DNA of 64,000 nucleotides. Origin: Tubiluchus corallicola. Taxonomy: Eukaryota; Priapulida; Priapulimorpha; Priapulimorphida; Tubiluchidae. This document shows, in pieces, positions 1 to 64,000 of this stretch. Each line of letters starts with the position of its first letter. The first letter of the stretch is position 1. A program made the translations under genes and the position numbers. The notes under the pieces were generated by a model. It was given only the letters and a program-made list of their open reading frames with translations, did not search any database and had not been told where the DNA came from. The stretch spans positions 1,023,001 through 1,087,000 of the forward strand of contig JAQGDQ010000009.1 of assembly GCA_030141605.1 (NCBI GenBank), written 5' to 3'.

Positions 1-1313
1 TTCCTGAGGCGGTTTTTCGAAAATATCTAAATTGGGGTTATACATTTTAAAGTTCATTAATTATCGCAAGAAGATTTCCTGTAATGAAATGCAGCACTTG
101 TGTGTTTTTACAAAATGTAATGTTAAAAAATTCTGTTTTTTTGTCACGGGGTCCTGGTGTACCAGTTTTAACTATCTTGATTTGAAAAAAAGATTCTGAT
201 CATAAAAAGTTTTATGTTTAAGACAGTTATTTAAAATGGTTTATGTGATTAATCCAGGTGGCTACTTGGATATGGTTGGTTGTACATGAGTTTATGCTGA
301 CAGTTACATATATACTAATGTGATGTCAAATTTTTGACATTATTATCTGGTCTTATACTGATGTATGATGTATTATGATAAAGGACAGTCCATCATGTAC
401 TTTTCACAAATGCATTTTGCAGCAACAGTATTTTACATTCCAGGATCTACTGCTTTGCAATGTATAATGAGAAATCTCTCTTACGCTGTACAACTTGTAC
501 AGCAAATGCTTTTCAATTTTCAGTAAGCCTTTCAAAGTTGCAGTAGGTCAATGTTGTTTGTACTCTTAGCCTGATACCCACCAATCTTGTGAGCAAAATG
601 GTAGTGTACCAGGCCAACTATGACAATAAAGTGATCACACATGGAAATGCTGTTGAAATTTCAACCGTACAACACATACACGAGTTTTGCATATGGAATT
701 TAATAATTGTTAGTATCATATAAGCTAATAACTAAATTATTAAATCATTTGATAATAGACATGTAAATCTTATGTCACACTCTTTTCAGAATAGCATATC
801 TAATCCTTCAACCAGAACACGTCAATAACAACAACAACAGTGGTGCACAAATCAGTTGTTAATGTTGCTGGGCACAGATAACCTTTGACCTTTTCACGAT
901 CATCCCCAATCCCTGGAATTCTGAAAGGCTTATTGAATAGGAAGTTGCTCTGTGTTTTAACAGTGGGAGTCTATATAAATTAGACATATGTCACTTTTTT
1001 GTTACAACATGTGAATTCCGTTTGTCTGTTTCTCTTGTAAAGCAATTCTGATTATTGTTGAAAGTGATGCCTCATCAGTATTTTTGGGCATCTTAAGTTA
1101 ATTATTTTGATTATCTAAGATAATTAAACATGTTTAAATAGTGGGTTTTACTTGTGGTCGTGCACTGATACAGCATGTATCATTATGTGCCAAATGAGAG
1201 GCTTGAAATTGAAGCTGAAGCAGCATCTAGGATGCTCAGAATTATCTCACTTAGATTTTTCTTTTTTTATCTGCTTTTTCATACTCCATTTGTATCTTCT
1301 CAATATATTTCAG
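1..1313. other. Intron or upstream part of the USP gene; no exon recognised
   Basis: This AT-rich stretch precedes the first clear exon, which begins in phase 1 and so needs an upstream exon. The only weak exon candidate is after the acceptor-like site near 788, with a short frame over an AAC repeat (about 830-840). It lacks a good donor and shows no family resemblance. I see no repeat or RNA gene here. Confidence 0.5.
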
Positions 1314-1494
1314 AACTCTGCCAGTCAGCATAGTCTTTAGGCATTTAGAGAAAGACGGTGAGAAGGCTATGAGATTTGGCCATCCCAGGGTCGCATGCCT
1401 TCCCAGGAGGATCATGCCTCATGTCTTGTACGAGTTTGTACAGAAAATGTTGTATGATGGAGAAAACTATACCATTGCTCTTACAGATGCACAG
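1314..1494 (+). CDS. USP exon a: segment before the zinc ribbon
   Basis: The acceptor is TTTCAG before 1314 and the donor GTTAGT at 1495. The exon is read from its second base and gives LPVSIVFRHLEKDGEKAMRF, later LYEFVQKMLYDGENYTIALT. Reading from base 1 or 3 meets stops. This corresponds to the helical and insert region between the Cys box and the ribbon in large USPs. It ends in phase 0, as the next exon needs. Confidence 0.75.
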
Positions 1495-3447
1495 GTTAGT
1501 TGTTCACTGTTTAATGTTCAATGATATCGCAGCATTGTTGCATGATTGTACATCAAATTTTAATTTTAACCAACTGACTTACTAATCAACTTACTAATCA
1601 AAAAAATAAATAAACAAAGTGTCCACAGTATCAACTCTGTCAGCAGATTGACTATTAACTAATAGACTAAGAGGTTGATTAACTAATTGGCTTGGTTATT
1701 GCCTATGTGGCTGACTTAATTTGTTAATAAACCAATCGATAAGTCAGCCGGCTAGTCAACCAAACAGCTGGTTAACTAACCAACCTGACAAGTGATATGT
1801 TTATATGTGTTAATTCAGCTGTTTAAATATAGAATTGCCCATTTTGGGAAACCTGTACTTCACAACTGGGAGTTCACAGTAAATTTAATACTTTTTTATT
1901 TAGAACATATATTTAAGCTGTCCATTTTTGAGATTTGACACTGATCATCACAGTAAGATAATCACATTACATTCTATTTACACTTGTCAGGGAATGAATT
2001 GTTCGAGGTGCAGCTTCACTCGTCGTTGCTATGGTTGTCCTATTTCACTGGATACCGAGGTTGTATTTATGCCAGGTGATCACATCACAGTCACTTTTTC
2101 TGATCCGTCACCTAGTTTGATTGAAGCAATGTCGAGTTGTGTCAACCATGAATCAGCAGCTGAACATAAATTAGCAAGTCCATTGAATTTAATAGATTGT
2201 TTCAAGGCATTCTCAGAAAGGTAAGAATCGGAACCAATATAGTCGTCTTTATTAGTCTTTATTAAGGCCTGTTTTGACTAGCGTTTTCTTAGAGATGTGA
2301 TTATAGGGGAATTTTTAATGCTCAGTGAGAATTGTGCTGTACATCTCTGTCTATCTCGTTCCAGTGTTTTCACTAACAGTTTTCTCACAGTGATTATTGT
2401 TGCATTTTTAAGGCTCAGTGAAATTAGATATCGCTGTGTTATAGCAATACTTACTTTTTAATTCCTTGGTAGATAAAGTATCCCCTACGTCCATATCTGT
2501 TATTAACACTATTAACGCTGCCTTTTTTTCATCGTTGTTGAAGTAATTTTTATCTTTAATATGCTTCAAACATGGATATTTGTGAAGGCTTTCTGTCATT
2601 TTCTGCTGCCTTATTTTTTCCCGCTCATACGCCTTGTTTCTTATGTGGTATATATCAAATCAGCAATGAATTATGCAAAGAATATGGCTTTGTACTATAC
2701 ACTGTCTATATAAGCATTATTCAATGTGTAGGAATAATGCTACAATAGCCATTTTCACGGGCAGTTTCATTGCAAAACGAGAAAAAACCTCTAACATGCA
2801 AGAGCTTTTCTCGCTGCAATGATAGATGCTTTCACAGATGTTTTTGTGACGATTTGAAAAGCAAATTTGCTTCTCCCTGCGATTAAGGTTTTCACGGGTG
2901 AAGTTATCGTTCTGGCTTGAGATTTTGAGATTTTGAGATTTTTAAGAGCTTTTTCTCGCTGGAGCGATATTTATAGTGATATCGCCAACAGTGATAAAAT
3001 CGCTAGTCAAACGGGCCTTTATATAGTGCGTCTCAAAAGTCACTCGATTTCTAAATTTTTTTAAAACTTTTCCTTCTGTCTTTGTAAGCTTTCACACAAA
3101 TCAATTTTTCGTGTCTGATGTTGCTTAATTATGGAAGGAAGTATTTGAATGAAGTTTTTTAGATATTAGCACATAATTTGTAAAGGTTGGCGACTATGTG
3201 GAAGGGGCAGTTGCTACAGTAACAGTAACAAGTGTAATTTGAGGCCAAAATGAATCAATAAGAACACTTTTAAGTTTAAATTAAAAGTTTAAATTTAACT
3301 ACTGCTGATTGATAGGGCTTGGAAGGCTAGCTGTGTGCTGCAAAAATAGATATATCTTATATAAATGTCTTATCTTCATAGCAGCATGCCTGTTTGTAAA
3401 ATGAAATTGTGAAAATAACAATTTCTGCATATACACACACACGCACG

Positions 3448-3493
<46 letters not shown>

Positions 3494-6400
3494 TACAACT
3501 GGACGCCGCTGCCAAAGTTTTTTGAGTATGGTGCAGTACGTAAGGACAAATTGAAGAGTATTGAGGCACGCAGAAAAAATATTACCTCAAGCAATAATTA
3601 CGTTGTGACTTTGACGAGTATTAGAATGTGGAATAGTTTGCCATTTTTACTAGAAAAGAAATGAGACATCTAACCTTTCTGCTATTAAAATTGTGGAAAA
3701 AATACTGAAATAAAAATGTGTGTCCCTGTAGCTATTTATCCATATAAAACCAATATTTTAAGGTAATAGCTGATTAATTCGGTAGCATAACTATGGAATT
3801 AAGACCATCTACAAGATAACCCAGTTGGCTTCTAGCATTCATGGGTTAAATGTTTGTGACCTATGGATGGCACTACAGTTTTTAAAACCTGGTTTAAGAC
3901 AGTTACAACTTGCTTTTAAGTTTTTCCTTGCTTTTCATGCATTTTTATGCTGACAGATGTATGTGGTAAACATTATTTTGCTTTACTTTGGCATCTTTGA
4001 TGGCTCTTCTTCATGACTATGGGCCCCTCTAATTTACAAGCTGTCTACAACAACTGCAGGACTTGTGAAAGCATACGTGCACGCTGAAGGTGTTTTACCG
4101 AGCAACTAATGGGGAATTTGTTTTTATTTTCTTAGAGAAATTCTGGATGAACACAATCCTTGGTACTGTACTCGTTGTCAAAAGAATCAGCGGGCTGAGA
4201 AGACGATGACTGTTTGGCGATGCCCTCCCACATTAATTGTTTATTTAAAAAGGTGACTAATTATATCAAATAGTTTACTTGTTTTTAAAAGTAATACACG
4301 TGGTCGATATGTTAATATAACTTTTTTATAATTAAATCTTCGTGCCTTGGAATTTTTTTATCTATAGGGAAACTTTAAATTTTCAAAATTACTGTTGTTC
4401 ATGTTATAACATTACAATATGTACACTTGTCTTTTATTACTTACTAGTTGAAACAATTCCTTGTTTAAAAGGTATTATTTATTGTGGTGTGCTTTTTGTC
4501 ACCACTTTCTCTTTACATTACACCATTTGCACCAGTTACACACTTTTTTACTTCAGCAGAATTAATCTCTTGCATGTTACAGATTTGTCTTTCACGAGCA
4601 TACAAGTTTAAAGTTGGACAACAGAGTCGTCTTTCCACTTGACCACTTTGACCTTTCTCAGCTAATTTCTGGTCCATTTGAAGACAATTTAAGCTATGAC
4701 CTGCACAGCTGTGTTTGTCATTTTGGAGGTAAACCATCACTCAGAGTAATCTTTAGAGTGAAGCTAAACCATCGCTATAATATAAGCTTTTACAACCTAA
4801 AATCCTACTCTGATTAGTATTGTTTAATTTCTTTTATGATAAACTTACGTTAGAATGTGCTTTGTTCAAGCTTTTATCACTTACTTGGTTACAGCCTTTA
4901 ATTTGAAGATCCACCATTTCATTTTCATTGCTTGAGACGAATGACGTAATTAATACTATCACGTGATCATACCTTTTCTATTCGCATGAGTAGAGCAGGG
5001 TACAGCAAGGTATAACCCTAGGTTGCCCTTCTAAAGTGATTGTTTCTGGATGGTGTGATCATGTGTTGCATTTGTCATTGTTGTCTGTGTTGGTTTTGTA
5101 AATGGCTACATTTGTGTTTGTGTGTGTCTTTCTCATGCACATTTGGTGGCTTCATCTAGCCTAAAAGTATGTCATGTATTACGTACGTCATTCTCACTCA
5201 CTCGCACCATTGACTGGAAAAATGGCAATCTTTATGGCAATGCAGGCATTCTAAATTTGCCATGAAGGGTAAGCTATTCAGTTTATTAATTTCCTATACG
5301 TAAAATTAACTGCAGTAGGAACCGCTTAATGAACTCACTTTGGGACGGAAGTGTTTTGACCCAATTAGCTGACTGAACTTATTAACCAATGGATATAGTA
5401 TTACTGGTATAGAAGTATGTGTCACCAGCTTACTATGCACTGCAAAGCTTTTTAATGAATTTTAGAAACAAAGTAATGCCTAAATTCCTTTGTGCAGTTA
5501 AAAATTAGAAAAACACATTTTAAAATATTAATTTATACAAGCAAATTAGCAATAAATTAAAAAAATATACTTTTCCAAATCGCACAAGTCTGTTTATTTG
5601 CAAAAACTACAAAAATTCCTTCAAAGTCACCTGCTTCATTTTATCGCGAAGAAGTTGGCTCACAAAGTTCTCATAATGATAAAAACGTTGAAAATCTGTT
5701 GTTGTATGATGCACAAATTTTCGTAAACTACTTAGCGCTTTTTGCCCGTGTTTCCCCGCAAGTAGCTTCATCTGTAGTTTCATCTAAGCTCCTGCTTGCT
5801 ATCGTGATTTACTGTACTGTACCTGTACCTGTGTCCCTAGCATAACAGCAGCAACTAACTGATTAAGCTTTCTGGCAAAGCTTTCTGGTATGATAAACGT
5901 TCCTGCTTACAAACAAAACGGTGCTTAACGCGATTGTTTCTACGTATATTATAGGACAAAAGCGAACTAAGATGATATTAAAGTCATAAAATCTTATTGG
6001 TCACACGAAAGCATATGAAGCATGTGAAGCAAAAATATTGAGTCAATCATGCGGAGTTATTTGAGTACCGACAGTTTTTATGTACATTTGAGTAGAAGTG
6101 GCCCGTACCAGGCATTTTTGTGTCAATTAAGCGATTGAGTCTATTTAACGTGAGTCTGTTAAGAGGCGCCTACCGTATAAATTATTTATGTAAACATGAT
6201 AATACGTTAAAAACTTCAACATGTGCTGGAGTGTTATAGGCCTTTAAGTCATCACTAAATCAGGATAACCTGTTTGACTGTTAATTGTCTTATTTTGCAG
6301 TCATTCAGTAATTACACACTGTCGCATATAAATTATGTAGAACTTTCAGAGTTAATTAGCATTTTTTCTATTTAGGTCCAAATGCAGGGCACTACACAGC

Positions 6401-7144
6401 TTACGCAAAACATTTACTAATGGACAAATGGTATTATTACAATGATGAAAGAGTTGTCTTGCAAACACCCATTGATGATGACTATAGCAATGCATATATT
6501 CTCTTCTACCAAAGATCAGGTTTAAAACTGTTTGTCTGCTACCCTTTCTTTCATCACAAAAAAAACAAACCTTGAGAACTAAATATATTTTTTCATTATA
6601 ATGCATGAGAAACTTATACTAAATTTGATGCTGCTTTGCTGATTATGACACAAGCTGTCGTATTTTAACAGGTTCTGAACGGGAGTTTGTTCTTCCGGAA
6701 AACATCTCTAATTTTCAAGATGATGTCACCTACTCGTCGCTGGTGCCATTTCCCACTCAACCAATCTCTCACACTATTGACAGACTATTACAAGATCTGG
6801 CAGAACACCACTGCGATGAGATGTCCAAGGATGCAGAAGAGGAAGGCAGTTCATCAGCAGGTGGTCCTGCTCCGGACCTTTGGAGCACTAACACTGCGTT
6901 TGCAAATGGGGATGTTATAAATAATCACCAGAGAAATGACTTGCTAGTGCACAAAAATTCAGCTTTTCCTGACAAGGAAAATTCTCCGAGTTTAGAAACA
7001 CTTTTATCGAAGGAGACTTGTATGCCAAATAAAGGAAATACAGGTATGCCAGCATTTCGACAAGATGTTGTCGCAGCTACACTACCACTTTGCTACCCTA
7101 GAAATGATTTGAGCAGTGATGAAACAGACTATGATACATTGTAA
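1314..7144 (+). CDS. Ubiquitin carboxyl-terminal hydrolase (USP family, peptidase C19), C-terminal half, spliced, 5' partial
   Basis: A deubiquitinase that cleaves ubiquitin from substrates. Exons: 1314-1494, 1991-2220, 4136-4252, 4583-4728, 6376-6519, 6672-7144, about 429 residues to TAA at 7142-7144. All junctions are GT-AG and keep one frame (phases 1, 0, 2, 2, 1, 1). Visible motifs are a Cys-rich segment (CSRC then CYGC), the second zinc-ribbon half NPWYCTRCQ, the core strand PPTLIVYLKRF, the His box GPNAGHYTAYAK with the catalytic His, and WYYYNDERVV with the third catalytic residue, ending AYILFYQRS. This layout matches the USP4/15/19/32 group; I cannot choose among them. The Cys box must lie upstream of the window. 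The last exon is a long acidic tail ending SSDETDYDTL, possibly a regulatory or PDZ-type end (inference). Introns carry a Harbinger-like and a Tigger-like element. Confidence 0.9.
1560..1800. repeat. Degenerate tandem repeat of ACTAACCAACTG-like units
   Basis: The USP intron from about 1560 to 1800 is built from short interleaved variants of CTAAC, CTAAT, CAACTG and their complements. It looks like a decayed minisatellite. No coding content. Confidence 0.6.
1991..2220 (+). CDS. USP exon b: Cys-rich first zinc-binding half
   Basis: The acceptor is CTTGTCAG before 1991 and the donor GTAAGA at 2221. The reading starts GMNCSRCSFTRRCYGCPI, with two CxxC pairs, and runs to LNLIDCFKAFSE. The NLxDC-x-AF motif is the usual lead-in to the second zinc-ribbon half in USP4/15/32-type enzymes. 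The 230-nt exon leaves phase 2. The frame is also open upstream of 1991 to about 1928, but the polypyrimidine-AG at 1985-1990 and the phase favour 1991. Confidence 0.85.
2265..3018. mobile_element. PIF/Harbinger-like non-autonomous DNA transposon in a USP intron
   Basis: The left end AGGCCTGTTTTGACTAGCG (from 2265) and the right end CGCTAGTCAAACGGGCCT (to 3018) are inverted repeats. Each is flanked by TTA (2262-2264 and 3019-3021). A 3-bp TTA/TAA target duplication and a GGCCTGTTT terminus are hallmarks of PIF/Harbinger and Tourist-type elements. The interior (about 750 bp) carries a minus-strand ORF with a MADF/Myb-like look (see 2408-2640) but no recognisable transposase. Confidence 0.7.
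2408..2640 (-). pseudogene. Remnant of a MADF/Myb-SANT-like DNA-binding protein inside the Harbinger-like element
   Basis: The minus-strand frame reads upstream of the Met at 2599 (YEREKIRQQ) and continues MTESLHKYPCLKHIKDKNYF followed by an NNDEKKAAL segment. The pattern YPCL-x(3)-I/D-KxY followed by a KK stretch resembles the first helix of MADF or Myb/SANT-like domains. The usual tryptophan of helix 1 is not seen and the frame ends early. Harbinger elements encode a Myb-like accessory protein beside the transposase, so the location fits. The family call is tentative. Confidence 0.4.
3431..3490. repeat. (CA)n microsatellite
   Basis: About 60 bp of CA repeat with three ACGC interruptions near its left end, inside a USP intron. 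The minus-strand ORFs across it are Cys-Val runs with no meaning. Confidence 0.97.
4136..4252 (+). CDS. USP exon c: second zinc-ribbon half and core beta strand
   Basis: The acceptor is TTCTTAG before 4136 and the donor GTGACT at 4253. It reads EILDEHNPWYCTRCQKNQRA, then EKTMTVWRCPPTLIVYLK. The WYCxxC ribbon followed by a Trp and PPxLIVxLKRF is diagnostic of USPs. The 117-nt exon joins phase 2 to phase 2. Confidence 0.92.
4583..4728 (+). CDS. USP exon d: palm/finger strand before the His box
   Basis: The acceptor is TGTTACAG before 4583 and the donor GTAAAC at 4729. It reads FVFHEHTSLKLDNRVVFPLD, then FDLSQLISG and NLSYDLHSCVCHFG. The VxFPLxxFDLSxxI and YDLxxVxxHFG motifs are typical of the family immediately before the catalytic His. 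146 nt, phase 2 to phase 1. Confidence 0.9.
5313..6175 (-). mobile_element. Tigger/pogo-like element, copy 1, inverted relative to the others
   Basis: The left end CAGTAGGAACCGCTTAATGA and the right end (complement CGGTAGGCGCCTCTTAACAG) are imperfect inverted repeats; TA follows the right end. The interior (about 5590-5720) is the reverse complement of the 3' part of the copy at 54916, for example the segment reading GAAGAAGTTGGCTCACAAAG. The CAGTAG...CGCTTAATAGACTC ends match the Tc1/mariner-pogo-Tigger style. No intact transposase. It sits in the intron before the USP His-box exon. Confidence 0.75.
6376..6519 (+). CDS. USP exon e: catalytic histidine box
   Basis: The acceptor is CTATTTAG before 6376 and the donor GTTTAA at 6520. 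It reads GPNAGHYTAYAK, then WYYYNDERVV and SNAYILFYQRS. The His in GHYTA and the Asp in NDERV align with the second and third members of the USP triad. Both are present, so this half of the active site looks intact. Confidence 0.95.
6672..7144 (+). CDS. USP terminal exon: long acidic C-terminal tail
   Basis: The acceptor is TTTTAACAG before 6672; the frame stays open to TAA at 7142-7144, about 157 codons. The tail is rich in Ser, Asp, Glu and Asn, with no domain I recognise, and ends SSDETDYDTL. Low complexity and acidity suggest a disordered regulatory region (inference). The same exon is open in a second frame until 6920, which is a shadow. Confidence 0.88.
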
Positions 7145-8706
7145 TTTTTGTATTAAAATTGTTTTGTTTAATATCTGCTTGTAAAACAATGAGCTTACTC
7201 TATCACATACATGCAAAAATTTGAAGAATAAGAACAGTATGCCCACATATTTATTTGGTGTTTTTGTGCCAAACATTATGTGACAATGCTTGTTATGCAC
7301 GGGTAAACGAATGGCCCTCAAGTAGCATGTGTTCCTAATAACCATGCAGCAGGTTGGATATGATCATATGCATGAACAGTTTTAGTTAATTATTGAAGAT
7401 ATCAGAAATGCTGTTGAATGTTGTTGTTACTGTCAAGTGATTTACAACGTAACATTGTGTTTTGACCATTACTACTTTATAGCAATAGTTATGTATTGCA
7501 ATGTGCCACTACCAACTAGTACAGTGAGCAACTGTTAGCTGTAACTTGCTCATACTAACTTTGGAGTTACATTATCGTACTTGCTTGCAGTGGCTCACTT
7601 ATGAAACTATTCGATGGTGACATTAGCGTAAGTTTTATTTCGTCACAATCACAGGACCATCACGATTGTACAGCAACAATAGTTATGCAAACTATTATTA
7701 TTTTAAGCTTGTGGTATGTTGCCATTCTATTGACAATAGCTTGCAAGTAGTGTGCTGGATTATAAGCTATTGCCGCTTTAATTATTGTAATGTAGCCTAA
7801 TCTTATCATCATTTTGCTGAACAGCATGGACATGTTATTGTAATATAAGATGACCTTCTGTTGTTGTTCATCTATAATTTACAGTAAATTTTGTCGACAT
7901 TATTGTCTTCTTTGAATGGAGTGATATTAATAAGCAGTATTTAATCAGCGTGCTAAATGTAAACTATTTTTGTATTGCATCTATTTATGAAAAAGTCTGC
8001 TTTTTGTTGTTTGTGTTGACCTTATTATACAAGCTTATGTCAGTCTTATTGTGATGCATCTTATGAGTTCTAAAACTTAATAGTCAGGTTCACAGAAATG
8101 TAAAAAGGGATGTTGCTTCGCATTACTAGTTGAACATGAAAAAATAACAGTTACTGATTACACTTGATATGCATAAATATCAGGATTGTGCTGATTTCTC
8201 TGCACTATTGGTTTATAGGTTTGCTGATTTACGTGATTATAACCATGTTTTATACAGTTAATCTGCCTGTACAATCGTAGGCGTCACTTAAGTGAAGAAT
8301 TTTTTGTAGTGTTCTAATACACGCTACTAGGAAAACATTCTTTTGTTGCCATTATGCACATACGCATTTTGGTTTGATGTACAAACAATCGCTGAGGCAA
8401 GTCAAAGTTTCGATAACATGTTGTGGATCATGTAACAGTGGTAAATGTATTCGTGTATTCGTTTCCAATGTATTCGTTTCTGTTAAGATTTTTTTGTGAG
8501 CCATTGTGAAAGAGGAGGACTGTGGGAATAATTTTTCATCCATTTTTGACTTTGTACCACTCGTCATTTACCTGTTTTTTCTTGTTTGTGCTATGCCATA
8601 ACTGTTTAATGCAGAAAAAAACTGATATGCTTTTAAAATTTTGTGACCTTTCTGTTTTATTTTTGGATTTTTTATTGTATCTGTCATATTATTACTATTA
8701 TTATTA

Positions 8707-8742
<36 letters not shown>

Positions 8743-8994
8743 GTGGGCATCCATGAATATGTTTTATGGATGGCTGGAGTTAACAATAAAAACATTGGAT
8801 TGATTAGTATAACCTGCCTGCCCAGTGCCCACAAGGAAAATATTTTTATTAAGATGTAGATAGTAATTATAGTATATTATGCATATTACATTAGCACAGG
8901 AAAATTACATTAATATACACGGGTGTAAAATCATCAGTATTCTGTAAAGAGAATGTTATTTTGTTACTAAAACAGTAATAGTACTGTATCACAT
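7145..8994. other. USP 3' UTR and 3' flank
   Basis: No coding exon recognised. An ATTAAA at 7152-7157 is too near the stop to be convincing; a canonical AATAAA at 8785-8790 is a possible distal polyadenylation signal, which would give a 3' UTR of about 1.65 kb. The real end cannot be fixed from sequence. Confidence 0.35.
8688..8741. repeat. (TTA)n microsatellite
   Basis: About 54 bp of ATT/TTA repeat with two interruptions. The poly-Asn and poly-Tyr ORFs over it are artefacts. Confidence 0.95.
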
Positions 8995-9600
8995 TGCTAC
9001 CCTAGCTTGCAATCACGTTTGACCACGCTGCCCTGTCACCCACAACTTCCCGTGTCTCTCTATTTTTGATATATGATGATGTGTCGATAAAATTTTTTGG
9101 ATGAAACGGTTATAAGTCAGCAGCTTTCCTCCTTGCAGTTTCTTTTCTTTATGCAGGGCTTTTTTGAAAGCTAATTTTAATGGGCTGTCAGCTGGTAATT
9201 GTATGACATTTCCTATCCATCTTAATCTCCTCCTTTTGATTTTAACTGTCCACTCCTCTGACTTGACGTTATTACATGGATCCTGGTTTGATATTTTTCT
9301 TTGGCCATTTTATTCCTAGAATGTTCCTATAGTTTCTTCTTTGAGATGCATCAATTTTTGATTTGTATTGTGTTTGATTGTCCATAATTCTGAGTTGTAG
9401 AAAAACAGTCTCCATAGGTATAGCAAAGGTACTTACTTTTGTTTCTAGACTGAGCCTCTTACTTTCAAAAAATTTTGTTAATTTGAAATGTGCTGCTACT
9501 GCCAAGATTTTTCTTCTTGATATACAGTGCCTTCACCTGTTGATAGAAGACTGCCTCTATAAGGATCCAAGTATTTGCATATTCTCTCCATTCATTTTAT
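8995..9600 (-). mobile_element. Dead LINE fragment, C-terminal end of a reverse-transcriptase ORF
   Basis: Read on the minus strand, the region gives pieces typical of the region after the reverse transcriptase in non-LTR elements: a LETKVSTFAIP segment, an ELWTI-like piece, QRRNYRNILGIKWPKK, NQDPCNNVKSEEWTVKIK, RRRLRWIGNVIQLPADSPLK and a tail around GKLWVTGQRG. It has several stops and frameshifts, so it is not functional. The RLRWxGHV-like motif is shared by many LINE clades. Confidence 0.75.
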
Positions 9601-9659
9601 GTTATTCTCTTCTGTTTTGTTTTTATGTAATATGAGATCCATTTCTTTTTATTTTGATA

Positions 9660-10355
9660 TTATGTAAGTCATTGTTGCTTCTTGTTAAGTGATGTCGCGG
9701 ACGTTCTTCAGGTGACGCCACAAAAGTTTTGTTGTTATTTACTGTAGTTACCGGCGGTAATTGTTGACGGGTATGTGACTTTTGGCTACGGCTATTTGGG
9801 CACGGGACTTTCTTACTCTTAGTAACATGAGCAACGGGATTTAATTGTTGATTATTAGCAATGCTTATTAAAACTTGCAGACAGAATAAGCCAACTTAGA
9901 ATTTCCAGTTTGTCCCAGGCGATCTGACCTAAAGTTAACGTGGAACTATTCATCGAGTGCTTGGTATGCTTTAAGTTATGTTGTTTATACTATGTTGTAT
10001 GTGAAGCAAGTGTAGATGTATTTAAGAGAAGGTTGGATATACATTGGGCTGGGAAAGAGATAGTCTACAAAACCTAAGGTCTCCTTTGAGGATACAGATA
10101 GGAACATACATACACGATTATGGCTAGAAGATTACTTTGCCAAAACAGCATAGGGTAAGGTAAGGTCTGTTTGAAAGAAAGCAGGTCAGGAAATAAAAAA
10201 AATGCCTAATACATAATTGTCCTTTCAAGATTACGGTTCTTCACAGTATCTCTTGTGAAATGTTCAGCAGCAGAGTTTTTACACAGGATGAGTGTTTTAG
10301 TTATTTCTAGTGTCAATTACACTATCGTGCCCTGCGAGTAGCCTCAACTAACATG
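9660..10355. other. Intergenic, nothing recognised
   Basis: No exon, RNA gene or repeat structure stands out between the two LINE fragments. Confidence 0.4.
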
Positions 10356-10359
10356 CATA

Positions 10360-11610
10360 GCCTGTGAAATAATGGAGCATATGTATCTGCCTCTCATATG
10401 ACAACAAACATCTTGATAATTTTGACATTATTAAAAGAATCCAACACGGTTTTCGTTCGTGTTTTTCATGTTGAACTTAGCTGATAGAAGCTGTACATGA
10501 CTGGACATTAGCTTTAAACGACAGACAAGGCAATAAAGTCTGCCAGGTTGATACTATACTGCTTGATTTAAGCAAATTTTTCGGCCGGATCCCACATCAG
10601 CATCCTTAGCCGAGCTTGTTTTCTATGGTATCAGAGGACATATTTTACGATGGATCAGAGTAAAATGTCTCCGTCAGTGGTATTCTCTCCAAATCCATTA
10701 ATGTTACATCAAGAGTCCTGCAAGGTTCAGTCCTTGAACCGGCTTTATTCGTCCTTTATATAAATGACATCGGTGATAACATATCATCAAACATCCGACT
10801 ATTAGCTAGTGACTCAATTCTGTATAGACCTATATGGAGTAATCAAGATCACTACATTGTACAATATCTCTCATAGCTACATCTATGGAGAGTAAATTGG
10901 CTTATGGACTTTAAAACATTGATGAATACAAAATTTTACCTATTTCTCAAAAGAAAAATCCAAATTACCTTCCTTACAGCATGGGCGATAGAATCCTAAA
11001 GCATGCTTCTTCACACCCATACCTGGGGATTACCATCAGCACCAATGTTTTTTCGAGTGAGCACTGCCAGGATATTGCCATTAGGACACTTAATGTTATT
11101 TGCAACACGCTACACCCATGTCACCAACAGTTAAAGAAAGAGCTTATCAAGCCTTGGGCAGACTTAAACTAGAATATCATATCGCATCCTGGAACTCATA
11201 AACAATTATTGACATCAAACGCATCAAGCAAGTTCAGCGAAATGTAGCATAATTTGTACGAAATGAATAACTTATAGCAGAAATCTCCGAACACTAGAAA
11301 TCAGACGCTGACAAACGATACTAAACATCTTGCACAATATAGTGCATCACAGGATAGGCATCAATTTACCAACTTGTATCATCCCATCACTCAAGAATAT
11401 CATCAAATTCGTTCAACCAGCAGCAAGAGTCAATATTTTTCTATACTTCTACCCCAGAACAAACTTCCACCGGATATCAGAGAAATCACTTTCCTAGAGA
11501 CTACTTCAGAGCACTAGCATCCTCAGCTATTTCTACCATGACGGTTCCCCCCTACCTAACCTGTCTGTAAATCTAAGCATGTTTTTAGCCTGCATCCACA
11601 CCATGTTTAA
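10360..11610 (+). mobile_element. Dead LINE (Jockey/CR1-like) reverse-transcriptase fragment
   Basis: On the + strand, in shifting frames with stops, the sequence gives core RT motifs: IKRIQHGFRS, NDRQGNKVCQVDTILLDLSK, LQGSVLEPALFVLYINDIGD (decayed GVPQGSVLGP) and a LASDSILY piece where the catalytic FADD box should be. The 3' end gives INLPTCIIPS, FVQPAARVN and FLYFYPRTNF, typical of the C-terminal end of CR1/Jockey-type elements. The catalytic box is mutated and the ORF is broken, so it is inactive. Confidence 0.8.
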
Positions 11611-11611
11611 T

Positions 11612-14600
11612 TCCACTGTTTCACCTGTATTCTTGACCTCTACTACCATCACAAGTTAGTTAGTTAGTTGTTTTTCTCAGCATTTATACTAACCACGTGC
11701 GCTCCTAACATCTAGTGTGAATACTTCTAGAAGTATATTGTTCAAAACTTCAAGACTCATACTCACGGAAATAAGTATGTATCTAAAATTAGCATATAAC
11801 TAAACAAACAAAGAGGTTTCACCTAATGGGCCATTAAAAGGCATTGCGTTTTGAAGTGCGACACAGAAAGTATTTTCCTATTTAACCGTGCATGCGACAA
11901 TCATACATGTGTCGATTCTGGTGCCAAAGTGTTTCGCGCCCAAGTGGGACGGCGGCCAAATGGCCGTGCCAAAACGGCCAAACCAAAATGACCTGTCCTC
12001 TTGCTGACTGCGAAATGCAAATATGTCTTTCGAATCTAGCAAAGTAGTTTGGTACTAGCAAGTTTGGTACAGGCAAAATTGGTATTAGGAATTTTTAGTA
12101 CGTGGTAATTCTGTTACAGGTAAATAAGGTACTATGATCTCTAGGTAAAGTTACAAATTTGTGCCTGTACAACTGCTACGGTTACTGCAGATGAATTGCT
12201 ATTTTGTGCTGCAACATAATGTGCATTTTACTTTACATGTGAAGTATGCAGGTGTGAGTATTATGTTAAAAGTCTCACAGATCTTACTTTCTGAAAAGTG
12301 CTGCCCAGGGTAGGCTGCCCCCTCTTCTCACTTGGCTTTGCCACTCACTATTAGTTATTATTAAAGTGGAAATGGAGATCTGCTGTGTGATTGTTCTATT
12401 TTTTTGCGAAAAGAGACAAATGATATTCTTAATCAATTCATAGTCACACAATAAATCAGATCTTTAATTTGCAGTAATTCTAAAGACTAAAAAGAGTGAT
12501 ACAAATGAATTTAATTAATTTACATATCTGGGTGAATAGTAAAGAGGGATTTGCAATCAAATGCTGATTTGCTGGTGTTTATGAAAGGTTTTTCTAGAGG
12601 TTACCACTTGACACTGCGATTTTTCTTACCATTAGCAAAGTTTTATTCTGTTTTCTAGCCTTTGGCCTTATCTTACTGTTTAATTTCGAATATTTTTGTC
12701 AATGTACACTTGAAATTTTGAGTGAGGAAACCTGCCATTAGGACATTATAGTTGCAATTGTTCGAATCTTGGATCTGCCCTTGCTTTCCCCTGGTGAAGG
12801 GGGTTAAAATTAGTGTTGGATTATCATTAAGCGACAGGTTATTAATTTTTCACACTGAGCGGATGGATTCTCCCACTATACCCACCATAGTGGATCCTCC
12901 CTTCCTCTCTAGGTAGGGGAGGTAAAATTCTTTTTGTCTACCTTGACTTGTTTGTGGGTGAAATTCCTCGAATTGAGCTGACCTTTACCCTTTCATGATG
13001 CCTGCCATTGCAGTTGTGCAGCTGCTGAGGTTTCCACCTAATTACATCTGTTTACATCTGTGTCCTCAGAATGCTCTTTGACCTTGACGATTATCTTGTC
13101 CCAAAGCTACCCTATACCAAAAAACTTGAAACGACCCCAAATGGTTCAGGTATAACTGGCTTAAACTCAAACTGTGAATGGTCGATGGACAAGAGACGCT
13201 GTGTTACAGCATGCAGTCCCTAAACTTTCAAAATCAGGAGAGCTAATGATGTACCCTGAACTGTAAACTATGAAAGTAGCTGAACGTTTAAAATTCTGAT
13301 CTTATACATCCTTAATAATGTTAAAATAAACCAAATACATAACATCTCCTACGTAAACAGTGCAACCGTATTTTATTCATATCTCATACACATTTGATTG
13401 TGATCTATAATAACTCTGAGAATGAGTATTGTAAAGCAGGGTCACTAGTGGCCCCTAGTTAACAGTATTGCAGTGCCAGGTAATTGTATGAGACCCCTTT
13501 AATGTTATAGTCTTTTGAGCCAGTATATTTATTTCAATTCTTTTAGATTAAAAAGAGGTACATATTAAAGCTTCTAAGAGTTAGAAACTCACCAGCCTTA
13601 AACTGCAATTGTTTTCTACATTTTTGAGAGGAGTGGTAGTCTACTCAGCTTAAATGCATTACTAGCAATTTGAGCATTTGAATTAAGTACTGCACCATTA
13701 GAACTTTACTAATGATGATAACTAACTGCGTAAACTTTCGTATCTAAAGGTATGATTTTGATCTGTGTGGAATTTGTTGAAAGTAAAGTAAAAGCCCTCA
13801 GCCGTTTATTTACTTATGCAATATGTTCATATGAGCTCAAAGGTTTTTTGTTTACTTAAACTCATGCAGGTTTCGAAGTTCAGTGTTTTTTAGCAGTGAT
13901 ATGGTTTTCATGTGTATGCATATGTGTTTCATTACAGGAAGTTTTGTGTAGCTGAGAGAATAATTAGATTATTTTTTGAAGACAAATTTCATTAATAACA
14001 TGTCACAGTTGGATTATGAATGGCCTACTAATTTACTTAGGTAGGCATTTGTGTAATTAGTTTGCAGTGTCTATTTATTCTATAGTATGTTATGATTGTA
14101 TTTTGAGTGTTGAATAAGTCTAAAGTCTATTCTAAATAATACAATTGAGAGTTCAGGCTCTTTTGTGTACAATATGTATTAACAGTAAGAGAGAGTATTC
14201 GTCTGCTCTCATGATCAGCTATAGCTGTCATTACCTGATTGGTGATCCTTGTACTGTGTTTTGTAGGCTAATGCTTTATTTTTGAATAAGTTCAACTTTT
14301 ATGCATTTTACATTATTTTTCATTCTTAGCTGGTTTTAAAGTATCTATTTCTTTGTGGATTTGCAGAACATAGCTAACAAGTAAGTACTAAATGAAAAAC
14401 TGGCAGCTTTAATTGCTGAATTTGCCAGACATGGCTGATGCGTAAGCAAGCATAAGTATTATTGCATTCTGTTTTAAGAAGCTTAATGTTTTTGTAAAAC
14501 GCTTATATAATCTTGTTAGTTGTTACACCTATTGTATATTACCATCTTTCATGCGTACATATTTATTTACGCTCAACTGTTATGTACGTTTGCTCTTGTG

Positions 14601-15051
14601 TGGTCCCAAAAAGGCTATACTGTAGTCAAATCGTACATCTGCACACGTTTTGACACGTCTATCCAAACCATTAAGAAATCTACCATTGATTTATGTCTGA
14701 TATTCTTTATCATTCATTGCTGATTTTTAGTGCTTTGCAAATGAAAAAGCAGAAAAGTTCGTCATTTTAACCAAGAATTTTAATAAAGTTTTTATATCTA
14801 GATGTACAGATGTAATAGAACTTTTTGTTAAGTACAGCTGCCTAATAACATGTGTCCTTAAACTGATGTAAAATGGTGTAGAGATTAGTGTATATTCAGG
14901 CTGGTCTGCACAAAATACAAATACTTAGTTGGTTTTATGTATCTGGTAGCTGTAAAATACTTATCTAATCACATGTTTTATAGTGCTGTACAAGAGAGTA
15001 CTGGCTTTAGGAAGCTCACTGAAAGGCAATCATTGATTTGAATGAATAGAC
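11612..15051. other. Intergenic region upstream of the receptor phosphatase gene
   Basis: About 3.4 kb with no recognisable exon. Around 11920-12120 there are repeated TTGGTAC / TTGGTATTAG-like phrases, a weak direct-repeat cluster. The promoter and 5' UTR of the downstream gene should lie near its 3' end, but I cannot place them. A short run of GTTAG repeats is at about 11656-11670. Confidence 0.4.
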
Positions 15052-15404
15052 ATGGCTTGTAAAACTACTTCTTTTTCTGTGGCACTACTTTTTCTTTTAG
15101 TAAGTAGTACTTTCATTACCTCGTTTTATATTTCAATTGTAAAACTGTTTTTAGCAAAAAATGTTTTCTTGAATTTTGCCATAAGTCACGTAGTTTGAAC
15201 AATGTCACTAGTATCTTTAAGATTTGCTGTTAGTGTTTAGCGGTCAGCTGCGCTGAGATGTGAAATGTTTTGAAATTATATCTAAAATGATAGGTTTAAA
15301 GTTTCTGTTTTTATAAAATGACTTTATTACTCTTCTACAGGTATTGATTTTTACATTTTCTACTCACATTGATGACTGCTTTGGTGCTGAGGCGGATGTA
15401 CTAG
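15052..15404 (+). CDS. RPTP exons 1-2: signal peptide split by an intron
   Basis: Exon 15052-15099 starts at ATG, reads MACKTTSFSVALLFLL and ends at a perfect GTAAGT donor. Exon 15341-15404 (acceptor CTTCTACAG, donor GTTTGT) continues VLIFTFSTHIDDCFGAEADV and ends in phase 1, as the first FN3 exon requires. Together they form a basic start, a long hydrophobic core and a polar, Cys-containing mature end, typical of a signal peptide. No in-frame alternative start was seen; an upstream non-coding exon is possible. Confidence 0.75.
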
Positions 15405-18400
15405 GTTTGTGCAGAACTTTTATTGTTTTCTTAAACACATAGCTATTTAAAAAAAATAAAGGTTATTTTTAAAAACTTATTTGAGCTTGTCAACATTCAG
15501 CTGGTTGCTTGTTATATTCCATCAATTTCTGTGAAGTTACACAGTACACGCACAATATGTAATATTATATTGTTAGAAATGTTAAATTGTTAGAAATAAT
15601 ATATACATGCTGTTAAAGTTTCTTTGTGGCATCACATGCGTAAATAAACTGGCATTGCTGCCATGTGTTTATTGTAAAACAATACACATCTGTTTAAGTT
15701 TTTGTTTAAACTTTTTGGGTAAGCACAAAAATATAAGTGAAACTCCAAGAGTGTATTTATGCAGTGTGTGTTGTGTGGAACTGAACTGCATCTTGTGTTC
15801 TGCTGATTAGAAGTTATAATATGTATTCTACTACTGAACCAATGACGTTGTTAATGTGGTATCTTAATATTAGGCCATCTAGGCTGTAGACTTTATAGTG
15901 CTGTCATCTGCTGGTAGTTAAGTAGAGCGAGCTGGGGAGTTGTAAGATGTGACTAGAATAGTAAAGTTGAGTTTTGCTTCCTCCAAATCAGAATTGTTAT
16001 ATCATCTAATTATAAAATCTACCTGTCTAAAATGTATCAATAATTAATAACCATATTATAGTTCATATGTAGTTTTGCAAAATGACGTCAGACAGTACTT
16101 CCTGACTTGCTCTTTACAGGTCAGTTTCACATTGACTCACCTCAAAACTTTGCTGTTATAGACACACCATCCGCATCAGTTTATATGACATGGGGCAAAG
16201 TAGAGGGGCCCTGGAATATAAAATTCAATGGCAACCAAGCGATGGCAATGGTAGTGACACTGTTCTTACAGGTGTTGGATCACACAGCAGAAAACCTGGA
16301 TTACCGATTACACATTTTTCATTATGCTGGCAATGGAACATTGACCAGTAGGGAAGAAACTGTTACAGCAAAAACGAATCTGGAAACACCTGACAACTTC
16401 ACTAACATCATTTTTGAAACCTCAAAAAATATTGCTAGTTTGCATTGGGATTCTGATAGTGGTGCCTCTATTGCAAGTTGGAGTTTTGAAGTAGAATCAT
16501 TGAAGTATCGTTTAGTATTTTTTTTGAATGAATTTCCACGAGTTTCCATAAATGTACATATGTGAAGCCAGTAAACATTACACTTATACATTGTACATTG
16601 CCTTGAAATGGGCTATGTTTTGTGTTAGACTGACTGAATTAGGCTAGGAATCTTAGAACTTGAAACTGATACTTAGAACTGATACTTGCTTTTTGCATAG
16701 TCTATTTCAAATTTATAATACCACTACCTACACATACAGGCATAAAAAACTTGGTGTTTTTTAGGTATGCTGTCATATGTTACTACTGTTAATAATTTTC
16801 ATTTAGTTTTATTTATTTACATATTGATTTAATGGCCTGAATTGATTTTGCAGATCTAACATTAATAGATAGTTTAAACAGTAACTTAATAAACGTGTAA
16901 TTTACAGGTCAGTTGCACATTGACTCGCCTCAAAACTTTGCTGTTGCTAATGCCGATAGTACAGATGCAGACAGTGAAATCGTGAGTGACACTGGAACGA
17001 CAAACCTTGACACGCCTAGTAACTTTACTGTCATTGATAAAACTTCAGAAAGTATTACTCTGGAATGGAATTCTGTTAGCAATGCTAGTGAATATAAACT
17101 GAGATGGACAACTTCAGATGGATCTGATGTTGGTGATCATAGCACAAGTGAAACATCTTACACTGTATTGGACTTGTCTCCGTACACCAACTATGTATTC
17201 TACGTTGTTGCCAGTGATGGTAATCCGGGCAATGACAGTGAAGAAGCTAATGTTACTGCAACAACTGATACAGCAGGTGAGTGTTTTGTTTTGTTATGTG
17301 AAAGTATTCGTAAACACTTTTTTACTTTCCATTCTGTTTCTTTCTTTTGAAGCCATTTTTCTCCTAAAATTACTAAACTCATTTTGGGCTTTTATCTTTA
17401 CCTAAAAGTTAAAACCACCATTCTGAAGAACTGACTGTAAAGAGTTACAATCAAATTCAAGCTCCCTTACAGATAATAAAAGAAATATATGATATTGTTG
17501 TGTCAAAGTGTTCCTTTTTATTAAACGTTTTAAGTGTAATTTGCACTTTTGTAAAATGCAGATGAAAATGTGTTGAGACTTCAAAGTGTCTTTTGATAAA
17601 ATTATAAAATTATTGTAATAACTAATATTTTTTAGTGGCAAGTGTGAGTTTCTTAAATCATTAAGGGCAATTAATGTGCTTTATTGGTAGGTTTTTCTAA
17701 TATACTAAAATGTCTGTAGTACTCTTTAAAGCAAAACTCAGTCAGTCAAGCGTCACATGTATTTTTCAAAGGTATATGTCTTTATATTGTATAAGTATCT
17801 AGCAAGTACCTTTATTTCAGGGAAAGCCTCTGGCAATTAACATTGCTTTTGTAAGAGTTTTTAGCCCCGTTTTTATTATTTAAAACAATTTATGCATTTT
17901 GTGTTTGAGTAAGATGACTTTTTCATTAACTTGTGGAACCACTTTGCTTACCACTGTAAAGAACAGAATTTGCACTTTCAAACTATGAATTGCAGTATTG
18001 GGTTAAGTTAATGTTTTTTCATAAAGTATTAAAAAGACAAATGTTGCTCATAGTACAAATGCAAAAGCATTATTTCTATCTTAAAATAGCTGTGAACTAT
18101 AATCAGACATGTATTAGGGGAACTTGGAAATAGCTAAGGGCCACATAGTAGGTTTAGCAAAGTAAAATGAATAAAGTTGAGTCTCATTAGTAAACAATTA
18201 GGTTACCACAGGTAAACCGATTCTAGACGGCTCCATCTGCTGCAGTGCCCCTCGCTATTTACTTTGTAGAGAGAGGATTCATAATTGTATGAACATGCCT
18301 ACTCATTTTTACCATTCTGCATTAAGTAAGCTCTACTGTTAAATCCTGCATATTAGCCTGAAGAGTGTTGAAATACATAAAAAATATTGATGTCATTGCA

Positions 18401-21400
18401 ATTATGTGTAAGTGAAATAAATTACTAAGCTTGACGATGTTTTTGGTTCACTAGAATATGAAGTGCATCATGAAGAAATTTCAACACTTCTGGTTCAAAA
18501 CTTTACTCTATAAACTAATTAAACGTCTATAAACAGGGAATGTGAGGTCCATTCTTGACAGTGTTTTCAAGACAGGTTAATTGATAATTGCTTATCGTTA
18601 CATCAGTAAGCAACGAGTGAACATTTTTACTGTCTCTGACAAAAGAGTTTGTTTCTTTGATAGAAGATGCTTTAAGTGGCAGCTTTTGTTGTGCATTAAC
18701 AAACAGAAATGTTTTTATAATAATTAACAACATGTGTTCAAGTGCTTGACATTAAAAGTTTTAATGAAATCTGAGCTTGTCACTTTTTACCCGAGTACTG
18801 TTCACAGTACATAAAGGTAAAGAGTGCCACAGCAGTGAGTGCCTGAATAAAATATGTGTTTTTGTCTTCTCACACCACCCTGCATCACTGATCACAGCAT
18901 CCAAGTAGCACAAACTGAAGTGGGGTGTGAGCCGTGTCCTATCTGATGACACGTTGTACCATCACATGGAAATGATAAATCAGTTCACACATTGCCAGAT
19001 CCATCATACCCTCATACAACAGCCATTCCCAATTGGCCATGACTGAGAAACCATTAATGGGAAGTGCTGACCAGTGTGCCACATTCTTCCCGCTTGTGCT
19101 GGCAGTGGACTCTCTTAATGCTGTTCAAATGAAAATATTGATGACAGTAATAGTGATGATGAGAAGAGCAAGTATGGAAAATCAACAGGTTTAATCAAGA
19201 ATATTCTCCATACCTCATCAACTAGGGTCAAGTTGTTGCTAAAATATATCAAGATCAGAAAATAAAAAGCAAATTCTTTTGTCTAAGTCATAAATAATGG
19301 GCCTCATCATTCTCAAGTATGAACATTGAACATTCAAAGTGATGACTAACCTGAGTGTTACACACCTTTGCATTATTATTGTCTTTGGTCTTTAGATCTG
19401 GTTTGTAAGTCGACTGCAGTTTTGCACACCTTCGAATTTCATGTCCCACATTACCCACTGTATATCAGGCAAGTAAAAACACAGTAGGCTTCTTGTAATT
19501 TTACTGTTCGTTTGCAGTTTTTGACTATTCATGATACAGCATGAACAGAAATTTCATTAACTTTAAACAAATGTCTTAACCAGGTATAAAAAACCAGCTG
19601 CCATCTTGAACGTAAAGCTCAAAAATAGGTCAAATCAACAGAATGGTATCAAATAAGAATTCTTCGGTAAAAAATATCCCAAAAGCTGTTTACTATGCAG
19701 CTTTGTAGGTCAATTCACTTACAAAATCCAAAAAGACTGATGATGGCCATGTTGGATTTCAGGGAAAAAGTAGATCAAATTGTAAAAACAACGTCGAGTA
19801 TAAATTCTTGAGCCTAATAGTCTCAGAAACCATGTTCTATGTAGCTTTGTAGGCCAAACCACTTAAAAAATAAGATTCGAAACTGCTGACAGTGACATTA
19901 TTAAATCTGAAGGTCAAACATAGATCAAATCGTAAAAGTGACATTAGAAATAAATTTCTTGACCCACAAACCATATACTGTGCATAGAACCATAGACCAA
20001 CTGAATGAAAAGATCATTTTCAAAGTGCCCGACAGTGGCTATTTTGGGTTTTGGACTCTGGCAGAGTTTGCCTACATTTTTGCAAGAGCATATGGGCTAA
20101 ATCTTTTATGTAACCTTCATACAATATGAACCTACTGAGAACTGAACCTATGCTCTTCACAGTCATAGAGGCACTGAAAATAACTATAACTAGGACCACA
20201 AAAAATTTAGTAATATTGACATACACATTACAATGCTTTCTGATTTTTATCAGTTATCAGTTAATGCTTTTTGCAGCTTTAGCAGGTACTAGCATAATTT
20301 CACGACATTATTTAGTGAATGAAGCTTTATCAGCTCAAATTATGCCAGGCTTTGGAAGCAAGTTATTTTCAGGAATGGTGAATCAAAGTTAAACTATATC
20401 CATTATGTATTTTGAAACATTATAATGATTTGTCCAGAGTTTTTGTATGATTAACGTTATTGTTGCAGAAGAATATAAAAAATTGGTTCTAATTTTTAGT
20501 ATCTTTATAAGCAGAATAGACATGGAAATCGAGGACATTTTTGTGCAGTTTCCTTTTTTATGTTGTCTGTTTGCCATTGCTTCTATAATATTTGTACAGC
20601 TTCTATAATATTTGTACAGCATTGTTTTCTTATAATTTAGTGTTTCTACTATTCTACAACAATGATGGCAGTATTTTTGGCACTGATTTTATTAATTTAT
20701 TGTTAGGTAGCAGATATTCAGTATAAATAATAGCTATTACACAACAAATTGCTTAAACAAAAATTTACTACAGTTACATTTCTAAAGTGTAAATCCAAAT
20801 TAATTCTCAGAAAATTTATTGAAAAAATGTGTTTTTCAGTACCAGATGCTCCAGATGAGTTTTTAGCTTTAGTAACTGGATCCAGAAGGATTAATTTAGG
20901 TTGGGATAAACCTCCTGACCATAATGGACCCATTCTTGGCTACAGGATTAGATATTACAGAGCAAATGACGCTGAAGATTTTAGTGAATTACACGTCCCA
21001 TCTACACAGGAGAGTAAAAAGATTATGGGTTTAGAGCCTTGTTCAGCATACAATTTCTCCATTGCCGCTAACACGTCTGCTGGATATGGACCTGAAGCAT
21101 ATGTACTGTCAGACGAAACGCTTCCTGAAAGTACGTAAAACACTTTTACACTAAATCTACTTTTTCTTAAGGATATCCAAAAATTTTTGCACTTTTGTAC
21201 AGCAAATTGTGCATAACTTAACACTGCAAAAGTTAAAGGTAGAATAAAAACAGAAAAAATGAAAACTAAAATGAAAACTTTTAAACATGTTTAAATTCAG
21301 TTTTTGAGCAACTAAGTGGTTTCATTGGTAAAATTTATATACTTGAACTTAAGTAAGCTTTCTTTTTATGCTTTTATTTAACTTCCTGTTTATGCATAAA

Positions 21401-24400
21401 AACTCATCTTCAACTAGTTACTGTTTATCTGTGTAGAAGTTGATTGACCTTTCCATAAATCTGCCTGCATGTTCTCTTACATAATTGAAAGCATTTTTGC
21501 AGCACTACCTAAGGAGCAGAAGTGACTTAATCTAAGTTTATTAGTACATCTAGTATTTTATTTTAGTTACCATATATTGCTCAGTATCATATTATTGTGT
21601 TCAATGCTGTTTTATTGACTTTTTCGGTTAGATCGTACAAGTTTTACTATAACTTACTGTCGTTGGCTTAGCAACTGTATTTGTAACAGGCATGAAAATC
21701 TGTGTGTATTTATATATATATGATATATATATATATCATATTACAAGTAAATGTGTTTTTAATATATATATTTTTCCATTTAATTGATATTTTCAGGAAA
21801 CATTTTAACTTTAAGTATATGCTGAAGTTCTATGCATTTTCTTAAATGTCTTTTCTGTTTCCTAATGTGTTACTAAGTTGCGTGTGATTGAAAATATTTC
21901 ATAAAAAGAGTACAGTGCTGGTATCTGTATTAGCATGAAGATCTGTTCCAAAATTTTTTTAATTTCCATAAGTATGGAATTTAGAAATTTGATTTCCGTA
22001 ATAGAAAGAAAGAATTTTATAATTAAATAACACCCAACAGTAATTATTTGTGGCCTATTACAATTGTTTTATAATATTATATTTTGTGACTGCCATGAGT
22101 TAGCGTACTGCTCAATAGATGGCGCAAGGATGCAACTTTCTAGCTTAGACTGTGCTTGCGCATCTGCATTGTTTTGCTAGTGTTGTTCGTCATTCTGCTT
22201 TGAGGTTATGGATGAAGCAAATGCACTCCTGGCTGGTCAAAGTCGCTGACAACATTGATAAATTTTAACTGCATTTTAATGAAATCTATATCTATACTCT
22301 TATATTAATATTCTTGGTATATATATATATATATATATATATAAGATTCGAGGCTACAGCCCGGACGAGGGCACCATTTGCGGCGATCTATACATCAAAC
22401 GAAAGGTCTCGATCTAGTGTCGTCTCATTGGGGGTTTATGTTTTGAATGGGGCCCACCGCGAGGAACGGGGGGGCGAAAAACCTCCAAAAATGGCCATTT
22501 TTCGGCCGTTTTTTGCAAAAGTTATACGCCTGAGATGTAGAGAACGGGAATGGGCCGAGGGTGGTGCTGGGTGTGGATAGATAGCCCGTTCAGCGGTGGG
22601 TGTCATAGGCCTATTTAGAGTTCCCGAGAGGGCCACGGCGCCCTGCAACGGGTGTTTTCCCGGACCCAACTCGCGATTTTTTCGAAATTTCGGCCAAACG
22701 GCCTGCGGAAAAAACGTTCTAGCGGTGCCTGGTGGGACTCTGGGAAGGAGATATATAGCTCTTTACAAAGAGGAAGAACAGGGCTAGACGATGATGTGGG
22801 CTATATTTTAGGGCAGGTTCACCGAGAGGAGTATTGACGAGTTAATTAGATGTTCTATTTTTCGCAATTTTCGCTTAGAAAACTGCTGACGCAAAGGCAT
22901 TGTTGTGACGTCATCCATTGTACTCTGTCTATAATCTTATAGCTTTAATTCAGTAAAAAGCTGCTACAGGCTTTGCTTTAGTTAAACAAACTGTAGGCAT
23001 GATGTTACGGGCTTTGTGTTATAAATGTGGACTAGGTAGGATGTTCGCGTATTATTGATTATACGTGGTTTTTTACGCAAAATCTTTTGCGGGGGGGCCT
23101 TTACTATTTATTATATTATAGCACATAGTTTCAACTTTGTGAAAAATGTTTGGAATGGTTTTGTTGTAATGCTGTGCTGTTGGTGCTTGTGCTACAGGTG
23201 TCGTCATCGTTGCCACCACCATCATCATCATCATCAACATCATGATCACCACGTGAGGTGGTGGATTTGATGTGGTGTGGTGGTGGTGTGCTTTGTGTGT
23301 TGTGCTATGGAAGGTGTGGTGGGGTGATAGGGTGTGTGGGGTGTGGTGTGGGTAGTGTGGTATGGAGTGGGTGGCGTGGTGTTGTGGTGCAGTGTGGTGT
23401 GGTGTGGGTAGTGTGGTATGGAGTGGGTGGCGTGGTGTTGTGGTGCAGTGTGGTGTTATGGTGTGGTGTGGTGCAGTGCGGTGTGATGTGGTGGAGTATT
23501 ATGGTGTGGGTGGTGTGGTGTGTGGGTGGTGCGGTGTGGTGTGGTGCAGTGTTATGGTGTGGTGCAGTGTGGTGTGATGTGGTGGAGTCGTATGGTGTGG
23601 GTGGTGTGGTGTGGTGTGTGGGTGGTGCGGTGTGCTGCAGTGGTATGGTGTGGTGCAGTGTGGTGTGATGTGGTGGAGTGGTATGGTGTGGGTGGTGTGG
23701 TGCAGTGTGGTGTTATGGTGTGGTGCTGTACAGTGTGATGTAGTGGAGTATTATGGTGTGGTGTGGTGTGTGGGTGGTGCAGTGGTATGGTGTGGTGCAG
23801 TGTGGTGTGATGTGGTGGAGTGGTATGGTGTGGGTGGTGTGGTGTGTAGGTGGTATGGTGTGGTGCGGTGCGGTGTGGTGGTATTGTGTGGTGCAGTGTG
23901 GTGCGATGAGGTGGAGTGGTATGGTGTGGTGTGATGAGGTGGAGTGGTGTGGTGTGGGTTGTGTGTTGATTTGTGCACAAAATTCTTTTTGTGGGGTTTG
24001 GCTAGTTATATTATTAATAAACGTTCTGTGTACTTCATTTTGCATTGAAAACCTCAAACAAGTCATCGGAATGCAAGTCATTTATAACATTAGCGAATTT
24101 AGCAGTTATTGGCCCATCAACTGTTCTAATTGGGAAAGCAATGCAAAGCATTCACATTTATCTGTTATTCTTTACAGCTCATGAAAAACCTGCTGATATT
24201 AGAATGTTTAGTTCTGATGCTTTCAATGCAACTGTAACTTGGGATCCGCCGCCAGAGCCTAAATACTGTGAAGTGGTTGAGTACCAGATCAGTTATCAAA
24301 CTCATCAGAATTATAGTTACAGTGGTGGCATCCCTGAATCTGGCACAGTATATACCCAAAACCTTAGTTCAAGTAAGTGAACTTGCAAAAAACACATGTA

Positions 24401-27400
24401 ATAATGTAATCTGAGGTTTAATGTCGGGATTGTTGTAAAATCGTTACTTGCTCTGCATAATAATATATTTGATTAAATGAACAGAGCCGTCTTTATTTAT
24501 TTATATCTTTTCTCCAAGATTATGATGATATAGAACAACTTTAATAATTTTGTATTTATTTTGTACATTCTTAGTGTAGCTTTATTTAATTTTGAAACAG
24601 TAACAATGATTCTGAACCATCATATATGGTCATAATATCTTGGTTAGTTTTAAGTAAGTGTCCTTAAAATGTACTATCTATAAAAATGTAATATGATAAT
24701 TCAATTTAATTTTGCATATGAATATCTTATTCTAGTCTGAAAAGTTGATTAAATGAAGTTAACAGAGTTTTGCTTATTTGTTTATGACGATGGGAAAAAC
24801 AACTTAGTATTTTTGAGTATATTTTATTTATCTTTTACTGTTTCAACTTTTTGCTTGTGAGAGGTTTGTATTGTTAATTTCCACTTGGATTTATCTAATC
24901 TATTTGAAATTAAAAACTGTTTTTTTACATATTGGTACAAGTAAGTAAAAGCAAATCATTATAAGTCCGTGGAGTGATTGTTTGGTTATTAGTCTGATAA
25001 AACTTAGCTGATGTAGTTAAATAGCCTGCTCTTAGTTGGGTTAATTAAAATTTCAGTTTTATGTAATAATTTTGATATCATTTAATATCTTGGTTAGGCA
25101 TTGAAATAATGTTAACTTTTGATTCAAGTGTGTTGGATTTGACTTGGTTTATAGGTATTGAGGTCCCCGCTGAAAGCAAAGTTTGTGTTACTATAAAAGC
25201 AAAAAATAGTGAAGGTGAATGGGGCGAGTCCTCAGATGAAACATGTATTTGGACAGATGCATCTTGTAAGTTAACGATTTGTTGATTTTAAAGTAAAGTT
25301 CTGCTCATTTTCTGTACTTTAAAATGCAGTGTTTAGAAACACACCTGTGTGATATTAACTAAAATCTATAAGCACTTGTCTTTTTACTAGTATTATCCAC
25401 TATTACTTATTTCTTATAATTATGAATATTGTTGTTTTTGAGTGGGCAGTCATTTGAGGAACTAAATGAAAATAGTACACTGAACATCTGACTGTAAGGA
25501 CTGTAAAATTTAACTTGTGGCAAAATGCATCCCCTGTTAAACGAGTGAAATGATGTGGAAGTTTGTCAAGCTGTGGGTTATGTAGTGACTTGGCTTAATA
25601 AATTAATTAAAGAACCTAAAGTTAACTTGTGCATAATAACATTGGCTATTAGGGCCTGATCAAATTAGATTTCTGCAATGCACAGCTGCTTGTGACTTCT
25701 ATTATCTTGTTATTATGGAGATGTGAAGAAGTTTGAACATGGGGTGCCTGGGCTTTTCTTAAGATCCGTCACAGCAGAATCTTCTTGATTTGGCCCTGGC
25801 TTTTCCTTTTGTTCTTTTTGTTAACATGCACATGTAGAGAGCTATGGTCAGCATGGGTGGGGCTTCTTTCTTTGTTATTCTGTTTATCTTGATGTAGAGC
25901 CACAATTTCTGATTTTTGGCTGGATGGGTTGAGATGCGTTCGATTAAGCTAGTGCGAGGTCTTTAGCTTACATTATAATAGCTATCCAAACTTTTTCACC
26001 TAACCAATTCTTCACCCATTCTCAAAATCAATAGCTATGATACATGAAATGTTGATATATTGATAAGGATCCGCTAGGGGCTAAAGTTTAAAAATAGTAA
26101 GTTGTGTGTCACAAGTATCTAACATGTAGTATTTCCTTGATGGAATTTCTATGAGTTTCTATAAATGCACATATGTGAAGCAAATAAACATTACATTTAT
26201 ACATTGAATATTGTCTTGAATGGGCCATGTAGTGTTGCCAGACTGTGACTACTGTGCATACAGGCATAAGAACTTTTTTTAGATATACTGTCATACATTG
26301 TATAATATTGTATAATAATTTTCATTTAGTTTTATTTATTTACATATTAATTTAATGGCTCGAATTGATTTCGCAGATGCAACAGTAATGGTCAGTTTAA
26401 ACAGTAACTTAAGAAACTTGCAATTTACAGGTCAGTCGCGCATTGACTCACCGCATAACTTTGCTGTTGTAAACACAACATCCACATCAGTTTATCTAAC
26501 ATGGGATGAAGTAGAGGGGGCCTCTGAATATGAACTTCGATGGGAACCAAGCGATGGCGTTGGCAGTGACACTATTTTTGCAAATGTTACATCATATTTA
26601 GCAGAAGAGTTGACAGCTTTTACCGATTACACATTTTTCATTATTGCTAGCAATGAAACAGTGAACAGTACTGAAGAATACTTTGCGGCAAAAACTAATC
26701 TTGAAACACCCAAAAACTTTACTATCAGTTTTAAAACCTCCAGCAGTGTTAGTTTGCATTGGTATGTTGTTAATAACGCAACTTATTACAAGTTGAAATG
26801 GAGTTCTGAAACAGAATCTGGTTCTGACACTGCTATTGCCAGCCAAATACCATTTACTGTAGAAGGTTTATCTTCCTATACTTTGTACACATTTTACTTA
26901 ACTGCTAGTGCCAATAGTACAGATACAGACAGTGAAACCGTGAGTGAGACTGCAACGACAAACCTTGACACGCCTAGTAACTTTATTGTCACTGATAAAA
27001 CTTCGGAAAATGTTACGCTGAACTGGAATTCTGTTAGCAATGCTAATGAATATAAACTGAGATGGACAACTTCAGATGGATCTGGTGTTGGTAATTATGA
27101 CACAAGTGAAACATCTTACACTGTATTGGACTTGTCTCCTTATACCAGTTACGTATTCTACATTGTTGCCAGTGATGGTAATCCAGGCAACGAAAGTGAT
27201 GAAGCTAATGTTACTGCAGTAACTAGACTCGAAACACCTGATAACTTTATTGTCACTAATATAGCCTCAGAGAGTGTTGATTTGCAATGGGATCCTGTTA
27301 CTAATGCTACAGTATACAAGTTAAGATGGAACCCTGCTGATGATGTTGGTGATGACAATGTTGATACCAATCAAACATCATACAATGTGTCCAACTTGTC

Positions 27401-30400
27401 CCCTTACACTGTTTACACATTCTATGTAGCTGCTAGTGATAATAACATTGACACTGACACTGACAGCAATGAGGCTAATGTTACTGCAACAACTGATACA
27501 GCAGGTGAGTGTTTTGTTTTGTTATGTGAAAGTATTCGTAAACACTTTATTACTTTCCATTCTGTTTCTTTCTTTTGAAGCCATTTTTCTCCTAGAATTA
27601 CTAAACTCATTTTGAGCATTTATCTTTACCTAAAAGCTAAACACTAAGCACCATTCTGAAGAACTGACTGTAAGAAGTTACAATCAAATTCAAGCTCCTT
27701 TTCAGTTAATAACAGAAATATAAGATGTTGTAATGTCAAAGTATTCCTTTTAATTAAGTGTAATTAAATTTAATTAAGTAATTTGCATTGTTGTAAAATG
27801 CAGATGAAAATGTGCTGAGACTTCAAACTGTCTTTTGATAAACTTATTGTAATAACCACCATTTCTTAGTGGCAAGTGGGTGTTTCTTAAATCATTAAGG
27901 GCAATTAATATGCTTTATTGGTAGATTTTTCTAAAATATTAAAATTGTCTGTAGCACTTTTTAAAGCAAAACTAAGTCGGTCAGGTGTCACATGTATTTT
28001 TCAAAGGTATATGTCTTTATAATTGTATAAGTATCTAGCAAGTACCTTTATTTCAGGGAAAGCTTCTGGCAATTAACATTACTTTTGTAAGAGCTTTTAG
28101 CCCCGTTTTTATTATTTAAAACAATTTATGCATTTTGTGTTTGAGTAAGATGACTTTTTCATTAACTTGTGGAACCACTTTGCTTACCACTGTAAAGAAC
28201 AGAATTTGCATTTTCAAACTATGAATTGCAGTATTGGGTTAAGTTAATGTTTTTTCATAAAGTATTAAAAAGGCAAATGTTGCTCATAGTACAAATGCAA
28301 AAGCATTATTTCTAGCTTAAAATAGCTGTGAACTGTAATCAGACATGTATTAGGGGAACTTGGAAATAGCTAAGGGCCACATTGTAGGTTTAGCAAAGTA
28401 AAATGAATAAAGTTGAGTCTCATTAGTAAACAATTAGGTTACCACAGGTAAAGGGATTCTGGACGGCTCCATCTGCTGCAGTGCCCTCGCTATTTACTTT
28501 GTTGAGAGAGGATTCATAATTGTATGCACATGCATATTCATTTTTACCATTCTGCATTAAGTAAGCTCTACTGTTAAATCCTGCATGTTAGCCTGAAGAG
28601 TGTTGAAATACATAAAAAATATTGATGTCATTGCAATTATGTGTAAGTGAAATAAATTACTTAGCTTGAGGACGTTTTTGGTTCACTAGAATATGAACTG
28701 CATAATGAAGAAATTTTAACACTTCTAATTCAAAACTTTACTCTATAAACTAATTAAAGGTCTATCAACAAGGAATGTGAGGTCCACTCTTGGCAGTGTT
28801 TTCAAGACAGGTTAATTGATAATTGCTTAAAATTACATCAGTAAGCAACTAGTGAACATTTTTACTGTCTCTGACAGAAGAATTTGATTCTTTGATAGAA
28901 GATGCTTTAAGTAGCAGCTTTTGTTGTGCATTAACAAACAGAAATGTTTTTATAATTATTAACAACATGTGTTCAAGTGCTTGACATTAAAAGTTTTAAT
29001 GAAATCTAAACTTGTCACTTTTTACCCGAGTACTGTTCATAGTACATAAAGGTATAGAGTGCCACAGCAGTGAGTGCCTGAATAAAATATGTGTTTTTGT
29101 CTTCTCACACCACCCTGCATCACTGATCACAGCATCCAAGTAGCACAAACTGAAGTGGGGTGTGAGCCGTGTCCTATCTGATGACACGTTGTACCATCAC
29201 ATGGAAATGATAAATCAGTTCACACATTGCCAGATCCATCATACCCTCATACAACAGCCATTCCCAATTGGCCATGACTGAGAAACCATTAATGGGAAGT
29301 GCCGACCAGTGTGCCACATTCTTCCCGCTTGTGCTGGCAGTGGACTCTCTTAATGCTGTTCAAATGAAAATATTGATGACAGTAATAGTGATGATGAGAA
29401 GAGCAAGGGTGGAGAATCAACATGTTTAGGCAAGAATATTCATCCGTACCTCATCAAGTAGGGTCAAGTTGTTGCTAAAACATATCAAGATAAGAAAGTA
29501 AAAAACAAATTCTTTTGTCTAAGTCATAAATAATGATCCTCATCATTCTCAAGTATGAACATTGAACATTCAAAGTGGTGACTAACCTGTGTGTTACACA
29601 CATTTGCATTATTATTGTCTTGGTCTATAGATCTGGTTTGTAAGTCGACTGCAGTATTGCACACCTTCGAATGCATGTCCCACATTACCCACTGTATATC
29701 CGGCAAGTAAAAACACAGTGGGCTTCTTGTAATTTTACTGTTCGTTTGCAGTTTTTGACTGTTCATAGTACAGCATGAACAGAAATTTCATTGATTTTTA
29801 ATAAATGTCTTAACCAGGTATAAAAAACCAGCTGCCATCTTGAACATAAAGCTCAAAAATAGGTCAAATCAACAGAATGGTATAAAATGGAATTCTTCCA
29901 TAAAAAATGTCACAAAAGCTGTTTACTATGCAACTTTGCAGGTCACTTCACTTAGAAAACACAAAAAAACTGATGATGGCCATTTTGGATTTCTGGGAAC
30001 AAGTAGATCAAATTGTAAAAACAACGTCGAGTATGAATTCCTTGAGCCTAATTGTCTCAGAAACCATATTCTATGTAGCTTTGTAGGCCGAACCACTTAA
30101 AAAATAAGATTCGAAATTGCTGACAGTGGCAATGTTAAATCTGAAGGTCAAACATAGATCAAATCGTAAAAGTGACATTAGAAATAAATTTCTTGACCCA
30201 CAAACCATATACTGTGCATAGAACCATAGACCAACTGAATGAAAAGATCATTTTCAAAGTGCCCGACAGTGGCTATTTTGGGTTTTGGGCTCTGGCAGAG
30301 TTTGCCTACATTTTTGCAAGAGCATGTGGGCTAAATCTTTTATGTAACCTTCATACAATATGAACCCACTGAGAACTGAGCCTATGCTCTTCACAGTCAT

Positions 30401-33400
30401 AGAGGCACTGAAAATATCTATAACTAGGACCACAAAAATTTGAGTAATATTGACATACACATTACAATGTTTTCTGATTTTCATCAGTTATCAGTCAGTG
30501 CTTTTTGCTGCTTTAGCAGGTACTAGCATAATTTCATGACATTATTTAGTAAATGAAGCTTTATCAGCTCAAATTATGTCATCCTTTGGGAGCCAGTTAT
30601 TTTCAGGGATGGTGAATCAAAGTTAAACTATATCCATTATGTATTTTGAAACATTATAATGATTTGTCAGGAGTTTTTTTATGATTAATGTTATTGTTGC
30701 AGAAGAATATAAAAAATTGGTTCTTATTTTTAGTATCTTTATAAGCAGAATAGACATGGAAATCGAGGACATTTTTGTGCAGTTTCCTTTTTTTATGTTG
30801 TCTGTTTGCCATTGCTTCTATAATATTTGTACAGCTTCTATAATATTTGTTTTCTTATAATTTAGTGTTTCTACTAGTCGACAACAATGGCAGCAATATT
30901 TTTGGCACTGATTTTATTAATTTATTGTTAGGTAGCAGATATTCGAGTATAAATAATAACTATTACACAACAAATTGCTTAAACAAAAATTTACTACAGT
31001 TATATTTCTAAAGTGACAATCCACATTAATTCTTAGAAAATTTATTGAAAAAATGTGTTTTTCAGTGCCAGATGCTCCAGATCAATTTAAAGCTTTTGTT
31101 GGATCCAGAAGGATTACTTTAAGTTGGGATAAACCTCCTGAAGATAATGGACCCATTCTTGGCTACAGGATTAGATATTACAGAGCAAATGACAGTGAAG
31201 ATTTTAGTGAATTACACGTCCCATCTACACAGGAACATGAGAGTAAAATGATTATGGGTTTAGAACCTTGTTCAGCATACAATTTCTCCATTGCCGCTAA
31301 CACATCTGCTGGATATGGACCTGAAGCATATGCACTGTCAGACAAAACGGATCCTGAAAGTATGTAAAACACTTTTACACTAAATCTACTTTTTCTTAAG
31401 GATACCCGAAAATTTTTGCACTTTTGTGCAGCAAATTGTGCTTAACTTAACACTGCAAAAGTTAAAAAGTAAAATGAAAACAGAAAACAATTAAAACTAA
31501 AATGAAAACTTAAAAAAATGTATAAATTCAGTTTTTGAGCAACTAGGTGGCTTCATTGGTAAGAGTTATATACTTGAACTTAAGTAAGTTTTCTCTTTAT
31601 GCTTTTATTTAACTTTCTGTTTATGCATAAAAATTCTTCAATTAGTTACTGTTTATCTGTATAGAAGTTGATTGACCTTTCCATAAATCTGCCTGCATGT
31701 TCTCTTACATAATTAAAAGCATTTTTGCAGCACTACCTAAGGAGCAGAAGTGACTTAATCTAAGTTTATTAGTACATCTAGTATTTTATTTTAGTTACCA
31801 AATATTGCTCAGTATCCTATTATTGTGTTCAATGCTGTTTTATTGACTTTTTTCAGTTAGATCGTACAAGTTTTACTATAACTTACTGTCGTTGGCTTAG
31901 CAACTGTATTTGTAACAGGCATGAAAATCTGTGTGTATTTATATATATATGATATATATATATCATATTACAAGTAAATGTGTTTTTAATATATATATTT
32001 CTCCATTTAATTGATATTTTCAGGAAACATTATTAACTTTAAGTATATGCTGAAGTTCTATGCATTTTCTTAAATGTCTTTTCTGTTTCCTAATGTGTTA
32101 CTAAGTTGCGCGTGATTGAAAATATTTCATAAAAAGAGTACAGTGCTGGTATCTGTATTAGCATGAAGGTCTGTTCCAAAATTTTTGAATTTCCAAGTGT
32201 GGAATTTAGAAATTTGATTTCCACAATAGAAACAAAGAAATTACACCCAACAGTAATTATTTGTGGCCTATTACAATTGTTTTATAGTATTATATTTTGT
32301 GATTGCCGTGAGTTAGCGTAGTGCTCAGTAGATGGTGCAAAGATGCAACTTTCTAGCTTTGAGTGTGCTTGCGAATCTGCATCGTTTTGCTAGTGTCGTT
32401 CTTCATTCTGCTTTGAGGTTATGGACGAAGCAAATGCACTCGTGGCTGGTCAAAGTCGCTGACAACATTGATAAATTTTAACTGCATTTTAATGAAATTA
32501 TATTATTAATAAACGTTCTTTGTACTTCATTCTGCATTGAAAACGTCAAACGAGTCATCGGAATGCAGGTCATTTATAACATTAACGAATTTAGCAGTTA
32601 GTGGCCCATCAACTGTTCTAATTGAGAAAACAATGCAAAGCATTCATGTTTATCTGTTATTCTTTACAGCTCATGAAGCACCTGCTAATGTTACAATGTT
32701 TAGTTCTGATGCTTTCAATGTAACTGTAACTTGGGATCCACCGCCAGAGCCTAAATACTGTGAAGTGGTTGAGTACGAGATCAGTTATCAAACTCATCAG
32801 AATTATAGTTATGATGGTGACATCCCTGATTCTGGCACAGTATACACCACAGATCTTAGTTCAAGTAAGTGAACTTGCAAAAAACACCTGAAGTTTGATG
32901 TTGTGGTTGCTGTAAAATCTTTACTTGCTCTGCATACTGTATTGGTTAAATGAACAGAGCCGTCTTCATTTATTTATATCTTTTCTCCAAGATTATGATG
33001 ATATAAAACAACTTTAATAATTGTGTGTGTTTTTTTGTACATTCCTAGTATAGCTTTATTTAGTTTTGAAACAGTAACAATGATTCTAAACCACAATATA
33101 TAGTCATAATTACTTGGTTAGTTTTAAGTAAATATCCTTAAAATGTACTATCTATAAAAATATAATATAATAATTCATTTTAATTTTGCATATGAAAATC
33201 TTATTCTAGTCTGAAAAGTTGATTAAATGAACTTTGCTTAATTGTGAAAAACAACTTAATATTTGTGGGTTTATTTCATTCATAATGTTTTAACTTTTTA
33301 CCTGTGAGAGCGATTCTGCAGCTTTATATCGAAAAGTTCAAATAGTGTTAATTTCCACTTGGATTTATCTAATCTATTTGAAATTATAGCTGTTTTTACA

Positions 33401-36400
33401 TATTGGTACAACTATGTAAAAGCAAGTTAAGGAGTGATTGTTTGGTTATTGGTCTGATAAAACTTAGCTGATGTAGTTAAATTTGCCTGCTTTTAGTTGG
33501 GCTAATTAAAATTTCAGTTTTATGTAATAATTTTGGTATCAGTTAGTATCTTGGTTTGACATTGAAATAATGTTAACTTTTGATTTAAGTGTGTTGGATT
33601 TGACTTGGTTTATAGGTATTGAGGTTCCTGCTGAAAGCAAAGTTTATGTTACTATAAAGGCAAAAAATACTGAAGGTGAATCGGGAGAGTCCTCAGATGA
33701 AATATGTACTTGGACGAATGCATCTTGTAAGTTAACGATTTGTTGATTTTAAAGGGAAATTCTGCTCGTTTTCTGTACTTTAAAATGCAGTGTTTAAAAA
33801 CAGCCTGTAATATTAACTCAAATTTATAAGTACTTGACTTTTTATCACAATAATCTATTTAATTCTACCTCTTATAGTTATGAATTTTGTTGCTTTTGAG
33901 TGGGCAGTCATTTGAGGAACTAAATGAAAATAGGACACTGGACATCTAACTGTAGGGACTGTAAAATTCAACTCGTGGCAAAATGCGTCTCCTGTTAAAC
34001 AAGTGAAATGATGTGGAAGTTTGTCAAGCTATAGGTTATGTAGTGACTTGCCTTAATAAATTAATTAAAGAACCTAAATTTAACTTGTGCATAATAACAT
34101 TGGCTATTAGTACCTGATCAAATTAGATTTCTGCAATGCACAGCTACTTGTGACTTCTATTATCTTGTTATTATGGAGATGTAAAGAAGTTTGAACATGA
34201 GATGCCTGGGCTTTTTTTAAGATCCGTCACAGCAGAATCTTCTTGATTTAGCCCTGGCTTTTCCTTTTGTTTTTTTTAACACGCACATGTAGAGAGCTAT
34301 GGTCAGAAAACTCACAGAGCACATTCCCCTGGTAGTGTAAATTTTACGAGAGAAGTCACTCCTTGAAGGTCATGGAATGGGTGGGGCTTCCTTCTTTGTT
34401 ATTCTATTGATTTTGAAAAAGAGCCACAATTTTTGATTTTTGCCTGGATGGGTTAAGATATGATGGATTAAGCTAGTGCGAGGTCTTTAGCTTACATTAT
34501 ATTAGATATCCAATCTTCTTCACCTAACCAATTCTTCTCCCATTTTCAAAATCAATAGCTAACAAAAGATAAATGATACATAAAATCTTGGTATATTGAT
34601 AAGGATCCACTAGGAGCTAAAGTTTAAAAATAGTAGGTTGTGTGTTACAAATACCTAATGTTTAAATACCATCCAATTCTATGAAGATCATCAAACCTGA
34701 ATTTCACACAAGATAATTTTCAAATCGAATTCAGTATTTAAGTTATAGGGATTACATCATATACCACTACTTAATGCTATTACACATAATTTACCCAAGA
34801 AAAAACATGCCAGTCGTCAGTATGATGGAAGAGATGCTCATTTGGTGGTGCTTAACTTAAAATTAAAGAAATTAAATTAAAATTAAAGCTTACAAAAAGC
34901 CCTGCTTTATAACATTCATTAATTTAAATCAAGCCATTCTTTTCTGCATAATTTTTTGTTCAAAATCTTAGATCCGTCAGACCCAACTGATTTTACGGCA
35001 CATCTAATTGAACCTCATGGATTAACCTTAACATGGAATGAACCGGCGGAGCAAAATGGAGTCATTTACGGATATCGAGTTACGTACAGTCTATCAGATG
35101 GTACTTCCATTGCGGAGGACGCTGAAGCTGGTGATAGACAAATGATACTAGAAGACTTAGAACCATGTGTTGTATACAATCTGTCTATATCTGCAAAGAC
35201 TGCGGCTGGATATGGTGATGAAGCTGATGTACAAGCACCGAAAACAGAATCAGATTGTATGTTTAAATTTCTTTCATTTAATTTTATATCAATATTTTTT
35301 ACTAATCATTAATAGAGATCATTTACAGGCAATTTTACTGCATTTTTGTCCATTTAGGTATTTAACTATACCGTTCTGATATTTAGTCTGATGTTTGACT
35401 GTGTCTATTGGTATGTAATATTGACAGCTCACTATGTCTGATGAAACTAGTTTTTTGCAGCATTAAGCTTGTCACAAAGGAAATTTATTAAAGGCCATAT
35501 TATTACTACTTTAGTGCTTTAGGAAATGGCAATAATGCTATACTGAATTCATTCTGCAATGTTATGTTGTTATGTCTTTATGATTACACACTGGTACATG
35601 GCCTCCAGTTCTCAAAAAAGAGAGTCGGGAGAGTCAGCTCCAAAAATTAAAGGTCACGAAATGCTTTGCGATATTGCACAATTTACAATTATAATACACC
35701 TTTGATTTTTTTCTGCAAGAGCGGTATATAGTAAATGTTGTCTAAAAATGCCAAATGTTTAGGAACTGTTACCTTGTCATTGTCGTTGGTAGAGTCTAAA
35801 AGTAGATCACTCCTTAACAATTTTAGTTTCTTTGTGAAAAACATCTTTACATATGTGAACAAAATATTACTGTACAGGAATTTTTGAAGAAATTTGTTCA
35901 GTGTCGAGTTTCTGCTGCCGGATGCTATGTGAAATTTAGTGAATAAAATTATCAGAGCATTGTTAATTGACTTCATGAAATGTAAATATATGATAGTTAT
36001 TAAGCTTAGTCTGTTGGTGACATTTTCTAAATCAGGAAGATAATCTGAAGGTTTTAAGGTCACACTATAAACAAATTTTTAGTTTACCTGCAATAAAGCT
36101 ATTATTATAAAGTGATAACTTGTGTAGCAAAGACTCTTGAGTGAATTGTAACTTCAATACGACCATCTTCTTGAAACTGTAAAACATGGTGCAGTTAGTG
36201 AGTGAAACAGTAAATTAAACTGAAATAAAATGGTAAGTGGCCACTAGCTTAATAATATTAGTAAAATACGTACTATAGACTATATTTGTCACAGATTAGC
36301 AGTTACTGCAATGAAAAAAAATCATCAAATTTTGAAGTGACACTGATAACAACATTTTTATCGTTTTTCATTATTTTTATTTTAGCACCTTCAGTTCCCC

Positions 36401-39400
36401 TTGATATACAAATGAGCAGTGCAGATCCATTTTATGTCAACATTTCGTGGGAGAGACCATCTTATCCTGAAAACTGTGACATAACTGCATACTATATAGA
36501 GTATAAAACTACTCAAAATTACATATATAATGGTGACATTCCCGATAGCGGAAACTACAACTTTTCATCAACTTCATATGGTAAGTTTTTCTGATTAATT
36601 TTCATTTTTTGCAATCATTTTGAATGATGCTGAATGTATGCATGGCTATTTTGTAAGTACAGTATACCAAATAAGTATAAGTAAATTACTTTTGATATTG
36701 TAATAATTACAGTGTGTTTTATGGAAGCTAAAAAGAAAGAAATTAAGAATTACATGCAATTAAAAAGATTTGCACAGATTTATTTGCAGCCACCCAATTT
36801 ATGTACTTGATAATACTAAGCAAGTTTATTGTAATAATAAAACAAAGGTAATGAATGAATCAGACCTGTATGAAAATTGTACAGGGACCTACACCGGTTA
36901 GAAGGTTGGTAGGGAGCAGTATAAGGTTTCGAGGAGAACTGCAGAGGAGGCATAACTTGAAATGCATTTCCTGCATTCTGGACATTTCAGGAAGTTTTAA
37001 ATGAAGCACTAAATCAATATCTTTTGGATGTTTATTTTTTCTGGATATTTTAGTTTATCATAAGTAGTTATTTCAAACTATTCGTATAAGTATTTAATAA
37101 ACAATTATTAAAAATCGGGTTTCTCAGTTTTTGATGCCAATTATCAATTTGGTAGTTTGCGCTCAGTTAAACATAAAATACTTGCTATTCAGCAATAAAA
37201 TATTCTAGAACAGCGTAAAATGGTGGTAGTGCACAACACGTTTTTTAACTCTAGAGCATTGAAATATTCACAACAAAATATTTTACTCTAATGACCTAAT
37301 CTTAGCTTTGAGACTATTATCGCTAGATAGACTAGTAATTATTAATTTATGTAATTTAACATGGCTAGAAAGAAATTTAAATGTCAAAACATTAGAATTG
37401 CTTATATATGTTAAAGTCACGTTTCAAATCCAATCTCAGGTCACAGATCTTTCATGTTTTCTTTCTTTTCTTGCGCGTTTCCTTCTTTTTATTACAGGAG
37501 GTGCCACTTAATAGACTCACGGTTAATAGACTCAATCACTTAATTGACTAAAAAACGCCTGGAACGGGCCGCTTCTATTCAAATCTACATAAAAACTATC
37601 GGTAAATGACTCAAATAACTTTGCTTAATTGGCTCAATATTTTTCCTTTACGTACTTGAAATAAGACATTTATATGTGCTCAAACAGCCTCTCCTACTTT
37701 TATGTCGTCTTTACTTCCCTTTTGTGCATTATATATGTAGAAACAACCATGTTTAGTACCGTTTTGTTTGTAAACATGTACATTTATCATGTGCTAATAT
37801 GCTAGCTTAGCTGTTTTGCTTTGAATCTGTTACCCGCTCACCCACTGCAATTAACCTCGTGACCCAAAGAATTTCTGGAAGCTAAACATTTAATCACTTG
37901 CCTAGTGGTTTCATTTTGGTGCTGCTGACTTTGTAGGGATTTTGTAATTTTTGCAAATAAAAAGAAAAGTCTGTGATTTAGAAAAGTATACTTTTTATCT
38001 TATTACTAATTCACTTATATAAATTAATATTTTAAAATGTTTCTTCTAATTTTTAACTGCATAAACAAATTTAGGGATTAATTCATTTCTAAAATACATT
38101 AAAAGTCTTTGCAGTACATAGCAAGCTGATGGCTCATACTTCTGTGCCAGTAATACGACACCCATCGGTTAATAGGTTCAGTTGGTTAATTGGGTCAAAA
38201 CACGTCGGTTCTAAAGTGAGTTTATTAAGCGGCACCTACTGTATTTGCGTTTCAAAAATTTATGCTAATACCTCTCTTAAGTTCTTTCGTTACGCAATGC
38301 AAAATAAGTTAAGCACCAGCAGAATTAGGAGTGATTAAAAGTGTGTTCGCGATAAATAGTGTAAGAGTGATTGTAAATGTGAACACTCTGCAGATAGTAT
38401 GCAACTTTATGTATCTTTATTCCATCGAAAATTTGTAAAAATTTAGGTATTTTAATCTTCCAGATAGAAAATTACTGCTCAAAACAATGAAACTTCATTT
38501 CTTTAGTTTTTCCCAATACGCATTACTCCAATAATGAATTTGTCGCAAAAGTGAATTGCATTGAATGTGTAGAACCAGACTGTAGGCCTATATGCATGAG
38601 CCTGTTGAGACATTGGTTTATGTAGTAAATCACCCCAAACTTGTTAGAAAAAAACATATTGAGTGGGTAGTAACATTACTGAAGCAGTGGTAGTACAGCA
38701 GAGGTCGCTTAATAAATGCGGGGATAGTAAATTCATTTGCTTGTTCTGGCCACTGCAGCTGGAACAGAACCTTATAATGCTTTAACCTAGTAAAATCCAC
38801 CAATTTTTAATTCCAAACTTTGGTTTATAAATCCACTTGAAGACAACAAAATTGTGTATGACTACTATACACTATTGTCCCATGTCCCCTAGGTCAGAGC
38901 ATCTTTGTTCTAATTACATTTTACACCTTGCCATTTTTTCCACTTAATTATTTGTTTTTTTCTGTCTAATTTAGAAGCATTAGTCAAGCACGAGATCAGT
39001 GATTTGATTAGGTTAAACTAATATGCATATTCTTCGGAGAAACCATTGTGCACATGGGGTCAATGATTAAAACAACTGAATCAATGATGAATGCTGAATC
39101 AATGTTGATATTAAAGCTGCACGTATTACATTTTTTAGTTTTGCAAATGGCTTGTTACATAAAAAGGGTAATGGCACGATAGACAAACAATATACATACT
39201 TTACACGAGTTACACACGTCACAAATGCATTGCACATGAAAAATTTTCACCAACTATTCACCAAGTAAGTGAGAAAAGAGTTTTGGCTTCACAAAAATAG
39301 GAAACGCTGCTTAATAGGGCTCTTCAGTTGATTAAATCCAACCACTTGATAAATCCATTTAGATTTGCACCAAGGTGGATTTATTAAGCGAAGTATGCTA

Positions 39401-42400
39401 TAGTATAATGCACTCAACATAAATTTGCCAGCTAAATCCTTGAGTAGACAACTCAAAAAAATGTATTAGACTGGTTTGCTCATTACAGGATAATTAAGTG
39501 CATATCATTAATAATATGTCATTAAGCATGTTAATAAGCAAAAAGCCATAGTGGAATAAGTTAAACTGTAAGGGACTAAAAACTGGTTTCTAACAACTCT
39601 GGAAAACACTTTGTGATTGTACGATCAGAAAGCAGCACGTTAAAGATTAACAAACTTGCCGAATTTAGATACTAGGGGGCGTGATTGAGACGTGCATGTT
39701 AAACGATTTAATATCAAGGGTGCTAGAATTGTCTTGAAATGTCTTCTGCACCACATGTTAAATCAGCCTTGCATGTCTCTAACAAACTAATTTTTTCTAA
39801 TGTTTATAATTGTAAAAAGACGACTTGTACTTGAATATATTAGGTCTTTACAACACTAGTGTAGTTCAGTTGCTGACCAACTAGTCAACACATTTTTTTT
39901 ATTGCAGATGTGAATGTTCGTGCCGAAAGTCGTGTTTGTGTCACGTTGACAGCAAAGACTGAAGTTGACTGGGGCGAGACAACAGATGAAAAGTGCACTG
40001 AAACGGATGCATCTTGTACGTGTTTTATACATATAAAGAAAACATACTGCTTTTTTACTACAAATAACTAGTTTACTTTTATTTACTGCAAAATATTCCA
40101 CTTGTTACTAAAAAAAACAAAGAAGAACTTTAGAGCACTAAAATTAAAATCAGAAGGCTAAGATGGGTTGGACACTTAATCAGATTGTCAGAAATAGCAA
40201 CAGTAAGATTAGCATTAAATGAGGTAGTGAAACCTACTAAACGACCTCCAGGCAAAATCAAAATCAATTGGGATATCAAGAATTAATGTAGATTTACAAC
40301 AGCTGAGGCCAAACTTAACAATAGTGTCTGAAGAGTTGAAAATCTTAGCTGCAGACTAGAATCGTTGAGGTGTGCTAATAAGGGATGAATGTTTAATCTC
40401 TACAATACATGTTTAGAGCAACAGAAGCAGAAAAAACCCAAAAAACAATTTTTTTTCATTACCTTGCAGAATTTGTATTGTACAATAACATGTATTTATT
40501 GTAAGTTGCCTTCTTCAAAAATATTCTTTGCGGTAAAATTTACAGCTACCTGTCATGTTGTTAAATTTATATAACGAAGCTATGGTTTTTCCTTTTACAG
40601 ATTAATTTGTTGTTGTCATGTTAGTAACAAAATTTTTCCTTGTTCTTTCTTCTCACATGTTATTTTACTATTTTTTTTTTCATGTTTTGTTTGTCATCTA
40701 CAGAAGTGTAAAAGATCTGTTACAAGCCTTTGGTGATGCATACTTAACTGGTTTTTAAATTTTCTTTGTCCTAGTAAAATGTTTTTTGTTTGTAAACATT
40801 TGTACTCTTATTTCAGATTCATCAGAGCCAAATTTGCTAAATATCACTAGTATAAATACAAGAGATGTAGAGTTACATTGGGAAGTGCCTGTAGAAATGA
40901 ATGGGCAAATTGAAACTTACTTAATCACGTACACAGACCATGATGGTACAACTGTAGAGCTAGATTCTGAGAATGCAACAGAGTACACTGTATCTGATTT
41001 AGTCCCATGTCAGGATTACAAATTCACTGTACAGGCTAAAAATGCAGCTGGACTTGGAGCTGTTGCAGATGTCAATGGGACAACAATAGTGGAAGGTTAG
41101 TAAATATTTCATTTTTTAGTTAAAATATCAATTGTAAATCTTCATCTTCTAAGTAATACAGCATCCATTTATTGTGCAAACAATATTGATCCTAAAATGC
41201 ATTTTCTTGTCATTTGAAATGTGAGAATTAACATTTGCTTAACTGAAACAAGCATGAACACATGCGTACTTTTATATTTATGCAACTTAGAGTGAAATTT
41301 GAGTTAATAAATATGACGTACATACTGCTGTTTTAATATTTACAATCCCAGTCTGTTATTTTGAGAAAAGGCATAAGTAAGTGTATAATTTGGCATACTT
41401 TGCCTAAGATCATTGCAAACTTTGAATTTATACATATCATTTGTAATTCTTAATGTCTCTTTGTATCCTGTGTTGAATTAATTGACTAAATTAATTATTT
41501 ATCTTTGTTACAATAGTGACTCTTTAGTAAATTTGGGCAGCAAAAATACAAATCATGACTAAGATAATGCATTTTTTTGCTGTTTTTTTGAGTCTTATTG
41601 CGTTTCCTATCATACAACAGGATTTTTGTCAAATTTATTTACTTTTCTAATCTGCATTCTAATGACTTTGAACAAAATCAGGAAAAAATTGCTAACTAAA
41701 TTTGTTTTTTTGTGATACACTTGCAGTTTAATTAGTTAGTTTAGTTAACAATTGCCAAAAGTAAGTATCATGTTGGTATCTTTGCTTCTGTTAAACTACA
41801 TTGTTATTGTTACTTGTTTTCTCTGAGTGAGAGAATAGGATGATACATTATTTGTTACTTATTACACACTTTGTACTATTCGTTTTTTGTGATACACTTG
41901 CAGTTTAATTAGTTAGTTTAGTTAACAATTGCCAAAAGTAAGTATCATGTTGGTATCTTTGCTTCTGTTAAACTACATTGTTATTGTTACTTGTTTTCTC
42001 TGAGTGAGAGAATAGGATGATACATTATTTGTTACTTATTACACACTTTGTACTATTTGTGTATGTTATTACATACTACACACTTGTGCTTTTGTGAATG
42101 AATGTAGCATGTGTAACGCTACCCAGTTTTCTTTACTAGTTACTGAGTTTGATTTAGTTCTCTAGTTCTTTCAGTTAGTAAAGTCATAGCTTATAAATTA
42201 TGTAGCTCTCATATTCAAGATACGTATCAAGATAAGCTCTTGTATGTCACAGTACACACATGTAAGTAATTAAGTATGTTTAAGTAGCTGCATTCATTAT
42301 TATTATTTATTTTGCAACGATAAAGCTTTACAAATAGTATCTATTACTCTTTATAAGCAAATTATTATACTTTGAAAGTACTTGGTTGAATTTGTATATT

Positions 42401-45400
42401 TCTATGAAAAAGCTGTAATTTGTGAGAGCATTGAAGTCATACTGCATTTTCTGCTTCTAAGTGTGAATTCTCTTAAATTCACTAATTCAATTAATAACTG
42501 TTGTTTGCTTGTGTAGAAGCTGGGATCCCGTTGGATGTAAATCCACAGTTATCAGATGATGACAAGTACCACACAGTTATTGTTGATTGGAAGGAGCCCG
42601 CAAATGCAAAGTTTTGTCAAGTTCTGAATTATAGATTAGAAGTTACTCAAACTAGAGAAGGCATTTTATATGAAAGCCAAACCTTTTATAGCACTGAAAC
42701 TTCTCACAGACTGAACGGTAACTTTTTTAAAAAATGTTGTCAACTAATTATCTTGCACTTTTTACTGATTTAATTTACTGATTTAACTTTGTGTTTATAA
42801 TAATATAGTTAAATAAATAATTCTTTATACATATTATTTGTAAAGCTATTGGAACATTCATAATTATATTTAGAAATTGAACTTTTTATCATACTGTTTG
42901 CAGATGTAAAAAAATTAAATTGAAGCTTTGAAAGATTAAAAACAGGTAGTTAAGACGAAATAACCTTTGGTTTTAATGCCATACAAAGTACTATTTCTAA
43001 CTATAGTTAATAATTCGCATTTATAACATATGACATTTATAACGACCTTTCAACACATTTTCACATATGTATCGTAGGTTAACATAAATTTAAATGGAAT
43101 AGATGTCAAATTAGAGAAGGCAATGGCAAAAATTTCATTTAGCAAACAAGTAAGGTGCTTGTTTATTTAAGTATTCTGAGAAGTAACACCATTAATATGA
43201 TATGTACTGAATTAACATTTATTATAATTAATCCACAAAAAAATTGAAACGTAACAAATTGGGAACTAGAGAAACTTTGAATTATACGCCTTAAATTACT
43301 CATAGCGCTACTTTCTCCAAATCACTTAAACATTTAAAAACTGAAAATTTTTATTTTGCAAAATCTTTTATTAAAAACTTCAAGTGAAATAGTATTGCAG
43401 TGTGATTTCCTTTCATATACATTCACCATTGTAAGTCCATGTAATATAAGAATAAACTTCATATATATCTCAATTTATGAAGCTAGTGAAAGTCTTCCTT
43501 ATATCTCAAGATGGCATAGATAGTCAAAGATTTTTCACTTTTGTACGAAATGTTTAGTACACTGGAAAGCTAATGAGTCTGTTTATTTTTTATCTCATGT
43601 AGCTCTTTGACAAAGTGCTTATATAAATTTTATAGCTAAGCACCTCATAAGCCATGGATAATGTAAAATTACATGTAAAGCTAATCTAATGACAATTATC
43701 ACCATGTTGCTAGATAAATAATATTTTAAAGGAGGTGTCAGTATTTGAACTTGAATACTGCTATGCTATCTGGTTGCTAGAAGATTGTATTAGTAATAAT
43801 GAAATGCTCAATACAAAATGTAAAGAACTTCACATCTTTGCAATTGTTTATATTCCATGTTGCTTTCTTGCTGTAGTATTGAAAATCTTAGAGAGGATTG
43901 GCATGTCAGCAGCTGCCTAAGTTGTAGTTAAATACCTAGGTTCTAAATAAAGGATTTTTACTCAAAACTAAAATATAGAGCTACTTTAGAATAGACTCAT
44001 TATTAGTAATGTTGAAATTTTCGCAAAAACCGAGTATTATAAAATTCACTATACTATGTTTCCTACCATTTATTGTTGCATATTTTTATCAAAGCTTGAC
44101 TAAGTTTTTATGTCATGTTTTTAGTTTCAGCAGAAATGAATGTTTCAGTTAAAATTGCTGCTGAAAATGAAGCAGGGTTTGGTGAATTTTCAGATGAAAT
44201 GTCTATTACATCAGAAGCTGATGGTAGGTATATTATCAGTATTAAGGACTTGTATATAGTTTTACCACTGCGCTTTCTTGTATGTTAGTACTGGTACTTT
44301 GTTGCATTTTGAAAAGAAGTATATAATGTAATTGTTGTATGACGTGTATTAAATACATATTTCCAATCTTAATGTATTGCTCCTGTATTTTTTTGAGTTT
44401 TTAATTTTTATATATTCTTAACATTTAGCTCTTAGATGTATGAACTTTATTCGCTATTTTCACTTGTTTAGTGCCAGATGTTCCTAGAAATCTAGAACTG
44501 CATGAAATCTCATCGTCGTTTACAATGGTATATGAGAACACTGCTTGGCATACTGTTCAAGTCACCTGGGATGAGCCATTAAATAGTGATTGGTTAGGAT
44601 TGACACGAGGTTACAATCTGCAGTGGAAGTATAGTGGTCTTGAAGACTGGAATCCTGTATCTGAAGTCGTGGACACAACTTATAATATAAGTGAGTGTGT
44701 TGTACATAGTTATCTACCTGGAAGACAAATTTTATATTATTAACATTTTTCTGATAAGCCAGTAACAAATGAAATGTTTGGCTAATTAAATATGCTAATT
44801 GGGCAAAATCAGTTATTAAATGGGTAGGGACAATTTCATAAGTACATATGCAAATCTAAAAAACTGCTGAAAAATTCAGATTTGAATGTTGGATTCCAGC
44901 CATGAAGCTGTTAAACAATCAAGGAAAAACATTATTACTTGTACCTGGTGATGATGTTGTCCTCTGCTAAAATCACAATAACAAAATAGTATAGCCTGTA
45001 CAATAATAAACTCAATTTTTGAGATGTTTATGTATTACTAATAATTGCTATGGGAAAGAATTAAACTGGAATGGAAACCAATGAAAGCAAAAAAAAGAGA
45101 CTGTAATAAGTACGCAAAAAGGAAGGAAAGAAAGGAAAATACGGGCATACAAGAACAAATTAAAGATGACAGACAGACAGCATGTGGACCAGAGAAGGAA
45201 GGATAAGACAGAAAAAGATATTAATTTTGGCTCCTTAGACCCATTTACCTCTTAGAGAGAGAGCTGAGAGGGACCTCAATAATGAGCCTTTTTGAGACGA
45301 TGTTGGCATCTCACTGACGACATCTACTAAATCAACCTGTATCAGACTATCAAATTAAATGATAAATATTTTTAAGTAGGACTTCATCCCAATTTTATAC

Positions 45401-48400
45401 GATACTGCAAATTTGAGAACAAGTATTTTTCTAAAATCTGTTTCAAATGACTTTATGATCTTTAATACTTATTGTTGTCAGTTTGCAAATCTAAGTTAAT
45501 GCTTTACTCTGACAAGTGTGCTGGTCTAGTGAAATGTAGGTCAGCCCATCATTGTAGAAATTTGGGAATGGGTAGTCAGGTCTTGGGAAAAATATGGTTA
45601 TGCTTTCATTCACACTGTCTGCCACTTTTTTAACCTCCAAAAGTATGTGCCCAATTGAGGTGATATTTGGTGTTGCGATTAGTTAGGATGTCCTTGATTC
45701 AAAGTAAATTATTTGTAACATTTCGTTTATTAGTTAGATTTGTTTGATGAATTATTTTTAAACTGGTTCAATTCCAAAAATGTTTATCTATTTATCCAAT
45801 TGAGTTGAAATTTAGCATTATGATTACTTAGGATGTCCGTGGTTCTAAACAAAAAATTCTAACTCTTTGTTAGTTAATTACTCAGAACTGTTTAATTAAT
45901 TCATATAAATTTATATGAATGCGAATTAATATGCCAATTCCAATGAAGTTTAAATATGCTGCAGAGAACAGAAGATCCACTGTAATGTATAAGACTTAAG
46001 TTTCAAAGACTGTTACCAATATTTTTGTTTTAGCTGAACTCGAAGGTAGTGAAACCATTTTAGTGAAAGTCCAGCTTTTACTAAGAACCCCGATCTAGGC
46101 ATCAGACCCTGAAGAGTTCGATAGAAAGTAAAGGCAGGAAAAACAAATGAGAAAACTAAACAAAGAAAAGTGGTCATGAGATTAAAAAAAGAACAAATTT
46201 GAACTTTGTTGAAATAAAATAAAGTAAAATCTTCTCAGTTTTTGTCTCTTGAAATGCTTACGAGAAAACGTTTGTGAAGAGTTACTGACTGAAATGTTGA
46301 TGACATAACAGACAATGAATTGCAATTTTTAAAATTCAGTGCCTAATGCCAGCAGTTGTTTACACTTTGTATACTGCATCATTGAAAGTATGTTTTCGTA
46401 AATCTAAATAACAGAAACTCGATTTCAAATCTGTATTAAAACTCTCTTACTGATATTGCTGGTGTTAAATTCTAACTAAAAAAGGCTAAAGTTATTTTGT
46501 CTTAGTTGATCAGAGGGAATATTGGAAGAAATCCCTGCGACTGCAACTAGTGTAATTACCAAGTTTCATTGTTGTGCCTGACTAACTTGCTGGCCATTGA
46601 AAAATTTCACTTTTTTACGCAATATTTGTTAATTCTGTTACAATGAGTATATGCAGGTATAAACAGCCAACGAATCTATTAGGAGAGTTTCTTAAGCTTT
46701 GTAATGATCACATTTTTGTGTCAAGATCAATGTGCATTTTTGGTAAATTTTCAGTGTTTTATGCTGTTTTGTTCAGTAAATAACGTGTTTTTCATGGGGT
46801 ACCGACAGATTTTTCTCAAATAGTTTAATTATTTGCTTACTTAAACAAAAATAGCCAACATCTTCAAATAGTTAATGAAATATAATGAATTTGAAATCTG
46901 TATTAAAATTTAAAAACTGGGAAAAATTATCACCAGCAGAAATGTAAGCCATGCGTTCATTTCAAACAGCAACTTTTATGCAGTTTGCACTTTACAGTGC
47001 CTGCATTCTTTCAGACTACTATAGCAGTATTTGTGTTTGTGTAAACTTCAAAACAAATAAATATATAAATTTTTCAGTGTATGTATTACTTCGACATTTG
47101 AAAAATATTTTTTTGAAAACAATTTAGAATCCTTTATATGATCAATGGTTAACTGACCTGGTTTTGGTTAGTTTTTGATTGGTAGAATAACATCCAACAG
47201 GGTTATCACATGAGATTATGTCGATGTCTCCCTGACAGATTCTGAACCAGGCAGTATCACATTATCAAATTAAGTGAAAAGATTTCTATGTATGACTACA
47301 TCCCCATTATGTATGACTATAGCAAGTTTTAGCAGAGCAAGTATTTTTCTAACGTCCATTTTAAATGACAGTGGTTTTTAATAGTTCTTATTTTTATTTT
47401 GGTCATCTAAGTTAATGCTACAGCCAGTTTTAAAAGAGCAAGTACTTTTCAAATATCCATTTTAAATGACAATGGTTTTCCATAGTTGTTGTTGTTATTT
47501 TGGTCATCTAACTCAATGCTCTACTCTGGCAAGTGTGCTGTTCTTGTAAAATCTAAGCCAGCCATTCATTTTAGAAATTCACAAGCGTTAGCTCAAGTCT
47601 TAGAAAAAATACAGTTATGCATTCATTTGCTCTATCCATCACTTTTTCCAGCTCCAGAAAATATTTTTTTCTTGGTAATTAATTAGATGTCCTTTCTTCA
47701 AAGTAAAAAAATTTGTAGCAATTTGTTTGTTAGTTAGAGTTGTTTGATTAATTAATTTTAAATTGATTCAATTCCAAAGATGTTTATCTACTCTAGTTGA
47801 AATTTAGTATTATGATTACCTAGGATATCAGTGTTGCAAAACAAAAAAATTGCAGCTCTTCGTTAGTTAGTTACCTTAGAACTGTTTAATATATAATGTG
47901 AATTTATATGAATATGAATGAATATGCTAAATCCAATGAAGTTTAAATATGCTGCAGATAACAGAAAATCCATTGTAATACGTAAGACTGAAGGTTCAAA
48001 GACTGTCAATATTTTGTTTTAGCTGAACTCAAGAGCAATGAAACCATATTGGTGAAAGTCCAGGCTTTTACAAATAATCCCGATGCAGGCAAATTTACAG
48101 AGCCAGAACAACTTGATATTTCTTCAGGCAGTAAGTAATGTTGCTGTTATCACTGAATAATTAAGATTTGTTATCTAAGTTAGTTATTCTTTTAAACTAC
48201 ATTACTTTATTTAGAATGCACTATTCAACTTTCCTGGAATTGTGTGTGAAATCTACAAAGAAGCATGTTCCCACTGAAGGTGACTAGCCTAAATGAGTTT
48301 AAAGAGCATTTTTAAAATCCTAAGAAATTTTCAAATATCATTTGTTCGCACATATTCTATTTTCAAATAATTAATGAAGATTTTTCTTCCTCAGTCAAAA

Positions 48401-51400
48401 CACCAAAACGTGTATGAGGCAAGTGCATTATCAAATAGCTCAAAAACACCTGAAATATTTTAAAACAGTAATTTTGATTCCATAAGATCCTTAATATAAA
48501 ATAAAGAGATGCATATAGGTAACAAATTTCCATTTTCGAGAGTAGAACTGTGTTTTTAAATTGTTTTTTCGACTGCTGTGCCATCTTAATTATCTCTTAA
48601 TTAATGCTGTCAAGTCATCTATTTTTTAAACCGGGTCAATACTCACAGAAAAGTTTTTTTCAGATTTTAAATGCTGGGCTGCTTGTGATTTGCTTCCGTC
48701 ATTCGTAATTGGTGCTTTGCATATTTTTACAATTCAGCTGGGTGTAACATGATTTATCTTTTCTATATATCATGAGTACAATTTGACATGCTTTTCCAAT
48801 ATAATGCAATCAGCAGCTCTATTGCAAAGGTGCATTGGTAGACAATTATTATAAAATTGCTTATAGTTTTAAAAAAGATATTCACTATTTCATACTATTA
48901 TTGTATTCTTACAGAACCAAACCCTCCTACAGATCTTGCCTGTGAAACTCAAAGCTATAATAGTGTGAGTTGCACATGGAAAAGACCAGATGTTACAAAT
49001 GGCCCAATTTATAGCTACACAGTAAGATTTACAATGGACAACTGGGAAACTTACGATGATCTTACGACAATAGATGACTTTACATTTGCAACTTTAAGTA
49101 TGGCATTTTACTGTGGAAACAATTTTTGCTTTTCTTTAATAATTAGTTGATAGACTTATGTTTATACACTCATATCTTGGTTTCCGGACCTCACTTTTAT
49201 AGATATCAGAAAAATCGGACAAAATCTGCACCGTTAAAATCCCACATACTACGGACACGGTCCATTGTTTCGCGAGCTGCCCGCTAGTTGTTGGGCCGTC
49301 ACTTTGTTTGCGTCTTTACATCAGTGCACCTAGCACTGTGTAACGGCATGTGTGTAGCTTGCATGGCAGGAGCCACCCATACTAGACGTTTTTGAGACAG
49401 CTAGGTTATTGATTCTGTGTTACCGTGAATCTAATAGACAGGACCTACTGTATTAACATAGTATCTGTAAATACAGACATTCAGCAAATTCGGACCGACG
49501 TCTACAGTCCGGCAAAGCAGGATGTGAGTGTATACCCTGGTCACTTAAATTGTTTTCGTAACAATTGTGTAACGGCATGTGTGTAGCTTGCATGGCAGGA
49601 GCCACCCATACTAGACGTTTTTGAGACAGCTAGGTTATTGATTCTGTGTTACCGTGAATCTAATAGACAGGACCTACTGTATTAACATAGTATCTGTAAA
49701 TACAGACATTCAGCAAATTCGGACCGACGTCTACAGTCCGGCAAAGCAGGATGTGAGTGTATACCCTGGTCACTTAAATTGTTTTCGTGAGCATAGAAAA
49801 CTTTGTAAACTACTTGTACAGTTTTACAGGAAAACATTTTTTAGGATGCACAACAAGTTAAAACTTTTGTCAGCTTTAGTAACTAACGTTCTGCCATTTC
49901 TCATTTAACAATGTTGTCTATTTAGTATTGTCTGTTTAATATATTCACAGACTGTTTTCTGTCAAATTAGTAATAATTATTAATTGTTTTTTAATGCAAT
50001 TTGTTATGTAGCTGTGAATGGCGACAAGACAATAAAAATTAAAGTTGCTGCAAATGGTTATGTGAGGAGCGATTTTTCAGAGGAAGTGGAAGCCATTACA
50101 CCTGTTGGGCCACGTAAGTTAAACTCTTCTGTCATTACATTTTAATTTTAGACGGCCTTGTAACTTTTTATTAGCCCTAGCTCATTCGTATTTGTATATT
50201 TTACTGTCTTTTCCACAACCTGATTACCGCACTGCACTATTATTTCCTTACTTTTTGTTCTTCTAGAGAAAATGTACAACTCAGTAAAACTAAATGCAGA
50301 AGATGTTCATTTAGACTTAGAGGTAGTCGTAAAAACTGAAACTCTTTGAAACACATTTTATATTCTTCAAATGCAGTGCCAAACCTGGAATTCGGTTATT
50401 TGAAAAATATCGGAGATTGTTACATTTGCAGAGCATTAGGTGGAATTTGGGAAGGTGTTTGTATTCAACTGAACAGCGAAATTATTTTATTGAGCAACAT
50501 CCTGATCAAGCTTTTACTTTTTTTATTTTCATTTATTTTAAACTAATTTGTACTACAACTGAAAATAAATTCAACTGCCCATCTAGTTTTTAGTCAGAGT
50601 TACAATACATCTTATACTACTAAGTCTGGAGTTGTTAATTATGAAATATCATAAATTATTTAGCTTGGTAGTTTGTTTAGGTAGGTAATATTAAGTATTA
50701 CTGATTTTTTTTATGTGACTTTGTTATAACTTTGTTGAACTTTCTAAATTTGTAGCTCCATCAGTTGATTCTGGTGATGTACTATCAGCTTCGTCTGACA
50801 ACAAAAAATCTGTGACTATAGAAATACCATCCAATTACTTCAAAAATGATAATGGAGAAATAACCAGTTATGCAATCCTGGTAGCAAATAAGGAGTATGA
50901 GAGTCAGCTTGGTAAGTATTTGTTATCAAAATTTATTAATTGAAAGTTTGTTACAATGAATGATGACATTCTAATAAATTTCCAACGGGGAGTGTAATTT
51001 AGATATCTTTTACATAGTAGAAACCAGTAAATAAATATTTGTTCATGAAAGATATTAGTATATGTACTTAGAGTTGCAACTTATTTATAAGAGATTTTAG
51101 TCAACACAACTTTTCAGCAACTTACATAAATGCTCTACAGAAGTTGTTGATGAATGAGCACAGATAGTATTTTTCTTCATTGGTCTTCTTACTGACCATT
51201 TTTATTAAAAAGGGAAAAAGCTACTTTTTTATTTAGCTGTTTTATTGCCATTAAATAGCCCATTTTATTTCTGTCTTCATAGTTCATACATAGTGCAACA
51301 CGACATTGGACGTGAATAACAGCATTTCTCTTTTACCTTGTTTTTTTATGATATTAGTTGGTATTTTTGCTGGTCTTTAAATGTAATAAGTACGAAAGCA

Positions 51401-54400
51401 TTAGTGTTAAATCTGCTTATATTTTGCTCTAGTTTCTTTATTTATTGGGTATTCTAATGTAAAACATCTTTGCCATGATTTTATAATGTCATTACCTAAG
51501 TGTTAATGATACAATGCTTTAGTTACTATTGTTTACATTGTTTTTGAAAACTACATTTTTAGCTTTCTGTCAGTTTATTGTGGGCATTGTTATCAATACA
51601 AATTTTATGGACTGCCTTCTATTAATATTATAATTTTTGTATAACTTGCACAATTCCCAATGTGTAGAAATTTTATAACAACATATCCTTGTGCTATTGC
51701 AAAATTAAGATTTCATACATGATCTATGTAATTATTTTAACTGTATATTACTTATAATACTACATATCCGTTCTACAGTTATGTAAATAAATAGTCACAG
51801 TGGAATACCACATTTCTGAAGAACTAAGAAAAAATGTTGCAAGTATTGCAATTGTTACTGGTGTAACTGCTGATTTATTCATGCAGCTTCTGTTGTATTT
51901 TGTTCAATGAATAAGTAAACCTAATTCAATTATACTTAATTTTACTTATTAATGAGTGCTTACGCAGTTATTTGGCATTTCTGATTTTAGTAAACAATGT
52001 CTTCATGATGAAACTGTTATTATTAGTATTAAATAGAATAACTTATGTTAATTATCTTCTTAAACTTGCTGATATTTTGTCTCATACAGTTCCTGTTGAT
52101 AAACCCCAAGAATGTGAAAACTGTGCAGAAATTGTGAGACTGAACACATGGGCCTGGGCCGTAAATGCTAATGCTAAGATTTTCAGACCTTATCAGGCTT
52201 CTAGACCTGGAAAAAACCCATTCAATGCACAGAGTAAAATCTACACGGATAATCTTGTATCAGAAAATGCACCAGAAGCTCGCGGAGGATGGAAATACAG
52301 TTTATCTGCCGGCAAGTACCTATTTTATCTAATTAAGAATGTTTACTGATTTTTGTTACACCTGTTTTATATGATTGAGTCTTTGTGTTTAAGTTCTGTA
52401 GTTGCTGCTCTTACTGATATTGCTGGTGTTAAATTCTAACTAAACAAGGCTAAAGTTATTTTGTCTTAATTTATTAGAGCAATATTAGAAGAACTCCCTG
52501 CGACTACAACTAGGGCAATTGCAAGTTTCACTGTTGTGCCCGATTAACTTGCTGGTCATTGAAAAATTTCTCTTTTTACACTATTCGTTAATTTTGTTAC
52601 AATGAATATTTGCAGTTATAAACAGCCAATGGATCTATTAGGAGAGTTTCTTAAGCTTTGTAATGATCACATTTTTGTGTCATAATCGTTCTTAGATTTT
52701 GTGCATTTACATTCATTGTCCTGCTGTAGCTTCTAACATAACACTGTCGGAATGGGCATTACAGAAGTTGATATTGCTATAGCGACTGAGTAATCTTTCG
52801 TCTGCTGTCTAGGGTCGAGTTAAAAAAAACAGTGCAATTGTGTAATTGCAATACTTGCATTTGTATGTCTTTACACCTTGACGGAACACTATTTAATATA
52901 ATTTATTATATGCTTAACTTTCATCCATAAAATATTATATTTGGCCACTAGGTTATAGAACAAAGCGAAATACAAAGCTAATATATACAATTGGTGCAAA
53001 TGAGGATTGCGATAAGAATGCACTTGCCGTATACTGCAATGGTCCACTTAAAGATGGCCAAGAATACGTGTAAGTAAGATTAGTTATCAGCACGTTTGCA
53101 AGTATCATTTGTTCAGTAATATATAAAATATCTATATGCTTTACACTAATTGTGTTTTTATTAACTGAAAAATTAAAAATCAAAAACCGCTTACTATCAC
53201 AGTTACCATCAGATGAAGAAAGTTAGGTGTGAAGTGCTAAAAAAGTTAGAAAAATTAGAATTAGCTGAACTTTAATACATTATGCTTTACGTTAGACACA
53301 GAAATAAAGGTTTGAATTCTTTGTCCACAATACCACAGACTGCTATTGCCTTGCAAATGAGGACAGGAGGATTGATAGGAAACTTTGGTCTGTTAGAAAT
53401 TATGTTAAAAATTCTGCAAATTGCTCTGTTCAGTTGGGTGGGTTGAGTGCAAAGTGCCACCACATTTACTGTGGGTACTGGTGCAGTGCACTTTAGAAGA
53501 TTTACATGAATGTCAAATAAACTAATGGGGTTCATGCAGATGGATTTCACGAGAAGAGATAGTGGACAGTAGCTAAAAATCGGCTTGTGTGGTGACAGAA
53601 GGTAGACAGTTATATTTCGTTAAACCAGGAAAGCCCAGATAATTGTAAATTTTCCAAGTTAACAATTGAAGTGGGGAAAAAAAGACAGTTTCTATTTTTC
53701 TAATATTGTGAGTAAAATTGTCAATATGGGAGGTAGCCATGGAGAAGAACTGCTTACCATTTACACCGTTTGTATATTTTAACTCGATAAGGTTATTTGT
53801 TTGTATTATTTTGTTGTGCTGTTTCCATATGTTTTGCCTAAATTACATAAGGGTGTTAATTTTACTATGTTGTTTATTTTGAAGAATATATTGTTTGTTT
53901 TATGTTGTAGGATAAAAGTTAGAGCTTTCACTGCAGGAGGATATGTTGATTCACACTTAATTCCTGCTAAAATTTGTAAGTTCGTTTAATAGCATTGAAA
54001 TTCTCTGTGATATTTAAATACTGACGAGTGTTTGTGCTACCCTTAATAATCTTATTTTTGCAGCAGACCCAGGTATTTAACGACGTTTCTCAACCTTGCT
54101 TTAATTAGTGTGATTACAGCGTTTTGTGGTATTTTTACAAATTTGTCCAAGGTTTTTCTGGTGCATGTTATCATTTATTTTTCAGCTTCCAAATTGTTAT
54201 GGCTTGTTGGTCTTGCAGCAGGCATATTGCCATTATGTGCACTGATCATTATTGCTCTAATGTACATCAAGCGGTCTAAAAAATCGTAAGTATACCGTAT
54301 GTGAGGGAAATAAATCTCTACTCATGCTTAAGACATTTGTAGCTACAGTTGTGGTCATTTGATTTCAGGATATCAATCTTTTTATTGTCCATTTTTTAAG

Positions 54401-57400
54401 TCACTGATGAAATCTCAATTTCTTTTGTTATCAATTTTAGTTGAGAGTTTCAATTTTAGATCAGTATTAAGTGGCCAGTTCTTCAGTTTGGGTAATTATT
54501 TGTAATTGTTATTTACGTTAAGGCCTAAATAGAACCATATCTGAATGCTGATAAGCTGTATGAATCTTCACCTGTTAACCGTTATATTTCTTTATTATTC
54601 AGAAAAAGTATTAATGAGGAAGATCTAGTAGAGCTGCATAAATTGGATGAGTGTATCTATGAGGACATTAGCAAACATTTTCGTAAAAGGTAGGACTATA
54701 TAAGTAATTGAAGACATTTTGAATTCAGAATCATCAGAAAGACATAATTATTGATAATTTTATGCAAATTACTTTTTTACATTTTTTAATTTTGCTAAGC
54801 CTTCATACCTAATGATGTTGGCGTAGCTGCATTGTTTGTTTTGTGCTTGGCTTCCTGAAATTTGTCAAAAAGGTGGAACAGTTATACATTATAGTGTATT
54901 TGTCATTATGCAGTACAGTAGTCACCGCTTAATAGACTCAAAAATGCCTGGAACGGGCCGCTTCTATTCAAATATACATAAAAACTATCGGTAACTTCCC
55001 TTATTTGTATGTGCCCAAACAGCCTTTCCTACTTTTATGTCATCTTTACTTTCCTTTTGTGGATTATATATGTAGAAACAATCATGTTAAGTACCGTTTT
55101 GTTTGGAAACAGGTACGTTTATCATGCGCTAATACGTTATTGTAGCGGTTTTGCTTTGAATCTGTTACCCGCTCGCCTACTGCAATTAATCTGGAAGCTA
55201 AACTTGCCTAGTGGTTTCTTTTTGATGCTCTTGTTGTAAATCATGCTTTCAGGCTTAATGAATTAACAGTCAAAGATGCAGGTACAGTATAATCAGCCGG
55301 TATTCCTTGTGACTTACGAGAGTGAACATCATACAGAAAATAAGGGCATATAGTTAAGCAGTTTGAAAAATGGAGCATAAGCATAAAGATCTAACAGTTA
55401 AGGAGAAACTGAAAATTTTAGAGCAGTACGATAGGCTTCCAAAGATGGGGCAGAGGTGTGCAGCAGCGCAGTTGAAAATTTCCCAAATACTCTCGGCAGA
55501 ATATTGAAAAAAACAATCTGAAATTGAGCAGTCAGCAAGCCAAAATGAGAATCTAGCATCTAAGAGGCGACACACAGGAAAAGACTGTGAAGTGGAGTCA
55601 GCGTTAAAAGTGTGGTTTACAAACACAAGAGAAAAAGATGCTCAAGTGAACGCTACTTTAATGCGACAGAAAGCAGAAGATTTGGCAAAGAAAATGCCCA
55701 AGCACGCCAAGCGCTAAATGTTTTATGAAAATACGTGCATCACACAGCAACAGATTTTCAACGTTTTTATAATTACGAGAACTTTGTGAGCCAACTTCTT
55801 CGCGAGAAAATGAAGCAGCCAACTTTGAAGAAATTTTTGTAATTTTTGCAAATAAACAGACTTGTGTGATCTAGAAAAGTAACTGCACAAAGGAATTTAG
55901 GCATAACTTCATTTCTAAAATTGATTAACTGCTTTTGCAGTGCGTAAGCTTATGACTCAAACTTCTATAGCAGTAATACTACACCCATAGGTTAATAGGT
56001 TCACTCAGTTAATTGGGTCAAAACACGTCGGTCCCAAAGTGAGTCTATTAAGCGTCGACTACTGTAGCTAAGAATAATGCTGGTTAAGCAGCTATAAATA
56101 GTGTTTCTGAATTCATAACATTTTGCTTTTAGACCTGTACCAGTTTCCAAGTTTGCTGATTATGTACGATATGTTGGCGAAAGGAAAATACTTCGAGCCG
56201 AGTTTAAGGTATTTTGTTTCTCAAAACTTTTCTTTAACCTGTAAATAATAGATTTGACTTTAATCGCTCCAGCTTTCTTGTACAAAGCAGTTGATTTGTG
56301 TAATTAAGTTGTTAGTAAATTCCTTTCTTTATGTTTGTTTATTTGAATTGTAAAAGAAATTAGAGTCATTGAAATTAATGCTAGTTTTCATTGCATATCA
56401 GGAGCTGATAGACATGAGCCCAAAACACTGTACAACGGTTGGACAAATGCCGGAAAATTTGTTAGCTCAAAAGAATCGGTTTGCAGAAATTGTGCCATGT
56501 ACGTCTGTGCATTTGCTAGATCTCACTTTTGTAGTCCTCACTGACATACCGTGTATGCGTGTGCATTTGCTAGATGTCGCTTTAGTAGTCCTGTCAAACG
56601 TATCATGTACGCGTGTGCATTTGCTAAATCTCGCTTTTGTAGCCTCACTGACATACCGTGTACAGTGTGCATTTGCACAACCTTGCTTTAGTAATTGTCT
56701 CAAACGTATCATGTATGTGTGTGCATTTTCTAAATCTCGCTTTAGTACTCCTCTCAAACATACCTAGTGCATATGTGGATTTGTTAAATCTTGCTTTAGC
56801 ACTCTCAAACGTACCATAATCACTTTTACTACCAAATATTATTGTTACCAAAATGTATTTATTACGTGTGTGTCAAGCCAAATAATTAAACAGACGCACT
56901 GAACAAACAGCTTTCTGTTACCTGCACAAATCATGCAGATGAAACATGGATCTGTGTTAGCAGTGTTGCTTCACTTGCATGTTTGCAGAACTATTTTACA
57001 TACTTAAGCGTTTATTATTAACTGTGATTATGAATTATTATCCTGTGGTTATTAGTCTTTGATGTAGAATATCACACTTCCTCGGGTGAACATACAAGCC
57101 TAGCACCCACATAAAGTGCGACATTGCAAATGTCTTGTGTAAATAATGAATTTAATTTGATTAGTTTGTGGAACTGCCATTCACTAGAACATGCCACATA
57201 TTAACTCAGAATTAAATGATGAATTTAATAAAATACAATTATCTTTTTCTAAAAATTCTCTTTGCATTTTGTTTTTAGATGATCATTCTCGAGTCACTTT
57301 ACTTCCTATCAGTGGTGATACCTCGTCGGATTATATCAATGCTAGTTTTGTGAAGGTATTTTTACATACATATCACTAGTGACAATGCAATAATGCTGAA

Positions 57401-60400
57401 TCGGAACTCTTGCAAATGCATATATGCACAATACAAGAATCAGCTAAATCACTCTGTTTTGCTGTAATTACAAGATATGATGAAACTATATGTTCTTAAT
57501 TTGTTTGCTCCAGTTCAATGGACTGTAAAAAAGTTAACGTAAAGTTCGATTTATTTAAATCCTAGATTTAAATGCCATGCACATACAAGAAAGAGATTGT
57601 TAACTTCGTGTAAATTATGACTGCTTTGGAATTATGGACGCAAGTAAGTTAAATGATTTAGTGATACTGATGTGTATTGCTATAACATAGTGTTCTATAG
57701 CAAGAAAACTAACCGGCTCTAAAATTTTCTGGTGCCCACTAGTGATTTTCCAGTAGACTTATGAAGCCAAGTTTGATGCTTCCAAAATTCTCATGAATCT
57801 TAGACTCAGCAGCCAAATTGTCATGTGGTTCCTCTTGTAATTAATATTTCAGTAAACTTTTAAAAATAATGAGGGACCTATGACAACTCCTTGTGTTGAA
57901 ATAGACGCCTAACATAAGAATCGGCATTATCAAAGTTAAATCGATAAGTATTATTCTATACTGTACATTTTATATTGCAATGCAGGTTTACATAACCTTA
58001 TGTTGTAAAATTTCGATGTGGGCTTAATACATTATGCATAAAATTGCCTGACCGTATATTAAGAAAAACATGGTTTTTGGTTCAACGGTTCAGCTTAGTG
58101 AACCTTTACTCTCAGTCTTAGCTGTCTGTCTATGATCTGAGACCGCTGATCCGATTCAAACCAAACTGGTGGGGTCTGAACTCTAACTGTGCAGTAGAAA
58201 TTGATTACCATGGTAACCATGGTTGCTTTGCAACGCATGATTATCTTCTAAAATTTGTACTTCACGGCTTTAAAAATTATCTCCTCCAAAATTGCTGATA
58301 TAGTGAAGGTGTGACTTGGTATTGTGGTACCTCTAATAATTATCTGAAACATGTCTGAGTGGAAGTTTAGAAATTTTATCTGTCTGTCTGTCTGCTTGTG
58401 TTTCCTCATTATTTCTCCAAGATCGCTGATTCTATTCCAACCAAACTTGTACAACAGGTGAGATCCATTTGGAACAAAGTTGCCTAGCAATGTCCGAAAA
58501 ACTTAAATTTCTAAAACTGGTACTTTTCTAGCAACTTTACTTATAACTTCAAAGCTGCTGAGGTAGTGAAGACGAAACCCTGTACTGTGATTCGAGGTAT
58601 AATTATCGAAAGTTCTAAGCATTTGCTGTTTTGAAATATGAGCACCATTATGACACCATAGTTATTTCAGGATTTATAATATCCATTATTTCTGGCCAAC
58701 TGGCTTGCATATTTTGAGTTGATTTATGTACAATTAATTTCACCCAAATTTACCATTATTCACTTTTAATAAGTTATAACAGGCACATTGTTGTATTTCT
58801 AAACTTTGCAATAGGGCCGAAGCTTCATTCGATTTTCTGCAGTGATGACTTTACAACAATCAACTTAGAGGAAAAAAACAGATGACAAGGTTACTGTGCA
58901 ATATTTGATGTTAGCTTAATTTTGACTGCTCCATTTTTAGGGTAATGACTCCCCTAGGGAATACATTGTAGCACAGTCACCCATGAAATCTACAGTGAAT
59001 GAATGGTGGAGGATGATTTGGGAGAACAATGTTGACATTGTTTTAATGCTTGAACAACTTGTGGAGAAAAATCAGGTACCGAATTTACTTGCTTTTTACT
59101 ACAAATACTTATGCCATGCAACAATTAGCAGAATATTTCCAAAATTTAAGTAATTTGATACCAGTTACACCCAGCTAGATAAGCTGTTTTATTAGCAAAA
59201 GTCTGCATATTGTGAGATTTAGTGTATATTGGTTATCAGAGCAGTTCACTTTTCTGACAAATTTTCTAGCTGACAAAAACAACAAATTGCAAATACAGTA
59301 GGTACTGTTTAGTAGACTCACGGTTAATAGACTCAGTCGTTTAATTTACTCAGAAACACCTGGAAAGGCCGCTTCTATTCAAATGTATATAAAAACTGTC
59401 GGTAATTGACTCAAATAGCTCCGCATAATTGTCTCAATTTTATTACTTCAGGCACTTAAAATAAGATGCTTATGTGTGACCAAAGAGCTTTTACTGTTTT
59501 TACATCTTCTTTACATGGATTTTGTGCACTATAATATATGTAAAAACAGTGATATGCACAGCTTTGTTTGTAAGTTGGTGAAGTACATTTATCACATGCA
59601 CTAATATGTTAGCTTAGTGGTAATGCTTTGAATCTGCCACATGCTTGTCCACTGCAGTTAACCTCATTGTTTGTGGAAGCTAAACATTTAATCACTTGCT
59701 CAAATGCAGCTCAAGCACTAGGTGACTAGGTGTTCTGCGTGAACATGTACAGCATACAGCAACAGATTTTCGACGTTTTTATCATTATGAAAATTTCATA
59801 AACCAACTTTTTCGTGAAGAAGTGAAGCAACCGACCGTCCATGAATTTTTGTAATTTTTAGCAACAATAATCAGTTTTTTGGAATTTTTTCTTTTTTTGT
59901 TAGTTCACTTATATAAATTATGCTTCTTATTAGTTCACTTACATAAATGATTGCACATACGTATTTTTGACATTAATTAGTTCTGCAAATTCATTTAAAG
60001 CCTTTGCAATGCATACTAAGATGAGTGTTGACTCATACTTATATGGTAGTAATATACTAAACCTGTTGGCTGATTGACTCAGTCGGCTAATTGGGTCAAA
60101 ACACTTCCATCCCAAAGTGTGTCTATTAAGCGGTGCCTACAGTTGTTCATAGATTTAGTTAAAAGTTAGTGTGATCATATTATTAACTTATTATATTAAC
60201 TTAAATGATGCATCTTTGGTGAGTTAGATGATTTGGTTTGTTTTGTACGACAAATATCGATTAGCTATATTTTATTTTATTATCTTCTTCTCACTTGATT
60301 TTTACCCATTTTGCACCATTTCCTCAGAAGTATTGAAGTGAATAATTTTTTCTAGGAAAGATGCTATAAATATTGGCCTTCACATTGTAGTCAATTGGTT

Positions 60401-63400
60401 TTTGGCAATATTCAAGTTACTGTGACTTTTGAAAGTCATAGTGAAAATTACTATATTCGCCTTATGGATGTAAGATCAGTAAGTATATTCAAAGATTCAA
60501 TTATTCCCCACTTTTTTGATTATGCCATGTTTTGGTCATGCAAAATACTAGTAATATAATCACGTGTAATTATGCAGTTATCATCATCTTATTTTTTATT
60601 TGTTTTTCTTTAATTTTTACCATTTAATTTTTGCTAATAGAACTACTCTATCAGATGTCAAGAATTCCAGCAATGTTGCATAATTTATTTGCTTGTATTA
60701 CTAGAAGAAATGACTGATGTTCATTGTAAGTTCAATTTTTTCTGAACAATTTGCAAGGTTGTATGACAGTAGGTATCTATTTTTTGGTAGTTAACAATGA
60801 TAATGACGATACTGAGGTTGATGGTAGTAGTAATGATGTGATGTGTAGCTTTTTATTAAAAACATATCTTATCCGTTATGGGTTGATAAACTAGTTCTGA
60901 ATACTACATGCACTTAGATTATTATGGTACATTTGAGTTCATGGGGCTCTAATGTGTTATCCTAATACATAAATTAATGTATGGATTGTGCAAAAATGTA
61001 TTCGGGTATAGGTTGCTCGGCATAATGAATTTTGCCTTTATGAATTTCATAAATCCGGCATTTATTGGTGGTTTTGTACGGCAAAGCCGACTTTTGTGTA
61101 AAAAAGGATATTAATAGTGCCGATGACAACTACGTCTTAATCACAATGTTAGTAGTGATGTTAACGATGATGAAAGGTAATGGTGATTTGTAGTAGTAGT
61201 AGTAGTAGTAGTAGTAAAATCTTTATTTGCCATTTTAAAACATTGACCATCATAATAGAAGACGGACAACCAGTGTTAGTTCATATAAAAAAAACATACA
61301 CTGTTCTGGGCAAATGCGTCTGGTAGTGATGGTGGTGACTGCGGCAGTGACATTGAATATTGGGATAGATGATGATGATGATGATTTTGTTACAGCAAGA
61401 AGAGCAACGAACATTAACACAGATACAGTTTTTTGGATATGTGGATGACATGTGCCCAGAAGACACATCAGCTTTTTTGTCTATACCACCAGTTGTTCAT
61501 ATACAACGAGGTGCTAATAATAGCTCACCAGTTCTTGTACATTGCAGGTAAATGACAAGTATTGTGTTATTTGCTTGATTCTTCACACATACACATGATG
61601 ATAAAAAAACTGTTAACGAAGTTTTCTAGTCAAATGGATTTACTTTTGGTATTTTGCTTGTATTTGATATTAAATAATGGTAAATTATGCGCTGCACAGT
61701 TTTAGACCGATAATTGCTACATTCTCATTTTTATTATATATCGAATTGAGGGTGAAACCAACTAGTTTTTCTTACTAGAAAGCCTTTTTTGAGTCAAACA
61801 TTTTGCTGCTAATATGCTATCAACAAGTCACAGTCTAGATTAACAATTTATAAACTATATACAAATAGGTAATATTATACCTGCTCTCATTAACATGTGT
61901 ACCAAGTTCATTAGTGTTTAACTTTCATACACTCTGTGACCGCTCATTTTTTGGCTATTGACTAAACAGAGAACAGCTCATAAAGAGTCATTGCAATTAA
62001 TATAAATATGCATAATATTTATTTGTAGTAGTGGATCCGGTAGGACTGGGTCATATGTGTGTGTCGACCGCTTAGTAAAATCCATTCAACAAGGAGCTGA
62101 TACTATTGATGTGTTTGGGCTTGTACTGCAACTGTTAGAGTATAGAATAAAAATTATCCAGACTGAGGTAAAGAAATTAAATTGGTAAATTGAACTTTTG
62201 TCACAAACATGTTAATTACTAGCCTTCTTGCTTGTAATATTATTCAGCAAATAATGCATTCGAATGACGCTTAATGTATTTGTTGATGTTCTGATGTAAT
62301 TCTGATGAAATAATCTAATCGATGATTTTAGTAGTGAATTTCTTTATTACTGTTATAGGCTGAGTACATGTTTATACATAGATGCATTAGAGATATGCTG
62401 GCCAAGCAGTCTGGTGATGCAGTCAATGAAATTACATGTAGGTATCCACATATTGGTATACTCTATGTTTACTGCCATTCCAGTGCGATAACTACACACC
62501 AGCATGCCTCGTAGGTGAAGGGGGTGGGGATAAGTGTTAGAGGGGGCCATTGTCGTAAAAAAAGCCAACATGGGCACCAACAATAATTACATTTGTCAGA
62601 CACGTTGCAAGGTTGTATGACAATAGGTATCTATTTTTGGTAGTTCATAATGATAATGACGATACTGAGGTTGATGGTAGTGGTAATGATGTGATGTGTA
62701 GCTTTTTATTAAAAACATACCTTGTCCGTTATGGGTCGATAAACTAGTTCTGGTTACTGCATGCACTTAGATTATTAGCGTACATTTGAGTTCATGGGGC
62801 TCTAATGTGTTATCCTAATACATTAATTAATGTATGGATTGTGCAAAAATGTATTTGGGTATAGGTTGCTCGGCATAATGAATTTTGCCTTTATGAATTT
62901 CATATATCCGGCATTTATTGGTGATTTTGTATGGCAGAGCCAACTTTTGTGTAAAAAAAGGATATTAATAGTGCTGATGACAACTACGTTTTAATCATAA
63001 TGTTATTAGTGATGTTGACGATGATGAAAGGTGATGGTGATTTGTGATATTGGTGGTGGTGACTGCGGCAGTGACATTGAATATTGGGATAGATGATGAT
63101 GATGATTTTGTTACAGCAAGAAGAGCAACGAACATTAACACAGATAGTTTTTTGGATATGTGGATGACACATATGTTGGCTTTTTTTCATAAATCATTTT
63201 TAAAATTGTAGCACATCAGTAAGCTGTAAAAAATGTGCATTGAATAATAAGAGTAGATCATTTTGCAGGGGTCTCCGAAGCGTAGGTATGCTGCTGTGCT
63301 GTTTTCGACTATTAGCAGCCATTTTACCTCCTAATGGGAAAATTAAACTTAGCTTGTATAACCACAAGTTTATGTTTTAAAAAGATGACACATTAAATGT

Positions 63401-64000
63401 ATCTAAATAGACAGGCTGATCTTACATATACCAAACGAAGTACTTCAGTAGCAAAGTTATCAAAATTTTAAAAAATTCTATAAAGTGTTACAAAAATTAA
63501 TTTATCAAAAAAGAGTGTAGATCTGGTGAACCATGGTTTTTTGGACGTTCCATAAAGTGAATAGAATATCTATTTTTATCTACATCACTTTATGCATTAT
63601 TAGATTATTTCAGAACTAGTTTGTTTTGTAAGTTTGCATTAGCAGATGCTCATTTTAAGCTTTACTCTTTGGTATTTAAAATAAAATTTCAATACCTTTT
63701 CATATTTTCAGAATTTAGACAAAATTTTGTTCTTGGTGGTTCTATATTTCTTTGAACGTGTTTTAGTATTTCTCTGTGTTTTATTCCTTGTTTTTCTTGT
63801 ACCAGATGCTGATCTTACATTGTATTCTGGAACAGTGCTGAATTTTTTGGTTATTTCTGCTTATCGCATTTTCTTTTTTGCGTAGTCTGTAACTCTTTTT
63901 TGTTCATTCACGTTTACGGCATTTTTTAAAATTATTTAACTTATTTTTCAGATGAAGTTCCGATTTCACCTTCTACCCTGGTTAGTGCAAACAAAAACAT
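15052..64000 (+). CDS. Receptor-type protein tyrosine phosphatase with about 15 FN3 domains, spliced, 3' partial
   Basis: A type I membrane enzyme expected to remove phosphate from phosphotyrosine under control of an adhesive ectodomain. Exons: 15052-15099, 15341-15404, 16908-17276, 20840-21130, 24178-24372, 25155-25265, 26431-27504, 31066-31359, 32670-32864, 33616-33726, 34972-35256, 36386-36580, 39908-40015, 40817-41095, 42517-42717, 44125-44223, 44472-44690, 48023-48130, 48915-49097, 50012-50113, 50756-50911, 52090-52311, 52952-53069, 53911-53975, 54064-54072 (microexon), 54186-54285, 54603-54689, 56133-56208, 56402-56498, 57279-57355, 58941-59075, 60356-60478, 61396-61547, 62029-62167, 62359-62437, 63952 onward. 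Every junction keeps one frame. Order: signal peptide, FN3 array, membrane-proximal region, TM helix, juxtamembrane segment, D1. Any second PTP domain lies beyond the window. The FN3-only ectodomain resembles PTPRB/PTPRJ-type or LAR-derived receptors; orthology is not settled. Confidence 0.88.
16120..16506 (+). pseudogene. Relic of the first FN3 exon (truncated, frame-disturbed copy)
   Basis: This copy is homologous to 26431-26830. It has the same TTTACAG acceptor and starts QFHIDSPQNFAV. Relative to the intact copy it has a 1-base loss near 16210, a 5-base loss near 16290 and further small shifts. These cancel, so the frame stays open but the middle of the FN3 is scrambled. Homology stops near 16500, where intron-derived sequence follows, and no donor of the required phase is seen before the stop at 16563. 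It is therefore probably skipped, with exon 2 joining 16908. Rare use cannot be excluded. Confidence 0.65.
16908..17276 (+). CDS. RPTP exon 3: FN3 domain, internally shortened copy
   Basis: The acceptor is TTTACAG and the donor GTGAGT; phase 1 on both sides. It opens QLHIDSPQNFAV like the relic and the four-FN3 exon, then jumps to NADSTDADSE, the end of the second FN3 of that exon. One complete FN3 follows, from LDTPSNFTV to PGNDSEEANVTAT, with the conserved Trp (LEWNS), YKLRW and SPYTNYVF. Compared with 26431-27504 it lacks about 2.5 FN3 domains in frame. Several N-glycosylation sequons (NFT, NVT) are present. Confidence 0.88.
18821..19172. other. Hyperconserved intronic island, copy 1
   Basis: 352 bp aligns without gaps to 29056-29407 and differs at one position (GCTGAC versus GCCGAC near 19068). 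The preceding 400 bp differs by roughly 28 changes, and differences resume at once after 19172. The island is more GC-rich than the surrounding intron. Reading frames on both strands are interrupted; a minus-strand frame is open for about 60 codons. I recognise no gene or repeat family. Confidence 0.75.
19600..20070. repeat. Decayed tandem repeat of about 140 bp, copy 1
   Basis: Three related phrases, such as CTATGCAGCTTTGTAGGTCA (about 19694) and CTATGTAGCTTTGTAGGCCA (about 19836), followed by a looser third (about 19976), recur every 140 bp or so, with TAGATCAAATYGTAAAA between them. The same array is at about 29830-30300 in duplicate 2. Confidence 0.6.
20840..21130 (+). CDS. RPTP exon 4: single-exon FN3 (module part B, copy 1)
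   Basis: The acceptor is TTTTTCAG and the donor GTACGT; 291 nt, phase 1 to 1. It begins VPDAPDEFLALV, then INLGWDKPPDHNGPILGY (conserved Trp and the NGPIxGY loop), and GLEPCSAYNFSIAANTSAGY (the conserved L and Y). A complete FN3 domain. Its duplicate at 31066 differs by a handful of residues and two small in-frame indels. The exon lies at the end of a 3.6-kb intron. Confidence 0.93.
22319..22343. repeat. (TA)n microsatellite
   Basis: An uninterrupted run of about 25 bp at the left edge of the copy-1-specific block. Shorter TA runs also lie near 21710-21770. Confidence 0.9.
22344..22910. other. GC-rich, CpG-containing segment of unknown origin
   Basis: Base composition changes sharply from the AT-rich intron: many CG dinucleotides, GGCC motifs and a perfect palindrome AAAAATGGCCATTTTT near 22490. 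Short ORFs on both strands show no recognised family. CpG richness and the isolated position suggest a recently inserted or GC-biased element, but I cannot name it. Confidence 0.5.
23255..23960. repeat. GTGGT-type minisatellite, about 700 bp
   Basis: A G/T-rich array on the + strand made of GTGGTGTGGTGCAGTGTGGT-like units with higher-order repeats. For example, GTGTGGGTAGTGTGGTATGG occurs twice about 60 bp apart near 23350-23420. It is preceded by a CAC/CAT run. The long ORFs on both strands (Cys-Val-Trp or His-Thr-Pro rich) are repeat artefacts. Confidence 0.95.
24178..25265 (+). CDS. RPTP exons 5-6: FN3 split over two exons (module part C+D, copy 1)
   Basis: Exons 24178-24372 (CTTTACAG / GTAAGT, 195 nt) and 25155-25265 (TTTATAG / GTAAGT, 111 nt), both phase 1. 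The first gives the A-E strands: EKPADIRMFSS, VTWDPPPEPKYCEVVEY and YQTHQNYSY. The second gives the F-G strands: ESKVCVTIKAKNSEGEWGES. A complete FN3 with the intron in the E-F region. Nearly identical to 32670-33726. Confidence 0.92.
26431..27504 (+). CDS. RPTP exon 7: one large exon with four FN3 domains
   Basis: The acceptor is TTTACAG and the donor GTGAGT; 1074 nt, phase 1 to 1. Four consecutive FN3 units begin at IDSPHNFAVV, LETPKNFTIS, LDTPSNFIVT and LETPDNFIVT. Each has the conserved Trp (YLTWDEV, SLHWYVV, LNWNSV, LQWDPV), a YKLRW-like strand and a Y-x-F/V pair (SPYTSYVF, SPYTVYTF). Units share residues and spacing, so they arose by tandem duplication within the exon. Many Asn sequons suggest a heavily glycosylated surface. 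There are no introns between units, unlike the rest of the ectodomain. Confidence 0.95.
27505..31065. other. Large intron of duplicate copy 2
   Basis: Matches 17277-20839. It holds the second copy of the hyperconserved island (29056-29407) and of the 140-bp repeat (about 29830-30300). No exon recognised. Confidence 0.7.
29056..29407. other. Hyperconserved intronic island, copy 2
   Basis: The partner of 18821-19172: ungapped over 352 bp with one mismatch. Confidence 0.75.
31066..31359 (+). CDS. RPTP exon 8: single-exon FN3 (module part B, copy 2)
   Basis: The acceptor is TTTTTCAG and the donor GTATGT; 294 nt. It reads VPDAPDQFKAFV, ITLSWDKPPEDNGPILGY, and GLEPCSAYNFSIAANTSAGY. Compared with copy 1 it has lost one codon near GSRR and gained two near STQEHES. 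It has a more usual SWDKP strand where copy 1 has GWDKP. Confidence 0.94.
32670..33726 (+). CDS. RPTP exons 9-10: FN3 split over two exons (module part C+D, copy 2)
   Basis: Exons 32670-32864 and 33616-33726, the same lengths and junctions as copy 1. Key stretches are EAPANVTMFSS, VTWDPPPEPKYCEVVEY and ESKVYVTIKAKNTEGESGES. Copy 2 has Tyr for Cys in VCVTIK and Ser for Trp in EGEWGES, which removes a residue conserved in the other modules. Confidence 0.93.
34972..35256 (+). CDS. RPTP exon 11: single-exon FN3 (module part B, third)
   Basis: The acceptor is AATCTTAG and the donor GTATGT; 285 nt, phase 1 to 1. It reads PSDPTDFTAHL, LTLTWNEPAEQNGVIYGY and LEPCVVYNLSISAKTAAGYG. The same NGxIxGY and LEPCxxYNxSI features as exons 4 and 8 show common ancestry, but the intron around it is unique. 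Confidence 0.93.
36386..40015 (+). CDS. RPTP exons 12-13: FN3 split over two exons (module part C+D, third)
   Basis: Exons 36386-36580 (TATTTTAG / GTAAGT) and 39908-40015 (TATTGCAG / GTACGT). They read APSVPLDIQM, NISWERPSYPENCDITAY, and KTTQNYIYNGDIPDSG; then ESRVCVTLTAKTEVDWGET. The 3.3-kb intron between them holds two Tigger-like elements (37495 and 38696). Residue pattern and split position match the 24178-25265 module. Confidence 0.93.
37495..38241 (+). mobile_element. Tigger/pogo-like element, copy 2
   Basis: Ends CAGGAGGTGCCACTTAATAG and, complemented, CAGTAGGTGCCGCTTAATAA, with TA on both sides (37493-37494, 38242-38243). The interior shares the AACGGGCCGCTTCTATTCAA and GGTCAAAACACGTCGGT segments with the copies at 54916 and 59296. 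About 747 bp, no transposase ORF. Confidence 0.85.
38696..39403. mobile_element. Second, distinct Tigger-like MITE
   Basis: The left end CAGCAGAGGTCGCTTAATAA and the complemented right end CTATAGCATACTTCGCTTAA are related inverted repeats, with TA at 38694-38695 and 39404-39405. The internal sequence differs from the other four elements. About 708 bp. Confidence 0.6.
40100..40390 (+). mobile_element. Dead LINE 3' fragment in an RPTP intron
   Basis: The + strand reads RRLRWVGHLIRLSEIATVRL, then EVVKPTKRPPGKIKINWDIK before a stop. This is the RLRWxGH plus GRPxxxW-like pattern seen at the C-terminus of many LINE ORFs. It carries several stops and is inactive. Confidence 0.75.
40817..41095 (+). 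CDS. RPTP exon 14: single-exon FN3 (module part B, fourth)
   Basis: The acceptor is TTATTTCAG and the donor GTTAGT; 279 nt. It reads SSEPNLLNITS, VELHWEVPVEMNGQIETY and LVPCQDYKFTVQAKNAAGLG. A complete FN3, more diverged from the other three B exons. Confidence 0.93.
41706..42059. repeat. Perfect or near-perfect 177-bp tandem duplication
   Basis: Unit 41706-41882 is repeated at 41883-42059 with no difference seen by eye except at the end. It lies in an intron with no coding role seen. Such identity means a very recent event, or an assembly artefact. Confidence 0.9.
42517..44223 (+). CDS. RPTP exons 15-16: FN3 split over two exons (module part C+D, fourth)
   Basis: Exons 42517-42717 (TTGTGTAG / GTAACT, 201 nt) and 44125-44223 (TTTTTAG / GTAGGT, 99 nt). 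They read AGIPLDVNPQLS, VIVDWKEPANAKFCQVLNY; then EMNVSVKIAAENEAGFGEF. The second exon has two AGs in frame: use of 44129-44130 instead of 44123-44124 would remove two codons (SerAla or equivalent). Clearly related to the other C+D pairs. Confidence 0.9.
44472..48130 (+). CDS. RPTP exons 17-18: FN3 split over two exons
   Basis: Exons 44472-44690 (TTGTTTAG / GTGAGT) and 48023-48130 (TGTTTTAG / GTAAGT), phase 1. They read VPDVPRNLELHE, WHTVQVTWDEPL and RGYNLQWKYSG; then SNETILVKVQAFTNNPDAGK. The Trp, Tyr and strand spacing fit FN3. The intron holds a broken copy of the second exon at 46034, part of an 0.85-kb duplication. Confidence 0.88.
45250..46130. repeat. Intron-exon duplication, decayed copy
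   Basis: Homologous to about 47170-48110, which contains the working exon 48023-48130. Shared phrases include AAGTTAATGCT, ATGCTTTACTCTGRCAAGTG and GAATTAATATGCCAATTCCAATG-like stretches. Within each copy, two 140-170 bp sub-repeats are visible around the AATTGAGxTGAxATTTxG phrase. Confidence 0.75.
46034..46135 (+). pseudogene. Dead duplicate of RPTP exon 18
   Basis: It has the same TTTTAG acceptor and starts ELEGSETILVKVQ, matching ELKSNETILVKVQ of the live exon. One base is lost after CAG (CAGGCTTTT becomes CAGCTTTT), which shifts the frame to a stop at 46096-46098. The donor GTAAGT is replaced by a weaker GTAAAGG context. It would break the protein if included. Confidence 0.85.
46443..46725 (+). 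repeat. Dispersed repeat, about 280 bp, copy 1
   Basis: Matches 52409-52690 in direct orientation, including GATATTGCTGGTGTTAAATT and GAGAGTTTCTTAAGCTTTGT. Identity about 88-90% by eye. No inverted ends or ORF seen. Confidence 0.85.
47170..48110. repeat. Intron-exon duplication, functional copy
   Basis: Partner of 45250-46130; holds the intact exon 48023-48130 at its end. It also contains a further internal duplication of about 125 bp (TTTTAAATGACARTGGTTTT near 47360 and 47460). Confidence 0.75.
48915..50113 (+). CDS. RPTP exons 19-20: FN3 split over two exons
   Basis: Exons 48915-49097 (TTCTTACAG / GTATGG) and 50012-50113 (TATGTAG / GTAAGT). They read EPNPPTDLACET, VSCTWKRPDVTNGPIYSY and VRFTMDNWETYDD; then GDKTIKIKVAANGYVRSDFS. 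FN3 fold residues are clear. The donor GTATGG is weaker than its neighbours. The intron holds the MITE at 49165 and its tandem tail. Confidence 0.9.
49165..49532. mobile_element. MITE of about 370 bp with TA target site
   Basis: The left end TACACTCATATCTTGGTTTC and the complemented right end TACACTCACATCCTGCTTTG are inverted repeats next to TA dinucleotides. The Tc1/mariner-like class is inferred. No ORF. Its 3' half is part of a longer 223-bp direct duplication. Confidence 0.65.
49337..49788. repeat. Recent 223-bp tandem duplication over the MITE end
   Basis: 49337-49559 and 49566-49788 look identical, separated by a 6-bp spacer. The unit runs from TGTGTAACGGCATG to TTGTTTTCGT and so spans the MITE right half plus flank. 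Confidence 0.92.
50756..53975 (+). CDS. RPTP exons 21-24: membrane-proximal extracellular region
   Basis: Exons 50756-50911, 52090-52311, 52952-53069, 53911-53975. They read VTIEIPSNYFKNDNGEITSY, GWKYSLSAGYRTKRN, TIGANEDCDKNALAVYCNGP (the YCNGPLK-G-Y phrase is typical of receptor PTPs) and VRAFTAGGYVDSHLIPAKI. This is the last, FN3-like juxtamembrane ectodomain of R3/R2-type receptors, where proteolytic processing often occurs (family knowledge; no furin site recognised). The 52312 intron is GC-AG. Phases are 1, 1, 2, 1 at the ends. Confidence 0.88.
52312..52317 (+). promoter_or_regulatory. Non-canonical GC splice donor (GCAAGT)
   Basis: After GCC-G at 52311 the intron begins GCAAGT; the acceptor is at 52950-52951. 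Only this site gives phase 1 and joins SLSAG to YRTKRN in the known PTP pattern. The nearby GT (GTACCT at 52316) would leave phase 2 and break the frame. GC-AG introns with an otherwise perfect AAGT match are a known minor class. Confidence 0.8.
52409..52690 (+). repeat. Dispersed repeat, about 280 bp, copy 2
   Basis: Partner of 46443-46725. Both copies are in RPTP introns in the same orientation. Confidence 0.85.
54064..54285 (+). CDS. RPTP exons 25-26: microexon and transmembrane helix
   Basis: Exon 54186-54285 (TTTTTCAG / GTAAGT) reads SKLLWLVGLAAGILPLCAL, then IIIALMYIKRSKKS: about 22 hydrophobic residues followed by a basic stop-transfer, so a type I TM helix. A candidate microexon at 54064-54072 (CAGACCCAG, acceptor TTTGCAG, donor GTATTT) is phase 1 on both sides and would add SerAspPro before the membrane. 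A CAGCAG acceptor allows 6 or 9 nt. Skipping it also keeps frame, so it may be alternative. Confidence 0.8.
54603..56208 (+). CDS. RPTP exons 27-28: cytoplasmic juxtamembrane segment
   Basis: Exons 54603-54689 (TTATTCAG / GTAGGA) and 56133-56208 (GCTTTTAG / GTATTT). They read SINEEDLVELHKLDECIYED, then RPVPVSKFADYVRYVGERKI and RAEFK. RPxPxxxFxDYV is the usual lead-in to a receptor PTP domain (wedge region). The Tigger element 54916-56064 fills most of the intron between them. Confidence 0.92.
54916..56064 (+). mobile_element. Tigger/pogo-like element, copy 3, with transposase remnant
   Basis: Ends CAGTAGTCACCGCTTAATAG and, complemented, CAGTAGTCGACGCTTAATAG, flanked by TA (54914-54915, 56065-56066). 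At 55371-55720 the + strand encodes KHKDLTVKEKLKILEQYDRL, then QRCAAAQLKIS and VESALKVWFTNTREKDAQVN: a CENP-B/Tigger-type helix-turn-helix pair with one frameshift near 55490. The DDE catalytic part is deleted, leaving a 1.15-kb non-autonomous copy. Confidence 0.9.
55371..55720 (+). pseudogene. Tigger transposase N-terminal (CENP-B-type HTH) remnant
   Basis: The frame runs from the Met near 55371 to the frameshift near 55490, then from about 55500 (LKKQSEIEQSASQ, ASKRRHTGK) to TAA near 55717 after AKKMPKHAKR. The two HTH units and the VWFxxxREKxxxV motif are those of pogo/Tigger/CENP-B proteins. No DDE domain follows. Inactive. Confidence 0.8.
56402..57355 (+). CDS. RPTP exons 29-30: start of the PTP D1 domain
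   Basis: Exons 56402-56498 (ATATCAG / GTACGT) and 57279-57355 (TTTTTAG / GTATTT). They read NLLAQKNRFAEIVPYDHSRV (joined over the intron) and DYINASFVK. These are the phosphotyrosine-recognition loop and DYINAS motif. The usual KNRY is KNRF: the position equal to PTP1B Tyr46, which stacks on phosphotyrosine, is Phe. The donor at 56499 lies at the start of a minisatellite. Confidence 0.93.
56492..56814. repeat. Minisatellite of about 53 bp, six units, starting at an exon donor
   Basis: Units recur with phrases GTGTGCATTTGCTAAATCTC and GCTTTAGTAGTCC, alternating CTGACATACC and CAAACGTATC ends. The first unit includes the last bases of exon 29 and its donor, so each unit carries a similar TGTACGxxTGTG phrase. 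The ORFs over it are artefacts. Confidence 0.85.
58090..58640. repeat. Imperfect tandem repeat of about 250-290 bp with CTGTCTGTCTG runs
   Basis: Two related units share CTGTCTGTCT, CGCTGATYCxATTCxAACCAAAC, and GCTGxTATAGTGAAG / GCTGAGGTAGTGAAG. In the intron before PTP exon 31. Similar phrases are common in dispersed repeats of invertebrate genomes (general knowledge). Confidence 0.6.
58941..59075 (+). CDS. RPTP exon 31: PTP D1, Q-x-P loop and helix
   Basis: The acceptor is ATTTTTAG and the donor GTACCG; 135 nt, phase 0 to 0. It reads SPREYIVAQSPMKSTVNEWW, then RMIWENNVDIVLMLEQLVEK. The canonical YIATQGP is YIVAQSP here: the Gly before Pro is Ser. WRMIWE and VLM strands are normal. Confidence 0.95.
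59296..60142 (+). mobile_element. Tigger/pogo-like element, copy 4
   Basis: Starts CAGTAGGTACTGTTTAGTAG after TA (59294-59295); the right end is CTATTAAGCGGTGCCTACAG, slightly decayed. It shares the GGCCGCTTCTATTCAAATG and GGGTCAAAACACTTC segments with the others. About 850 bp, no ORF. In the intron between PTP exons 31 and 32. Confidence 0.8.
60356..60478 (+). CDS. RPTP exon 32: PTP D1, YWP segment
   Basis: The acceptor is TTTCTAG and the donor GTAAGT; 123 nt, phase 0. It reads ERCYKYWPSHCSQLVFGNIQ, then VTFESHSENYYIRLMDVRS. C-x-x-YWP is the standard motif. The exon joins to QEEQRTLTQ of the next exon, as in other receptor PTPs. Confidence 0.94.
60752..61455. repeat. Intron-exon duplication containing PTP exon 33, functional copy
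   Basis: Homologous to about 62605-63170, collinear except for a segment near 61190-61330 (TAG repeat plus flank) missing from the other copy. Includes the first part of exon 61396-61547. Confidence 0.85.
61191..61215. repeat. (TAG)n microsatellite
   Basis: About eight TAG units, present only in this copy of the duplication. Confidence 0.9.
61396..62437 (+). CDS. RPTP exons 33-35: PTP D1 catalytic core (WPD-like loop, P-loop, Q-loop)
   Basis: Exons 61396-61547, 62029-62167, 62359-62437. Exon 33 reads QEEQRTLTQIQFFGYVDDMC and ends VLVHC plus AG. Exon 34 starts S-S-G-S-G-R-T-G, giving the P-loop HCSSGSGRTG: Cys and Arg of CX5R are kept, while the usual HCSAGVGRTG has Ala and Val. The WPD loop WPDHGVPED reads YVDDMCPED: Asp kept, Trp and Pro lost. 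Exon 35 gives QTEAEYMFIH, where the second Gln of QTxxQY is Glu. Family knowledge places these residues in acid catalysis and water positioning; lower or altered activity is inference. A D2 domain, if any, is beyond the window. Confidence 0.93.
62605..63170. repeat. Intron-exon duplication, decayed copy
   Basis: Partner of 60752-61455, in the intron after PTP exon 35. Ends inside the exon sequence. Confidence 0.85.
63117..63168 (+). pseudogene. Truncated dead copy of PTP exon 33
   Basis: It keeps the acceptor TTACAG and the first nine codons (QEEQRTLTQ). It then loses two bases (GATACAG becomes GATAG), shifts frame and stops within eight codons. No donor follows. Confidence 0.88.
63952..64000 (+). 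CDS. RPTP exon 36, cut by the window end
   Basis: The acceptor is ATTTTTCAG before 63952. It reads YEVPISPSTLVSANKN in the phase 1 frame left by exon 35 and runs off the window. It should link D1 to the rest of the cytoplasmic tail. Confidence 0.8.
   Translation, partial: MKFRFHLLPWLVQTKT

What the first reader, a model, noticed from the sequence alone, without database searches (positions are those of the whole stretch)
18821..19172. 352-bp intronic island almost frozen between two tandem duplicates
Between 18821-19172 and 29056-29407 I count one mismatch and no gap in 352 bp, while the 400 bp upstream has about 28 differences and the downstream flank changes at once. At the flanking rate some 20-25 changes would be expected. 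Neither strand has a long intact ORF. The pattern fits either local gene conversion or a functional element (structured RNA, enhancer, or a recent insertion homogenised in both). It is the strongest unexplained signal in the window.
Basis: seen in the sequence. Interest (0 to 1): 0.75.

Follow-up and report, generated by a model that had tools for sequence, protein, structure and literature searches.

The report
Gene-conversion tract between intron duplicates
A 352-base stretch looks frozen between two neighbouring copies of an intron, but a third copy in the same genome has changed there at the usual pace, so the likeliest cause is an ordinary repair event, gene conversion, in which one copy recently overwrote the other.

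Summary
In detail: 18821-19172 and 29056-29407 differ at 1 of 352 bases, where about 19 differences are expected. A third copy, C, lies inverted about 76-86 kb away on the same contig, outside the window. In the island C differs from A at 19/351 and from B at 18/351, an ordinary level, and C-only changes are not reduced (18/351 against 128/4019). So only the A-B distance collapses; the sequence is not held still. With old repeat fragments as outgroups, A and B share derived bases at 7 island sites and other groupings at 0; in the flanks it is 1 against 23 (Fisher p 3e-6). Constraint cannot give shared new bases; copying can. Other pairs have such tracts too, including a 393-bp B=C tract. The island lies inside a decayed repeat whose other fragments run across its borders, folds like shuffled sequence, and the two reading frames scanned match no Pfam family. 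Verdict: a recent interlocus gene-conversion tract, direction undetermined, in an intron of what looks like a receptor tyrosine phosphatase gene. An assembly error is the main remaining rival. Ordinary; low interest.

The parts
18821..19172 (+). Island in copy A: A=B conversion tract. At most 352 bp, between the flanking A-B differences at 18820 and 19173; at least 283 bp, between the outermost supporting sites 18839 and 19121.
29056..29407 (+). Island in copy B: partner of the tract.
17277..20839 (+). Intron of copy A that holds the island, between two fibronectin type III exons (GT donor and AG acceptor read from the sequence).
27505..31065 (+). Corresponding intron of copy B (donor read from the sequence, acceptor side inferred from the A-B alignment).
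16904..17276 (+). Fibronectin type III exon upstream of the intron in copy A (left end approximate).
   Evidence: fn3 PF00041, E 3.3e-13 for 16904-17275
20840..21129 (+). Fibronectin type III exon downstream of the intron in copy A (right end approximate).
   Evidence: fn3 PF00041, E 1.8e-14 for 20842-21129
18608..20184 (+). Decayed dispersed repeat that contains the island; fragments elsewhere in the genome are mostly 60-80% alike and cross both island borders. Limits approximate, family not identified.
17859..18036 (+). Another A=B stretch, 178 bp with at most one difference; C changes fast here, so it is weaker evidence for conversion.
31900..32292 (+). B=C tract, 393 bp with at most one difference (B against the inverted copy C, C679:1125346-1125738); A differs here.
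21246..21315 (+). A=C run: 7 consecutive variable sites where A and C agree against B.
58944..59075 (+). Piece of a tyrosine-phosphatase domain on the same strand downstream, which suggests the gene type.
   Evidence: PF00102 match C679:1081944-1082075
62012..62167 (+). Further piece of a tyrosine-phosphatase domain.
   Evidence: PF00102 match C679:1085012-1085167

Best explanation
The island is an interlocus (ectopic) gene-conversion tract. A segment with fibronectin type III exons is present twice in tandem (A and B, about 10.2 kb apart), and a third copy, C, lies inverted on the same contig in what looks like a sister gene. The copies drifted apart by about 5-7%. More recently, repair of a break or stalled fork in one of the two tandem copies used the other as template and copied 283-352 bp; since then one substitution has accumulated. 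The sequence inside the tract is part of an old decayed repeat and shows no sign of function. Shown: pair-specific loss of divergence, normal divergence of C inside the island, shared derived bases, a tree that conflicts with the flanks, and near-identical tracts for another pair. Inferred: the repair mechanism and the rough age. Not settled: the direction.
For: A-B 1/352, A-C 19/351, B-C 18/351 in the island; outside, in 4,019 trimmed three-way columns, A-B 219, A-C 280, B-C 200. C-only changes 18/351 inside against 128/4019 outside, odds ratio 1.64, p 0.06, so not fewer. A-B differences 1 against 19.1 expected, p 2.8e-7. Of 19 variable three-way sites in the island 18 read A=B; such a run (18 with one exception) appears in 2 of 20,000 shuffles, and in 0 of 20,000 with the fast C stretch 17860-18140 left out. 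Outgroup polarisation: shared-derived A=B at 7 island sites and other groupings at 0, flanks 1 against 23, p 3.0e-6; with at least two supporting outgroups 7/0 against 1/21, p 5.1e-6. Variable-site classes are clustered along the unit: 153 changes of class against a shuffled mean of 235.5 (sd 8.8), none of 10,000 as low. B=C stretches of 393, 214, 182, 170, 159, 157 and 151 bp have at most one difference.
Against: No relative's genome, population sample or reads were available to show the event directly. Three copies are few. The outgroups are repeat fragments mostly 60-80% alike whose own relationships are unknown; in the island only five of the 14 gave bases, and 3 of the 7 shared-derived sites rest on a 2:1 vote. 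The island is not the longest A=B run of variable sites: one of 22 sites lies at 17866-18027, where C changes fast. The local B-C and A-C distances do not agree on a direction of copying. An assembly that used the same reads for both copies would look similar.
Confidence: 0.92

Rival explanations
1. Assembly artefact: reads of one copy were used to build or polish both copies over this stretch.
For: A and B are about 95% alike and 10 kb apart, and the tract is short. The reads were not available.
Against: No N in the 64-kb window or in the 16 kb around C; the tract holds one difference; similar tracts link B with the inverted copy C. None of this excludes an artefact.
Confidence: 0.05
2. A functional non-coding element (enhancer or structured RNA) under strong purifying selection in A and B.
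For: 1 of 352 differences; higher GC than the rest of the intron, 0.446 against 0.31-0.32.
Against: C carries 18-19 changes in the same 351 bp. A and B share derived bases at 7 sites, which selection for the old sequence cannot give. Outgroup bases match A at 72.5% in the island, 72.8% downstream and 79.1% upstream. Fold z-scores -0.24 and -0.46; no Rfam match. C has the same GC, 0.444. An element that works only in the gene of A and B, with C released, would escape the C test but not the shared-derived test.
Confidence: 0.02
3. A young transposon or repeat inserted at the same place in both copies.
For: The island lies in a dispersed repeat.
Against: C has the same sequence at the same place. 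Old fragments elsewhere are co-linear across the island borders and mostly 60-80% alike, so the repeat is old and was there before the copies split.
Confidence: 0.01

Closest known systems
Interlocus (ectopic) gene conversion between paralogs, as reviewed for Caenorhabditis (PMC3966223; passages seen)
   Same: Near-identical tract between diverged paralogs, reported for direct and opposing orientation and reaching into introns; tract lengths 12-2,958 bp, mean 117 bp, for a sample of 7,829 duplicate pairs.
Concerted evolution of mammalian gene pairs, tested with GENECONV and intron identity (PMC2720389; passages seen)
   Same: Mosaic of near-identical and diverged stretches and a permutation-type test of shared fragments.
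   Different: Those pairs show raised GC in converted introns; here the raised GC is equally present in C, so it is no evidence for conversion.

Membership tests
Interlocus gene-conversion tract | Near-identity between two paralogs in a stretch bounded by diverged sequence | tested here: met
   1/352 inside; 26 and 29 substitutions in the 400 bp on either side
Interlocus gene-conversion tract | Identity is specific to one pair; a third paralog diverges normally | tested here: met
   C differs at 18-19 of 351; C-only changes 18/351 against 128/4019
Interlocus gene-conversion tract | Tree of the tract conflicts with the tree of the flanks, with shared derived bases | tested here: met
   7/0 against 1/23, p 3.0e-6; outgroups are diverged repeat fragments
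Interlocus gene-conversion tract | Run of agreeing variable sites longer than chance (the principle of GENECONV) | tested here: met
   2 of 20,000 shuffles; own script, not the GENECONV program
Interlocus gene-conversion tract | Non-reciprocal transfer seen against an unconverted allele or relative | not testable with these tools
   no relatives of this genome are held
Interlocus gene-conversion tract | A donor and a recipient can be named | tested here: inconclusive
   Unit-wide distances favour B to A, local distances fall between the two directions
Constrained non-coding element | Slow change in every copy that keeps the element | tested here: not met
   C changes at the ordinary rate; outgroup match no higher than in the flanks
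Structured RNA | Folding better than shuffled sequence, or match to a known family | tested here: not met
   z -0.24 and -0.46; 38 and 27 of 100 shuffles fold at least as well; no Rfam match
Structured RNA | Covarying base pairs | not tested
   no covariation test was run
Protein-coding exon (open frame in C) | Substitutions mostly at third codon positions and gaps in threes | tested here: not met
   Mismatches by codon position: A 9, 9, 6; L006 25, 23, 28; L008 35, 19, 29; L007 17, 13, 14; L009 9, 10, 11; 19 of 24 gaps are not multiples of three. No Pfam or PDB match.

The most novel reading that the evidence does not exclude
The three-copy cluster is a site of repeated and still active conversion, also between inverted copies some 70-90 kb apart, and the decayed repeat inside the intron acts as a preferred place of exchange, so that fibronectin modules of receptor phosphatase genes keep being shuffled.
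Probability: 0.08. Interest if true: 0.35.

Novelty: new member of a known kind. Interest (0 to 1): 0.12.

Why it matters
It shows that a stretch frozen between two paralogs is not by itself evidence of function: one further paralog and a few old repeat fragments as outgroups separate copying from constraint. For this gene it warns that ages of duplicates read from intron identity are biased by conversion.

Tried and rejected
Structured RNA: average folding on both strands, no Rfam family in the window at the curated cut-offs or at E up to 1 in 18700-19300. Transfer RNA: none found in the window. Coding: the 61-codon minus-strand stretch has no Pfam match. The 139-codon open frame of copy C has no Pfam or PDB match, and its changes are spread over codon positions with 19 of 24 gaps not in threes. 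Against this, its translation matches L007 at 51% over 45 aligned columns (E 1.4e-11) and L006 at 41%, which the DNA similarity alone could give. I take it as a chance or relic frame. The other stop-free stretches of A were not scanned. Raised GC as a mark of conversion: C has it too.

Rows dropped before counts: the trimmed counts (and the first distance row) leave out columns with a gap in any copy, and A positions 17480-17560 and 19740-20150, where C is deleted or badly aligned; they run over A 17300-22291. The untrimmed counts agree (C-only 18/351 against 178/4294, p 0.41), but their longest A=B run, 35 sites at 19912-20091, is an alignment artefact in C and is not used. The second test also leaves out 17860-18140, where C changes fast. 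Polarisation used variable ungapped sites at A 18500-19740 with an outgroup base: 19 in the island (2 undecided) and 62 outside (11 undecided); 14 loci (L006-L019) were given, and L006, L007, L008, L009 and L019 supplied the bases in the island.

Direction of copying: not settled. Unit-wide, B-C in the island (18/351) equals the outside rate (200/4019) while A-C is lower (19/351 against 280/4019), as if B had been copied into A. In the 1,041 columns nearest the island (18265-19740) B-C is 40 and A-C 65, so 18 lies between the two expectations.

Literature: a search for gene conversion with receptor phosphatase and fibronectin terms returned 0 papers, which says little. One for tract length and tandem duplicates returned 1 paper, seen in the listing only. 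One for gene conversion and GENECONV in introns of paralogs found 23 papers, 12 listed; of two I saw passages.

Full report
Observation. Positions 18821-19172 and 29056-29407 differ at one base with no gap. The two introns belong to a duplicated unit: A 17006-22291 against B 27228-32503 at 92.3% identity, and A 24006-26122 against B 32498-34658. In 100-column windows of the unit the A-B substitutions mostly lie between 1 and 12; the island has 0, 0 and 1, and three other single windows (from 19950, 20550 and 21639) also have 0. The 400 bp upstream have 26 substitutions and the 400 bp downstream 29. Shuffling the 180 differing columns of the 3,519-column intron never gave so long a run with at most one mismatch (0 of 20,000).

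Setting. The exons on either side of the intron (A intron 17277-20839 by its GT and AG borders) encode fibronectin type III domains. Pieces of a tyrosine-phosphatase domain lie downstream on the same strand at 58944-59075 and 62012-62167. The gene therefore looks like a receptor-type tyrosine phosphatase; this is inferred from domains in order on one strand, without transcripts.

The third copy. The genome search with the island listed seven matches: A, B, a 94% copy at C679:1128007-1128357 on the minus strand, and four partial matches at 69-89%. The flanks also match this third place. The copy, called C here, covers most of the unit. It lies on the same strand as four phosphatase-domain pieces at C679:1098326-1101867, so it is probably part of an inverted sister gene.

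The decisive comparison. In the island A-B differ at 1/352, A-C at 19/351 and B-C at 18/351. Outside, in 4,019 trimmed three-way columns, A-B differ at 219, A-C at 280 and B-C at 200. C-only changes number 18/351 inside against 128/4019 outside (odds ratio 1.64, p 0.06), so C has not been held back in the island; A-B differences number 1 against 19.1 expected (p 2.8e-7). Of 19 variable sites in the island 18 read A=B against C. Such a run occurs in 2 of 20,000 shuffles of the variable sites, and in 0 of 20,000 without the fast C stretch at 17860-18140. It is not the longest: a run of 22 lies in that fast stretch.

Shared derived bases. Old fragments of the repeat that contains the island (L006-L019, mostly 60-80% identical) served as outgroups. 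In the island the outgroups side with C, which makes A=B the derived state, at 7 of 18 A=B sites; with A=B at 9; undecided at 2. Three of the 7 are 2:1 votes. The one remaining site is an A-only change. In the flanks (A 18500-19740) groupings by shared derived bases are B=C 20, A=C 3 and A=B 1. The island thus has the tree (A,B),C and its flanks (B,C),A: Fisher 7/0 against 1/23, p 3.0e-6, and 7/0 against 1/21, p 5.1e-6, when two outgroups must agree; the test treats sites as independent. Selection can keep old bases but cannot give A and B the same new ones; copying does. Outgroup bases match A in the island at 680 of 938 (72.5%), downstream at 1,512 of 2,077 (72.8%) and upstream at 988 of 1,249 (79.1%), so there is no sign of island-specific conservation.

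Mosaic. The classes of variable site are strongly clustered along the unit (153 changes of class, shuffled mean 235.5, sd 8.8). Other stretches with at most one difference are A=B 191 and 178 bp, and B=C 393, 214, 182, 170, 159, 157 and 151 bp; none of 150 bp or more was found for A=C, though a run of 7 A=C sites at 21246-21315 is unlikely by chance (p 0.0016, or 0.0086 when one exception is allowed). The 191-bp A=B stretch lies where C is partly missing and the 178-bp one where C is fast, so both are weaker. B and C are the closer pair in general, so some of their shorter stretches may be chance; their longest run of 13 sites has p 0.0009. The 393-bp B=C tract is longer than the island, so the island is not unique.

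What the island consists of. It lies within a decayed dispersed repeat, roughly 18608-20184. The left part, about 18610-18790, has at least 37 relatives beyond the three paralogs (41 matches listed, 4 of them paralog pieces; 40 of 108 candidates scored). Fragments of the rest are fewer in the lists. Fragments cross the left border of the island in L008 and L019 and the right border in L006, L008 and L009, so the borders are not those of an element. The repeat was not identified.

Direction and age. The direction is not settled: the unit-wide distances favour B into A, the local ones fall between the two. One difference against about 19 expected puts the event at roughly 5% of the A-B divergence time, with a wide error because it rests on one change (inference).

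Compared with what is known. Interlocus gene conversion with tracts of this size, in introns and between direct or opposing neighbours, is established. The review of Caenorhabditis paralogs gives 12-2,958 bp for a sample of 7,829 pairs and cites reach into introns in 15% of detected events (PMC3966223, passages seen). A mosaic of converted and diverged stretches tested with GENECONV is described for mammalian pairs (PMC2720389, passages seen). The break-repair mechanism is general knowledge and not shown here. The case is a further member of a known kind, of low interest. Reads, relatives and population data could not be examined.

Noticed in passing
window 22292-24005: Copy A alone carries an insertion of about 1.7 kb, absent from B and C, made of a TA run, a block of about 620 bp and a simple repeat rich in G. 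The block (22340-22960) had 2,811 first-look candidates in the genome, of which 40 were scored; 41 of the 43 listed matches are nearly full length at 90-100% identity (one is the window itself) and some lie in tandem about 0.8 kb apart, so it looks like a satellite-like or mobile family.
   Followed up: partly
L004:6986-7405 (minus strand), copy C of the island: A 139-codon open frame runs through the island in C, broken in A and B; it does not show coding-type change and has no Pfam or PDB match, though short translated matches to older repeat fragments exist.
   Followed up: yes
window 31900-32292 and C679:1125346-1125738: B and the inverted copy C are near-identical over 393 bp (at most one difference) where A differs: a second candidate conversion tract, longer than the island.
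   Followed up: partly
window 41706-42060 and 49337-49788: Two very recent tandem duplications: 178 bp at 99.4% identity and 223 bp at 100%.
   Followed up: no
window 60751-61450 and 62605-63169: Two blocks about 94% alike near the phosphatase-domain pieces, perhaps another local duplication.
   Followed up: no
window 5306-6181, 37488-38243, 54926-56071, 59293-60143: A dispersed repeat family, about 68-89% alike, with four copies in the window in both orientations.
   Followed up: no
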